A DNA stretch of 64,000 nucleotides from Scleroderma bovista. Its lineage: Eukaryota > Basidiomycota > Agaricomycetes > Boletales > Sclerodermataceae. Under the pieces are notes generated by a model that was given only the letters and a program-made list of their open reading frames with translations, was not told the DNA's origin and did not search any database. Where the stretch lies: the NCBI GenBank assembly GCA_037178675.1, contig JAYMGJ010000050.1, positions 186,001 through 250,000 of the forward strand, written 5' to 3'. Made by a program: the position numbers and the translations under genes. Of this stretch, positions 1 to 64,000 are shown one piece after another; position 1 is the first letter of the stretch, and each line of letters begins with the position of its first letter.

Positions 1-1254
1 TGATGATCCAAAGTGCGAGGAACCTGAGGCTCCTGAGGAAGAGCCTAATCAAATAAATCCTCCCCATACGCCATCTCCAGTGCCTCCACCGGCACCAAGA
101 ACGCCTTCACCGGCGAGAAATCCGCCACCTCCAGCACTGCAGCGCCCTGGCCGAGCTGAACGCCACCAGAATGCTCCGCGACCCCCTGCAGTTAATATAC
201 CTGCCCGCCCCCAACGTGAACGTAGAGCGCCATTGCACCCTGGTAACGTGTATGGTGAGCGGCAACATCCCGTTGAGCAACTCCGGGATATCGAAAGTGC
301 CTCTCGATGGCGAGAAACAGTGGGTGAGGCCCCTCGGCCCCCACAACCGGACACACCAGACCATATCCCTGGTGGTTTCCCCGACACCTCTGCAATGCCC
401 AGTGAGGAAGATGTGCAAAAGATGTGTGAGGAAGGGGGAGCAAACCTAGTCCAATACCTGATGGGCAAAGCCCTCGAAACCCACAACCCTCAATACGAGA
501 GTGTCCGCAACTGGTCCTATAAGGACATTGCTCGCTTACCCCAAGCTGAGCAGAAACTCTGGCAACTTGCTTGCCAAGAAGAGCTCGATGTGCTGCGAAA
601 GCGCAAAGTCTTTGAGCTAGTTGACTGTCCCCGAGACCGGAAGGTCATAAAGAATCGATGGGTCTTCAATGTAAAATCGGATGGCCGCAAGAAAGCCCGC
701 TTAGTAGCAAAAGGCTTCTCCCAGGTCGAGGGATTAGATTTTGACCAGGTCTTCTCACCAGTCGTGTGCTTTGAAACAGTGCACCTCATGCTTGCGCTTG
801 CCGCACTTGAGAACTGGTACATTACTGGACTTGACGTCCGGAGTGCCTACTTGTATGGCAAGCTCAACGAAGAGATCTACATGGAACAACCCGAAGGGTT
901 TGCAGTTCCCGGGCAAGAGCGCAAAGTGCTCCACCTCTGGCGTGCCCTCTATGGCCTCAAACAGGCTGGCCTAGCTTGGTGGCGCACACTCAATGAGTCT
1001 TTCAAAGAGCTCGGGTTTGAGCGCCTTAAATCTGAAGCAGGCATCTTCTTCTACAAGAAGAAAGGCACCAACATCGTCATTGGTATTATCTACATTGACG
1101 ACGCATTATTCTGCGGCCCTAACAAGGCTGTTGTTGATGCCATCAAAGTGCAATTCATGCACAAATGGGAGTGCAGAGACCTTGGAGAACCTAAAGAGTT
1201 CCTCTGAATGCGAATCACTCGCAAAGGTCGCGCTATCCACCTGGATCAATGCAC
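1..1254 (+). pseudogene. copia-1: Ty1/copia pol fragment (integrase tail, reverse transcriptase)
   Basis: The reading frame is open from the window edge to a stop at 1205-1207. The proline-rich linker after integrase is followed by copia reverse transcriptase, with the motif TGLDVRSAYLYGKL near 830 and the active-site YIDD at 1091-1102. It is closely similar at the DNA level to copia-2 (11510-13310) and copia-3. The 5' part lies outside the window. The rest of RT and the RNase H are lost because an LTR-A-like repeat starts at 1255, directly after a short stretch that still matches copia-2. The in-frame stop, where copia-2 has a histidine codon, shows the copy was already decaying. It makes no functional enzyme. 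Confidence 0.9.
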
Positions 1255-2540
1255 TGTGAGTCAAAGTGTGGATTTGGGTCGGAGTAATAACCCAAACACA
1301 ACACCAACAAAGGACTACAAAAATGTGCGAGTGGTGGTTTACCTCCGTGGTGTCCAGAGAGGATATGCTGAGGAGGGGGAAAGGGGATCTACACCAACAG
1401 GGTGATGCAGACAGTGATGCAGGATACTCCTGGGGTACAGGAGTAATAGAAGACGAAGGGGATAGGGGTGTGGACTCTTCCTAAAGCCTAGGAAGTGTCA
1501 AAGCAGGGATTGGGTTGACTGAGGTTGAAACAGCAATACTACACCTAGAGATTGGTGCAGCAAGGGGACAAGGGGGCTCCTGACGTCCAGAAGCAATGAG
1601 AGATGAAGGATTGACTGGCTAGACTCCGCTTGAGCCTAGAGAAATACTTGGATTTGAATGGATTGAATAAACTTGAGATATTAGAGCCTTTAGACCTTCA
1701 CTGAAGCCTACAAGACTCAAAGAGCTGAGGGGATACTGACTGAGAGAGTCTGAGAGAGGGATAATTTCGTGCAATTTGGTCTTTTCACTGGGCTGAGCCC
1801 AGGGGTTTAAATACATGGGGGGGCACAGCATTAAAGTACAAAAAGAGAAGGGAGTAAGCAGAATTTGTCAAGGATTGGTAAGGGATTGGTAAGAGCTTTG
1901 TAAGGGGTTTGTAAGCGATCAGTAAGCAAGGGATAAGCAGGAATGAGTAAGCATAGGAAGCATGAATAAGCTGCTGAGTAAAGGAATGAGTAAGCTGCAT
2001 GACAAGATTGATTGGTAAGGGAGTGAGTCATCAGCTGAGTAATATACCAAAAATGCGAAAGGGATAGAGTAATACTGATGACAAGAGAGCATCAGTAAGC
2101 AAGGGATGAGTCACTGCACAGCAGAAGGAGTCATTGATGCACAGCCTAAGAAGTTTGATGGGGGGCTGTGTACCATCAGGAATTTGATGGGACAACAATG
2201 GGGAAGATCTGAGATTAATAGGGGGATTGATCCGAGACAAAACAGCCACAAGAAGGGTACCAGGGGTCCAGAGGTCTTTTGGGGGGTCAGCATACACTAA
2301 GGTATAGTGCATGTGTTCTAGTGCCGCTGAAGCGCAACCATGGGCTCCCTTGACAAGCTCTCTTCTGGGAAAGAACGAGAGAGGGTTCTTCTTCCTAATA
2401 GCACTATAAAGTGGGGGGAATAACTGTCATGGTGCTGGGGGACATCGTCTGAAAGTAGGGAAGCAGATAGAGTATTGAATTCGACGCATCCAGGGAAGTG
2501 AGACGAATGACAGAGGAAGATGGACATGGCAAGTATCTGG
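1255..2540 (-). mobile_element. Diverged LTR-A fragment, antisense
   Basis: It begins TGTGAGTC inside copia-1 and is recognisably related to the LTR-A copies at 25423 and 51115. Shared blocks include the 'gcctagagaaat' stretch near 1631, a TATA-containing block near 1808 and the last part near 2475-2535, in the same order. It carries many GATTGGTAAG-like short repeats at 1860-2040. It has no convincing coding capacity. Its far end is not seen because a copia LTR starts at 2541. It is much more diverged than the other LTR-A copies and is therefore probably older. Confidence 0.65.
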
Positions 2541-2595
2541 TGTTGAAGTCGCACGTGCACCCGGCGTAAACTGTCGACAAAGTGCGCACAAGACT
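2541..2595 (+). mobile_element. copia-2 5' LTR, left piece
   Basis: It starts TGTTGAAGTCGCACGTGC, the same start as the copia LTRs at 14153, 33337 and 56482. After 55 bp it is broken by the 2596-8032 TIR element. The sequence resumes at 8033 with the dinucleotide CT duplicated. The 5-bp left flank TCTGG does not match the right flank ACGGA of the 3' LTR at 14820. Confidence 0.85.
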
Positions 2596-2639
2596 CATCA
2601 GCAAGGTGACAATTTCTCTGACAGCACTTAGGTCCCTTA

Positions 2640-4290
2640 ACAGTCTGAAATGGTCTGACATGACTTAACAGTCTGGGAGCATCTGGCATCAGACTGGGAG
2701 TTCTGGAATCAGACATTTAAGACCAGTCAGACCAGTCAGACCCCCCAGACAGTAAGTCAGTCAGACATTTAAGACCTGTCAGATCAGTCAGAGCAGTCAG
2801 ACCCACAAGACAGACAGACAGACAGTCAGTCAGACCCCTCAGACAGTAAGTCAGTCAAACACTTAAGACCATCCAGAGCAGTCAGAGCAGTCAGACCCCC
2901 CAGACAGTAAGACAGTCAGTCATTTAAGACCCTGCCAAACATGTCAGACCAGTCAGACTGATCAGACCCACCAGACAGTCAGACCATTCAGATACTCCAG
3001 ACCAGTCAGAGTGGTCAGAGTGGTCAGAGTGGTCAGACCCCCAGACAGTTAGGCCAGTCAGACACTTCAGGCCACTCCAGACCAGTCAGATTCCCCAGAC
3101 AGTCAGGCCAGTCAGACACTTCAGACTGTGTCAGATCAGTCAGAGTGGTCAGAGTGGTCAGACCCACTGGACAGCCAGGCCAGTCAGATAGTTCAGACCA
3201 ATCCAGAGCAGTCAGAGCAGTCAGAGTGATCAGACCCCCCCAGACAGTCAGGCTAGTCAGACACTTCAGACCACCCCAGACCAGTCAGACCAGTCAGACT
3301 GGTTAGACCCCCCAGGGTGTCAGACTATCAGACACCCCAGACCACTTCAGACTGGTCAGATTGGTCAGATTGGTCAGATCTGCCAGACAGTCCAACCAGT
3401 CAGATATTTCAGGCCACTCCAGACCAGTCAGAACAGTCAGAGTGGTCAGACCCTTCAGGTAGTCAGGCCAGTCAGACACTTCAGGCCACTCCAGACCAGT
3501 CAGACCAGTCAGACCAGTCAGACCAGTCAGACCCCCCAGACAGCCAGGCCAGTCAGATGCTTCAGACTGCTTCAGAGCAGTCAGAGCAGTCAGACCCACC
3601 AGGTAGTTAGGTCAGTCAGATACTTCAGGCCATTTCAGAGGTGTCAGAGTTGTCAGAGTTGTCAGACCCCCTAGGCAGTCAGACCAGTCAGACACTTCAG
3701 ACTGCTCCAGATCAGTCAGAGCAATCAGAGCAGTCAGTCCCCACTGACACTCAGAGCAGTCAGACACTTCAGACTTCTCCAGATCAGTCAGAGTGGTCAG
3801 TGGTCAGACCCACCAGGTAGTCAGGCCAGTCAGACAGTCCAGACTAGTCAAAGTGGTTTAGACCAATCAGACCAGTCAAACATTTAAGACCCTGCCAGAC
3901 ATGTCAGACCAGTCAGACTGATCAGAACCCCCAGACAGTCAGACCAGTCAGACACTTCAGATCATTCCAGACCAGCCAACCAGTCAGACTGATCAGACCC
4001 CCTAGGGTGTCAGACTGCCAGATAGTCCAGACCAGTCAGAGCAGTCAGAGTGGTCAGACCCCCTCAGACTGTCAGACTGCCAGACTGGCCAGACAGATCA
4101 GACACAGACAGTCAGATCATTCCAGACGGGTCAGAGCAGTCAGACTCTCCAGCTAGTAAGGTTGTCAGATAGATAAGACCATTCAGAGTAACCAGCACAA
4201 TCAGGCCCTGCAGATAATAAGTCACTCAAAAAGTTTAGACCACCCAGACTGTCAGACTGTCAGACAGTCCATATGAGTCATAGCAGCCAG
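2640..4290. repeat. Left subterminal array of CAGTCAGAC-type short repeats
   Basis: About 1.65 kb of degenerate tandem and interspersed copies of a ~10-bp motif (CAGTCAGACC, CAGACACTTCAG, GGTCAGAGTG). The frames through it (for example 3317-3610) read as low-complexity S/D/Q/T-rich peptides in both directions, so I treat them as non-coding. The reverse complement of the motif fills 7255-7980 at the other end. This arrangement is typical of subterminal transposase-binding repeats. Confidence 0.85.
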
Positions 4291-4299
4291 ATACCCCAA

Positions 4300-4939
4300 T
4301 GTCAAGTCCGGGTCTACTCCGGTAGGGGGTCCGGTCAAGTCCGGACGAGCGCAGACGAAGGAGGAGAGCAGAGGGCTGGACGAGGGATTAGTCCGGCTGG
4401 AGTTGGTGACCGCTTGGATTCAACGACAAGGATGACGTGCGTTGATCCCTTGCGTAGGTTCCGGTCAAGGTGATAGAGACGGAGACGGAGACGGAGACAG
4501 GCAGAGACTGGAGTAGTGACTAAGTTGATTTCAGACTGAGGTGTACAAGGTAAACTAGAGGGTACTTATACTAAGTAGAACTAGGGTCGAGTACATACGG
4601 TGACAAGTAAACAACCTAATAGCGGACAAGGGATGACCGGAGTTAGGACTAGGTCAGGACCGGTGAAAATAAAGTCAGGTCCATGTAAAATAAATCAGGT
4701 CCGGTGAAAATGCTACAAGGTGTAGGATATATCGAGTTCACGGAGAACTCACGTCAAGGCAGGGTAAACGGCGAAGTGTGGTAACGAGCGAATGGAGCAT
4801 AGACCAAGGGTCGTGCTTAACGGAAGGTTATCTGCGTGAGCGCGACCGGAGTAGGAGACGAGCGACCGGAGTAGAGCTGTAGAGCTGCAATGCGACCGGA
4901 GTGACCGGATAAGGCCTGGAGTTGGGCATGGTCGTAACA
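4300..4939 (-). mobile_element. Solo gypsy LTR, family G-E (antisense)
   Basis: A 640-bp unit running from TGTCAAGTCCGG to GGTCGTAACA, flanked by a perfect 5-bp TSD, CCCAA (4295-4299 and 4940-4944). The same unit, also 640 bp and in the opposite orientation, lies at 33353-33992 with its own TSD. In the sense direction (minus here) it has a TATA-like TATAAGTA and the initiator-like AGTCTGAAAT also found in the G-B LTRs. No internal region is attached, so it is a solo LTR left by LTR-LTR recombination. Confidence 0.9.
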
Positions 4940-4944
4940 CCCAA

Positions 4945-5869
4945 CCAGTAAGTTAGTCAGACAGTCAAGACCATTCAGACCATTCAGACCATTCAGAAAA
5001 TGTGATTAACAGACAAAACCTAATAGTCAATCATTGTTGTTACATATGTCTCAAGAACAAGCAATAGTGTAACAATATATTCATGTAACTAATCTATAAT
5101 TGTTAGGGGTCCCTATTGTCATTTAGGCATGGGTCATCATTGCCTAGGGGACAGGTTGCCACCATGGTTGTCAACAGTGATGCTGGCAGTCAAATCACCT
5201 TGTTTACAAGGTCACTGCATGTGGAAATTGTAGATGCTTTTTTCAACATCCATGCAATTGCCTGTAGTAACAAAACTCTGCTGTGGAAAAAGCCATAGTT
5301 TGGAGGCCACTTCACAAGTGTACCAGCTCTCTATAGTTAAGAAGGTGAATGGCACAGTCATTCAGATTGGCTTGTGCCAAGGGGGTTAGTTTAGAGATAT
5401 ATGAGCATGCACATAAACAAGGTGCCTGCCATTGGTGATGGCTTTGTTCTGGTTAAAGGTGTATGGGTGTTAGGTCCTAGCAGAGTTTGAAACCTAACCT
5501 AGTGGTCCTCCTCTACTATGAATTATTTTATTTTATTTTATTTTGTTTAATATTTGGCTGACCCATACACCTTTAGCTAGAGTGCCCAGATTAATAATTA
5601 ATCTGAACAGATTAATCTCTTCCTATCCTCTGCATTTGAAATTAGGGCTATACAAATGCAGAGGATAGGAACAGATTAATATCCATTCACCCCTGCCTGT
5701 GGACAACACAAATTTGACCACATGCTCACACTGGGTCAATCCAGTGTCAGTAGTATAGTAGCAATAACACATCAATACCAAAAAAAGAGCCATTAAAACA
5801 AAACAATTTTTATTGTATCAAGGTATGACATGGACTAAATACTATATTAAATAAATTGCGCCGCCGCCG
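4945..5869. other. AT-rich spacer within the TIR element, no gene recognised
   Basis: Non-coding as far as I can tell. It contains a short hairpin: CCTATCCTCTGCATTT near 5622 faces its complement near 5656. It also has a second inverted pair around AAAGGTGTATGGG (5456/5562) and an ATTTT-rich tract at 5524-5550. A 60-codon frame at 5116-5298 has no recognisable motif. Confidence 0.5.
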
Positions 5870-7150
5870 CCATCATGTGATCATCGACGCGGGGTGGTGG
5901 GTGGTAGTGGGTCGGTGTCGTCGCCGTTGTCGCGTTGGTGGGCCAGTGTGGTGGTGATCAGTGTTTTGTGTTGTCGACGCAGTTGGGTGGTGGACACATC
6001 ATTGGCCGTTGTCGTCGCGTTGGTGGTTGACGACGCCGGTGGCGGTAGTGGAGGCTGTCGTGGTCGTCGGTGTTGGTGGCCATGTCGATGACGTTGAGGG
6101 TGGGGTGTGGTCGTCGTCGTCGTCGCAAATGGTGGTGGGGACGTCGTCGTCATCACGTTGGTGGTGGCCGTCGTCGTCTCGCACTCGCCGTCGCCGTCCT
6201 TGTCCTTGTTGCATCAACCTCGTTGTCCTTGTCCTCGTCGGGTCATCCTCGCCGTCCTCGTCGTGTCATCCTCGTCGTCATCCACGCGGGTGTTGGTGAT
6301 GGTGGGGTTGGGTGATTTGCTGGCGGTGGTGGTGTCGTCGACGGCTACGACGCTGGGGCTGGGGTGGTCGTCGTCGTCGCTGTGGGTGCTGCGGGTGGTC
6401 GTTGTCAGTAGTGGTTGGTGGATGCGAAGAACTTACCTTTGTGCAGAGCGCGGGACTTAGAAAAAAAAATGGAGTTGTTGTGATTACAAATCACGTCACA
6501 ACAAATGCAAACTTTCTCTACATAAGTCCCGCGTCACCACTCTGCCTCCCATTCAACCACGACGACGACGACGCGTCGACCACCACCACCCACGACCACG
6601 ACCACCACCCATGACAACAAACAACTCGCTATCAGGTACGTACCATCGCATGCAGCGCCCACCACTAACACGCGACCATGACAGCCCCAGCATCGTCTCT
6701 AACGGACGACCGTGGACAACGACGACGCCCACCCCTACGTCGTCTCTAGCGGGCGACCGTGGACAATGACGACGCCCACCCCTACGTCGTCTCTAACGGA
6801 CGACGGACCATAACCACCCATCCCAGCATCGTCTCTGACGAACGACGGACGACACTCAATGTCGACGACCTGCGTCAACGTTGCAGGCAACCACCTGGAC
6901 GACAACGATGACCCCACCACCACCAGCGACGACAACCACGACGTCGACACCCCCCGCATCCGCCATCCCCAGCACTTTGCCCGAAGACGACGACGACATT
7001 CTCCCAGCCCCAGCGTCGTCTGGCGACCGCGACGACGCGTACCCGTGTCCCCCAGCCCCAGCATTGTCGACACAGCCATCACCCACACCCACATCGGCGT
7101 CGATGACGCGACTATTACGCTACCAGAATCTATGATGCCCCCCTCCATTC
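5870..7150. repeat. Mirrored GTCGTC / CGACGAC low-complexity block
   Basis: The left half (5880-6440) is rich in GTCGTC/GGTGGT on the plus strand. The right half (6545-7140) is rich in the complementary CGACGAC/CCACCA. The two halves meet at a core (about 6445-6540) with inverted GCGGGACTTA and its complement near 6523. At 6700-6800 a unit of about 47 bp (CTCTAACGGACGACCGTGG) repeats three times. Frames on both strands are open only because of triplet repetition. It is best read as one more inverted layer of the TIR element. Confidence 0.6.
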
Positions 7151-7254
7151 GTATATAATATATATTTATTGTATTTTTTCAGAATTAATATAAATTTATT
7201 AACATGAATATTAAACAAATTAAGTGATAAAAGAATACAGATGGATAGAGCTAA

Positions 7255-7985
7255 TGGCCTGGCCAGTCTGACTTATCTGACTGGTCTTACTGGTCCAATT
7301 AGTGTTATTGGTCTGGCTAGTCTTACTAGTCTAATTGGTCTAACTGGTCTGAGTCTCTGAATTGTCTGGCCACTCTGGCCAGTCTTACTGATGTGACTTG
7401 TCTGGGTGGCCTGACTGGTCTTGTTGGTCTGGATTGTCTTAAATGTCTGACCAACTTACTGTCTGACAGGTCTGACAGTCTGGGTGATCTGATTAGGCTG
7501 GGTGGTCTGGATGGTCTGGATTGTCTTGACTGTCTGACTGACTTACAGTCTGGGTGGTCTGGATGGTCTGGATGGTCTTCACTGGCTGACTGTCTGACTG
7601 GCTGGCTGGTCTGGCTGGTCTGACATGTCTGAATGGTCTTCACTGGCTGACTGACTTATGATCTGGGTGGTCTGACAGGTCTGACAGGTCTGGATAGTCT
7701 TAACTGTCTGACTGACTTACTGCCTGAGTGGTCTGACAGGTCTGACCGGTCTGGATTGTCTTAACTCTCTGACTGACTTACTGTCTGGGTGGTCTGACTG
7801 GTCTGGAGTGGTCTGGACTGTCTGACTGGCTGACTTGCTGGCTGGTCTGGCTGGTCTGGCTGGTCTGACTGGTCTGGTGGTCTGGCCATCTGGTTTCAGA
7901 CACCCTGGTCTGATGGTCTGGAATGGCTTGACTGACTTATCTGACTTATCCATCTTAACTGTCTGATTCCAGACAATCCAGACAC
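7255..7985. repeat. Right subterminal array (inverted relative to the left array)
   Basis: Degenerate GGTCTGACTG / GTCTGGATGG repeats, the reverse complement of the 2640-4290 array, ending just inside the right TIR. Peptides read through it are low complexity and not regarded as genes. Confidence 0.85.
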
Positions 7986-8032
7986 TGTAAGAGAGTTAAG
8001 ACCAATTGTCACCTTGCTGATGCTGCGACCCA

Positions 8033-8257
8033 TATTAGTGTAGACTTAGTAATAGTCCTCTTTAGAGTAGATGTGACATGTCACATGTCACGTGTCACAG
8101 TCACATGTCACACTATTTGTTGTATATAAACAGTGTTCATCGCTTATATAATATAACAGCTCTTAACCAGCTACCGTTAGCATCTCTGGTTGTGCACTCC
8201 ACCCAACAGGTGAGTTGGAGTAGCAGTTCCTCTACGTACATAGGTATTGCTTCAACA
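8033..8257 (+). mobile_element. copia-2 5' LTR, right piece
   Basis: Continues the LTR begun at 2541 and ends GCTTCAACA, the inverted complement of the TGTTGAAG start. It holds tandem CACATGTCA motifs (8065-8110), a TATA-like TATATAAACAG (8126) and a splice-donor-like CAG/GTGAGT at 8210 shared with the other copies. Promoter and polyadenylation functions are expected for an LTR. Confidence 0.9.
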
Positions 8258-8631
8258 GGTTATGAGCCCTGTGAGCGCACTGTGTGCAGCAATGCACCAG
8301 GCAGCGCTCCAGCTCCCTGAGTGTCGCTTTAACTAGCTTGACACTGTGGACCACAGTGAGCTCCTAGCTGAGCCCCTGCACAGCCACAAGGCGAAGTTGG
8401 TCGACGACTTGCGCCAGACAGTGACCTCCTAGTTGAGCACCTGTATTGCCACAGGCGAAGTTCGTCGATGACTTGCGCCAACCATGGTGAACATCATTGA
8501 CGACTTGCGCTGGCATGACCTAGTCATGAGTTAGCTGTTGACAGAAGTGCTTTCACTAGCACTCAGGTGTTTCTTCTTTTCTTGCTTGTCCGTTGTCACA
8601 TTCATTTGCTGACTCTGTTGACTCCCAACAG
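8210..8631 (+). other. Putative leader intron of copia-2
   Basis: The donor CAG/GTGAGT lies inside the LTR. The acceptor, a pyrimidine-rich run ending CCCAACAG, lies 9 bp before the gag ATG at 8641. The same two sites, exactly 422 nt apart, occur in copia-3 (34222-34643) and copia-4 (56695-57116). Splicing would remove the primer-binding site and give a compact gag mRNA that cannot be reverse transcribed. This is inference; no RNA evidence is available. Confidence 0.5.
8258..8271 (+). promoter_or_regulatory. Primer-binding site, half initiator tRNA-Met
   Basis: GGTTATGAGCCCTG lies directly after the LTR. It is the complement of CAGGGCTCATAACC, the anticodon arm of eukaryotic initiator tRNA-Met, not of a tRNA 3' end. 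Drosophila copia and yeast Ty5 are known to prime from such cleaved half-tRNAs. Identical sites follow the LTRs at 34269 and 56742. Confidence 0.85.
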
Positions 8632-8640
8632 AATATCACC

Positions 8641-11600
8641 ATGTCTAGCGCTCTCGACAAGATGGTCCCCGTGTTCACTGGCTCCAACTGGCAGCAGTGG
8701 CACACCTCTATGCAGGCCTACCTCCGGGCACAAGGCCAATGGTACATTTACTCGACAACACAACCCGTTGCCGGTCACGATGACTGTAAGGAGTGGGACG
8801 ATAACACCGAGAGAGCGCTCGGTAACATCACCTTGCGCCTCGCCCCCTCCATCCAGGTCGCCGTCTCAAACCTCGACAACGTTAAGGACGTCTGGGACCA
8901 CCTCAAGAAGAACTTCGGTGCCCCCAGTATCGGCTCTGCCTACGTTGAGCTTAGCAAGCTCCTGGCGACTACCATTCCCGCTGGTTCCCATCCTGCTCCG
9001 GCTATCACCAAGGTGCTCAGTCACTTCGCTTATCTGAAGGACGCTGGCTTCGAGTTCCCTGCCCCTGTGCAGGCAATGATCATTCTGTGCAAGCTCCCTC
9101 CCACCATGGAGGTTGTAGCTCAAATTCTCAGCCAGACGTCGCCGGATGAGATTAAAAATCTGAAGCCTGACGGGATAGTCAAGGCCGCCACGCTCTCATT
9201 CGAGCAGAAAGGCACCTCTTCACGCACCGGTGGTAAGGGCCCACAGGCCAACAAGCTTAGCGCTGTGAAGCGCAAGCCAGCTGACCCAAAGTTCGCCCAG
9301 CAGCAGCAAGGCGGGTCCAACGGTGGTACGAGCAGAAACGCTCCTGCCCAAGGACAAGGAGGCCGCACACGCCGTGGTGGCAAGAAGGCTCGCGCTCGCC
9401 GTGAGAATGCCCAACAGGCAGCCTTCGCTACATACGTCCACTACGATGGACCAGAGCCCACCGTCGACCCTCGCACCTTGGCCCACACTCCCGGTGCTGC
9501 CCACTATGGCCCCCCCGCATTCGAAAATACCATCAAGGCCTTTGACTTGGCACACCGCTTGGGGGTAGAACCCTCCTGCCAGACCATCCGCACCCTCGAT
9601 CAAGTTGTGTCGTTGGCGAGTGCGAACCTGGACCAGCCCAAGGCCGGTCCCTCCTCGCTGAAGCGCCCTCGTCTTGAGGAGCGCATCACCATGTATGAGG
9701 AGGATGCCATCTCCCTTGGGGATGATGAACCATTCGCCCACGAGCCCTTCACCAACGACGAGTTCGACGAAATCAACGCGATGGTCCTCGACCGCTACAA
9801 TGCGACGTCGATGGCAATGGGCGTGGAGGCCAGCCTTTTCAGGCAAGTACCTTCTGCACGCGTGCTGACCGACACTGACACGCTCCCTTTACATGTGCGC
9901 TTTACGCCGGCACTGTATATAGCGAGCAGTAACTACAATATGTCATGTCGTATCTTGAGAAATGCATATATCTGTTCGTGTTCGCATGAAACAAATGCAC
10001 GCTGTGCTGGCTGTAAGGGAAAAATGGTTGACGATAGCGAATTATCTGGTGCTTTCTGGCTCCTAGACTCTGGCGCATCATGCCACTTTACTGGTGACAT
10101 AGGTGATTTTGCCTCCTATAATGCGCTAAAGCGAGCGCACTACGCCAAAACGGCTAATGGTGTAGCACTGATTGCTGGCATTGGCACGGTATTACTCCGG
10201 TGCCTAGACCACAACTCTGGAGATGAGAAAGTCATTACACTCACCCAAGTGCTCCATATGCCAGGTGCTACTGCACGCCTTGTTTCTATGGGTGAAATGC
10301 TCCAGCGTAACTATAAAGTCACTGGCGATAAGCGAGGCATTAGCCTCATTCATAAAGCTGAACGCCTATGGTTTGGGCCAGACCCAGAAGACAATTGCAA
10401 CGTCATTTTTGGGATTAGATCTATCCCAATAATTAGATCTAACTATATTGCCTCCGTGAGCAAAGTCGATTACGACATTATGCACCGGAGATTCGGGCAC
10501 CCCTCGAAGGAAGTACTCCGACGCACGCAAAAACATACGCAGTGCTTCCCGGAGATCCACTTTCCAACTGAGGATTGTGTTTGCCCTGGATGTGCTGTTG
10601 GCAAGATGCCCAATCAAGCTTTCCCAGAGAACGAAAGACGTGCTTCTAAGCCCTTTGAGCTAGTGCACTCTGATCTCAAATCCTTCCCGGTTACATCGTA
10701 CCGGAAGTTCAAATATGTTATCACCTTCTATGACGACTATACCTCTCACGCCTGGACTATGCCTCTTCACTCCAAAGCTGCAGCGATTACGGCTGCCAAA
10801 GATTTCCTTGAAATGGTGCGAGTCCAACATGATATGCACGTCGTTGGATGGATGTCCGATGCTGGCGGAGAGTATAAATCTGATCTATTTGATCGAGCAC
10901 TCCTTGAGAAAGGAATTAAAATATATCAAAGTGCTCCAAGAACTCCCATGCAGAATGGCCACGCCAAGCGTTTAGGGTGCACTTTCATGGACAAAGCTGA
11001 GTCTATGCGGCATCAAGCCTGCATTCCTGACTCCTGGTGGGAATTTGCATTCGCTCACACAACTCACCTTTACAACCGTACTCCGGTAGCTCGCCTGCGA
11101 TGGTGCACCCCCCATGAAATGCTTAAGGGGGAGATGCCTAACATCGACCACCTACATGTGTTTGGCTGTGGAGCCTTTGTCTACCTCCCAGCCTCGGCTA
11201 GAGCAAATAAGATGGCTCCCAAGTCGGAGCTAATGACCTATGTCGGTGTTGCCCCTGGCAATGAGTGCAACTTTTTGTTCATGCACTCCACCAATGCAGT
11301 GTTTACCGCTGCTCACGCCGTCTTTGACGAGCATCATTTCCCTCACTGCCCCAAAAACAGGCGCGAACCTCTCGAGAACCCTTTTGGAAGGGCAAATCCA
11401 AAACCAGCCACTGATCGACCAGGGAATCCCCCTGATGATACCGACAGTGATGACAATGTGGAACACGACCATGGCTACCCACATCCCCAAGCGCAGGATG
11501 ACGATTCAAAGCGCGAGGAACCTGAGGCTCCTGAGGAAGAGCCTAATCAAATAAATCCTCCCCGTACGCCATCTCCAGTGCCTCCACCGGCACCGAGAAC

Positions 11601-14106
11601 ACCTTCACCGGCGAGAAATCTGCCACCTCCGGCACTGCAGCGCTTTGGCCGAGCTGAACGCTGCCAGAATGCGCCGCAACCCCCTGCAGTGAATATCCCT
11701 GCCCGCCCCCAATGTGAACGTAGAGCGCCATTGCGCCCTGGTAACGTGTATGGTGAGCAGCGACATCCCGTTGAGCAACTCCGGGATATTGAAAGTGCCT
11801 CTCAATGGCGAGAAACAGTGGGTGAGGCCCCTAGGCCCCCACAACCGGACACACCAGACCATATCCCTGGTGGTTTCCCCGACACCTCTGCAACACCCAG
11901 TGAGGAAGATGTGCAAAAGATGTGCGAGGAAGGGGGAGCAAACCTAGTCCATTATCTGATGGGCAAAGCCCTCGAAACCCGCGACCCTCAATACGAGAGT
12001 GTCCGCAACTGGTCCTATAAGCACATTGCTCGCTTACCCCAAGCTGAGCAGAAACTCTGGCAACTTGCTTGCCAAGAAGAGCTCGACGTGCTGCAAAAGC
12101 ACAAAGTCTTTGAGCTAGTTGACCGTCCCTGAGACCGGAAGGTCATTAAGAATTGATGGGTCTTCGATGTAAAGTCGGATGGCTGCAAGAAAGCCTGCTT
12201 AGTAGCAAAAGGCTTCTCCCAGGTCGAGGGATTAGATTTTGACCAGGTCTTCTCACCAGTCGTGCGCTTTGAAACAGTGCGCCTCATGCTTGCGCTTGCC
12301 GCACTTGAGAACTGGTATATTACTGGACTTGACATTCGGAGCGCCTACTTGTATGGCAAGCTCGACGAAGAGATCTATATGTAGAGTTTAAAAGTCCAGT
12401 CCAGTCTGGTTTTTTTGCCTTTTTTGGAAGAGGACCGGACTGGACTGCTTTTGGAAGCCTGGGAATGGTTCATGGACCGCTTAAAGACTGGTCCAAAGTG
12501 GTTGCAACCAGTTTTCAAAAAGACCGGTCCAAAACTGCTAAAAAAACCAGTCCAAACCACTAAAAAACCAGTTTTTTTGCATTTTATTGATGTTTTTCAC
12601 ATCAAAGGTGTGTCAGATAGCATCTAAATACTATTTATAGACTGTAGTAATTATATACAAGTCATTATATATTTATTTGTGCCATATTTCATCCAAAAAG
12701 ATCAGTTTTACACCCCTTAAGACCCACTGCAGGCCAAAATTAGCCTGTAATATAGGGGTTTTTATACCATATATGTATTGCTTACATAATGCGGTTGCAA
12801 CCGGTTGCAACCAGTCTTTTTCATCATTCTCAAAAGTAGGCAACTGGCAACTGCAGTCCGGTTGCAACCAGTCCAGTCCAGTCCAGTTTCTGGTCTTTTT
12901 GCGGTCCTATGGACTGGACTTTTAAACTCTATCTATATGGAACAACCCGAAGGGTTTGCAGTTCCCGGGCAAGAGCGCAAAGTGCTCCGCCTCTGGCATG
13001 CCCTCTATGGCCTCAAACAGGCCGGCCTAGCTTGGTGGCGCACACTCGATGAGTCTCTCAAAGAGCTTGGGTTTGACCGCCTTAAGTCTGAAGCAGGCAT
13101 CTTCTTCTACAAGAAGAAAGGCACCAACATCACCATTGGTATTATCTATGTTGACGACGCACTATTCTGCGGCCCTAACAAGGCTGTTGTTGATGCCATC
13201 AAAGTGCAGTTCATGCGCAAATGGGAGTGCTGAGACCTTGGAGAACCTAAGGAGTTCCTCCACATGCGAATCACTCGCAAAGGTTGCGCTATCCACCTGG
13301 ATCAATGCGCATACCTCCAAAAGGTCATCGAACGCTGCGGCATGCTCAATGCAAAGTCTGCAAGCACCCCACTGCCAGCTGGCTACTATGCTGCCAAAAA
13401 TACAGAGCCTGTTGATGCAGAACTCCGCTCCCGTTTCCAGACGGTTATTGGGTCCCTTCTGTACCTTATGTTAGGCACTAGGCCCGACATTGCCTTTGCA
13501 GTCACGCATCTCTCGCGCCATGCCGCGAACCCATCCCAGGACCACCTGTCCAAAGCGCTTTATATTTGTCGCTACTTGATTGGTACACCTAATTACTCCC
13601 TAGTGTACAATGGTGGATCTGGTGCTGGCCTGATTGCATGCACAGACTCAGATTGGGGATCAGACCCTATCTCTCACCTCTCGCAGACAGGTTTCTACCT
13701 GAAGCTTGCAGATGGCTTGATCAGTTGGACTTCTCATGCACAGAAGACTATTGCGTACTCGTCCACTGAGGCCGAATACATGGCTTTGAGCGATTGCGCT
13801 CGCCAAGTTACCTGGATTTGGAGTCCACTCGGTGAGCTCGGCTATAAGCTGAAAGCTATCCTGATTTGCGGTGATAATCAGGGGTCCATATTCATGGCAT
13901 CCAACCCTGTAACGGAGCCTCACTCCAAGCACATCAACATCCGCTACCATGGAATCTGCAAGTCAGTCGCAAAAGGTAACATAGAACTATTCTTCATTGA
14001 TGGTGCTGAGAATCCCGCCGATCTGCTCACCAAGAACTTACCCCGCGAGAAATTTGCAAAGTTCAGAGCTCAACTAGGCTTACAGTTTCCCTCTGGCAGC
14101 ATCTAG
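8641..14106 (+). pseudogene. copia-2 gag-pol polyprotein, broken
   Basis: The order is Gag, protease, integrase, reverse transcriptase, RNase H, as in Ty1/copia. The first ATG after the leader acceptor is at 8641. Gag begins with a copia-type WQQWHTSMQAYL region, the protease has LLDSGAS at about residue 476, and integrase has the HRRFGHPS...CPGC zinc-binding region near 10480-10590. RT resumes after the MITE with YVDD near 13148, and RNase H has TDSDWG, STEAEY and HINIRYH. Damage includes stops at 12130-12132, 12154-12156 and 13231-13233, a 550-bp MITE at 12382, and the third integrase catalytic residue, Glu in copia-3 (NGHAER), changed to Lys at 10966-10968. The last 280 residues are still open. 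No zinc knuckle was seen in Gag. Confidence 0.92.
12382..12931. mobile_element. hAT-like MITE, copy 1
   Basis: A 550-bp element bounded by TAGAGTTTAAAAGTCC and its exact inverted complement, with an 8-bp TSD, TCTATATG (12374-12381, 12932-12939), inside copia-2 RT. Removing it restores the RT sequence seen in copia-1. TIRs starting TAGAG plus an 8-bp TSD are hallmarks of hAT elements. The ends carry CAGTCC/GGACTG repeats. It has no coding capacity. A second copy lies at 53256-53776. Confidence 0.92.
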
Positions 14107-14140
14107 CGCCTTATTCGCTGAAGTGCTCTACGTGCAGCAC

Positions 14141-14152
14141 AGCGAGGGGGAG
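14141..14152 (+). other. Polypurine tract of copia-2
   Basis: AGCGAGGGGGAG immediately precedes the 3' LTR start TGTTGAAG. It is the expected plus-strand primer for reverse transcription. Confidence 0.85.
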
Positions 14153-14819
14153 TGTTGAAGTTGCACGTGCACCCAGCGTAAACCATCGACGAAGTGCGCA
14201 CAAGACTGCGATCCATATTAGTGTAGACTTAGTAATAATCCTCTTTAGAGTAGATGATGTTACATGTCACACGTCACATGTCACAGTCACATGTCACACT
14301 ATTTGTTGTATATAAACAGTGTGAGACGACCCTAGGCAAACACCAAGGACCTGACCACACACGAAGACTCTAAGAGGATAGGACGCGAGTATCTAGAGCA
14401 AAGACCCAAGATGAGCTCGAATGGGGAGCCTCTGGGTGCTGGATTGCACGGTATATATACTACTATACACGAGAGCTACACGAGGCTATCCATGAGGCTA
14501 CATGCAGGTAGAAGGCTATGTAACAACATCACTGTGGAGCTAAGGCTATGCATAATGATGTCAAGGGTGACAGCGTGTACAGCATGAGGTACTGGTCTAG
14601 ACTAGGTAGATAAGATAGAGGCTGTACACTAAGATAAGATAGACACTATCTAATTGCAGATTAGATAAGATAAAAAGTTGGATCGTAACACAGCGTCCAC
14701 CGCTTATATAAGAACAACAGCTCTTGACCAGCTACCGCTACCATCTCAGGTTGTGCACTCCACCCAAACAGGTGAGTTGGAGTAGCAGTTCCTCTACGTA
14801 CATAGGTATTGCTTCAACA
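14153..14819 (+). mobile_element. copia-2 3' LTR, split by a solo gypsy LTR
   Basis: TGTTGAAG...CTTCAACA, about 294 bp once the solo LTR at 14324-14691 is removed. Compared with the 5' LTR it differs by scattered transitions and a small indel near 14255. The right flank (14820) is Plavaka transposase coding sequence, which is cut off here, whereas the left flank of the element (2540) is LTR-A. The two ends therefore do not share a simple insertion site. Confidence 0.88.
14324..14691 (-). mobile_element. Solo LTR of the G-C gypsy family
   Basis: A 368-bp unit, TGAGACGACCC to ATCGTAACA, nearly identical in layout to the G-C 3' LTR at 58163-58532. The flanks CAGTG (14319-14323) and CAGCG (14692-14696) are a 5-bp TSD with one transition. 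It is antisense relative to copia-2. Confidence 0.9.
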
Positions 14820-15994
14820 ACGGACACACACACCACAATGTCATGAACAATGCCATAGTCATTGGATAATGTTTGTGCATCTAGGACATTGACGAGTGCC
14901 ATGGAAAGTTCATGGGAACGACAACCTCCGCCACCATCCAAATTATTGTTGCGAGCAGTGCACCTGATGGTAAATGGTAAGTTAAACTGTGTGGATCATC
15001 ACATTGACTTACCGTGGACACCATCCCTGCACCACACCAGTCAATAACACCTGTTTGGGGTAGTCTGCAATGTAGGGGCCGAGTCCATATATAACACGAT
15101 GAAAATGCCCATCTGGACACAATGTGACTGTTGGCTTACTCATGTGTGGCTTCAGTGAGTCCAACACAGCCGCAATTGAGCTATGGAAGAGTTGGCAGCG
15201 AAAGCGGCGAAACGCAGGGTCATTTTTGTGCGCCTCATCAGCTATGTTCAGACAAATGAGTAGTAAAGAATAGATAAAATAGTACCACACCAAACGTACT
15301 TTTGGGAATGGCAAGAAATGCGAGTATTGTTACAGCATCACGGTGTGCCCGGCGGACATTGTTGTGTATATTCCCAAGCGAGAGGTAGAGAGGGTAGTAT
15401 TCCGTACGACCCGTTGCAACCGACACCGTGGTCTTGTCACTACCAAGAACCACTGGCACGAACATTGCACCGTGTGTGTCGGCATCTTTGCCAATGATGT
15501 CCTGAGACCGGCAGGTTCAATATCAGTCACTGCTTCACCAACAATTCAAAACAAATAACTTACAGACTGTTCAAACACCCATTGTCCAGACATCAGGTCA
15601 CATACTTCACGGTGTCCACCTTCATCGATGACGACTTTCGCGGCATAATCAATTTCACCCTTGAAATTGGGGTTTGCGAGTTGATGCTCAAGCACCACCT
15701 TCGGATCGCGGTACCATACATCATACTTGGCGGTCATCCAAGGAGGTGGAAGATCAGGTATGGCACCTGAATATGTCATGGAGAACGACTTCCAAGGGGA
15801 ATCCCCATGGGTTGTAGCGTCGATTGTATCGTACATGTGCTTGTGCGAATGGAATGGTGGATCCTTGTCGCATATCGAAGCCATGATAGCCAGTAATTCG
15901 TTGATCTTGGCGGCGGACATCTGTTCGCGATTGTACAAGAATTGTTGGAAGGCGGCCCTACTCTCATAGGGACTATAGTCATCAGGAGGGGGAC

Positions 15995-16620
15995 TGTCAA
16001 GACCGGTTCTTCACCGATCTGATCTCTACGAGGGGTCTGGGGGTCAGAGGTTGGCCTAGCGGTAAGACCGAGATGCCACATAGCGTAGTCGCGCTTCCCG
16101 AGTAATTAGGAAGGCCGACCGAGGGTTGTACGGAGTGTCTGAGGGTAAACGGTCAACGACCGAGTACTTGTACAAGGGCAGAGACCGAGAGCACGAAGGG
16201 AGAACAGATGAGAAGTATCTTATTCGATATTCGAACTGAAACTACAACAGACCGAGTATCTAGGTATTTATACTGAGTAGAACGGATGAGGCGATGTACG
16301 GGAAGTCGGGATTACCGACGAACGACGAGCGCAGCTGCGCTGCGTGCTGAGTAAGTACGGTAAGTGCGATAACCGGTTTACCGATAGACATTGTGTTAGT
16401 AATGCAACGGGATGGGAACGTATAGTAACCGGAAACGAGAAAGGAAACATATTAGGTAATAGTACAGAGAGACAGAACGGACAACGCGCTCACCGATCGG
16501 TGGCGATACAGGACAGATAGAAAGAAATGGAAAAGGGAGTGCATACAATAGACGGACGGCAAATGCGTGGACGCGATCAGACAATAGGGTACAGGGTGAT
16601 CGGATGTCACGGTCGTGACA
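15995..16620 (-). mobile_element. G-A 3' LTR
   Basis: TGTCAAGACCGG...GTCGTGACA. I counted about 18 differences from the 5' LTR, all transitions and nearly all at CpG, TpG or CpA sites. The polypurine tract CCCTAAGAGGGGGATAC (minus strand, 16637-16621) adjoins it. Confidence 0.95.
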
Positions 16621-16689
16621 GTATCCCCCTCTTAGGGCCGAGCCCACGAGGCTGCAACGCGTATTCCACACTGAATGTGCGTGACCATT

Positions 16690-16784
16690 GTCTGGGTTTG
16701 AAAATCGGTTAGGGCATATTTAAGTCTGGCCTTCGGTGACGGTAACCCAACAAATTTTTTTTTCCATAACACTTCACTTTAATC
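16690..16784 (+). promoter_or_regulatory. Putative promoter and leader of the G-A antisense gene
   Basis: The stretch between the polypurine tract and the antisense ATG contains a TATA-like CATATTTAAG near 16717 and a run of T followed by CCATAACACTTCAC before the ATG. G-B has an equivalent leader (39345-39501) with CCTATAAGTAA. The promoter lies inside the element but outside the LTR. This is inference from position only. Confidence 0.35.
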
Positions 16785-17861
16785 ATGTCTTCTGGCAGCA
16801 ACAACAACGGCAACAACGTCGACTGGACGCGTGCCGCCTCGCCCGAGTTGGAAGGGAAACCGACCGACTCGATACAGGTGCAAATCGCCAAGTTCGATGA
16901 GCAATCGCGAAGACGTCGGGAGCGATTGATGAAGCAGGCGGCCAAACAGGAGGTGAGGAGATTGGCAGAGGAGGCTGCGAAGAAGAAGGCTGAGGAGGAG
17001 GCGAAGAGAGTTGCTGAAGAGAAACGGAAGGCCGAGGAGCAGGCGAAGAAGATCGCCGAGGAAAAGGCGCGAGCCAACTTCGAGGCGAGGCGCAAGGCCG
17101 AAGCAGAGGTGAGGGCGAGGGAGAAGGCCGAGTCGCTAGCGGCTGGCGAGGCGATGAGGGCGCGGTTGGGGCTAGGGCCCAAGGCCAAGGTATGTGGCCG
17201 ATCATTTTAATTTGATTTCGCTGACTTGTTACTTGGTTAGCCGCGACAGGTCACTGCCCGTTCCAACACGGGCATCATGGGGTTCAGGCCCCCATGTGAC
17301 CGATGCCGGCAGAGTGGCGACAGCGGTGGGTGCGAGCTGGCCGACGGAGCGCGTACACCGACGTGCGGTCGGTGTCAACGGTCGAAGGTCAAGTGCACCT
17401 TCGAAGTTTCGACGTCGGCAATGGAGCGGTCGGCGGGTGGAGAGAAAAGGAAGCAGAGCGAGAAGACGGCGGAGGTGAACACGTCGCCGAGGGGAGGTGA
17501 AAAGAGGAAGAGGACGAGGAAGACGGTTGCGAACACCGCGAGTACGGAGGAGATCGAGGCGGCGATGGGAAGCTTCTCGGTGGCAGGGCCATTGAATCGG
17601 CCAGACCCAGTCGCGCTGGTCCTAGACCGCCGACTCGGGGAGCTCGTGGCTGCGATCGACCGCAACACCAGGGAGCTGGTGAAGCTCGGTCGAAAGGTGG
17701 ATGGGGTCACATGGGAGACGAAGAGGGTGGCAGACGCAAGGGACCCGAAGGGCAAGGGCAAAGTGATGCCCGAGGAGAGCGAGGAGCAGCAAGAGTCGGA
17801 TGAGACGGACGGGGAAGGCGAGGAGTCGGGGGATGAAGACGGAGAGGGTGAGTCCAAGTAA
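16785..17861 (+). CDS. Antisense accessory gene of G-A: coiled-coil protein with Zn2Cys6-like cluster
   Basis: Two exons, 16785-17189 and 17241-17861. The intron (17190-17240, GTATGT...TTAG, 51 nt) is in phase 0 and gives a 341-residue protein. Residues ~40-125 are a highly charged Ala/Glu/Lys/Arg coiled coil. Residues 154-187 hold six cysteines spaced C-X2-C-X8-C-X10-C-X2-C-X6-C, close to the fungal binuclear zinc-cluster pattern but with the basic residues in the second half. A Lys/Arg-rich stretch and a Leu-rich segment follow, with an acidic tail. The gene runs opposite to gag-pol, between pol and the 3' LTR. G-B carries a homologue in the same place (39502-40640). Similar predicted proteins occur in mushrooms from memory. 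The function is unknown; DNA or RNA binding is a guess. Confidence 0.75.
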
Positions 17862-17933
17862 ATAGTCGGACAGAACAATTGTATTTAGTTTTTTGTATAC
17901 TATCAATAGACTTGGTTCGGTGACTTAAAAGAC

Positions 17934-20900
17934 TTAGCGTGAGAGGCTTTCTAAGGGGCCTGGCTTAGTCGGATAGGCTTTGTGATAGTCGGCCACGAGT
18001 TCTGATGCGTGTCCTAGCTCGGTCGCGATCAACCAAGATGTTTCTTCGTCGGTACCTTCGTAACCAGCCCATCTAACTAGGTAAAGGAGTGGGCATTGGC
18101 ATCGACGTCGGTCGAACTTTGAATTGAGGATCTCGGTGATCTCGAACTCGGGTTCGCCGTCGACTTCGATGGGAGGTGGTGGAGGTTGTGACCGATTCGG
18201 TATTGTATTCGGTGTCGCTGGTTCGAGCTGTGAGACGTGGAAGACAGGATGGACAGCACGCATAGAGTCGGGAAGACGGATTGTGAATGATAGGGTGCCG
18301 ACTTGGGCGATGATTGGGTAGGGACCAAGATTCTTCTCGGAGAGATTCTTTGATGGTCGGGTGGACCTAAAGTACTTGGCTTTGATGAATACTTGATCAC
18401 CGACTTTGAAATTGGGTGCGGGTGATCTTCTGGCATCAGCAGGGCCTTGGTACCTTTTCTGGGCAGCAGCCATTTCTTCACGTAGGTACTCATGCAATGA
18501 TTCTAAGTCAACTGCGTATTCCCTTGCCCGAGCCGATGAGAGATCGTGCTCAGGGTGCACAGCGAGGTTCGGGTGGTATCCTTTGTTCGCGAAGAACGGT
18601 GATACACCAGTCGTGGCGCTAGGGGCATTGTTGTAGGCGAACTCGGCGAGAGGTAGTAAGTCCGACCAGTTGTCCTGCTGGTAGTTGCAGTACATCCTGA
18701 GGTATTGCTCGAGTGTTTGGTTAGCTCGCTCGGTCTGTCCGTCACCTTCTGGGTGATAGCCCGAAGTGAAATGTAATTTCATATCTAAGGCCTTACCGAG
18801 TGATCGGAAGAAGTGCGAAACAAACTCTGAGCCTCGGTCAGACGTTACATGCGCGGGTACGCCGTGCTTAGCGAAGACGTGGAGTAGGAAGAGCTGTGCG
18901 AGCTCGGGGGAGGTTATTGTATCGTGAGTCGGAATGAATATGGCTTGCTTTGATAGTCGGTCAATAACTACCAGTATGGCTGTGAAGCCGGATGAGGACG
19001 GGAGTTGCTCGATGAAATCCATCGAAATGGAATTCCATGGTCGGTCAGGGACCGGTAATTGCTTGAGCATCCCATAGGGTCGGTGACGTGGCGTCTTAGC
19101 TCGGGCACAGGCCGTGCAGGACTTGACGTAGTCTTTTACGTAGGTACGAATTCCTGGCCATGTATATTCGCGACGAATGAGCTCTAAAGTGCGGTTCTGA
19201 CCGAAGTGTCCCGATAGGGGATGGTCATGCTTGTATCTGAGGACACGAAGACGTAGGTCATCGGCCTCGGGGACGTACATGCGGCCATCGAGACGTAGGT
19301 AACCAGTCTCATCGGTCGACCATCGGGGGTTCAATGTGTCCGAGAGGTGGGCTTTAGCGATTGGATCGGTCGGGAGGTTGGCTAGGATATTGGCGTGAAG
19401 ACGCTCGACGTCCATGAGTGCACTAGCTCTGAGTACTGGGGCGTGTAGGCATGTCGTGCGAAGGGAGTTGGTGAGCTGTTCAGCCGTGAACACCGGTCGG
19501 AGGTTCTGTGGGTTGACTCGGGCAAAGCCCCTATCCCCCTCTTTGGGGTAGACGTCCCAGCGTCTAGTCAAGGCGTCGGGCTTTGCACCAAGTTTACCAG
19601 GTCGGAAACGAATGATCAGGTTAAAGGAGGAAAGGTATTCTGACCATCGGGCTTGCCAACAGGTGAGAACCTTAGAAGTAGAAAAGTACTCCAAATTTTT
19701 ATGGTCGGTCACGACGTCAATCGGGAAGGCAGGGCCCTCTAGGTAATGACGCCAGGTCTTGAAGGCCTCGAAAATAGCGAGGAGCTCCTTGTCGTGAGTA
19801 TCATAATTCAGCTCGGGCGCGGTCAGAGTGCGAGAATAGAACGTGATCGGTCGTATCTCATCATCTGAACCAGTGATGGATAGAATACCGGCGATCGCGT
19901 AGTCCGACGCGTCGGTCTCAACTGTCAGTTGGGCGCCTGGCTGGAAATGGGTGAGGATGGGAGCTGTAGTGAAGGCCTCCTTGAGTTGGTTGAATGACCG
20001 TCGGCAGACGTCAGAAAAGTCCCAGGGGGCATCTTTCCGTGTCAACCGAGTTAGTGGGACCACTATATCAGAGTAATTGAATATAAATCGACGGTAAAAG
20101 TTCGCGAAGCCCAGGAAGGACTGAATGTCCTTCACCTTGCGAGGCTCGGGCCAATCGCAGATTGTCTTGACTTTGTCTTGCGACATTGTCAAACCGTTGG
20201 GGGAGAGGAAGTACCCGAGGTATTCCACCGAGTCCAAATGGAACTCACACTTTTCGGGTTTGGCATAGAGCTTGTGCTGGCGGAGTCGCCGAAGCACTTC
20301 CCGAACGTGCTTGGTATGGTCCTCCATGTTGTCCGAGTAGACTAGGATGTCGTCGAGGTAGACTACGACGCAGACATTGAGCATGTCCGCGAAGACCGAG
20401 TTGACAAACCGCTGAAAAGCTGCAGGGGCATTGGTGAGACCGAAGGGCATCACCTGCCACTCATACGAGCCATAGCGAGTCCTGAAGGCGGTTTTCCACT
20501 CATCACCTTCGGCAATGCGAACCAGATGGTAAGCATGTCGAAGATCGATTTTAGTGTAGACCTTCGCCCGACTCGGGGAGTCGAGTAGGTCGGAGATGAG
20601 AGGTAGAGGGTAACGATCCTTCTTTGAGATCTTATTGAGTCCTCGGTAGTCGATGCAAAGTCGGAGAGAGCCGTCCTTCTTCTTGACGAAGAGGACAGGG
20701 GCTGCATGGGAGGATGAGGTTGGACGGATGAAACCAAAGCGAAGGTTTTCGTCGATGAATGCCCGAAGGGTTTCGAGCTCGACGGGGGAGAGAGAATAGA
20801 GTCTTCCGGGCGGTAATGGCGCTCCTTCTTCCAGTTCTATCTTGAGGTCATATTCCCGATGAGGCGCGAGTACCGATGCTTTCGCCTTACTAAAGACGTC

Positions 20901-21590
20901 GGCAAAGTCGTGGTATGCCTCGGGGACAGAGGAAAGGTCGGGAGCAGCGTCGACCGACGCAGCGTGAAAACTGCTGTCAGGCTTCAGCTGAATAGAGAAC
21001 TGTTGAGAGCCATCTAGCTGACAAGCCTTCAGAAAGGCTGCAGTGTTGATGAGAGCGATAGGAGGTGCCCGAAGACCGAGAGCCTGAGGCGGGTCGGTCA
21101 GAGAAGGAGACGAGACTGACGTAGCATCGAGTCTCAATGCGCTCGGTGAGGGCGCTACAAGGTTGGGGGGTGAGCTCGGGGTTGGCACTTGCTGCGTAGA
21201 TGTTCTGAACTTAATACTGCTCAATACCCAGTCAATCGACGGATTGTATCGGGTGAGCCAGTTGTGTCCGAGAACGATCTTACAGTCAGAGTCCAACGGG
21301 GTGACATAAAATGTCATCGGGGTGACGTCGCCAGAGGGAAAGCGGATGGGTAGATCGGTTGCTTCAGTGATTATGGTGGTGGTGGTACCGTCGAATAGAC
21401 GGAGAACGATCAGGGATACCGAGTAGCGTGAAAGAGTGTTCATATTGGCAAATGACGGATCTACAAAACAGTGGGTAGAACCCGAATCTACTAACGCAGG
21501 GAAAGAAGGCATAGTATGGTCAACAATTGTTACAGAGGGTCGGAGAGAATTGGGGTCGGAAAGAGCGGCTGCGTTGAGTCGGGCCTCCAT
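17934..21590 (-). CDS. G-A Pol polyprotein (protease, RT, RNase H, integrase, chromodomain)
   Basis: 1218 residues counted from the ATG at 21590; in vivo it is probably a Gag-Pol fusion made by -1 frameshifting at 21653. Domains in order: aspartic protease DSGSTHCFVD (residue ~35), RT with YLDD (~411-414), RNase H with ETDASDY (~558), and the integrase HHCC finger (HFGQNRT...CTACARAK). The catalytic core has Asp ~857, Asp ~917 and Glu ~953, the D,D(35)E spacing. A C-terminal chromodomain (LLYLVRWAGYEGTDEETSW) follows. The architecture is that of a chromovirus. Chromodomains can steer integration to modified chromatin, which would fit this nested landscape. No stop or missing catalytic residue was seen. 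Confidence 0.95.
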   Translation of the reverse strand: MEARLNAAALSDPNSLRPSVTIVDHTMPSFPALVDSGSTHCFVDPSFANMNTLSRYSVSLIVLRLFDGTTTTIITEATDLPIRFPSGDVTPMTFYVTPLDSDCKIVLGHNWLTRYNPSIDWVLSSIKFRTSTQQVPTPSSPPNLVAPSPSALRLDATSVSSPSLTDPPQALGLRAPPIALINTAAFLKACQLDGSQQFSIQLKPDSSFHAASVDAAPDLSSVPEAYHDFADVFSKAKASVLAPHREYDLKIELEEGAPLPPGRLYSLSPVELETLRAFIDENLRFGFIRPTSSSHAAPVLFVKKKDGSLRLCIDYRGLNKISKKDRYPLPLISDLLDSPSRAKVYTKIDLRHAYHLVRIAEGDEWKTAFRTRYGSYEWQVMPFGLTNAPAAFQRFVNSVFADMLNVCVVVYLDDILVYSDNMEDHTKHVREVLRRLRQHKLYAKPEKCEFHLDSVEYLGYFLSPNGLTMSQDKVKTICDWPEPRKVKDIQSFLGFANFYRRFIFNYSDIVVPLTRLTRKDAPWDFSDVCRRSFNQLKEAFTTAPILTHFQPGAQLTVETDASDYAIAGILSITGSDDEIRPITFYSRTLTAPELNYDTHDKELLAIFEAFKTWRHYLEGPAFPIDVVTDHKNLEYFSTSKVLTCWQARWSEYLSSFNLIIRFRPGKLGAKPDALTRRWDVYPKEGDRGFARVNPQNLRPVFTAEQLTNSLRTTCLHAPVLRASALMDVERLHANILANLPTDPIAKAHLSDTLNPRWSTDETGYLRLDGRMYVPEADDLRLRVLRYKHDHPLSGHFGQNRTLELIRREYTWPGIRTYVKDYVKSCTACARAKTPRHRPYGMLKQLPVPDRPWNSISMDFIEQLPSSSGFTAILVVIDRLSKQAIFIPTHDTITSPELAQLFLLHVFAKHGVPAHVTSDRGSEFVSHFFRSLGKALDMKLHFTSGYHPEGDGQTERANQTLEQYLRMYCNYQQDNWSDLLPLAEFAYNNAPSATTGVSPFFANKGYHPNLAVHPEHDLSSARAREYAVDLESLHEYLREEMAAAQKRYQGPADARRSPAPNFKVGDQVFIKAKYFRSTRPSKNLSEKNLGPYPIIAQVGTLSFTIRLPDSMRAVHPVFHVSQLEPATPNTIPNRSQPPPPPIEVDGEPEFEITEILNSKFDRRRCQCPLLYLVRWAGYEGTDEETSWLIATELGHASELVADYHKAYPTKPGPLESLSR

Positions 21591-21649
21591 AGGTGCACAG
21601 TCGGGAACAACGCAACTCCCACTCTGTGCAGAGTCTCGGGAGTTGCTAT

Positions 21650-23002
21650 CTATTTTTTTGCCTCGGTGGAGGCCGTCGGTTTGGCTTCCGACGTGTTCGT
21701 GGTAGAGGCAGTAGCTGCCCTAGCCTTGGCTGCTCGAGAGCCTGACTTGGGGCAGTCCTTGGCCTTGTGGCCAGTTGCTCCACAGAACATGCACAGATTC
21801 ATGTTGAACCTGCGCTTGCGTTCCTCAGAGGTCAGCTTGCCGTCCTTGCCGAGCTTGTCCGAAAGCTCAGCAGTCTTGCCCGACTTGTTGGCTTTCTGAG
21901 TCGGGGTTGACGACAAAGAGGACTGGGCAGTGTTGCCCGAGGATTTACCCTTGTCGGTCTTACCCGACTTGGTGTTGGGGGTGTTGGTACTAGTGCTGGT
22001 AGAGGTCTTATTCTGACGAGCGACCTCTTCCTTGCATTCCCAATATCGGGCATCGATCTCCTGGGTAAGGACGCGAAGACCGTTCAGAGTGCGCGGTTTA
22101 CCGACATGGCTTATCTTGTCCTTGATTCGGTCGGGGAGACCTGTGTAGAAGTGATGACACAGGGCGCCATCGCCGTAGCCCCGAACCTGGGACACGATAT
22201 GGTTGAAGTCAACCATGTATCGATTGGCACGATGGTTTTCCTTCATACGGAGGTGGTCGAGCTGATGCTCGGCGTCGGCAACAGGGTCGTGGGGACCGAA
22301 GGTGGTTTGGAGTTCAATGACAAACTCTTCCCAATCGGTCATCCAGATCGGACGGTTAATGGGATCTCCTGCACTGAGTAGGTCTGGCTCGAACCATTCG
22401 AGAGCCATTCCTTTGAGGTACGATTGCGCGAACGTGACCTTGGTTCGGTCAGTGCGAAAAGCCTTCGGTTGGTCCTGGAAGTTGAGCTCGCACTGGACTA
22501 GGAATGTGCGCAACTTCTTTGGATCGGTCCCGTCGAAGGTGTCGGGTTCGCGTACCTTGGTGCGAGACGAAGATTCAGATGAGCATGAAGAACGCGCGAG
22601 TCTGTCGATAGCGATGGAGAGGTTGTTAAAGATGACTAGACCGGCCTCTTCTTGGTCGGGGATGCCTTCAATAGGGTCTTCACCGCCATCATCAGGGTTT
22701 GGATCGTCGGGGTCGTCGGGACCATCACCTCCGGGACCATCGTCACCGGGATGGTCATCACCTAGGTCATCGCCGAGATCTTCGACGAAGGCCCCAGGTG
22801 GGCGACGCTGAGCGGGGGAGGAGGCTCTCCGAGCGGAGAAACCTTGGAATTGGGAGACAGAGTCGGGTGAGCGCCTGAGGCTAGTCAGGGTGCTCAAGGC
22901 AGCAGCCCGACGAGTGTTGGATGCTGAGGGTTCTGGGTTGTTTGCGCAAGCAGTGCGCGAGCGAGTTTGGATTGTCCTGGACATAGATGGTTGTGAACTC
23001 AT
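21650..23002 (-). CDS. G-A Gag
   Basis: 450 residues from the ATG at 23002, 23 bp after the 5' LTR. It has an N-terminal acidic Pro/Asp/Gly-rich segment and a retrotransposon capsid-like region (FLVQCELNFQDQ, YLKGMALEWFEPDL, YMVDFNHIVSQV). A CCHC zinc knuckle, CMFCGATGHKAKDC, lies near residue 405. It ends EAKK-stop, with the slippery run directly before the stop. The product would assemble the particle and package RNA. Confidence 0.93.
   Translation of the reverse strand: MSSQPSMSRTIQTRSRTACANNPEPSASNTRRAAALSTLTSLRRSPDSVSQFQGFSARRASSPAQRRPPGAFVEDLGDDLGDDHPGDDGPGGDGPDDPDDPNPDDGGEDPIEGIPDQEEAGLVIFNNLSIAIDRLARSSCSSESSSRTKVREPDTFDGTDPKKLRTFLVQCELNFQDQPKAFRTDRTKVTFAQSYLKGMALEWFEPDLLSAGDPINRPIWMTDWEEFVIELQTTFGPHDPVADAEHQLDHLRMKENHRANRYMVDFNHIVSQVRGYGDGALCHHFYTGLPDRIKDKISHVGKPRTLNGLRVLTQEIDARYWECKEEVARQNKTSTSTSTNTPNTKSGKTDKGKSSGNTAQSSLSSTPTQKANKSGKTAELSDKLGKDGKLTSEERKRRFNMNLCMFCGATGHKAKDCPKSGSRAAKARAATASTTNTSEAKPTASTEAKK
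21653..21659 (-). promoter_or_regulatory. -1 frameshift slippery site, A AAA AAA, at the G-A gag stop
   Basis: In the gag frame the end reads GCA AAA AAA TAG. Slipping back one base bypasses the UAG and stays open into the pol ATG frame at 21590 without another stop. G-B has the same arrangement at 50939-50945. Confidence 0.8.
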
Positions 23003-23012
23003 ACAAGACTAG

Positions 23013-23023
23013 AGTTTGAATAT
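23013..23023 (-). promoter_or_regulatory. Putative self-priming site of G-A
   Basis: The minus-strand sequence ATATTCAAACT, two bases after the 5' LTR, is complementary at 10 of 11 positions to AGTTCGAATAT in the LTR (minus strand from 23268). That sequence lies 35 nt after the TATA box TATAAATA (23303). The single mismatch is a CpG to CpA change. The arrangement matches the self-priming described for Tf1 of fission yeast, in which the mRNA 5' end serves as primer. Confidence 0.6.
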
Positions 23024-23025
23024 AC

Positions 23026-23651
23026 TGTCAAGACCGGTTCTTCACCGATCTGATCTCTACGAGGGGTCTGGGGGTCAGAGGTTGGCCTAGCGGTAAGACC
23101 AAGATGCCACGTAGCGTAGTCGTGCTTCCCGAGTAATTAAGAAGGCCGACCGAGGGTTGTACAGAGTGTCTGAGGGTAAACAGTCAACGACCGAGTACTT
23201 GTACGAGGGCAGAGACCGAGAGCACGAAGGGAGAACAGATGAGAAGTATCTTATTCAATATTCGAACTGAAACTACAACAGACCGAGTATCTAGGTATTT
23301 ATACTGAGTAGAACGGATGAGGCGATGTACGGGAAGTCGGGATTACCGACGAACGACGAGCGCAGCCGCGCTGTGCGCTGAGTAAGTACGGTAAGTGCGA
23401 TAACCGGTTTACCGATAGACATTGTGTTAGTAATGCAACAGGACGGGAACGTATAGTAACCGGAAACAAGAAAGGAAACATATTAGGTAATAGTACAGAG
23501 AGACAGAACGGACAACGCGCTCACCGATCGGTGGCGATACAGGACAGATAGAAAGAAATGGAAAAGGGAGTGCATACAATAGACGGACGGCGAACGCGTG
23601 GACGTGATCGGACAATAGGGTACAGGGTGATCGGATGTCACGGTCGTGACA
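23026..23651 (-). mobile_element. G-A 5' LTR
   Basis: 626 bp, the same length as the 3' LTR. In sense direction it has the TATA box TATAAATA (23303-23296) and a predicted start of transcription at about 23268. It ends GAACCGGTCTTGACA. Confidence 0.95.
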
Positions 23652-24062
23652 GGGACTCGGCTTCAGAGGGGGAGGGGAACCGGGTGGCAGATAATGCCCA
23701 GCGTGATCACACGGAGTTCCTATGCAGTGATGGTCAGCGCTTGTATGGGATGTATTGACAGAAATGAACATACCATCAAGAAGGGGGTGATAACTCACTT
23801 TCCGCTCTTGAGGACATTGCCCTGCACCTGCATTATCTTCATCTGGCCCAGGTAGATCCCTACCATCAGCGAAGTCATAATCTTGATGAACTTCCTCCAT
23901 CTCAGTGGGGTCGATCAGCTGTGGACGAATCCCGTGGTTGAGGTGCTGCTTTTGCATATGCTGTTTCATACCACCTCGAGTCAAGCATGTCTTGGTGCAG
24001 CCGTCAACACCACAGACATAGACTCTGTGGTTGAATGGATGCACTGGCGGGCGGTGAGGCAT

Positions 24063-24231
24063 GGTGACTGCACACGTTTATCGACTGGCAGGCTGGTCCC
24101 GTCTGAGCTGTCATTCAGAGTAGATCTGTCATATCAACTGTGCAGTTTTAAACAGTGGCTGACAAAGAAAAAAACAAACAAACCCGGCGGTCACCCAAAC
24201 ATCAAGCCTCCCTCAGTCACCCACCACTGAC
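24063..24231. promoter_or_regulatory. Shared intergenic region between divergent Plavaka and 616-residue genes
   Basis: Only 169 bp separate the Plavaka ATG (24062, minus) from the ATG at 24232 (plus). It contains a TTTTAAACAG element (24146) and an A-rich AAAGAAAAAAACAAACAAA tract, followed by a pyrimidine-rich leader. A common bidirectional promoter is likely from geometry alone. Confidence 0.5.
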
Positions 24232-26094
24232 ATGGCGAGCCAGCCGACATGTGCTATCAGCACATGGTCATCCAACAAACATGCTCATCCTGGAAAGCCC
24301 GACTTACCTGCACCTAGACGTCCTGCAGAAGTTGTACAAGCTGAGAAGGCAGCAAAAGCGATGGAAGACTCCCAAAGGGCAGCCGCAATTCAGGTTGGCA
24401 TTCAGCATGCCACAAGTATTGAATATGATCTGTCAATGAAGGCATTGAGTCAAACTGAACAATTCAAGAAACCAAACTCAGCCTTTATGAAGAAAAAAAC
24501 CTGGCAGCCGCAAACTGAGGAAGCGAGCCAAGTCGTCGACGATGATCTTGAAGGCAAAAATGAAGCTGTCGATGAAGATGAAACGTTAGTCAACGGTAAG
24601 TCTGATTGCGACCTAGTGCAAAGTAGATGGTAGACTTACATTCATTCATGCTTTGAGTGCCAGATGGTGTCTCGACTCCTAGTGGATCAGAATTTGAACT
24701 TGGGGCAGATGATGGAGGGGATGAAGACAATAGGCGCCCTAACGTCGTCCCAGAAGTCCACAATTCCAAAAAGAGAACAAAGGCAAAGCCCACGCGCGAG
24801 GCGATTACACAAGCATGCCACGACTTTGACTACCCTGCAACGCCTGCTGGTGGAGGGAAATGTGCCCGTGAGGCTCTCTCAGAGGAACAATCAGCGCCAG
24901 GGTAAGTCAGGATGGGTTTCAAGTATTTCCCTTGGCTACTAACTACTCCGATGACAGTACTGGCAGCGACAGAACTATCAAAAAGCAACATTTAGAAGGA
25001 ACCAGGCATGGAACCCAATCAGTGGTCAATCGTACGACAAGCAGGCTGAGGTCTGGCTTCCATCCCAACAATGGGCAAGCAAAGGTGACACAAGGACTTG
25101 CGCCATCTCAGCCTCTCGATCCTTTGACCACATCCTCGGGTCTGACCTATCGAGGCTCGCCCATCACTCCCACACCGTATACTCGCGGAGGACTCCGTAG
25201 TGATGAAGACAATAGTTTCGGCCCATCATCGGACTCATTCACGGCACCTATGAAGAGTACTGGCCAGACAGTCTTGAAGGCAGTTAATCCAGTACGTGTT
25301 GCTCTCATGTCCTCTTGCCTTGTGACTGATTTTCATTCTGCTTTCAATGTAGTCTGCCACGACGGTCATACCAAACATGCCACAACAGTGCCTTCAACGG
25401 TCCACAGTTATCAGCAATGCGGTGTGCGCCTAAGTGAGGGAAGAGGTCAGAACAACCAACAACCAACACCAAATGACAGCAAAATGCAAGTGGTGGTCTT
25501 CCTTTGCGTTTCTGGTATTTAATCTCCTCAGGGGGATGTGCTGCACGCCTTCAGGAAGGATGCAGGAGGGAAGGGAAGGGCTTCTGATGGGGATGATATG
25601 CGACTGGGGATGGTATTGACTCCTCTTCAGCCTACCACAATGGTTAGGAAGAGTCCTGGGATAGAAGAGTGATGATAGATTGATGACAGGGGTGTAACAG
25701 CAGTGATGGAGCAACAGGGAAGCAAGGGGACAGTTCCTGCTTCAAGAATACAATGGACAGTGATGGGATGGAGTGGACAGAGATGCTAGACTGCGCTTCA
25801 GCCTAGAGAAATGATCAGATACAAGATATATCTGATAAACAGCAATATAGGAGCTTTAGGCCAGCACTGAGTGACCTACAAGTCCAAAGACAAAGAGGGA
25901 GCTTATAGACAGTGAGGGAGAGTGAATGTGGTCGCTTTATTGAGGGGGAAGCAGACACTTCCTTGCAGCCTTTGGCTGCTGGTTTATATACAGGAGGGGC
26001 TGTGGCCCTGTAAGCACAAATGACTAAGTGCTTGGTAAGAGATTGGTAAGCGATTGATAAGCAGTGTAATCAGGCTGAGTCATCGATGGGGAGA

Positions 26095-27334
26095 TGTCAA
26101 GACCGGTTCTCCTCAATGATCTTACTTGGAGGTCCAGGGGTGCAGAGAACTAATGAGGAGGTAAGTCCAGACACTAGTATGTGCTACTTAGTGCAGAGAG
26201 TCAAGTCCAGGTCATACGGATGAAGTCCGGGTGCTAGAGGAGCACTGGAAGTTAGTCCGGGTTTTGCGGAGTTAGTCCGGACCACAGGAAAGTGGACCGG
26301 AGTAAAGCGCAGTTTGTCCGGACGAAGGACATCCCAGAGGTGGGATAAGTCCTGAGAGGTCTAGCATTGAGTCTGGGACAGAGTTGGCTTTTGCCCTTGT
26401 GCGAGTAGGAGACTTGCTAGGATCAGACATAGGACCAAGGGGATGAGATAGGACAGAGACCGGAGATGGCCGGAGTTCAGGAGTTCAGGTGGACAGATGG
26501 ATTAAGGGGAGCATAGTGGGTAGTACAGAGGGAGGAGTATCTTAGTCGAGATTTGATCTAAGGATCTACTAGGCCGGAGTACGGTAGTTTATATAGTAAT
26601 GAGAACTAGGGTGAGTACATATGGTGACAAGTAAACACCTTAGTCGGGACAAGGGATGGAGCAGAAGCAGACAGGAAAATAAACCAGGTACAAGAAAATA
26701 AAGCAGGGACAGGAAAATAAACCGGAGCGGAAGCAGACACGGGGAACTAGAGTTACAGGGACGATGGAGGAAAAGCAGGGACAAGGGAACTAGGTCGGAA
26801 GAGGACAGGTAAGGGTCAGAGGTGGACTTAACTAATGTTAAGTCCGGAGCGATGTCCAGGACCGGAGGAAGCAGGACCGGAGGAAGTGCAAGAGCGGAGG
26901 GAGTGCACAAGTGGAGGAAGGGCAGAGTAGCCGGAGGAAGGTCTGGAGTTGGACATGGAAATGTCCAAGGCCATTGGTGGACCTATCAGAGGGAGTGGAA
27001 TGGAACAGGAGCAGACCTGAGCTGGAGTTGGATGTACCAGCCGGAGTTGGGCTAGGTCGCAGACCAGACAAAGGGAGTGGCCGGACTGAAACCGGAGTAG
27101 TGACTAATGGTAGGTACAGGTCTGACATGGAGGAGTTAGACCGTGGATCTGTCTAGAGGAAGACAGGGGTTAGTCCTGAGGTGGAGATGGATGTAGTGAC
27201 CGGAGTTGAGCTGGAGTGCAGCTATGGGGCTGGAGATGGTCGGACTAGATCCAGAGTTGCGTCTATGCCTAAGGAGAGGTCAGGCGGGCCAGGTTTAGAC
27301 TGGAGTTGCGACTGGGAAAAGTATGGATATGACA
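26095..27334 (-). mobile_element. Solo gypsy LTR, family G-D, copy 1
   Basis: A 1240-bp unit, TGTCAAGACCGG to GGATATGACA, with a perfect TSD, GGAGA (26090-26094, 27335-27339), inside LTR-A copy A. The unfilled site is seen at 56090. A second copy, inverted, is at 29273-30475. Confidence 0.92.
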
Positions 27335-27986
27335 GGAGAGCCTGAACAAGCTGCTGAGCCAAGGGAAAGAGCAAAAACATAGGTAAAAAGGGGTGTACAA
27401 CAAGAATATGGAAAAATCATTGCATGGGGCCCAAAAGAGAGGGGGGGAAAGCATGGGATGAGTAGATCGAAGCTAAATGAGCATATGCGATGACATAATG
27501 CATATGAATCATAGGGGCATGAGTCATGAATTGATAAGCAGCATGATAAGCATGATTTGAAGGATGATTGGTAAGTGATTGGTAAGGGGAGTAATGGGGA
27601 TTAGTAATGCCAAGAGGGGATGAATAATGCGCAGCAGAGTGAGTCAGAGTGAGCCAGAGTGACTCTGTGTGACTCAGACAGAAGGGAAGCACAACCTATG
27701 ATTTATTGAACTTTAGATCTGGAGATGAGCTTCTGAAGCAGTGCCACTGATGGGAGTGGCTGGGGGATAATAAAAGAATTGATCCGACCAGAAGAGCAGT
27801 GTCAGGGGGCCTGGAATGACAAGTAGAGTCACAGCTGGTCACAGAGTGTCACAAATCCCTTGGATTGAGCTTCTGTAGAGCAAAAACATGAAATTTGGTG
27901 CTCCCAAAGTGCAGTCTTCCCTTGAGCAGTAAGGGGAAGGTTCTGTACTCTATTAGGGCTCCTAAGAAGGGTTCTAGAGCACTGTT

Positions 27987-28484
27987 TCATTCGTGTTTGT
28001 TGCGGGATAGCAGGGAAGTGAAACATGAATAGCAGATTTGACGTGTCCATGGAAGCGAGATGAATGATAGAGGGAGATGGATGTGACAGGACTCTGGGAT
28101 GAAAGGACCATATGCAGAGGACTCAGGAGACACAGAGACAACCAGGTATGAATTTTCAAGTCTAACGATAGACTTGAGACGACCAAAGTATGTGCGTGAC
28201 GCAGGACTGACGAGGAGAACGCGCTGACCGAGAACCAGAGGGACTGAGGGAGCAGGCTGGGAAGATATGTACCAGACAGTACACAGGAGCTCAGGGAGAG
28301 GCTGTCCCAAGAGCAGGACATAGTTGAGGTCTGCTGCAATAGCAGAGAAACATTCCAGAGAAAATGTGGACTCCATAGTGAGTGATGAAGTGGGTGTCTG
28401 GATTGCAGGTGGAATATCTCCATGGGAAATGAATGGATTTACGTCGGAACTTGACAGGCAGATAGACCACGGTCTAGGCTCCAT
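27987..28484 (-). CDS. 165-codon ORF inside LTR-A copy A, function unknown
   Basis: The frame starts with an ATG (MEPRPWSICLSSSD). The copy at 51625-52122 has the same length and start, with about 17 amino-acid differences. Roughly 30 nucleotide differences separate the two, not strongly skewed to synonymous sites, so selection is not shown. There is no recognisable domain; it is rich in Ser, Pro and Leu. It lies on the sense strand of the LTR, upstream of the TATA box. Confidence 0.3.
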   Translation of the reverse strand: MEPRPWSICLSSSDVNPFISHGDIPPAIQTPTSSLTMESTFSLECFSAIAADLNYVLLLGQPLPELLCTVWYISSQPAPSVPLVLGQRVLLVSPASRTYFGRLKSIVRLENSYLVVSVSPESSAYGPFIPESCHIHLPLSFISLPWTRQICYSCFTSLLSRNKHE

Positions 28485-29272
28485 GATGGTATAGTCACAT
28501 GATTGATAGCTTCAAAAATGGCGGAGCTATTCAAAATATCGGAATGCCAGCACTGGGCGCCTAAATTTGACATTTGGGCGCTAGAAATGATTCTTCCTTT
28601 TCTCCTTCATTTCTCTATCGTTTCTTCTGCTTCTTTGGTTGTTCTGGTATGGGAGTTGGACTGCAGTAGGTTGCATTCCTCTCTCATACTGAAATGATCA
28701 TCAATCCTTGGATTCTTCTGCTTCTTGGCGGTTCTCGTGCGATAGATGACTGTCAGCGTTGGCATTCATCTCTCGCATCAGGATAGTCATTCTCGTGCGA
28801 TAGATGGCTACAATGAGCTTGTATTCATTCTTCGCATAAGGATAGTCTTGACTTTGCATGATAGCGAGGGCTGTCTGTATCCCTCAAGTCAGGACAATCT
28901 TTCAACAGATCTTGGGTGTGCGTTCTTTGCATTAGTTTCATCAGCTAACTTTCTCCATGTCCACAGTACCAAACATGTTTGGTGCGTGACAGCGGTGGCC
29001 TCAACAAAGTCCCGTCAAGCCCCTTCCAATAACGATCTACCTGCTGGCTCTCTCCGTGCCTTCACCATGTGCTTCGTACCCATATTACGGAAGTTTGTTG
29101 GCTCCTTGGAGAACCCTTGGCTCACTGAGGGCCTGGTGGGCCCCATGCAAATAATATGGGATGGAGCAATGCAGGAATGGCCACACAAATTTGCTGAGGA
29201 CGAGGACAAACTCTACCGCCTGGTAAGTGGCTATTCGTCACCACTGCCTACAGCCGCCCTTACACTATCGTA

Positions 29273-30475
29273 TGTCATATCCATACTTTTCCAGTCGCAA
29301 CTCCGGTCTAACCATGGCCTGCCTGACCTCTCCTTAGGCATAGATGCAACTCCGGATCTAGTCCGGCCATCTCCAGCCCTATAGCTGCACTCCAGCTCAA
29401 CTCCAGTCACTACGTCCATCTCCGCCTCAGGACTAACCCCTGTCTTCCTACAGACAGGTCCACAGTCTAACTCCTCCATGTCGGACCTGTACCTACCACT
29501 AGTCACTACTCCGGTTTCAGTCCAGCCACTCCCTTAGCCTTGTCTGCGACGTAGCCCAACTCCGGCTGGTACATCCAACTCTGGCTCAGTTCTGCTCCTG
29601 CTCCTGCTCCACTTCCTCTGTCAGGTCCACCAAAGGCTTAGGACATTTCCATGTCCAACTCCAGACCTTCCTCCGGCTACTCCGCCCTTCCTCCACCTGT
29701 GCACTCCCTCCGCTCTTGCACTTCCTCCGGTCCCACTTCCTCTGGTCCTGGACATCGCTCCGGACTTAACATTAGTTAAGTCCACCTCTGACCCTTACCT
29801 GTCCTCTTCCGACCTAGTTCCCTTGTCCCTGCTTTTCCTCTGTCGTCCCTGTAACTCTAGTTCCCCGTGTCTGCTTCCGCTCCGGTTTATTTTCCTGTCT
29901 GCTTCTGCTCCATCCCTTGTCTCGACATTAAGGTGTTTACTTGTCACCATATATACTCACCTTAGTTTCATTACTATATAAACTACCGTACTCCGGCCTA
30001 GTAGTCCTTAGATCAAATCTCGACTAAGATACTCCCCACTCTGTACTACCCATTATGCTCTCCTAATCCATCTGTTCATCTGAACTCCTGAACTCCGGCC
30101 AACTCCGGCCTCCATCCTATCTCGTCCCCTTGGTCCTATGTCCGATCCTAGCAAGTCTCCTACTTGCATGAGGGAAAAAGCCACCTCTGTCCCAGACTCA
30201 ACACTAGACCTCTCAGGACTTATCCCACCTCTGGGATGTCCTTCGCTCCGGACAAGCTGCACTCAACTCTGGACCACTTTCCCGCGGTCCGGACTTACTC
30301 CGCAAAAACCCGGACTTACTCCCTGTGCTTCTCTAGTGCCCGGACTTCGTTCGTTTGACCCGGACTTGACTCTCTGCACTAACTAGCACCTACTAGTGTC
30401 TGGACTTACCTCCTCATTAGTTCCCTGCACCTCTGGACCTCCTAGTAAGATCATCGAGGAGAACCGGTCTTGACA
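29273..30475 (+). mobile_element. Solo gypsy LTR, family G-D, copy 2
   Basis: A 1203-bp unit, TGTCATATCC to CCGGTCTTGACA, inserted in intron 4 of the 616-codon gene with flanks TCGTA / TCGTT (one mismatch). In sense orientation it has TATATAAAC near 29975. It is inverted relative to copy 1, about 2 kb away. Confidence 0.88.
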
Positions 30476-31314
30476 TCGTTTCTGGATAAATAGTGCATGC
30501 AAAAGATTTATGACTGGCGGACGCAGTTTGGTAAGGCTGCGTTAGATGCTGTGGAGGCTCACTGGGCCTCGGATGCTAAGTATCATAACCCTGAGGTCCG
30601 CAAGGACTATGTTGAATCAGCCCTGAGCCCTGGATTACCATTTATGTATGGCTGTGTCGAGGCCCTTGATGACTTGGGGACTATTCAGGTGTGCAGTGTT
30701 CGTAAACATGGCAATCTGCTGATGTTGCTTCGTTCATAGATGACTAGGTCTTTTCTCTCGCCATTCATTTTGCAGACCTTCGCAAGTCATCTGACTGCTC
30801 TTGTCCCAATCGAGAATATTCCAGACCTCTATGAAGGATACACCGCTATGCCTCCTTTTGGTGCACTCGTGCTCATGGTAACAGCGGTACAGTTGACATT
30901 AATTTATACTTGCATGCACTGTTACTAACAACGTCATTCAGGTGGAGCGTGCACTGCACCTGTATCGCTTGGGTCACAAAGAGGCAAGCTCAAAGAAGGG
31001 TGATCTGAGTTTCTCCGACACGCACTGGGGCACGAAAGCCATTCATTACGTCAAGTCTGTGCGAAAGGTACATGTAAAGAAGTACAATCAAATCATTGCG
31101 GCAGCACGGCCATACTGTGGGGGGCATCGTCGCATCACTGCGAATCACACGTGTGCCACCTCGAGCAGTGAAGCCACGAAAGCATATAAAGACGACCGTG
31201 CTCATATCATGGTCTCCTCTGACATTGACCCAGAGGTATGGTACAGTCTCGTTGCCCTAAATTAACTGATAACCATTATGTTCTCAGTCGGACGGCACAG
31301 TGGATGAGGAATAA

Positions 31315-31935
31315 TCTGAAGGTATAATCTGCAATATTGTGGCTAGAAGTCGTTTAACTGATGTCTGTTGTGTTCTCAGTTGGATGGCCTGGCGGAGGCG
31401 ATTCGAGTGGGCTGCCTTCCACAAAGTTGGAACCGGGATTGTAGTACATATACTACAGTACCGATTATACCTATAAGCCACCCAATCATATATTTCATTT
31501 GGTCATTATTACCAGTGTCTGGAATGGTCTGAGAGCTGCTAATTAGGCTGGGAGGAGCCTGTAATACATATCTGTGATGCATCTGGCTGCTGTCTGACAA
31601 GGGCTGAATAGACCGTGACCAGACAGAATAGGCTGAGAAGAACCTGTAATATATGTCTGTGGTGTATCTGGATGGGGTCTGATGTGGTCTGAATAGACTG
31701 TGACCAGACAGACTCCAGACAATTATGCCTGACCCAGAAAGGAACGCGCCTGAATTCAGACACAGGTCTGGGACACCTGATGTGTCTGACATGTCTGACA
31801 TGGTCTGTCCCAGACACTTCAGACACTTGACGAATTGCTGATGCAGAATATGGGTCATTGCAATACAATACATTATGAATATAATACATTATGGGGGTCA
31901 TATTTAATCATATTCTTAAGTCCAACAGTTGATGT
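31315..31935. repeat. GTCTG-rich repeats downstream of the 616-codon gene
   Basis: Contains two tandem copies of a unit of about 88 bp (around 31540-31627 and 31628-31715, ending GTGACCAGACAG). Further GTCTGACATG / CAGACACTTC motifs follow, then AATTGCTGATG at 31836. The motifs resemble the subterminal arrays of the 2596-8032 element. The gene's 3' UTR probably ends here. Frames on the minus strand are repeat-derived. Confidence 0.5.
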
Positions 31936-32192
31936 TTGAGGGGAGTATTGTCGACCAGATCACGGCCGAGCTGTGCCAGCATCCACCTTGTTTACTTTGG
32001 CATTTGATGAGTTTCTCATATAGGTATATGTAACAATTTGAGACAATTTACTACATTGCGAAGTCGGATGGTGACATCTTTGACTCTATATACTGTAAGA
32101 CTGCTCCTGCATTCCTTCTCATTAAAAGTGTATAATGGCAATCCCAGTTGAATGACTGATCACACAATTTCTGTTGCTGTTTAAGTAACTAT

Positions 32193-32350
32193 GGTACAAA
32201 CCCTTTGGAGGCATGAATGTCATCTTAGTAGGAGACTTTTATCAGTTCCCACCAGTAGCAAGTACTAAAGGTGTCAGCACCTTTGTACTGGCCATGCAAT
32301 CCACTACACATCAGCGAACCAACCTTTCTGATTTGCCGAGCTGACAGCAT
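32193..32350 (+). pseudogene. PIF1-family helicase scrap (Helitron-like)
   Basis: A short frame reads PFGGMNVILVGDFYQFPPVAS, the motif around the GD of PIF1 helicases, then a stop near 32340. PIF1-like helicases of this wording are abundant in fungal Helitrons. Nothing else of the gene is recognised, and no Helitron ends were found. It is a relic. Confidence 0.6.
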
Positions 32351-32470
32351 TTGACAGTGCTTAGTCGCCCGCCCAGGCTGTCCGACTCTGTACCAGTCTG
32401 TCCGACTCTGCACCAGTCTGGTTCAGCCCATTATTCCTGGTAGTCACTCCAATGTAGTATCAGTAGAGTA

Positions 32471-33336
32471 AAAAAAATAAATTTATTAGAACTACTACAA
32501 GTACAATACAAATAACTAAGTACTACATATATTCAAACAGCAGGGATGGCAGTCATCGCGTCATCGCCATCGACGCTGGGGATGGGGATCATCGTCATCG
32601 TCATCACACGGGTGGCCATTGTCGGGGGCTGGGTGTTGTTGTTGTTGTTGGGTCACGACGACAATGCTCGTGGTGGGATGGTGACCGTGTCGTCGATGAG
32701 GTGGTGGGGTAGTCGTTGTCATCGGGTCGCAACAACGACGCTGGCAGTAGGATGGTGGCCACATTGTCACTGGTGGGTGCATCGTCAACGCAGGCTGTGG
32801 TTGTGGTTGTGGTTGGTGCTGTTGCTGGTAGCCGTTGTCGCCATCGTCTGGTCGACAACGCTGGTGGGCGTTGGATGACGGTGGGGATGGGGATGGGGGT
32901 GATCGCGTCGTCGCCGTCGACGCTGGGGATGGTGATGGGGGTAGTCATTGTCGGTGGCCACGTCGACGACGCTGGGGATGTGGGTAATCACATCGTCGCT
33001 GGGGATCGTTGTTGTCATCGGACGACACTGGGGATGGGGGCAGGGGGGGGGGCACTGGTGGTGAGATGGTGGTGGTCACGTCATCACTGGTGGCCACATC
33101 ATCGTGGTCGTGGTCGGTGCCGTCGCTGGGAGCCATTGTCATCGTGTTGGTGATGGCTGCGGCCGTTGTCATCGCTGATGGTGGTGGTTGCATTAACGAT
33201 GCTGGTGGTGGTGGTTGGTGTTGTCGCCATTGTCCATCATCCGTGGTGGGGTCGTCATTGCCATCACTGATGGTGGTGGTCGTGTCGACGACACTGGTGA
33301 TGGAGGTGGGGAGGTTTGTAGTGAAGTGGTAAATAT
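32471..33336. repeat. GTCGTC / GCTGGGGATGG low-complexity block
   Basis: Plus-strand triplet-rich DNA with repeated CGACGCTGGGGATGG units, similar in composition to 5880-6440. Frames on both strands are open by repetition only. It directly abuts the copia-3 LTR (33337). Confidence 0.6.
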
Positions 33337-34269
33337 TGTTGAAGTCGCACGTTGTTACGACCATGCCCAACTCCGGGCCTTATCCGGTCACTCCGGTCGC
33401 ATCGCAGCTCTACAGCTCTACTCCGGTCGCTTGTCTCCTACTCCGGTCGCGCTCACGCAGATAACCTTCCGTTAAGCACGACCCTTGGTCTATGCTCCAT
33501 TCGCTCGTTACCACACTTCGCCGTTTACCCTGCCTTGACGTGAGTTCTCCGTGAACTCGATATATTCTATACCTTGTAGCATTTTCACCGGACCTGATTT
33601 ATTTTACATGGTCCTGACTTTATTTTCACTGGTCCTGACCTAGTCCTAACTCCGGTCATCCCTTGTCCACTATTAGGTTGTTTACTTGTCACCGTATGTA
33701 CTCGACCCTAGTTCTACTTAGTATAAGTACCCTCTAGTTTACCTTGTACACCTCAGTCTGAAATCAACTTAGTCACTACTCCAGTCTCTGTCTGTCTCTG
33801 TCTCTGTCTCCGTCTCTATCACCTTGACCGGAACCTACGCAAGGGATCAACGCACGTCGTCCTTGTTGTTGAATCCAAGCGGTCACCAACTCCGGCCGGA
33901 CTAATCCCTCGTCCAGCCCTCTGCCCTCTTCCTTCATCCGCGCTTGTCCGGACTTGACCGGACCTCCTACCGGAGTAGACCCGGACTTGACACACGTGCA
34001 CCTGGCGTAAACCATCGACAAAGTGCGCACAAGACTGCAACCCATATTAGTGTAGACTTAGTAATAGTCCTCTTTAGGGTAGATGTTACATGTCACACGT
34101 CATGCGTCACAGTCATGCATCACACTATTTGTTGTATATAAACAGTGTTCATCACTTATATAATATAACAGCTCTTAACCAGCTACTGCTACCATCCCAG
34201 GTTGTGCACTCCACCCAACAGGTGAGTTGGAGTAGCAGTTCCTCTACGTACATAGGTATTGCTTCAACA
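33337..34269 (+). mobile_element. copia-3 5' LTR, split by a G-E solo LTR
   Basis: TGTTGAAGTCGCACGT (33337-33352), then the 640-bp G-E LTR, then the rest of the copia LTR to GCTTCAACA at 34269. It has a TATA-like TATATAAACAG near 34136. The splice donor GTGAGT at 34222 and the half-tRNA primer site at 34270-34283 are the same as in copia-2. Confidence 0.9.
33353..33992 (+). mobile_element. Solo gypsy LTR, family G-E (sense)
   Basis: 640 bp, TGTTACGACC to CGGACTTGACA, with a perfect TSD, CACGT (33348-33352, 33993-33997), inserted in the copia-3 LTR. It is the reverse complement of 4300-4939. TATA-like TATAAGTA (33722) is followed 35 nt later by AGTCTGAAAT, as in G-B. Confidence 0.93.
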
Positions 34270-34283
34270 GGTTATGAGCCCTG
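34270..34283 (+). promoter_or_regulatory. Primer-binding site of copia-3 (half initiator tRNA-Met)
   Basis: GGTTATGAGCCCTG directly after the LTR, the same as at 8258. Confidence 0.85.
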
Positions 34284-34652
34284 TGAGCGCACTGTGTGCA
34301 GCAATGCACCAGACAGCACTCCAGCTCCCTGAGCGTCGCTTTAACTAGCTTGATGCTGTGGACCACAGTGAGCTCCTAGGTGAGCCCCTGCACAGCCACA
34401 AGGCGAAGTCAGTCAACGACTTGCGCCAAACAGTGAGCTCCTAGTTGAGCACCTGTATTGCCACAGGCGAAGTTCGTTGATGACTTGTGCCAACCATGGT
34501 GAACATCATCGATGACTTGCGCTGGCATGACCTAGTCATGAGTTAGCTGTTGACAGAAGTGCTTTCACTAGCACTCAGGTGTTTCTTCTTTTCTTGCTTG
34601 TCCATTGTTGCATTCACTTGCTGACTCTGTTGACTCCCAACAGAATATCACC

Positions 34653-37600
34653 ATGTCCAGCGCTCTTGACAAGATGGTTCCCGTGTTCACTGGCTCCAAC
34701 TGGCAGCAGTGGCACACTTCAATGCAGGCCTACCTCCGGGCACAAGGCCAATGGTACATTTATTCAACAACACATGCGGGTCATGATGACCGAAAGGAGT
34801 GGGACGACAACACTGAGAGAGCGCTTGGTAACATCACCTTGTGCCTTGCCCCTTCGATCCAGGTTGCAGTCTCGAACCTCGACAACGTTAAGGACGTCTG
34901 GGACCACCTCAAGAAGAACTTCGGCGCCCCCGGTATTGGCTCTGCCCACGCTGAGCTTAGCAAGCTCCTGGCAACTACCATCCCCGCTGGCTCCCATCCT
35001 GCTCTGGCCATCACCAAAGTGCTTAGCCACTTCGCTTATCTCAAGGATGCTGGCTTCGAGTTCCCTGCCCCTGTGCAGGCAATGATTATTCTTTGCAAGC
35101 TCCCTCCCACTATGGAGGTCGTAGCTCAGATTCTCAGCCAAACGTCGCCGGACGAGATCAAGAACCTCAAGCCTGATGGGATCGTTAAGGCCACAATGCT
35201 CTCCTTCAAGCAAAAAGGCGCCTCCTCCCACGCTGGTGGTAAGGGCCCACAGGCCAACAAGCTTAGCGCTGTGAAGCGCAAGCTGGCTGACCCCAAGTTT
35301 GCCCAGCAGCAAGGCGGGTCCAACGGCAGTGCGAGCGGAAACACTCCTGCCCAAGGACAGGGAGGCCGCACTCGACGCGGCGGCAAGAAGGCTCGTGCTC
35401 ACCGTGAGAATGCCCAACAGGCTGCCTTCGCCACATACATCCACTACAATGGACCAGAGCCCACCGTCGACCCTCGTGCCTTGGCTCACACTCCCAGTGC
35501 TACCAACAAGGCCTTCAACTTGGCACACCGTCTGGGGGTAGAGCCCTCCTGCTGGAGCGCATCACGATGTATGAGGAGGATGCCATCTCCCTTGGGGATG
35601 ATGAACTGATCACTCACGAACCATTCGCTGATGACGAGTTTGATGAGATCAACGCGATGGTCCTTGACCGCTACAACGCGACATCGATGGCGATGGGCGC
35701 AGAGGCCAGCCTTTTCAGGCAAGTACCTTCTGCACGCATGCTGACCGACACTGACACACTCCCTTTACATGTGCACTTTACGCCGGCACTGTATATAGCG
35801 AGCAGTAACTACAATTTGTCGTGTCATGTCTCGAGTAATGCATATATTTGTTCCTGTTCGAATGATGCACGCTGTGCTGGCTGTAAGGGAAAAATGGTCG
35901 ACAATAGTGAACTTTCTGGTGCTTTCTGGCTACTAGACTCTGGCGCATCACGCCACTTCACCAGTGACATAGGCAATTTTGCCTCCTACAACACGCTAAA
36001 GCAAGCGCACTACGCCAAAACGGCTAATGGTGTAGCACTAATTGCTGGCATTGGCACAGTATTACTCCAGTGCCTAGACCACAACTCTGGGGATGAGAAA
36101 GTTATTACACTCACCCAAGTGCTCCATATGCCAGGCTCTACTGCACGCCTTATTTCTATGGGTGAAATGCTCCAGCGTAACTACAAAGTCACTGGCGATA
36201 AGAGAGGCATTAGCCTCACTCATAAAGCTGAATGCCTATGGTTTGGGCCAGACCCAGAAGACGATTGCAACATCATTTTTGGGATTAGATCTATCCCGAT
36301 AATTAGATCTAACTACATTGCCTCCGTGAGCAAAGTCAATTACGACATTATGCACGGGAGATTCGGGCACCCCTCGAAGGAAGTACTCCGACGTGCGCAA
36401 AAACATACGCAGCGCTTCCCAGAAATTCACTTTCTTACTGAGGACTGTGTTTGCCCTGGATGTGCTCTTGGCAAAATGCCCAATCAAGTTTTCCCTGAGA
36501 ACAAAAGACGTGCTTCCAAGCCCTTTGAGCTGGTGCACTCTGATCTCAAATCTTTCCTGGTTACATCGTACCGGAAATTCAAATACGTTATCACCTTCTA
36601 CGATGATTATACCTCTCATGCCTGGACTATGCCTCTTCGCTCCAAAGCTGCAGTGATTACGGCTGCCAAAGATTTCCTTGAAATGGTGTGCGTCCAACAT
36701 GATATGCACGTCATTGGATGGATGTCCGATGCCGGTGGAGAGTATAAATCCAATCTGTTTGATTGAGCACTCCTTGAGAAAGGAATTAAAATATATCAAA
36801 GTACTCCAAGAACCCCCATGCAGAATGGCCATGCTGAGCGTTTAGGGCACACTCTCATGGACAACACTGAGTCTATGCGGCATCAAGCCTGCATTCCTGA
36901 CTCCTGGTGGGAATTTGTGTTCGCTCACGCAACCCACATTTACAACCGTACTCCAGTAGCTTGCCTGCGATGGTGCACCCCCCATGAAATGCTTAAGGGG
37001 GAGATGCCTAACATCGACCACCTACGTGTATTTGGCTGTGGAGCCTTTGTCTACCTCCCAGCAACGGCTAGAGCAAATAAGATGGCTCCCAAGTCGGAGC
37101 TTATGACTTATATCGGTGTTGCCCCTGGCAATGAGCGCAACTTCTTGTTTATGCGCTCCACCAATGCAGTGTTCACCGCTGCCCACACTGTCTTTGACGA
37201 GTGTCATTTCCCTCGCTGCCCCAAAAACAGGTGCGAACCTCTTGAGAACCCTTTTGGAAGGGCAAATCCGAAACCAGCCACTGATTGACCAGGAAATCCC
37301 CCTGATGATACCGACAGTGATGATGATGTGGAACACAACCATGGCTACCCACATCCCCAAGCACAGGATGACGATCCAAAGTGTGAGGAACCCGAGGCTC
37401 CTGAGGAAGAGCCTAACCAAATAAATCCTCCCCATATGCCATCTCCAGTGCCTCCACCGGCACTGAGAACGCCTTCACCAGCGAGAAATCCGCCACCCCT
37501 GGCACCGCAGCATCCTGGCCAAGCTGAACGCCGCCAGAATGCACTGCGACCCCCTGCAGTGAATATCCCTGCCTGCCCCCAATGTGAACGTAGAGCGCCA

Positions 37601-38048
37601 TTGCGCCCCGGTAACATATATAGTGAGCGGCAACATCCCGTTGAGCAACTCTGGGATATTGAAAGTGCCTCTTGATGGCAAGAAACAGTGGGTGAGGCCC
37701 CTAGGCCCCCACAACCGGACACACCAGACCATATCCCTGGTGGTTTCCACGACACCTCTGCAACGCCCAGTGAGGAAGATGTGCAAAAGATGTGCGAGGA
37801 AGGGGGAGCAAACCTAGTCCGATACCTGATGGGCAAAGCCCTCGAAATCCACGAGCCTCAATATGAGAGCGTCCGCAACTGGTCCTACAAGGACATTGCT
37901 CGCTTACCCCAAGCTGAGCAGAAACTCTGGCGACTTGCTTGCCAAGAAGAGCTCGATGTGCTGCGAAAGCGCAAAGTCTTTGAGCTAGTTGACTGTCCCG
38001 GAGACCGGAAGGTCATTAAGAACCAATGGGTCTTCGACGTCAAGTCGG
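34653..38048 (+). pseudogene. copia-3 gag-pol, broken and truncated
   Basis: The frame starts at ATG 34653 and reads gag to about 35550. A deletion relative to copia-2 shifts the frame there; it reopens at 35567-36766 (protease WLLDSGAS, integrase zinc region and first Asp). In-frame stops follow at 36764-36766, 37286-37288 and 37673-37675, each CGA to TGA when compared with copia-2 or copia-1. The integrase Glu (NGHAER, 36836-36838) is intact, unlike in copia-2. The RT is cut off after KNQWVFDVKS, where LTR-A copy C starts at 38049. Confidence 0.9.
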
Positions 38049-38648
38049 TGTGCGCCTAAGTGAGGGAAGAGGTCAGAACAACCAACAACCAACACCAAAT
38101 GACAGCAAAATGCAAGTGGTGGTCTTCCTTTGCGTTTCTGGTATTTAATCTCCTCAGGGGGATGTGCTGCACACCTTCAGGCAGGATGCAGGAGGGAAGG
38201 GAAGGGCTTCTGATGGGGATGATATGCGACTGGGGATGGTATTGACTCCTCTTCAGCCTACCACAGTGGTTAGGAAGAGTCCTGGGATTGAAGAGCGATG
38301 ATAGATTGATGATAGGGGTGATACAGCAGTGATGGAGCAGAGGGGAAGCAAGGGGACAGGGTTCCTGCTTCAAAAATGCGATGAACAGTGATGGGATGGA
38401 GTGGACAGTGATGCTAGACTGCGCTTGAGCCTAGAGAAATGATCAGATACAAGATATATCTGATAAACAGCAATATAGGAGCTTTAGGCCAGCACTGAGT
38501 GACCTACAAGTCCAAAGACAGAGATAGAGCTTATAGACAGTGAGGGAGAGTGAATGTGGTTGCTTTATTGAGGGGGAAGCAGACACTTCCTTGCAGCCTT
38601 TGGCTGCTGGTTTATATACAGGAGGGGATGTGGCCCTGTAAGCACAAA
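38049..38648 (-). mobile_element. LTR-A copy C, first part
   Basis: Starts TGTGCGCCTAAG inside copia-3 RT and is nearly identical to copy A (25423 onward). G-B interrupts it at 38649, and the sequence resumes at 56005 after one copy of the ACAAA TSD. Confidence 0.9.
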
Positions 38649-39344
38649 TGTCAAATCCGGGTCCACTCCGGACAAAGTCCGGACGAAATCCTGTTAAGGT
38701 CTTGAACAAGGGAGGGGCAGAGATTGGCCTAGGCCAGGTATTGCTCAGGGGGCAGGATAGACCGATTGGGTACAACGACAGAAGTCAAGCGTTGACCCCT
38801 TGCGTGGATTCCGGTCAAGAGAGAGCAGGGACGAGAGATACGGAGTGGGTGACTTAGTTGATTTCAGACTGAAGATACAAGACTGAGTACAGGACTTTAT
38901 ATACGGAGATGGAAGTAACCTGAGTATATACGGTGACACGTAAACAACCAAAAGCCGGAACAAGGGAACGAGAGTGAAAGGAATAGGTCGGTAAAATAAA
39001 CGGAGACAGGAAAATAAATGGGGACAGGAAAATAAATGGGGACAGGAAAATAAACAGGGACAGGAAAATAAACGGGGAGGAAAATAAACGGGGAGCCAGG
39101 CTTGAAGCAGACACGGGGATCTGGAAGTATACAGGGGCAACGGAACGGGTGCAGGAACAATGCGGTAAGTGGAACTAAACCGGATTGGAGAAACAGATAG
39201 GGTCGAGTACGGACTCAACAGATACTATGTGCGCGAGTGTAGTCCGGAACCGGGGATGAAGCGCAAGGGCCAGGATCGAGCTGTATAGCTGCGATGAAGC
39301 CAGAGTAACTGGGAGAGCGACTGGAACTGGACATGGTCGTGACA
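38649..39344 (-). mobile_element. G-B 3' LTR
   Basis: TGTCAAATCCGGG to GGTCGTGACA, with five or more GGGGACAGGAAAATAAA tandem repeats (39000-39090). The polypurine tract beside it (minus, about 39361-39345) is CCTAAGTGGGGGATAC. Confidence 0.93.
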
Positions 39345-39501
39345 GTATCCCCCACTTAGGGGCCAAACCCATGAGGCGCCATGAGGCAAGTGTGAGGCTG
39401 GCTAAGAACAATGGCGAGTCCACACCCTTTGTCTGAATTCAAATTTGTTCCTATAAGTAAACGGACGGATTTCGTTCTCAGCAATTTTCCTAACACCCAT
39501 C

Positions 39502-40640
39502 ATGTCTTCCGCATCCAAGCAGCCTACCCCCACTACCCTCATCGTGCCCGGCCAGCAAGACTGGACGAAGGCCAAGATGCCGGAGCTGCAATCGGACGAT
39601 GACAACGACGACAACATGGCTCAGGCGAAGGCGGAAGAGTGGCATCGATGCAAGCAGGCGAGGCGGGAAGAGAAGGCGCGCCGGGAATGTGAGGAGGCCG
39701 AGCGCAAGGAGCGAGAGGAGGCAGAGAAGAGGGTCCGGCTCCTGGCGGAGCGGGAGAGGATCCTTGCAGAAAAGGCCCGGCTGATGGCAGAGGACAAGCG
39801 CAAGGCGGCAGAGGAACATGCGCACGAGGCGGCAGAGAAGAGAGCCTGGGTGGTGGCTCAGCAAAAGGCCAAGGAGGATGCAGAGCGGAAGGAGCGAGAG
39901 GAGATCGCCCGGATCCAGGCGGAGAGGGAGCAGGCGTATGCGGAGAAGAAAATGCGTGAGGAGGCGACCGGAAAGCAGAGAGCAGGGGAGGCGATGAAGA
40001 AGAGGCAGCGCGAGGAGAACGCGGTGGCCAGGCCCAGTGGGAACCGGTCACAGGAGGCCAGGTAAGTACCGGTCGATTTATTCTTTTGTTTTGTTTTTTG
40101 CTAACCTTGCCTTGCAGCTGCGTGCGGTGTGCACGCCTAGGTGCCCCTTGCAAGAGGGATGCCGAAAACCCCCGGCAGCGCGCGTGCATACGCTGCGCGT
40201 CGATGAAGGATAAGTGCGAGTGGCCGGAGGTAGAAGGGAGTGGGTCCAGGTCCAGGAAGGGGAAGGGGAAGGCAGTGGCGACGTCTCCCAGAGCCGGCGA
40301 GAAGAAACACACCAAGAAGTTGGTCGCCAAGATCGACAGAGATGTGGAGATTGTCGCAGGTCCGTCCAGGTCTGGGTCCACGCTCATCGAGCGTATGGAC
40401 CAACTGATCGAGGCAGTAGAGAACCTTGCATCGGCGCAGTGGTACACGGCGGCAGTGGTCTCTGCATCCAGACAGTTGCTGGGCACACTTGTGGACGAGT
40501 GTGCCCTGTTCGGATTCGAGGAGACCGGAGATGCCGGAGTGGAGTCAACAGACGGAGAGGAGGTCGACCAGGAGGAGGTTGAAGGGGAAGTGACCGGGCT
40601 TCATGAGGACAATGAGGCGCACGCCTCGGAGGATGCATGA
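39502..40640 (+). CDS. Antisense accessory gene of G-B: coiled coil plus Zn2Cys6-like cluster
   Basis: Exons 39502-40061 and 40118-40640. The intron is 40062-40117 (GTAAGT...TTGCAG, 56 nt), splitting a Ser codon; product 360 residues. A long Glu/Arg/Lys/Ala coiled coil covers roughly residues 45-175. Six cysteines at 188-220 are spaced C-X2-C-X6-C-X11-C-X2-C-X6-C, within the fungal Zn2Cys6 range. A basic GKGKAVATSPRAGEKK stretch aligns with the corresponding part of the G-A protein. A Leu-rich segment (LIERMDQLIEAVENL) and an acidic tail follow. It is intact although the host element is dead, and is homologous to 16785-17861. Confidence 0.75.
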
Positions 40641-40908
40641 GTCTGGTCCAGACAATTTTCTTTTACTGTAAACTTTTAGTGTACTTTTAATTTTAAATGT
40701 TTATAAAAGAAAAGTGTTTAGGAAACGAAACAGAGCGAGCAAGACAGTGAACTGAGAGAAGGGAACAAGAGACAGGGCGGGAGACAGACAGAATAGCGAG
40801 AAACGGTTTTCGGACACGAGAAAGAGATACCGGGAATACTACCAGACTAGATAGAGGCCAAAGGGCCGGGTTTGTCAGGGTACTGGGAGTGATATTTGCC
40901 TAGGAGTT

Positions 40909-42949
40909 CTACTGCGTTACCAAGCTCGGTGGCGAGTAGCCATGAGGTTTCCTCGTCAGTACCTTCATAACCGGTCCACCGGACCAAGTACAGGAGTTTG
41001 CAAGTTTTGCGTCAACAGTCGATCTTGGAGTCGAGAATCTCGGAGATCTTGAACTCCGGCTCGCCGTCAACTTCGACCGGTGGGGGCGGTGGTTGGGGAT
41101 GGAGTTGGGCGCAGCTGGTTCTAGCTGTGAGACGTGGAAGACCGGATGAACTGCGCGCATAGAATCCGGAAGACGGAGAGTGAAAGAGAGCGAACCCACT
41201 TGGGCTATAATCATATATGGCCCTAGATTCTTTTCTGATAGTTTTTTGGATGGTCGTGTGGAACAGAAATATTTTGCTTTTACATATGCTTGGTCGCCAA
41301 CCTTGAAGTCCGGTGCCGGAGTATGCTTGGCATCTGCCGGACCTTGATAGCGGATCTGAGCGTTGGCCATCTCTTCACGGAGGTAACTGTGCAGTGAGTC
41401 TAGGTCAACTGCGTATTCGCGGGCCCAGGTGGAGGTCATATCACATTCCGGGTGTACTGAGATATTAGGGTGATAACCTTTATTTGCGAAGAAGGGAGAA
41501 ACTCCAGTAGTTGCACTAGGTGCATTATTGTACGCGAACTCTGCAAGCGGTAAGAGATCTGCCCAGTTGTCCTGCTGGTAATTGCAGTAACACCGGAGGT
41601 ACTGTTCGAGTGTTTGGTTGGATCGCTCGGTTTGGCCATCACCTTCCGGGTGATAGCCGGAAGTGAAGTGTAGGCGCATGTCGAGTGCCTTTCTGAGTGA
41701 CCGGAAGAAGTGGGATACGAACTCAGTACCTCGGTCAGAGGTGACATGGGCGGGGACTCCGTGTTTGGAGAACACGTGGAGTAGGAATAGTTTCGCGAGT
41801 TCCGGGCTGGTGATGGTATCGTGAGTTGGAATGAAGATGGATTGCTTTGAGAGCCGGTCTACGACGACTAGGATGGCTGTGAAGCCGGAAGATGTGGGGA
41901 GTTGCTCTATAAAATCCATGGAGATGGAATTCCAGGGCTTCTCCGGGATGGGGAGCTGTTTAAGCAACCCATAGGGACGATGGCGCAGTGCTTTAGCTCG
42001 GGCACAGGTCGTGCAGGTCCGGACATAGTTTGTAACGAACGACCAGAGACCTGGCCAGGTGTAGTCGCGACGGATGAGCTCCAGGGTGTGATTCTGTCCA
42101 AAGTGCCCAGAGGTGGGGTGGTTGTGCTTATACTGGAGAACTCTGAGGCGAAGGTCCTTTGAGTCTGGTACGTAGATGCGACCATGGAGCCGGAGGAGAC
42201 CGGACTCGTCTACTGACCACCGCGACTCGGCGGTATCAGAGAGGTGAGCTTGGGCAATAGGGTCAGTGGGGAGGGCGGATAGGATGTCTGAGTGAAGGGT
42301 CTCGATGTCCATGATGTCAACTGCCCTTAGGATAGGGAGCTCTAGGTACGTAGCGCGAAGGGAGTGAGCTAGTTGCTCTTGGGTGAACACCAGCCGGAGA
42401 TTGTGGGGGTTAACCTGGGCGTAGCTGCTATCCCCCTCTTTGGGGTAGATGTCCCATCGTCGAGTCAGGGCATCCGGCTTAGCACCAAGCTTACTGGGGC
42501 GAAAACGAATAACTAAGTGGAACTGGGACAAGAATTCCGACCACCGGGCTTGCCGGCATGTAAGAACTTTTGATGTGGAAAAGTATTCCAGGTTTTTGTG
42601 GTCGGTGACAACGTCGACCGGGGTAGCGGAGCCCTCCAGATAGTGGCACCATGACCGGAATGCCTCAAAGATCGCCAGCAGTTCCTTGTCGTGCATGTCA
42701 TAGTTCAGCTCCGGGGCTGTTAAGGTCCGGGAGTAGAATGTGACTGGACGTAGTTCGCCATCGGCGCAGGTAATGGAGAGTATACCGGCGACAGCGTAGT
42801 CGGAAGCATCGGTCTCCACGGTAATTGGAGAGTCTGGAATGAAATGTGTGAGGACTGGCACGGTGGTGAAGGCCCACTTGAGCATGTTAAAGGAGCGACG
42901 GCACTCCTCAGAAAAATTCCAAGGGGCGTCCTTCCGGGTGAGCCGCAGG
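40909..42949 (-). pseudogene. G-B pol, 3' part: RT end, RNase H, integrase
   Basis: From LRLTRKDAPWNF at the palindrome edge, through RNase H (VETDASDYAVAG), the integrase finger (HFGQNHT...CTTCARAK) and the catalytic core (MDFIEQL, TSDRGTEF, GQTERSNQ), to VFHVSQLEPAAPNSIPN. A frameshift near 41090 throws the chromodomain out of frame; its remnants (YLVRWTGYEGTDEETSW) are still readable in another frame around 40925-40990. It is closely related to G-A pol. Confidence 0.9.
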
Positions 42950-42989
42950 TAGTTCAGTCACAAACCCTCGCAAAAGTGGGTCATCGGAC

Positions 42990-43860
42990 ATGTACATTTG
43001 CCTGTAAAGGTGGGACTAGCCGACGCCGGCCGATGCTCGCAGAACTGGGCCAGGCCGATGTTTTCTATTATTGCAAATCTAGTACAGGCCTGAGGGACAT
43101 TAATCACTGCAAAACTGGGATGGGCTGATGTTTGATAAAAATTGCAGAACTGGGACTGGTGGGAGCATTGTAAAACTAGGTCAGGCCTGTTGAACAAAAA
43201 AATTGACAAGTGTTGCAAAGCTGGGACTGGCCGATGTTGTAGATACATTGCAAAACTGGGTCAGGCCTGTTGAGAAAAAAGTTGTCAATTACTGCAAAAC
43301 TGGGTCAGGCTGACATGGCAGAATGGGGTCAGGCCTTTTGAGGAAAAAATTGTCAAGCATTGCAAAACTGGGTCAGGCTGACATTGTATATACATTGCAG
43401 AACTGGATCAGGCCTGTTGAGAAAAAAAGTTGTCAAGCATTGCAAAACTGGGTCAGGCTGACATTGCAGAACTGGGTCAGGCCTGTTGAGGAAAAAGTTG
43501 TCAAGCATTGCAAAACTGGGCCAGGCTGGACATTGCAGAACTGGGTCAGGCCTGTTGAGGAAAAAGTTGTCAAGCATTGCAAAACTGGGCCAGGCTGACA
43601 TTGCAGAACTGGGTCAGGCCTGTTGAGGAAAAAGTTGTCAAGCATTGCAAAACTGGGCCAGGCTGACATTGCAGAACTGGGTCAGGCCTGTTGAGGAAAT
43701 AGTTGTCAAGCATTGCAAAACTGGGTCAGGCTGACATTGCAGAACTGGGTCAGGCCTGTTGAGAAACAAAGTTGTCAAGTACTGCAAAACTGGGTCAGGC
43801 CTGTTGAGCAAAAAAGTTGTCAACCATTGCAAAACTGGGTCAGACCCAAAATTGATACAC
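42990..43860. repeat. 68-bp tandem repeats, left arm
   Basis: Units contain GCAAAACTGGGTCAGGC and GCAGAACTGGGTCAGGCC followed by TGTTGAGGAAAAAGTTGTCA, most regular at 43440-43760. The mirrored array is at 49745-50560, where one unit has a deletion near 49943. Open frames through it are repeat products. Confidence 0.9.
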
Positions 43861-43889
43861 ATTGCAGAATTAAATTACTGTGCTGACTA

Positions 43890-45850
43890 CCAAAAATGTG
43901 GACCATTGATTAGGCAATATTGTGTACTGTTGGTGTGATAGTGTTGACTACCAAAGATGTGCAGCTTGGATTATCTAATGTTGTGTTCTATTGGTGTGGT
44001 AGTGCTGATTACCAAAAATGCGGACTATTGATTAGCCAATGTTGTGTAGTGTTGTTGTTGTAGTGTACTACCAAAAATGTGTAGTATTGATTACCTAATG
44101 TTGGGTACTCTTGGTGTGGTAGTGCTGATTACCAAAAATGCGGACTATTGATTGGCCAATGTTGTGTAGTGTTGTTGTTGTAGTGTACTACCAAAAATGT
44201 GTAGTATTGATTACCTAATGTTGGGTACTCTTGGTGTGGTAGTGCTGATTACCAAAAATGCGGACTATTGATCAACCAATATTGTGTGGTGTTGTTGTAG
44301 TGTACTACCAAAAAAAGTGTAGTACTGATTACCTAATGTTGTGTAGTATTGATGTGATAGTGTTCATTACCAAAAATGCGGACTGTTGATTAGCCAATAT
44401 TGTGTAGTGTTGTTGTTGTAGTGTACTACCAAAGATGTGTAGTATTGATTATCTAATGTTTTGTACTGTTGGTGTGGTAGTGTTGATTACCAAAAATGTG
44501 TAGCTTGGATTACCTAATGTTGTGTACTGTTGGTGTGGTAGTGCTGATTACCAAAAATGCGAACCATTACTGTTGTGCAGTGTTGTTGTTGTAGTGTTGA
44601 TTACCAAAAATGTGTAGCTTGGATTACCTAATGTTGTGTACTGTTGGTGTGGTAGTGCTGATTACCAAAAATGCGAACCATTAGCCAATATTGTGTAGTG
44701 TTGTTGTTGTAGTGTACTACCAGAAATGTGTAGTATTAATTACCTAATGTTGTGTACTATTGATGTGGTAGTGTTGATTACCAAAAATGCGAACTATTGA
44801 TCAACCAATGTTGTGTAGTGTCATTGTTGTAGTGTTGATTACCAAAAATGTGTAGCTTGGATTACCTAATGTTGTGTACTGTTGGTGTGGTAGTGTTGAT
44901 TACCAAAAATGCGGACTATTGATTAGTCAATATTGTGTAGTGTTGATTACCAAAAATGTGTAGTTTGGATTACCTAATGTTGTGTACTGTTGGTGTGGTA
45001 GTACTGATTATCAAAAATGCGGACTATTGATTAGTTGTTGTAGTGTACTAACAAAAATGTGTAGTATTGATTATCTAATGTTGTGTACTGTTGGTGTAGT
45101 AGTACTGATCATCAAAAATGCGGACTATTGATTAGTTGTTGTAGTGTACTACCAAAAATGTGTAGTTTGGATGACCTAATGTTGTGTACTGTTGGTGTGG
45201 TAGTGTTGATTATCAAAAGTGCGGACTATTGGTTAGTCAATATTGTGTAGTGTTAATTACCAAAAATGTGTAGTTTGGATTACCTAATGTTGTGTATTGT
45301 TGGTGTGGTAGTGTTGATTATCAAAAATGCGGACTATTGATTAGCCAATATTGTGTAGTTTGGATTACCTAATGTTGTGTACTGTTGGTGTAGTAGTGCT
45401 GATTATCAAAAATGCGGACTATTGATTAGCCAATATTGTGTAGTGTTGTTGTTGTAGTGTACTACCAAAAATGTGTAGTATTGATTACCTAATGTTGGGT
45501 ACTCTTGGTGTGGTAGTGCTGATTACCAAAAATGCGGACTATTGATCAACCAATATTGTGTGGTGTTGTTGTAGTGTACTACCAAAAATGTGTAGTACTG
45601 ATTACCTAATGTTGTGTAGTGTTGATGTGATAGTGTTCATTACCAAAAATGCGGACTGTTGATTAGCCATTATTGTGTAGTATTGTTGTAGTGCACTACC
45701 CAAAATCTGTAGTGTTAATTACCCAATGTTGTGTAGTGTTGATTACCAAAAGTGCGGACTTCTGATTAGCCATTATTGTTTAGTGTTGATTACCAAAAAT
45801 GCGGACTATTGATTAGGAAATGTAGTGTAGTGTTTGTGTATTGGAGTTGA
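43890..45850. repeat. 120-bp tandem repeats, left arm
   Basis: Units contain GATTACCAAAAATGCGGAC, TTGTGTACTGTTGGTGTGG and GTAGTGTACTACCAAAAATG. Lines starting at 44101 and 44221 show the exact 120-bp period. Some units are truncated to about 60-100 bp. Mirrored at 47745-49700. Confidence 0.9.
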
Positions 45851-46042
45851 TTACCAACATTGTGTAGTTTTCATTAACTAAATTCAGTAGTGTCAACACT
45901 TGATTACATAAGCTCTCCAAGCGCCACTACTCCCAAAACATTACCATATTTGGTCAATAGTTGACTTCAAATATTCCCACCTTTGTTCTGGTACTTTTCT
46001 TCCCCTTCTGTGCTTCATCCCTGGTCCAAATGTACTGTAAAA

Positions 46043-46423
46043 ATGATTCTGTATCCCATATTACCCTATAGGATCACCATTGGACCCTCATCTAAATGTG
46101 CAAGGGGCTCTGTATCCCCAGAGAGTAGTGCAGGCTTAAAAACACCAAAAATGTTCGCATTTTTGATACATTCAACATATCAACTTAAAGAATGCATCCC
46201 CATACAGGGGATATATGTACCTACAACATATTTACAGTCCACAGCATGGGATCCATGTCCTGGTGCGATGTTTTATGTTTTTCCTTTGCAAACATATCAC
46301 CATGGCAGGCAATTACTAGGAGGTATGGTGGCTACTGGATGGTCTCCAGTGGTATTACTATGCTATACCAAAGTCCCAATACAATCTAGTGAGCAGCTGA
46401 CCACTCCAAGAGGAGCAGCATAG
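46043..46423 (+). CDS. 126-codon frame in the left arm, doubtful
   Basis: Open from the first ATG (MILYPILPYR). The identical frame lies inverted at 47546-47166 in the right arm. There is no recognisable domain and no codon signature. Exact identity between arms reflects arm homogenisation rather than protein constraint. It may be non-coding. Confidence 0.2.
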   Translation: MILYPILPYRITIGPSSKCARGSVSPESSAGLKTPKMFAFLIHSTYQLKECIPIQGIYVPTTYLQSTAWDPCPGAMFYVFPLQTYHHGRQLLGGMVATGWSPVVLLCYTKVPIQSSEQLTTPRGAA

Positions 46424-47165
46424 AAAACAGCACTTTCATAACAATAGGTGCTGTATGATCCTCCAGATCAGGTATGCACAATATGACTATCTCAAAAGCT
46501 GGGGGATACCATACAGTAGTGGATACAATTTACTCAAGTCAATACCGCTTGATGTGGGGGAGGGAAGGGCACAATAACATACAGAAGGCGTGGGAAAATA
46601 CCCCACAAAATGCGGAGATATGCAAAAACATTACATATCACACAACACATAACATCTACTGACCTAGAAATGCTACCAACAGCCTACTAATATCACATAA
46701 TGCTTATACTCAGCTGTTCCTGACATGCTTAGAGGCACAAATCATTTGAACCAAGAACATGTTGTTACTGTCCATATACACTGCAGCTTTGCACCTGCAG
46801 TACTGATATGATGTAGCACATTTCCGCATTTTTCAAACCTTGAATGATTTGTGCCTCTAAGCATGTCAGGAACAGCTGAGTATAAGCATTATGTGATATT
46901 AGTAGGCTGTTGGTAGCATTTCTAGGTCAGTAGATGTTATGTGTTGTGTGATATGTAATGTTTTTGCATATCTCCGCATTTTGTGGGGTATTTTCCCACG
47001 CCTTCTGTATGTTATTGTGCCCTTCCCTCCCCCACATCAAGCGGTATTGACTTGAGTAAATTGTATCCACTACTGTATGGTATCCCCCAGCTTTTGAGAT
47101 AGTCATATTGTGCATACCTGATCTGGAGGATCATACAGCACCTATTGTTATGAAAGTGCTGTTTT

Positions 47166-47546
47166 CTATGCTGCTCCTCTTGGAGTGGTCAGCTGCTCAC
47201 TAGATTGTATTGGGACTTTGGTATAGCATAGTAATACCACTGGAGACCATCCAGTAGCCACCATACCTCCTAGTAATTGCCTGCCATGGTGATATGTTTG
47301 CAAAGGAAAAACATAAAACATCGCACCAGGACATGGATCCCATGCTGTGGACTGTAAATATGTTGTAGGTACATATATCCCCTGTATGGGGATGCATTCT
47401 TTAAGTTGATATGTTGAATGTATCAAAAATGCGAACATTTTTGGTGTTTTTAAGCCTGCACTACTCTCTGGGGATACAGAGCCCCTTGCACATTTAGATG
47501 AGGGTCCAATGGTGATCCTATAGGGTAATATGGGATACAGAATCAT
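47166..47546 (-). CDS. 126-codon frame in the right arm, identical inverted copy
   Basis: Mirror image of 46043-46423, with the same translation. The same doubts apply. Confidence 0.2.
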   Translation of the reverse strand: MILYPILPYRITIGPSSKCARGSVSPESSAGLKTPKMFAFLIHSTYQLKECIPIQGIYVPTTYLQSTAWDPCPGAMFYVFPLQTYHHGRQLLGGMVATGWSPVVLLCYTKVPIQSSEQLTTPRGAA

Positions 47547-50500
47547 TTTTACAGTACATTTGGACCAGGGATGAAGCACAGAAGGGGAAGAAAAGTACCA
47601 GAACAAAGGTGGGAATATTTGAAGTCAACTATTGACCAAATATGGTAATGTTTTGGGAGTAGTGGCGCTTGGAGAGCTTATGTAATCAAGTGTTGACACT
47701 ACTGAATTTAGTTAATGAAAACTACACAATGTTGGTAATCAACTCCAATACACAAACACTACACTACATTTCCTAATCAATAGTCCGCATTTTTGGTAAT
47801 CAACACTAAACAATAATGGCTAATCAGAAGTCCGCACTTTTGGTAATCAACACTACACAACATTGGGTAATTAACACTACAGATTTTGGGTAGTGCACTA
47901 CAACAATACTACACAATAATGGCTAATCAACAGTCCGCATTTTTGGTAATGAACACTATCACATCAACACTACACAACATTAGGTAATCAGTACTACACA
48001 TTTTTGGTAGTACACTACAACAACACCACACAATATTGGTTGATCAATAGTCCGCATTTTTGGTAATCAGCACTACCACACCAAGAGTACCCAACATTAG
48101 GTAATCAATACTACACATTTTTGGTAGTACACTACAACAACAACACTACACAATATTGGCTAATCAATAGTCCGCATTTTTGATAATCAGCACTACTACA
48201 CCAACAGTACACAACATTAGGTAATCCAAACTACACAATATTGGCTAATCAATAGTCCGCATTTTTGATAATCAACACTACCACACCAACAATACACAAC
48301 ATTAGGTAATCCAAACTACACATTTTTGGTAATTAACACTACACAATATTGACTAACCAATAGTCCGCACTTTTGATAATCAACACTACCACACCAACAG
48401 TACACAACATTAGGTCATCCAAACTACACATTTTTGGTAGTACACTACAACAACTAATCAATAGTCCGCATTTTTGATGATCAGTACTACTACACCAACA
48501 GTACACAACATTAGATAATCAATACTACACATTTTTGTTAGTACACTACAACAACTAATCAATAGTCCGCATTTTTGATAATCAGTACTACCACACCAAC
48601 AGTACACAACATTAGGTAATCCAAACTACACATTTTTGGTAATCAACACTACACAATATTGACTAATCAATAGTCCGCATTTTTGGTAATCAACACTACC
48701 ACACCAACAGTACACAACATTAGGTAATCCAAGCTACACATTTTTGGTAATCAACACTACAACAATGACACTACACAACATTGGTTGATCAATAGTTCGC
48801 ATTTTTGGTAATCAACACTACCACATCAATAGTACACAACATTAGGTAATTAATACTACACATTTCTGGTAGTACACTACAACAACAACACTACACAATA
48901 TTGGCTAATGGTTCGCATTTTTGGTAATCAGCACTACCACACCAACAGTACACAACATTAGGTAATCCAAGCTACACATTTTTGGTAATCAAACTACAAC
49001 AACAACACTGCACAACAACAACACTGCACAACATTGGCTAATGGTTCGCATTTTTGGTAATCAGCACTACCACACCAACAGTACACAACATTAGGTAATC
49101 CAAGCTACACATTTTTGGTAATCAACACTACCACACCAACAGTACAAAACATTAGATAATCAATACTACACATCTTTGGTAGTACACTACAACAACAACA
49201 CTACACAATATTGGCTAATCAACAGTCCGCATTTTTGGTAATGAACACTATCACATCAATACTACACAACATTAGGTAATCAGTACTACACTTTTTTTGG
49301 TAGTACACTACAACAACACCACACAATATTGGTTGATCAATAGTCCGCATTTTTGGTAATCAGCACTACCACACCAAGAGTACCCAACATTAGGTAATCA
49401 ATACTACACATTTTTGGTAGTACACTACAACAACAACACTACACAACATTGGCCAATCAATAGTCCGCATTTTTGGTAATCAGCACTACCACACCAAGAG
49501 TACCCAACATTAGGTAATCAATACTACACATTTTTGGTAGTACACTACAACAACAACACTACACAACATTGGCTAATCAATAGTCCGCATTTTTGGTAAT
49601 CAGCACTACCACACCAATAGAACACAACATTAGATAATCCAAGCTGCACATCTTTGGTAGTCAACACTATCACACCAACAGTACACAATATTGCCTAATC
49701 AATGGTCCACATTTTTGGTAGTCAGCACAGTAATTTAATTCTGCAATGTGTATCAATTTTGGGTCTGACCCAGTTTTGCAATGGTTGACAACTTTTTTGC
49801 TCAACAGGCCTGACCCAGTTTTGCAGTACTTGACAACTTTGTTTCTCAACAGGCCTGACCCAGTTCTGCAATGTCAGCCTGACCCAGTTTTGCAATGCTT
49901 GACAACTATTTCCTCAACAGGCCTGACCCAGTTCTGCAATGTCACCCAGTTGCTGCAACTTTTTCCTCAACAGGCCTGACCCAGTTCTGCAATGTCAGCC
50001 TGGCCCAGTTTTGCAATGCTTGACAACTTTTTCCTCAACAGGCCTGACCCAGTTCTGCAATGTCAGCCTGGCCCAGTTTTGCAATGCTTGACAACTTTTT
50101 CCTCAACAGGCCTGACCCAGTTCTGCAATGTCAGCCTGACCCAGTTTTGCAATGCTTGACAACTTTTTTTCTCAACAGGCCTGATCCAGTTCTGCAATGT
50201 ATATACAATGTCAGCCTGACCCAGTTTTGCAATGCTTGACAATTTTTTCCTCAAAAGGCCTGACCCCATTCTGCCATGTCAGCCTGACCCAGTTTTGCAG
50301 TAATTGACAACTTTTTTCTCAACAGGCCTGACCCAGTTTTGCAATGTATCTACAACATCGGCCAGTCCCAGCTTTGCAACACTTGTCAATTTTTTTGTTC
50401 AACAGGCCTGACCTAGTTTTACAATGCTCCCACCAGTCCCAGTTCTGCAATTTTTATCAAACATCAGCCCATCCCAGTTTTGCAGTGATTAATGTCCCTC

Positions 50501-50642
50501 AGGCCTGTACTAGATTTGCAATAATAGAAAACATCGGCCTGGCCCAGTTCTGCGAGCATCGGCCGGCGTCGGCTAGTCCCACCTTTACAGGCAAATGTAC
50601 ATGTCCGATGACCCACTTTTGCGAGGGCTTTTGACTGAACTA

Positions 50643-50938
50643 TGTGGCTTGGGTAATCATAAAGTTGGATGTACCATTGAAGAGCCGGAGTACAATTGGG
50701 GGTACGGAATATGTGACAAATTTGTTTTTGTGCACGTACTGTGAATCTACGAAGCAGTGAGTGGAACCAGAGTCCACGAGCGCGTGGATTTTCGATAAAT
50801 TGTAAGCTATTAAGGAAACAGACAGAGTAAGGGAATTCAGATCTGAAAGAGCGGACGCGTTGAGGCGAGCCTCCATAGGCACACTACCTGAGTCAACGCA
50901 GCTCACCGGTGGTGCAGAGGTCTGGGAACTGCTTACTC
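50643..50938 (-). pseudogene. G-B pol, 5' part (start and protease)
   Basis: ATG at 50876 (MEARLNASALSDLN, as in G-A), protease motif DSGSTHCFVD, then NFMITQAT at the palindrome edge. About 430 residues that follow in G-A, up to the end of RT, are absent. Confidence 0.9.
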
Positions 50939-51114
50939 TTTTTTTGACTCGGGAGTAGCACCCAAGTTTGAGTCCGGTTTCGCAGACTCAGAGGCTGCTG
51001 CAGTGCGAGCTTTGGCTTTTTTCGACTTCTTCTGGCACTTGTCAGCAAAGTGGCCAGCACCCCCGCAAAACATGCAAAGGTTATTGTCGAGTCGCCGCTT
51101 ACGCTCGTCGGCAG
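50933..51114 (-). pseudogene. G-B gag, 3' part (zinc knuckle)
   Basis: DERKRRLDNNLCMFCGGAGHFADKC (its first residues follow directly after the LTR-A insertion) with a CCHC knuckle, ending ESKKE-stop. It continues the gag fragment at 53975-55236. Confidence 0.9.
50939..50945 (-). promoter_or_regulatory. -1 frameshift slippery site of G-B
   Basis: The gag frame reads TCA AAA AAA GAG TAA. A -1 slip on A AAA AAA leaves gag one codon before its stop and is open to the pol ATG at 50876, as in G-A. Confidence 0.78.
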
Positions 51115-51624
51115 TGTCACGCACCAAACGTGTTTGGTACTGTGGACATGGAGAAAGTTAGCCGATGAAACTAATGCAAAGAATGCACACAAGATCTGTT
51201 GAAAGATTGTCCTGACTTGAGGGATACAGACAGCCCTCGCTATCCATATCACACAAAGTCAAGACTATCCTTATGTGAAGAATGAATACAAGTTTGTTGT
51301 AGCCATCTATCACACAAGAATGACTATCCTGATGCGAGAGATGAATGCCAATGCTGACAGTCATCTATCGCACGAGAACTGCCAAGAAGCAGAAAAATCC
51401 AAGGATTGATGATCATTTCAGTATGAGAGAGGAATGCAACCTACTGCAGTCCAACTCCCATACCAGAACAACCAAAGAAGCAGAGGAAACAATAGAGAAA
51501 CGAAGGAGAGAAGGAAGAATCATTTTAGCGCCCAAATGTCAAATTTAGGCACCCAGTGCTGGCATTCCAATATTTTGAATAGCTTCACCGTTTTTGAAGC
51601 TATCAATCATGTGACTATACCATC

Positions 51625-52122
51625 ATGGAGCCTAGACCATGGTCTATCTGCCTGTCAAGTTCCGACATAAATCTGTTTATTTCCCACGGAGATATTCCAC
51701 CTGCAATCCAGACACCTGCTTCATCACTCATTATGGAGTCCGCATTTTCCCTGGAACGTTTCTCCACTATTGCAGCAGACCTCAACTATGTCCTGCTCTT
51801 GGGACAGCCTCTCCCTGAGTGCCTGTGTACTGTCTGGTACATATCTTTCCAGCCTGCTCCCTCAGTCCCTCTCATTCTCTGTCAGTGCGTTCTCCTTGTC
51901 AGTCCTGTGTCACGCACGTACTTTGGTCGTCTCAAGTCTATCGTTAGACTTGAAAATTCATACCTGGTTGTCTCTGTGTCTCCTGAGTCCTCTGCATATG
52001 GTCCTTTCATCCCAGAGTCCTGTCACATCCATCTCCCTCTATCATTCATCTTGCTTCCCTGGACACGTCAAATCTGCTATTCACGTTTCACTTCCCTGCT
52101 ATCCCACAACAAACACAAATAA
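51625..52122 (+). CDS. 165-codon ORF inside LTR-A copy B
   Basis: Counterpart of 27987-28484, with the same ATG and length and about 90% amino-acid identity. No domain recognised; coding status uncertain. Confidence 0.3.
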   Translation: MEPRPWSICLSSSDINLFISHGDIPPAIQTPASSLIMESAFSLERFSTIAADLNYVLLLGQPLPECLCTVWYISFQPAPSVPLILCQCVLLVSPVSRTYFGRLKSIVRLENSYLVVSVSPESSAYGPFIPESCHIHLPLSFILLPWTRQICYSRFTSLLSHNKHK

Positions 52123-53255
52123 AACAGTGCTCTAGAACCCTTCTTAGGAGCCCTAATAGAGTTCAGAACCTTCCCCATACTGCTCAAGGGAAGACTGCAC
52201 TTCAGGAGCACGAAATTTCGTGTTTTTGTCCTACAGAAGCTCAACCCAAGGGATTTGTGACAGTCTGTGACCAACTATGACTCTACTTGACATTCCAGGC
52301 CACCTGACACTGCTCTTCTGGTTGGATCAATTCTGTTATTATCCCCCAGCCACTCCCATCAGTGGCACTGCTTCAGAAGCTCATCTCCAGATCTAAAGTT
52401 CAATCAATCACAGGTTGTGCTTCCCTTCTGTCTGAGTCACACAGAGTCACTCTGGCTCACTCTGACTCACTCTGCTGCGCATTATTCATCCCCTCTTGGC
52501 ATTACTAATCCCCATTACTCCCCTTACCAATCACTTACCAATCATCCTTCAAATCATGCTTATCATGCTGCTTATCAATTCATGACTCATGCCCCTATGA
52601 TTCATATGCATTATGTCATTGCATATGCTCATTTAGCTTCGATCTACTCATCCCATGCTTTCCCCCCCTCTCTTTTGGGCCCCATGCAATGATTTTTCCA
52701 TATTCTTGGTTATGCACCCCTTTTTACCTATGTTTTTGCTCTTTCCCTTGGCTCAGCAGCTTGTTCAGGCTCTCCCCATTGATGACTCAGCCTGATTACA
52801 CTGCTTATCAATCGCTTACCAATCAATCTCTTACCAAGCACTTAGTCATTTGTGCTTACAGGGCCACAGCCCCTCCTGTATATAAACCAGCAGCCAAAGG
52901 CTGCAAGGAAGTGTCTGCTTCCCCCTCAATAAAGCGACCACATTCACTCTCCCTCACTGTCTATAAGCTCCCTCTTTGTCTTTGGACTTGTAGGTCACTC
53001 AGTGCTGGCCTAAAGCTCCTTATTGCTGTTTATCAGATATATCTTGTATCTGATCATTTCTCTAGGCTGAAGCGCAGTCTAGCATCTCTGTCCACTCCAT
53101 CCCATCACTGTCCATTGTATTCTTGAAGCAGGAACTGTCCCCTTGCTTCCCTGTTGCTCCATCACTGCTGTTACACCCCTGTCATCAATCTATCATCACT
53201 CTTCTATCCCAGGACTCTTCCTAACCATTGTGGTAGGCTGAAGAGGAGTCAATAC

Positions 53256-53776
53256 TAGAGTTTAAAAGTCCAGTCCATAGGACCGCAAAAAGACCAGAAA
53301 CTGGACTGGACTGGACTGGTCGCAACCGGACTGCAGTTGCCAGTTGCCTACTTTTGAGAATGATGAAAAAGACTGGTTGCAACCGGTTGCAACCGCATTA
53401 TGTAAGCAATACATATATGGTATTCTGACCCCTATATTACAGGCTACTTTTGGCCTGCAGCGGGTCTTAAGGGGTGTAAAATTGATCTTTTTGGATGAAA
53501 TATGGCACAAATAAATATGTAATGACTTGTATATAATTACTACAGTCTATAAATAGTATTTAGATGCTATCTGACACACCTTTGATGTGAAAAACATCAA
53601 TAAAATGCAAAAAAAAAAAAAAAACCAGTTTTTTAGTGGTTTGGACTGGTTTTTAGTGGTTTTGGACCAGTCTTTAAGCAGTCCATGAACCATTCCCAGG
53701 CTTCCAAAAGCAGTCCAGTCTGGTCCTCTTCCAAAAAAGGCAAAAAAACTGGACTGGACTGGACTTTTAAACTCTA
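53256..53776. mobile_element. hAT-like MITE, copy 2
   Basis: 521 bp, TAGAGTTTAAAAGTCC at both ends inverted, with a perfect 8-bp TSD, GTCAATAC (53248-53255, 53777-53784). The empty site is seen in LTR-A copies A (about 25615) and C (about 38245). It is inverted relative to copy 1 at 12382. Confidence 0.93.
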
Positions 53777-53974
53777 GTCAATACCATCCCCAGTCGCATA
53801 TCATCCCCATCAGAAGCCCTTCCCTTCCCTCCTGCATCCTGCCTGAAGGTGTGCAGCACATCCCCCTGAGGAGATTAAATACCAGAAACGCAAAGGAAGA
53901 CCACCACTCGCATTTTGCTGTCATTTGGTGTTGATTGTTGGTTGTTCTGACCTCTTCCCTCACTTAGGCGCACA

Positions 53975-55236
53975 GCGGTGAGCTTGCCATCCTTCCCGAG
54001 CTTGTCGGTCAGGTCCGGTTTAGAGGGACCGGATGTGGTAGGTTTGTTGGCCGGTTTGGAGGAACCGGACAAGGCGTTGCTACCAGTCTTGGATTTCTCC
54101 TGACCGGATTTAGTCGAGTTGCCCCCAGAGTTGAGGGACTTGGTAGCAGGGGTGGACAACTGACTTTTAGAGGTCCGGGAGATTTCATCCTTATGCTCCC
54201 AATAGCGCACATTGATCTCCTGCGCCAGGGCACGGGTACCATCCAACGTCCAAGGCTTCCCTATCCGGGAAAGCTCGTCCTTGATCCGGTCAGGTAGACC
54301 GGAGTAGAAGTAGTGTCGGAGTGCGCCGTCACCGTAGCCCCTGATCTGAGAGGCCAGCCGGTTGAAGTCGACGATGTACTGTGTGACACGGTGGCTATCC
54401 TTCATCTGAAGGAGGTCAAGCTGATGCTCCGCATCAGCGACCGGGTTGTGCGGTCCAAAGGTGGACTGGAGCTCCGCGACGAAGGCGATCCAGTTGTCCA
54501 TCCAGTGGGGACGGTTAGTCAGATTGGCGGACTCGAGAAGGTCCGGTTCAAACCACTCTAATGCCATACCTTTTAGGTATGACTGGGCGAAAGTTATTTT
54601 AGCGCGGTCCAGACGGAAAGCTTTTGCGCGATCTTGAAAACAAAGTTCGCATTGGACCAGAAAGGTCCAGAGTTTCTTGGGGTCAGTGCCGTCGAAGGTG
54701 TCCGGGTCTCGGACTTTGGCACATGAAGAAGAGGACTCATTGGTCCGTCGAGAGGAGCGGGAGAGGCGGTTGACAGTGAGGGCGAGGTTATGGAAGACCG
54801 CTAGATTAGCGTCTAGTTCTTCTGTAGCGTCGAGGAACTCTTTGTCATCGTCATCATCATCACCGTCGTCGCTGGGGTCATCTGGGTCATTACCGGGACC
54901 ATCGTCTTCGGGGCCGAACCACTGGTAACGGCCGGGCTTGCGATGATCCAGGCTGGGGTCAAGGTGGTAGGGGAACCTATCACCAGGAACGGATCCTTGG
55001 TGAACAGGGTCTGCAGAGCCACAAAGGCTCTGCGATGCAGCGTCGCGATGCAGAGTCGACAACACTGGTCTGGGGGAGCGAGCTGTGAAGCTCCGAAACT
55101 GGCTTACTGAAACCGGAGGTTGCCTACAACTAGACATAGCCTGTTGAGCGGCAGAGAGACGAAGATTGTTGACTGCTCCTGCTTCTTCAGCAAGTGCTGC
55201 CTCAGTACAAGCGCGAGTACGGGTAGTCATGGTCAT
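53975..55236 (-). pseudogene. G-B gag, 5' part
   Basis: ATG at 55236. It has capsid-like blocks as in G-A (FLVQCELCFQDR, YLKGMALEWFEPDL, YIVDFNRLASQI) and ends GKLTA at the LTR-A insertion. The apparent extension of this frame to 53875 is read-through into LTR-A. Confidence 0.92.
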
Positions 55237-55298
55237 AATAGGGGTTTTTTCTAAGAGGGCGTACTAGTAACATTTTGAGAACCCACACAAGGTGCGAG

Positions 55299-55308
55299 TC
55301 TGAAATAC
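55299..55308 (-). promoter_or_regulatory. Putative self-priming site of G-B
   Basis: ATTTCAGACT (minus strand), two bases after the 5' LTR, is perfectly complementary to AGTCTGAAAT inside the LTR (minus from 55530). That element lies 33 nt after the TATA box TATATAAA (55563). Same logic as G-A. Confidence 0.65.
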
Positions 55309-55310
55309 TG

Positions 55311-56004
55311 TCAAATCCGGGTCCACTCCGGACAAAGTCCGGATGAAATCTGGTTAAGGTCTTGAACAAGGGAGGGGCAGAGATTGGCCTAGGCCGGGTA
55401 TTGCTCAGGGGGCAGGATAGACCGATTGGGTACAACGACAGAAGTCAAGTGTTGACCCCTTGCGTGGATTCCGGTCAAGAGAGAGCAGGGATGAGAGATA
55501 CAGAGTGGGTGACTTAGTTGATTTCAGACTGAAGATACAAGACTGAGTACAGGACTTTATATATGGAGACGGAAGTAACCTGAGTATATATGGTGGCAAG
55601 TAAACAACCAAAAGCTGGAACAAGGAAACAAGAGTGAAAGGAATAGGTCAGTAAAATAAACGGAGACAGGAAAATAAACGGGGACAGGAAAATAAATGGG
55701 GACAGGAAAATAAACAGGGACAGGAAAATAAACGGGGAGGAAAATAAACAGGGAGCCAGGCTTGAAGCAGACATGGGGATCTGGAAGTATACAGGGGCAA
55801 TGGAACGGGTGCAGGAACAATGCGGTAAGTGGAACTAAACCGGATTGGAGAAACAGATAGGGTCGAGTACGGACTTAACAGATACTATGTGCGCGAGCGT
55901 AGTCCGGAACCGGGGATGAAGCGCAAGGGCCGGGATCGAGCTGTATAGCTGCGATGATGCCGGAGTAACCGGGAGAGCAACCGGAACTGGACATGGTCGT
56001 GACA
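55311..56004 (-). mobile_element. G-B 5' LTR
   Basis: 694 bp, TGTCAAATCCGGG to TGGTCGTGACA on plus. TATA box at 55563-55556 (minus). The differences from the 3' LTR that I noticed are mostly transitions plus a 2-bp length change. Confidence 0.93.
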
Positions 56005-56481
56005 ACAAATGACTAAGTGCTTGGTAAGAGATTGGTAAGAAATTGGTAAGCGATTGATAAGCAGTGTAATCAGGCTGAGTCATCGATGGGGAGAGCCTGA
56101 ACAAGCTGCTGAGCCAAGGGAAAGAGCAAAAACATAGGTAAAAAGGGGTGTATAACCAAGAATATGGAAAAATCATTGCATGGGGCCCAAAAGAGAGGGG
56201 GGGAAAGCATGGGATGAGTAGATCGAAGCTAAATGAGCATATGCAATGACATAATGCATATGAGTCATAGGGGCATGAGTCATGAATTGATAAGCAGCAT
56301 GATAAGCATGATTTGAAGGATGATTGGTAAGTGATTGGTAAGGGGAGTAATGGGGATTAGTAATGCCAAGAGGGGATGAATAATGTGCAGCAGAGTGAGT
56401 CAGAGTGAGCCAGAGTGACTCTGTGACTCAGAAAGAAGGGAAGCACAACCTATGATTTATTGAACTTTAGATCTGGAGATG
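56005..56481 (-). mobile_element. LTR-A copy C, second part
   Basis: Resumes with ACAAATGACTAAGTGC exactly where 38648 left off, and includes the uninterrupted GGGGAGAGCCTG site into which G-D inserted in copy A. It ends at GATCTGGAGATG where the copia-4 LTR begins. Confidence 0.9.
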
Positions 56482-56742
56482 TGTTGAAGTCGCACATGCA
56501 CCCGGCATAAACCGTCGACGAAGTGCGCACAAGACTGCGACCCATATTAGTGTAGACTTAGTAATAGTTCTCTTTAGAGTAGATGTTACATGTCACACTA
56601 TTTGTTGTATATAAACAGCGTCCACCGCTTATATAATATAACAGCTCTTAACCAGCTACCACTACCATCTCAGGTTGTGCACTCCACCCAACAGGTGAGT
56701 TGGAGTAGCAGTTCCTCTACGTACATAGGTATTGCTTCAACA
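56482..56742 (+). mobile_element. copia-4 5' LTR
   Basis: 261 bp, TGTTGAAGTCGCAC to GCTTCAACA, with fewer ACATGTCA repeats than the other copies. TATATAAACAG near 56609. Splice donor at 56695. Confidence 0.92.
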
Positions 56743-56756
56743 GGTTATGAGCCCTG
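56743..56756 (+). promoter_or_regulatory. Primer-binding site of copia-4
   Basis: GGTTATGAGCCCTG, identical to the sites of copia-2 and copia-3. Confidence 0.85.
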
Positions 56757-57125
56757 TGAGCGCACTGTGTGCAGCAATGCACCAGACAGCACTCCAGCTC
56801 CCTGAGCGTCGCTTTAACTAGCTTGATGCTGTGGACCACAGTGAGCTCCTAGGTGAGCCCCTGCACAGCCACAAGGCGAAGTCAGTCGACGACTTGCGCC
56901 AAACAGTGAGCTCCTAGTTGAGCACCTGTATTGCCACAGGCGAAGTTCGTCGATGACTTGCGCCAACCATGGCGAACATCGTCGACGACTTGCGCTGGCA
57001 TGACCTAGTCATGAGTTAGCTGTTGACAGAAGTGCTTTCACTAGCACTCAGGTGTTTCTTCTTTTCTTGCTTGTCCGTTGTCGCATTCACTTGCTGACTC
57101 CGTTGACTCCCAACAGAATATCACC

Positions 57126-58162
57126 ATGTCCAGCACTCTTGACAAGATGGTTCCCGTGTTCACTGGCTCCAACTGGCAGCAGTGGCACACCTCTATGCAG
57201 GCCTACCTTCGGGCGCAAGGCCAATGGTATGTTTACTCGACGACGCAACCCGTTGCCGGTCACGATGACCGTAAGGAATGGGACAACAACACTGAGAGAG
57301 CACTCGGTAATATCACCTTGCGCCTCACCCCCTCTATCCAGGTCGCCGTCTCGAATCTCGACAATGTTAAGGACATCTGGGACCACCTAAAGAAGAACTT
57401 CGGCGCCCCCAGTATCGGCTCTGCCTACGCCGAGCTTAGCAAGCTCCTGGCGACTACCATTCCCGCTGGCTCCCATCCCACTCCGGCTATCACCAAGGTG
57501 CTTAGCCATTTCGCTTATCTCAAGGACGCCGGCTTCAAGTTCCCTGCCCCCATGCAGGCAATGATCATTCTGTGCAAGCTCCCTCCTACTATGGAGGTCG
57601 TAGCTCAGATTCTTAGCCAAACGTCGCCGGACAAGATCAAAAACCTCAAGCCTGACGGGATAGTCAAAGCCGCCATGCTCTCTTTTGAGCAGAAAGGCGC
57701 CTCTTTGCGCGCCGGTGGTAAGGGCCCTCAGGCCAACAAGCTTAGCGCTGTGAAGCGCAAGTCAGCTGACCCCAAGTTCACCCAGCAGCAGCAGCAGCCC
57801 CAGAGGCAGCAGCAGCAGAAAGGCGGGTCCAACAGCAGTACGAGCAGAAACACTCCTGCCCAAGGACAGGGAGGCTGCACTCAACATGGCGGCAAGAAGG
57901 CTCGCGCTCGCCGCGAGAACGCCCAACAGGCCGCCTTCGCCACTTACGTCCACTATGGTGGACCAGAGCCCACCGTCGACCCTCGCGCCCTGGCTCACAC
58001 CCCCGGTGCTACCAACTACGGCCCCCCCGCATTCAAAAATACCATCAAGGCCTTCAATTTGGCACACCGTCTGGGGGTAGAGCCCTCCTGCCAGACCATC
58101 CGCACCCTCGACCAAGTTGTGTCATTGGCGAGTGCGAACCTGGACCAGCCCGAGGCCGGTCC
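57126..58162 (+). pseudogene. copia-4 gag, truncated by G-C
   Basis: Open from the ATG at 57126 (MSSTLDKMVPVFTGSNW) with the copia Gag region, a Gln-rich insert (about 57783-57820) not present in copia-2, and a basic tail. It breaks off after 346 codons where the G-C LTR starts. The rest of the element must lie beyond the window. Confidence 0.9.
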
Positions 58163-58532
58163 TGAGATGACCCTAGGCAGAACACCTAAGACCCAACTAC
58201 ACGCGAGGCTCTGAGGGAAATAGGACGCGAGGATCTAGAGCAATAACCCAAGATGAGCTCGAATGGGGAGCCTCTGGGTGCTGGATTGCACGGTATATAT
58301 ACTACCAGACACGAGGGCTACGCGAGGCTATCCATGAGGCTACGTGCAGGTAGAAGGCTATGTAATGACATCACGGTGGAGCTAAGGCTATGCGTAATGA
58401 TGTCAAGGGTGGCAGCGTGTACAGCACGAGGTACAGGTCTAGACTAGGTAGATAAGATAGAGGCTGTACACTAAGATAAGATAAATGCTATCTAATCGCA
58501 GATTAGATAAGATAAAAAGTCGGACCGTAACA
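58163..58532 (-). mobile_element. G-C 3' LTR
   Basis: 370 bp, TGAGATGACCC to CCGTAACA on plus. Left flank GGTCC (58158-58162) is the expected TSD; its partner is outside the window. In sense orientation it has a GTATATATACC TATA box (58300-58290). Solo relative at 14324-14691. Confidence 0.93.
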
Positions 58533-58547
58533 CTACTCCCCCCTCAG
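58533..58547 (-). other. Polypurine tract of G-C, overlapping the pol stop
   Basis: CTGAGGGGGGAGTAG directly before the LTR. The TGA of pol (58546-58544) is part of it, so pol ends 11 nt from the LTR and there is no room for the antisense gene seen in G-A and G-B. Confidence 0.85.
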
Positions 58548-61500
58548 GTGCAGGATTCCAGACTGCAGAACTGAGCGTCGCAAACCGTGAGGTTTTCGGG
58601 AACACGACTAAATAACGAGTCAAAGTCCGCTTGGGTCATACGAAGTTTTCGAGGGGCAGAGGGGTTTTCTCGGTAAAAGCGCTCGACTACCAGAGGAGAA
58701 TTCTTCAAATTTGAGGAGGGTTCCCATGTTCTCTCATGTTCTTCGTATCCTTTCCAGTGTACCAGATACTGGAGCTGTCTTTTATAAATACGAGAGGCTA
58801 CAATATAGTCCACTTCGTACTCTTCATCGCGTTCTTCAGAGACATGTATCGGACCAGGCCGAGACACGGGTTGGCCGGGAAGAGGACCTAAATAAGGTTT
58901 AACCCGAGAGACATTCACAACCGGGTGAATTCGAAGAGTTTTCGGGAGCTTAAGCTCAACCGCATTCGGGGTTACTCGAGTGACCTCATAGGGACCAATC
59001 CACTTCTCCGTAAGCTTCTTAGAAGCACGATTTAGCATACGAAGGTTATCTGTAGAAAGCCAAACTTGTTGGCCTACAACATAGTCCGGGGCGGGATTTC
59101 TATGCTTATCCGCCTGAAGCTTCATATTACGTTTTGCCTTCTCAGAAGACTCCACGACTTTATTAAATACGGCGGCAAAGTCCTTAGCTGCTGGGGCTAC
59201 TGTATCCACTGGCTCAACACCCATACGAGGGGAATAACTCCGGGTAATTCCAAACGGAGAATCAGTGGTTACTTCCGAAACCGTGTTGTTCCAAACGAAC
59301 TGGGCAATTTTGATCCACTTGGCCCATTCGCTCTGACGATCATTGACGTAGGTTCGGAGATACTGATTAATTTCGCGGTTCAACCGCTCCATTTGACCAT
59401 CGGTTTGAGGGTGAAATGCCGTGGACATTTTCCTTTTAATGCCTAAAAGTCTATACAACTCCCCCAGGAAGTTGCTTGCAAAGACCGATCCGCGGTCTGA
59501 CACAACGGAAGACAGGAGTCCATGCTGACACCAGACATGATCTCTAAATAACTCCGCGGTTGACAAGGCGGTTTCCTCCTTAGTGCAAGGTACAAACACG
59601 ACCTCCTTGGAGAACCGATCAACCACAACTAATATATAATTGTAACCGAGGGATTCCAGCATCTCGGTAAAGTCCATAGTGACGTCAAGCCACGGGCCGC
59701 TAGGGGTAGGGAGAGGAATAAGACTTCCAGAAGTCTTTTGATTCGACACCTTGGACTGTTGGCACTTTTGACAGTGCTTTACGTAGGTTTGAATCTGCTC
59801 TTTCATCCCTTTCCAAGAATAATGCTTCCTGAGCGCGTTATACGTAGCTTTTACTCCTTTATGACCAGCAACAGGAGTATCGTGAAAGTTCGTAACGAGC
59901 GATTGTCGCTCTTCGTAAGACTGATCAGTGACGTCGATCAGTTTAATAGATACCGGGTTCAACAGGACCTGGTCCTTGTTATCGTCGGAACTAGATACGT
60001 AATGGTCCGATCGTCTGCTAAGCGGATCTGCAACATGCATCTGGGTTCCCTTTTTATAGATAAGCGAATAGTTAAACTGCGTCATCCACATCTGCCAGCG
60101 CGCTTGGCGCTTAGACAAATTCTGCGACTTGGTGAAGTACGTTAAATTATGATGGTCCGTGTAGATCTCAAAGGCATAAGGAGTGGCCTCGAGATAATGA
60201 CGCCAGGCCTCAGTTGCTTTTATGATGGCCAGCATCTCTTTATCGTGAATAGGATAATTTCGTTCTGGAGGTGTCATGGAATGTGACATGTACGCGACGG
60301 GTCTGAATTCGCCGTCTTCGCACTTCATGGATATCACTCCCCCGACGGCGAACTCAGACGCATCGGTTTCGAGGCGGAATTCGCGGTCCTGATCGGGGTA
60401 CTGAAGTACCGGAGCACGAGTAAAGGCAGCTTTCAAAGCCTCAAACGCAGCGCGTTCCTTTTCTCCAAAGTTAAATACCGTGTCTTTACACGTAAGGTCT
60501 GTCATGGGTCTAGCCATGATCGCATAATCTTTAATGAAACGTCTATAGAAATTGCCGAGGCCTAGGAACGCGCGAACCTGCTTTACGTTCGTTGGCTCAG
60601 GCCATTTCAAAATAGCATTAACTTTCTCAGGGTCCATCTTGATACCTTCACGAGACACAATCATTCCGAGGAAATCGACTTCGGTGACTCTGAAGCGACA
60701 CTTCTCAGGTTTGACAAACAAATCGTTATCACATAAACGTTTCAAAACTTCCAGCACGATTCTATCATGCTTTTCCTGATCGTCCGTATCCGTAAATATC
60801 ATAAGGTCGTCGATATACACCACGCAGACATCCGACATGTCGTGGAAAATCTCGTTCATCATTTTCTGGAATGTTGCGGGTGAATTACAGAGACCGAAAT
60901 ACATAACCAACGGCTCGAAAGCCCCTTTGTGCGTTACAAACGCAGCTTTCCACTCATCGCCTTCGCGAATCCTCACATTGTTATAACCCCACCGAAGGTC
61001 CATTTTCGTGAAGAGTTTGCAACCCTTAAGCTTGTCAACAAGCTGAGAGATAAGCGGCAGCGGATAGTTATTTTTAATCGTCCAGTCGTTTACGTAACGG
61101 TAATCCTGTACCATGCGCTTCTTGCCGTCCTTTTTCGGGATAAAGAAGACCGGTGACGTCTGCTGACTAATAGAAGGCCGAATATATCCTTTAGCAAGTT
61201 GATCATTAAGGAATGATTCGACTTCTTTTTGTTCATCAACAGAGAGCGGAATAAGTCTTCCCTTTTTGGGCGGGAAGTCTTCTTTTAGATCAATTCCATG
61301 ATCCCAAGGTTTTCTCAGCGGCATGCGCTCTGACGACTTTTTACTAAATACGTCTAAGAACTCCCAGTACTCTTTAGGAACCTGCTTCTGAGCTTCCTCT
61401 AGGGTCGACTCATCAATAGTGACCTTTGATTCATGAGCTTTCAAAGCTTGCACCCAAGTTTCCTGAGATTCGTTTTCTCGTAATAACTTAGCAAAGCGTG

Positions 61501-62317
61501 TTTCCAAAAGTGACTTGCACTCTGGAGGACACCTAGTTAAATTAACTTTGCCTGTTACCCAATCTATATCGGGGTTGTGCTTCTGAAGCCAGGTGTGGCC
61601 AAGGATAAGCGGCACTTTTCCAAGGCATGTGATGGCACACCACAGCTTTTCAGCATGTTTCCCAATACTGACTGTCAGCAATACATAATGCGTGATGTCA
61701 CCCTCCTGATTTCTAGTGCCATCTACGTTAAGCACAGGGATGGGTTTCACCAGCTTAGATAACTGAAGTCGTCGATCAAGAGCCCAGCTCTTGTCAACAA
61801 AACAACCAGTAGCGCCACTGTCTAGCAGAGCGTCTACTTTAATAGTGTTAAGCGGTCCGCGGATGCAGACCGGTACCGTCACTTCACGTTCCATTGTGAA
61901 GGACCTTCGTAAGTCCACGAGAACTTCCAAGTTGCCGGCGGGACTTTCCGGTTCCTTAGATGCCAAAGAAGGAGAAGAAATATTTTTATTCGACCGGGAA
62001 TTAAGTACGCTCGATTTTACTTCCGGCGCCGAGCCCTTTGCAGGGACCCCCTTAGAAGGTACAGTATAGTCCGAGTCATAGTCCATAGTATCAACAGTCA
62101 ACACAGAGTAGCGAGAAGGAGAAACAGAAACAGGAGAAACTACCGAAGATACTTTTTTATGGGTTTTCGCTATTTTTGTACGTAACAAAGCAATGCGGTA
62201 TTTAAATATTTCCTGTACGACAGGAGTAGTAGCACGAGAAAGTCTATAGTCCAGAATACGTACCGCCAAGTCCAATGGAGACTCGAGAGCGAGGATGCCC
62301 GTTTTATCCTCACTCAC
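58544..62317 (-). CDS. G-C Pol polyprotein with chromodomain
   Basis: About 1257 residues, fully open. It has no own ATG at its start: the frame begins at the gag stop and is entered by -1 slippage. Aspartic protease ALLDSGATGCFVD (~residue 165), RT with YIDD (~496), RNase H ETDASEF, and the integrase finger (HKGVKAT...CQKCQ). The core has Asp ~880 (TMDFTEM), Asp ~941 (SDRGSVF) and Glu ~976 (GQMERLN), spacing about D,D(35)E. A canonical chromodomain (LQYLVHWKGYEEHERTWEP) follows. It is a different chromovirus lineage from G-A and G-B. It is candidate-functional if its 5' LTR, outside the window, is intact. Confidence 0.95.
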   Translation of the reverse strand: MSEDKTGILALESPLDLAVRILDYRLSRATTPVVQEIFKYRIALLRTKIAKTHKKVSSVVSPVSVSPSRYSVLTVDTMDYDSDYTVPSKGVPAKGSAPEVKSSVLNSRSNKNISSPSLASKEPESPAGNLEVLVDLRRSFTMEREVTVPVCIRGPLNTIKVDALLDSGATGCFVDKSWALDRRLQLSKLVKPIPVLNVDGTRNQEGDITHYVLLTVSIGKHAEKLWCAITCLGKVPLILGHTWLQKHNPDIDWVTGKVNLTRCPPECKSLLETRFAKLLRENESQETWVQALKAHESKVTIDESTLEEAQKQVPKEYWEFLDVFSKKSSERMPLRKPWDHGIDLKEDFPPKKGRLIPLSVDEQKEVESFLNDQLAKGYIRPSISQQTSPVFFIPKKDGKKRMVQDYRYVNDWTIKNNYPLPLISQLVDKLKGCKLFTKMDLRWGYNNVRIREGDEWKAAFVTHKGAFEPLVMYFGLCNSPATFQKMMNEIFHDMSDVCVVYIDDLMIFTDTDDQEKHDRIVLEVLKRLCDNDLFVKPEKCRFRVTEVDFLGMIVSREGIKMDPEKVNAILKWPEPTNVKQVRAFLGLGNFYRRFIKDYAIMARPMTDLTCKDTVFNFGEKERAAFEALKAAFTRAPVLQYPDQDREFRLETDASEFAVGGVISMKCEDGEFRPVAYMSHSMTPPERNYPIHDKEMLAIIKATEAWRHYLEATPYAFEIYTDHHNLTYFTKSQNLSKRQARWQMWMTQFNYSLIYKKGTQMHVADPLSRRSDHYVSSSDDNKDQVLLNPVSIKLIDVTDQSYEERQSLVTNFHDTPVAGHKGVKATYNALRKHYSWKGMKEQIQTYVKHCQKCQQSKVSNQKTSGSLIPLPTPSGPWLDVTMDFTEMLESLGYNYILVVVDRFSKEVVFVPCTKEETALSTAELFRDHVWCQHGLLSSVVSDRGSVFASNFLGELYRLLGIKRKMSTAFHPQTDGQMERLNREINQYLRTYVNDRQSEWAKWIKIAQFVWNNTVSEVTTDSPFGITRSYSPRMGVEPVDTVAPAAKDFAAVFNKVVESSEKAKRNMKLQADKHRNPAPDYVVGQQVWLSTDNLRMLNRASKKLTEKWIGPYEVTRVTPNAVELKLPKTLRIHPVVNVSRVKPYLGPLPGQPVSRPGPIHVSEERDEEYEVDYIVASRIYKRQLQYLVHWKGYEEHERTWEPSSNLKNSPLVVERFYRENPSAPRKLRMTQADFDSLFSRVPENLTVCDAQFCSLESCT

Positions 62318-63315
62318 TAGTCTTTTAAATCTTTGAAGAACGCTTGCATTTCTGCAAACGTCATTCCTCTTACCGCATTTAGCCGGTCATCCTCCGGCTG
62401 GGCTTGCGTTGCCTGTGCTTGTGGTTGCCCACGACGAGGGCGGCGCGGCTTTGTGCACTCTCGTGCAATGTGGCCAAATAGTTGGCAATTGTAGCATTGG
62501 GGCCCTTTACCCCTTTGCTGATTCGTTTCAACGGCCCCTATATCCATCGGGACACCACTCCCTGATGCGGTTGAAGACAAATATGATTGGCCCTGGTAAT
62601 ACCGGGCAGAGCCTTGCCCTTGGAGGTTGACGAGGAAGAGTTCCTGGGCTCTTCCCATCGCACGAGCAGAGTTTGCGAGTCGCTCGTAGGTGTCTCGTCG
62701 CATTCCCTGTATGTAAATTTGCTCCAAGAGTTTCCTCTGGAGCGCGCGTTCGAGCAAGTCGCGGGCGTATTCATTCCCACAATCTCCCTGGTTCTTGAGC
62801 ACCTCGAACTGCGCCAAGAAGTCGTTGATCCTTTGCCTCGGGCCCTGCCTAAGGCGAAGCAGTTGGGCACGTGCCCACTCAGCGCTGTTTCCGGGGAGAA
62901 AGAACCTCTCTATCTCCTCTGCGAAATCATCCCAAGCGGGCCATGCTGGCGGGGGCTGCGGCTCTCCAGGCGGGACGGGCGGGGCGCTGGCAAGGGCCTG
63001 GGCTGCCGCCATGCAGCCGTCCAGACGGACCTGAGCCCACCGACCAGCTTTCGGGCCAGTGAGCCGGGAGAGAACCGCGGCGGTGACCTGGGCGTCATTT
63101 GCCCCCTCCATCGAGATCTGTATCCAGATCTTGATCTTTGACCACCACTCGTGGAATTTCTGAGGGGAGCCATCGTAACTCCCGGGATCCGCGACCACCT
63201 TCTTGCGCGACGGCGGTGCAGGTCGAGGCTGTGCAGCCGTAAGGGCCGCGATATGTGCCTGTAGGGCGATTTGTCCCTGAACAAGCTGGGCGAGGAGTTG
63301 GTCAAGGTCTGCCAT
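62317..63315 (-). CDS. G-C Gag
   Basis: 332 residues from the ATG at 63315. Short coiled N-terminus (LDQLLAQLVQGQIALQ), capsid-like domain (DPGSYDGSPQKFHEWW, FLAQFEVLKNQG), then MDIGAVE and a CCHC knuckle CYNCQLFGHIAREC near residue 280. The layout resembles Ty3/gypsy Gag of other basidiomycete elements, but the sequence is unlike that of G-A. Ends DLKD-stop. Confidence 0.93.
   Translation of the reverse strand: MADLDQLLAQLVQGQIALQAHIAALTAAQPRPAPPSRKKVVADPGSYDGSPQKFHEWWSKIKIWIQISMEGANDAQVTAAVLSRLTGPKAGRWAQVRLDGCMAAAQALASAPPVPPGEPQPPPAWPAWDDFAEEIERFFLPGNSAEWARAQLLRLRQGPRQRINDFLAQFEVLKNQGDCGNEYARDLLERALQRKLLEQIYIQGMRRDTYERLANSARAMGRAQELFLVNLQGQGSARYYQGQSYLSSTASGSGVPMDIGAVETNQQRGKGPQCYNCQLFGHIARECTKPRRPRRGQPQAQATQAQPEDDRLNAVRGMTFAEMQAFFKDLKD
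62323..62329 (-). promoter_or_regulatory. -1 frameshift slippery site of G-C, T TTA AAA
   Basis: The gag frame reads GAT TTA AAA GAC TAG. The heptamer T TTA AAA fits the canonical X XXY YYZ rule, in phase, two codons before the stop. The -1 frame continues through into pol. Confidence 0.8.
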
Positions 63316-64000
63316 GACGAACTAGTAGGGACGGAGACGGGAATAGGGGGTAGGTCTTTGTTTAACCGGTCGAAGACGGGAGGACCGGAACGTGCGGCGG
63401 CGAGCGAGCGGGAGGTCTGGCAGGGGCGGAACAGGAAGGGAACGGTGGAAACCGAGGAGGACTTGGATTTCGAAGTCGCTGACAAGGCGACTGTAGGCGG
63501 CAACGGCGTTGGTGAACTGGAACTCCTCTTCGATTGCTGACTCCCTTTCTTGTACTTTGACAAGGGTGTCAGGGCGGGGACCGTAAATGATCGCCAAGCG
63601 CTCCTGTTGCGCTTCGACGAGGTGGCGAGGGAACTGGTAAGGTATGGTGGTTATTGTAAGGGGTGACGTAGGAGTAAGTTTACTTTGGGACTAGATCCCC
63701 ACAGTTGTTCCACTAAACTAAGCATAAGACTTTGTTCGCCTGTCGCGCTCGCCGGGTCAGGGCAGTGGCACAGCTATGCAAAGAACAAACGGCTAGTGGC
63801 TGCAGATCACAAGGTCTACCTCTGCACGGACGCAGGAACTACTGAGTATGTATGTCTCAATCGCCTTGAGGCTGCGAACCTCTCTTGAACGGGCGCCGAC
63901 CTTCAGACACCAGGCACGACCCTGGGCTGGTGTACAGTACGTAAAGGTAACGGTGCTAAAAACTCCCAATGCCGAAGCACTACGGGAACGGCACTAAAGG
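63316..64000 (-). other. G-C untranslated leader, running off the window
   Basis: 685 bp upstream of gag without a recognisable LTR. A 91-codon frame (63597-63322) lacks an ATG start. No tRNA-like primer site could be placed. The 5' LTR is expected beyond 64000. Confidence 0.6.

What the first reader, a model, noticed from the sequence alone, without database searches (positions are those of the whole stretch)
16785..17861. Spliced antisense gene with a Zn2Cys6-like cluster carried by a chromovirus
Between pol and the 3' LTR of G-A, on the opposite strand, a two-exon gene encodes a 341-residue coiled-coil protein with six cysteines in near Zn2Cys6 spacing. Antisense extra ORFs at this position are known from plant Tat/Ogre gypsy elements. 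A fungal counterpart with an intron and a putative DNA-binding cluster could be a self-regulator or targeting factor. The presence of an intron read from the antisense transcript means it is not erased by retrotransposition of the sense RNA.
Basis: partly seen in the sequence, partly recalled or inferred. Interest (0 to 1): 0.85.

Follow-up and report, generated by a model that had tools for sequence, protein, structure and literature searches.

The report
Antisense zinc-cluster gene in fungal retrotransposon
A family of mobile elements in a mushroom-forming fungus carries, on the strand opposite its own genes, a spliced gene for a probable DNA-binding protein that evolution has kept working in many copies, which suggests that the element makes its own regulator.

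Summary
Element A (15995-23651; 626-nt LTRs, 97.1% alike, TSD GGGAC) has on the opposite strand, between pol and 3' LTR, a two-exon gene (16785-17189, 17241-17861; 341 aa), here ORFX. It is not chance. Of 40 fetched genome copies 39 have it tail to tail with the pol end (the fortieth with a deleted pol). In 38 of 38 alignable copies the GT-AG intron, a branch site and all six cysteine codons are kept, a TATA box in 37 of 38. Differences concentrate at third codon positions; dN/dS is about 0.13, like pol. A second family in the window (39502-40640) and further families in the genome carry homologues with canonical Zn2Cys6 spacing. Foldseek matches of two AlphaFold models are GAL4/Leu3/PUT3 domains only (9 of 9, each individually weak). 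All listed relatives with an organism name are Scleroderma citrinum. Antisense genes at this place are known in plant Tat/Retand elements and fungal Boty (brtn), so this is a new variant: spliced, GAL4-like, in basidiomycete chromoviruses. The promoter-gene cassette is about three to six times more diverged than the LTR and pol around it, as if swapped between elements. Regulation of the element is inference; no RNA or binding data.

The parts
15990..15994 (.). target-site duplication GGGAC (left; right copy 23652-23656)
   Evidence: sequence read
15995..16620 (-). 3' LTR of element A (element is on the minus strand)
   Evidence: 629-nt match at 97.1% with the right LTR; TGTCA..TGACA ends
16621..16640 (-). 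polypurine tract next to the 3' LTR (tatcccccTCTTAGGG on +); tatccccc also in ORFX-B's element and in the 8 B/C loci printed
   Evidence: role inferred
16717..16724 (+). TATA box (TATTTAAG) of the antisense gene, 61-68 nt before the ATG
   Evidence: TATATAAG/TATTTAAG/TATAAAG in 37 of 38 copies; TATA-like box also in B and in the 8 B/C loci printed; promoter activity inferred
16785..17189 (+). ORFX-A exon 1 (135 codons): N-terminal leader and Lys/Glu-rich coiled coil
   Evidence: helix predicted in the C-type relative P0092; exon 1 of A itself was not modelled
17190..17240 (+). intron, 51 nt, GTATGT..TTAG, branch site CTGAC at 17221-17225
   Evidence: GT..AG and branch site in 38 of 38 copies
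17241..17861 (+). ORFX-A exon 2 with stop codon
17295..17396 (+). six-cysteine cluster CX2CX8CX10CX2CX6C (GAL4-like)
   Evidence: all six Cys codons in 38 of 38 copies; Foldseek to GAL4
17484..17504 (+). SPRGGEK motif followed by KRKRTRK basic stretch (likely nuclear localisation signal)
   Evidence: P, R, second G and K columns invariant in the 13-row and 6-row alignments of A, B, C and S. citrinum; NLS inferred
17607..17741 (+). 45-residue helix after the cluster (probable dimerisation coiled coil)
   Evidence: AlphaFold helix 123-167, block pLDDT 83-98
17772..17858 (+). acidic C-terminal tail
   Evidence: sequence
17934..21590 (-). pol of element A (protease, RT, RNase H, integrase, chromodomain), convergent with ORFX, 72 nt apart
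21650..23002 (-). gag of element A (Ty3_capsid, CCHC knuckle)
23026..23651 (-). 5' LTR of element A
38649..39344 (-). 3' LTR of element B (5' LTR 55309-56004, TSD ACAAA)
   Evidence: 96.0% over 696 nt
39502..40061 (+). ORFX-B exon 1
40062..40117 (+). ORFX-B intron, 56 nt, GTAAGT..GCAG
40118..40640 (+). ORFX-B exon 2 with canonical CX2CX6CX11CX2CX6C; spliced protein 360 aa
40909..42885 (-). pol fragment of element B, convergent with ORFX-B (73.7% DNA identity to pol A over 17982-20055)
53875..55236 (-). gag of element B

Best explanation
ORFX is an accessory gene of a lineage of basidiomycete chromoviruses. Shown by sequence: it lies antisense between pol and the 3' LTR, has a conserved TATA box and one intron, runs tail to tail into pol, and its protein is kept by purifying selection. 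Suggested: the protein is GAL4-like, with an N-terminal coiled coil, the six-cysteine cluster, a basic nuclear-localisation stretch, a second helical dimerisation region and an acidic tail. Inferred: it works in the nucleus as a dimeric DNA-binding regulator of its own element family, made from the antisense promoter and acting in trans on element DNA (LTR or ORFX promoter), much as HBZ acts for HTLV-1. The acidic tail makes an activating role (of the LTR, or against silencing) somewhat more likely than repression. Because only the antisense transcript would be spliced, while the sense RNA is what is reverse transcribed, the intron survives every round of transposition.
Confidence: 0.57

Rival explanations
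1. ORFX is a copy-number repressor: its protein (or protein plus antisense RNA) lowers expression or transposition of resident copies, and cassette swapping lets a newcomer escape repression by residents.
For: Antisense retroviral HBZ and APH proteins downregulate 5' LTR transcription (PMC10186651, passages). Cassettes differ while LTR and pol end are close in 44 of 210 pairs.
Against: The LTR is not swapped with the gene; the basic loop between cysteines 5 and 6 hardly varies between versions; no pair shows dN/dS at or above 1. Acidic tail rather than a known repressor motif.
Confidence: 0.2
2. ORFX is an integration-targeting or chromatin-tethering cofactor that works with the divergent chromodomain of the integrase.
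For: DNA-binding-like architecture; the pol chromodomain is weak against Pfam. Nested elements crowd this window.
Against: Insertion-site preference was not tested; chromodomain integrases target without such a partner as far as is known (recalled).
Confidence: 0.12
3. Only the antisense RNA matters (double-stranded RNA or interference), and the protein is incidental.
For: Proposed as a possibility for plant antisense ORFs (PMC7264820, passages).
Against: Purifying selection on the protein like that on pol, exon lengths in threes, 228 of 228 cysteine codons kept.
Confidence: 0.04
4. ORFX is a host gene caught by the element recently, or a chance pair of open frames.
For: Each minus-strand frame is also open for a median of 130-161 codons because of composition.
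Against: At least three diverged families (A, B, C) carry it in the same place, S. citrinum has A-like, B-like and C-like proteins, and pol lies opposite in 49 of 50 fetched loci, the fiftieth being cut off.
Confidence: 0.03

Closest known systems
Antisense additional ORFs of plant Tat/Ogre/Retand-type Gypsy elements (Grande gene23, RIRE2, Retand TRP28)
   Same: Same place (pol to 3' LTR), same antisense direction, kept in most copies, predicted DNA-binding or nuclear protein, own promoter in Grande (PMC7264820 and PMC11963269, passages)
   Different: Plants; Retand is a non-chromovirus lineage; TRP28 (PF04195) not found here by Pfam; the word intron does not occur in the main text of either paper; no zinc cluster in the passages seen
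brtn of Boty-like Gypsy elements in Botrytis cinerea (Zhao et al. 2011)
   Same: Fungal LTR element with an additional antisense gene between pol and 3' LTR (seen as cited in PMC7264820, and PMC8365987)
HBZ / APH antisense proteins of HTLV-1 to -4
   Same: Antisense retroelement gene with spliced transcripts; HBZ is a nuclear bZIP transcription regulator (PMC10186651, passages)
   Different: bZIP or no bZIP domain; expressed from the 3' LTR itself, whereas the TATA box here lies outside the LTR; no bZIP match here
GAL4-type Zn2Cys6 transcription factors (GAL4, HAP1, Leu3, PUT3, Pho7)
   Same: Six-cysteine cluster, following helix, acidic tail; matched by fold comparison
   Different: Encoded by a retrotransposon; below the Pfam cut-off; N-terminal coiled coil before the cluster; in P0021 the second half of the cluster matches the first half of the Pfam profile, though in A and L054 the whole cluster aligns in normal order
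Additional ORF of unknown function in a chromovirus survey (Tcn1-like elements)
   Same: A figure legend of PMC2864245 marks an additional ORF of unknown function in surveyed elements (passages)
   Different: Orientation and sequence not given in the passages seen; not compared

Membership tests
GAL4-type Zn2Cys6 cluster | cysteine spacing CX2CX6CX5-12CX2CX6-8C (recalled) | tested here: inconclusive
   Met in ORFX-B and in 9 of 10 B/C-like loci (L056 has an extra upstream Cys; L049 not matched); family A has X8 in the first loop
GAL4-type Zn2Cys6 cluster | Pfam PF00172 above gathering score | tested here: not met
   best 14.5 bits against 21
GAL4-type Zn2Cys6 cluster | two CXXC-helix units of the binuclear cluster fold | tested here: inconclusive
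GAL4-type Zn2Cys6 cluster | binds two zinc ions and CGG-type sites | not testable with these tools
   needs protein; CGG enrichment in LTRs weak
antisense additional ORF between pol and 3' LTR (aORF-3R) | antisense, between pol and 3' LTR | tested here: met
   window elements A and B; opposite pol in 40 of 40 A loci, its C-terminus in 39
antisense additional ORF between pol and 3' LTR (aORF-3R) | kept in copies with protein-level conservation | tested here: met
   22 of 38 copies intact, dN/dS about 0.13; loci were chosen by ORFX match, so the share of elements without ORFX is unknown
Retand/Tat TRP28 proteins | PF04195 domain | tested here: not met
   no match at E<=1
chromovirus | chromodomain after integrase | tested here: met
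   Pfam Chromo aligned over 52 of 53 positions, E 0.001 but below cut-off; PDB chromodomains by phmmer, best E 0.0019
HBZ-like bZIP | bZIP domain | tested here: not met
   no bZIP match in Pfam
Boty brtn family | sequence homology to BRTN | not tested
   sequence and paper not held

The most novel reading that the evidence does not exclude
A retrotransposon lineage carries its own GAL4-like transcription factor, with promoter and intron, as an exchangeable regulatory cassette: backbones with nearly identical LTRs and pol carry ORFX versions far more diverged than themselves, so elements swap regulators much as lambdoid phages swap immunity regions.
Probability: 0.25. Interest if true: 0.85.

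Novelty: new variant of a known kind. Interest (0 to 1): 0.68.

Why it matters
The role of antisense genes beside pol in LTR retrotransposons is unknown (PMC7264820, PMC11963269, passages). Here the gene comes with a predicted DNA-binding fold, a recognisable promoter, a splice site that fixes the strand read, and many natural versions on matched backbones, so the regulator idea becomes directly testable, for instance with reporters in laboratory yeast. If right, a retrotransposon would control itself with a GAL4-like factor. The intron is also a natural marker that the antisense RNA is not what is reverse transcribed.

Tried and rejected
CGG half-sites as LTR targets: counts exceed dinucleotide shuffles (31 against 22.4 and 30 against 22.0 in the A LTRs, 29 against 20.3 and 32 against 17.5 in B), and inverted CGG..CCG pairs in the left A LTR (7 against 2.2, reached by 1 of 200 shuffles) but hardly in the right one (5 against 2.4, 25 of 200). 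Against the window itself, 12-14% of 640-nt stretches reach the same z for three of the four LTRs and 1.8% for the fourth, so I do not claim binding sites.

Exact intron homology across families: family A has a phase-0 intron 18 codons before the first cysteine, B and C a phase-2 intron directly before it. The place in the protein plan is shared, the exact position is not.

Incongruence tests (22 rows, L034 included): ORFX data reject the 10-row pol clade (AU p 0.0006); LTR data reject it too (p 0.0008), so LTR and pol do not simply share one history either; neither pol data (p 0.21) nor LTR data (p 0.12) reject the 7-row ORFX clade. The clades were named after seeing the trees, and the LTR tree is poorly resolved with L034 on a false long branch. 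The swap claim rests mainly on the distance contrast, which leaves L034 out; the first runs included it.

Literature: none of the papers listed by eight searches (listings capped) describes this gene by title or abstract; the library is open-access only and Zhao et al. 2011 is not held. In the main texts of the Laccaria and Coniophora/Boletales TE papers the word antisense does not occur.

Rows dropped: L020, L039 and L042 left out of the 38-row alignment because exon 1 is missing or rearranged; 16 of 38 copies left out of dN/dS because of stops or frameshifts; pairs with dS outside 0.03-1.5 left out; 21 of 231 pairs left out (too little pol, or no valid estimate). Of the 42 best-ranked A places, 40 were fetched; the other two are the window itself and one near a contig end.

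Full report
WHAT IS THERE. Element A spans 15995-23651 on the minus strand: two 626-nt LTRs (629-nt match, 97.1%), TSD GGGAC, gag (Ty3_capsid, CCHC) and a pol of 1218 codons whose last domain is a divergent chromodomain. On the plus strand, 164 nt from the 3' LTR, a gene begins: ATG 16785, donor 17190, acceptor end 17240, stop 17859-17861, 341 aa. It ends 72 nt short of the pol stop, so the two genes run into each other tail to tail. I call it ORFX.

IT IS A GENE OF THE ELEMENT. The window lies in a 51.8-Mb unnamed assembly with 150 ORFX-A matching stretches and 136 for ORFX-B, both lower bounds and counting exons apart. I fetched 40 of the 42 best A places. In 40 of 40 pol lies on the opposite strand; in 39 it is the pol C-terminus, ending 76-103 nt beyond the ORFX match; L048 has an internally deleted pol. 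With the window copy, 38 sequences align over the gene (three loci lacking a proper exon 1 dropped). GT..AG is present in 38 of 38, a [CT]TGA[CT] branch site with its A at -17 or -16 in 38 of 38, a TATA box in 37 of 38, and no copy has lost the intron. Intron length varies from 51 to 62 nt, whereas each exon is a multiple of three in 36 of 38. Differences from the window copy per codon position are 0.080/0.069/0.243 (exon 1) and 0.093/0.054/0.230 (exon 2). Twenty-two of 38 copies are intact; their dN/dS is 0.127 (median of 220 pairs), against 0.123 for pol in 10 of the same loci (35 pairs), and no pair reaches 1. Over 210 shared pairs the ratio of sums is 0.126 for ORFX and 0.154 for pol. All six cysteine codons are kept in 38 of 38 while the mean site identity to the window copy is 0.87. 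The loci were chosen by protein similarity, which favours conserved copies, and related copies are not independent; intact introns and the third-position excess do not follow from that choice.

OTHER FAMILIES. The same window holds element B (LTRs 38649-39344 and 55309-56004, TSD ACAAA), broken open by other repeats. At the same place it carries ORFX-B: 39502-40061, intron 40062-40117, 40118-40640, 360 aa, with CX2CX6CX11CX2CX6C. A and B share 29% identity over the aligned part (BLASTP E 1e-5, low-complexity filter off). Of ten further B/C-like loci nine show the cysteine pattern and an opposing pol; L049 ends at a contig end and did not match the pattern. A spliced model over 300 aa was found in 7 of those 9 (not in L056 and L058), with introns of 42-57 nt just before the cluster. 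In 13-row and 6-row alignments across A, B, C and S. citrinum the six cysteines, P, R, G and K of SPRGGEK and a V.GP motif are invariant, and in the 6-row alignment also W, P and L of the N-terminal DWTKA.TPEL motif. In wider sets the first cysteine is present in 37 of 45 and 15 of 30 rows, mostly for gaps in partial frames, while cysteines 3, 5 and 6 are in all rows. A second chromovirus in the window, with a clear chromodomain (pol 58544-62317), shows no ORFX match, so it seems that not every chromovirus has it.

RELATIVES. Protein searches give 26 hits for A, 154 for a six-member profile (best 120 listed, only 7990 candidates scored) and 12 for a B-like S. citrinum protein. Every listed hit with an organism name is Scleroderma citrinum (Boletales); the rest are unnamed jgi/ena proteins, mostly of 180-220 aa. 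Of nine of these that I read, five are exon-2 frames, P0097, P0113 and P0116 run from exon 1 into the intron, and P0024 lacks the cluster. Thirteen annotated S. citrinum proteins were read (223-385 aa); they pass from coiled coil to cluster with no translated intron between, so the annotators' gene models presumably splice it as here. P0113 and P0116 read into the intron right after the same PKPK/PKLK stretch. Five listed S. citrinum members bear the UniRef name Zn(2)-C6 fungal-type.

A CASSETTE THAT MOVES. Among 21 intact copies (L034 left out, no homologous LTR), median pairwise differences are 0.056 in the LTR, 0.053 from PPT to TATA, 0.188 from TATA to ATG, 0.138 in ORFX, 0.327 in its intron, 0.182 in the ORFX-pol gap and 0.042 in the pol end; third positions differ by 0.254 in ORFX exon 2 and 0.080 in the pol end. 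In 44 of 210 pairs the LTR differs by under 5% and the pol end by under 4% while ORFX differs by over 11%; the reverse (ORFX under 5%, LTR over 10% or pol over 6%) occurs in none. L017 and L025 differ by 0.8% in the LTR, 1.5% in the pol end and 37% in the intron. Over the pairs ORFX dS exceeds twice the pol dS in 180 of 210. Distances in the LTR follow those in pol (r 0.76) better than those in ORFX (0.46) or the intron (0.12), and TATA-ATG follows ORFX (0.84). Exchange of a promoter-gene cassette by template switching between co-packaged RNAs (mechanism recalled) fits best. Tree tests support this only in part: ORFX data reject the pol clade (AU p 0.0006), but so do LTR data (p 0.0008), and neither pol (p 0.21) nor LTR data (p 0.12) reject the ORFX clade.

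HOW IT MOST LIKELY WORKS. Shown: antisense gene, TATA-like promoter sequence, intron, selection on the protein. Inferred: transcription, nuclear import, dimerisation, DNA binding, regulation of the element family in trans. I put about 0.97 on a real gene, 0.82 on a GAL4-like cluster and 0.6 on a regulator of its own element; the sign is open, with a slight lean to activation from the acidic tail. The zinc-cluster half-site is not clearly enriched in the LTR, which is the weakest point.

KNOWN OR NEW. Antisense genes between pol and the 3' LTR are a feature of plant Retand elements, whose TRP28 protein is thought to bind DNA (PMC11963269, passages), and of Grande and RIRE2 (PMC7264820, passages). 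A fungal case, brtn of Boty, was published in 2011 (seen only as cited). HTLV antisense transcripts are spliced and their proteins regulate the 5' LTR (PMC10186651, passages). New here, as far as eight searches of an open-access library show (listings): the basidiomycete chromovirus host, the intron kept in every alignable copy, the GAL4-like fold, and the cassette exchange.

Noticed in passing
42950-50642: A near-perfect inverted repeat of about 7.7 kb (98.4% to its own reverse complement; inner arms 44597-46746 and 46843-48992 100% complementary, 96 nt apart), AT-rich and built of internal tandem repeats, directly next to the pol fragment of element B.
   Followed up: no
8593-12132, 34035-38048, 56493-58162: Three related copia-type elements or fragments (Retrotran_gag_2, Pol_BBD, integrase domains), about 88-92% alike.
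   Followed up: partly
58544-63315: A second chromovirus with a much clearer chromodomain (E 5e-15) and without a recognised ORFX.
   Followed up: partly
L023, L032, L035, L037 (codon matching window 17379-17381): Four copies have TGA where 22 of 38 copies have CGA for the Arg of CQRSK in the cluster, as expected from deamination at a CpG; shared descent or repeated change not told apart.
   Followed up: partly
2700-4100 and 7400-7890: Arrays of diverged short tandem repeats, with the second array matching the first in inverse orientation.
   Followed up: no
25420-26685, 29270-30480, 51115-53255: Several long inverted and direct repeats (about 91-99%); the strongest local CGG/CCG excess of the window lies at about 26100-27300 and 29300-30400.
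   Followed up: no
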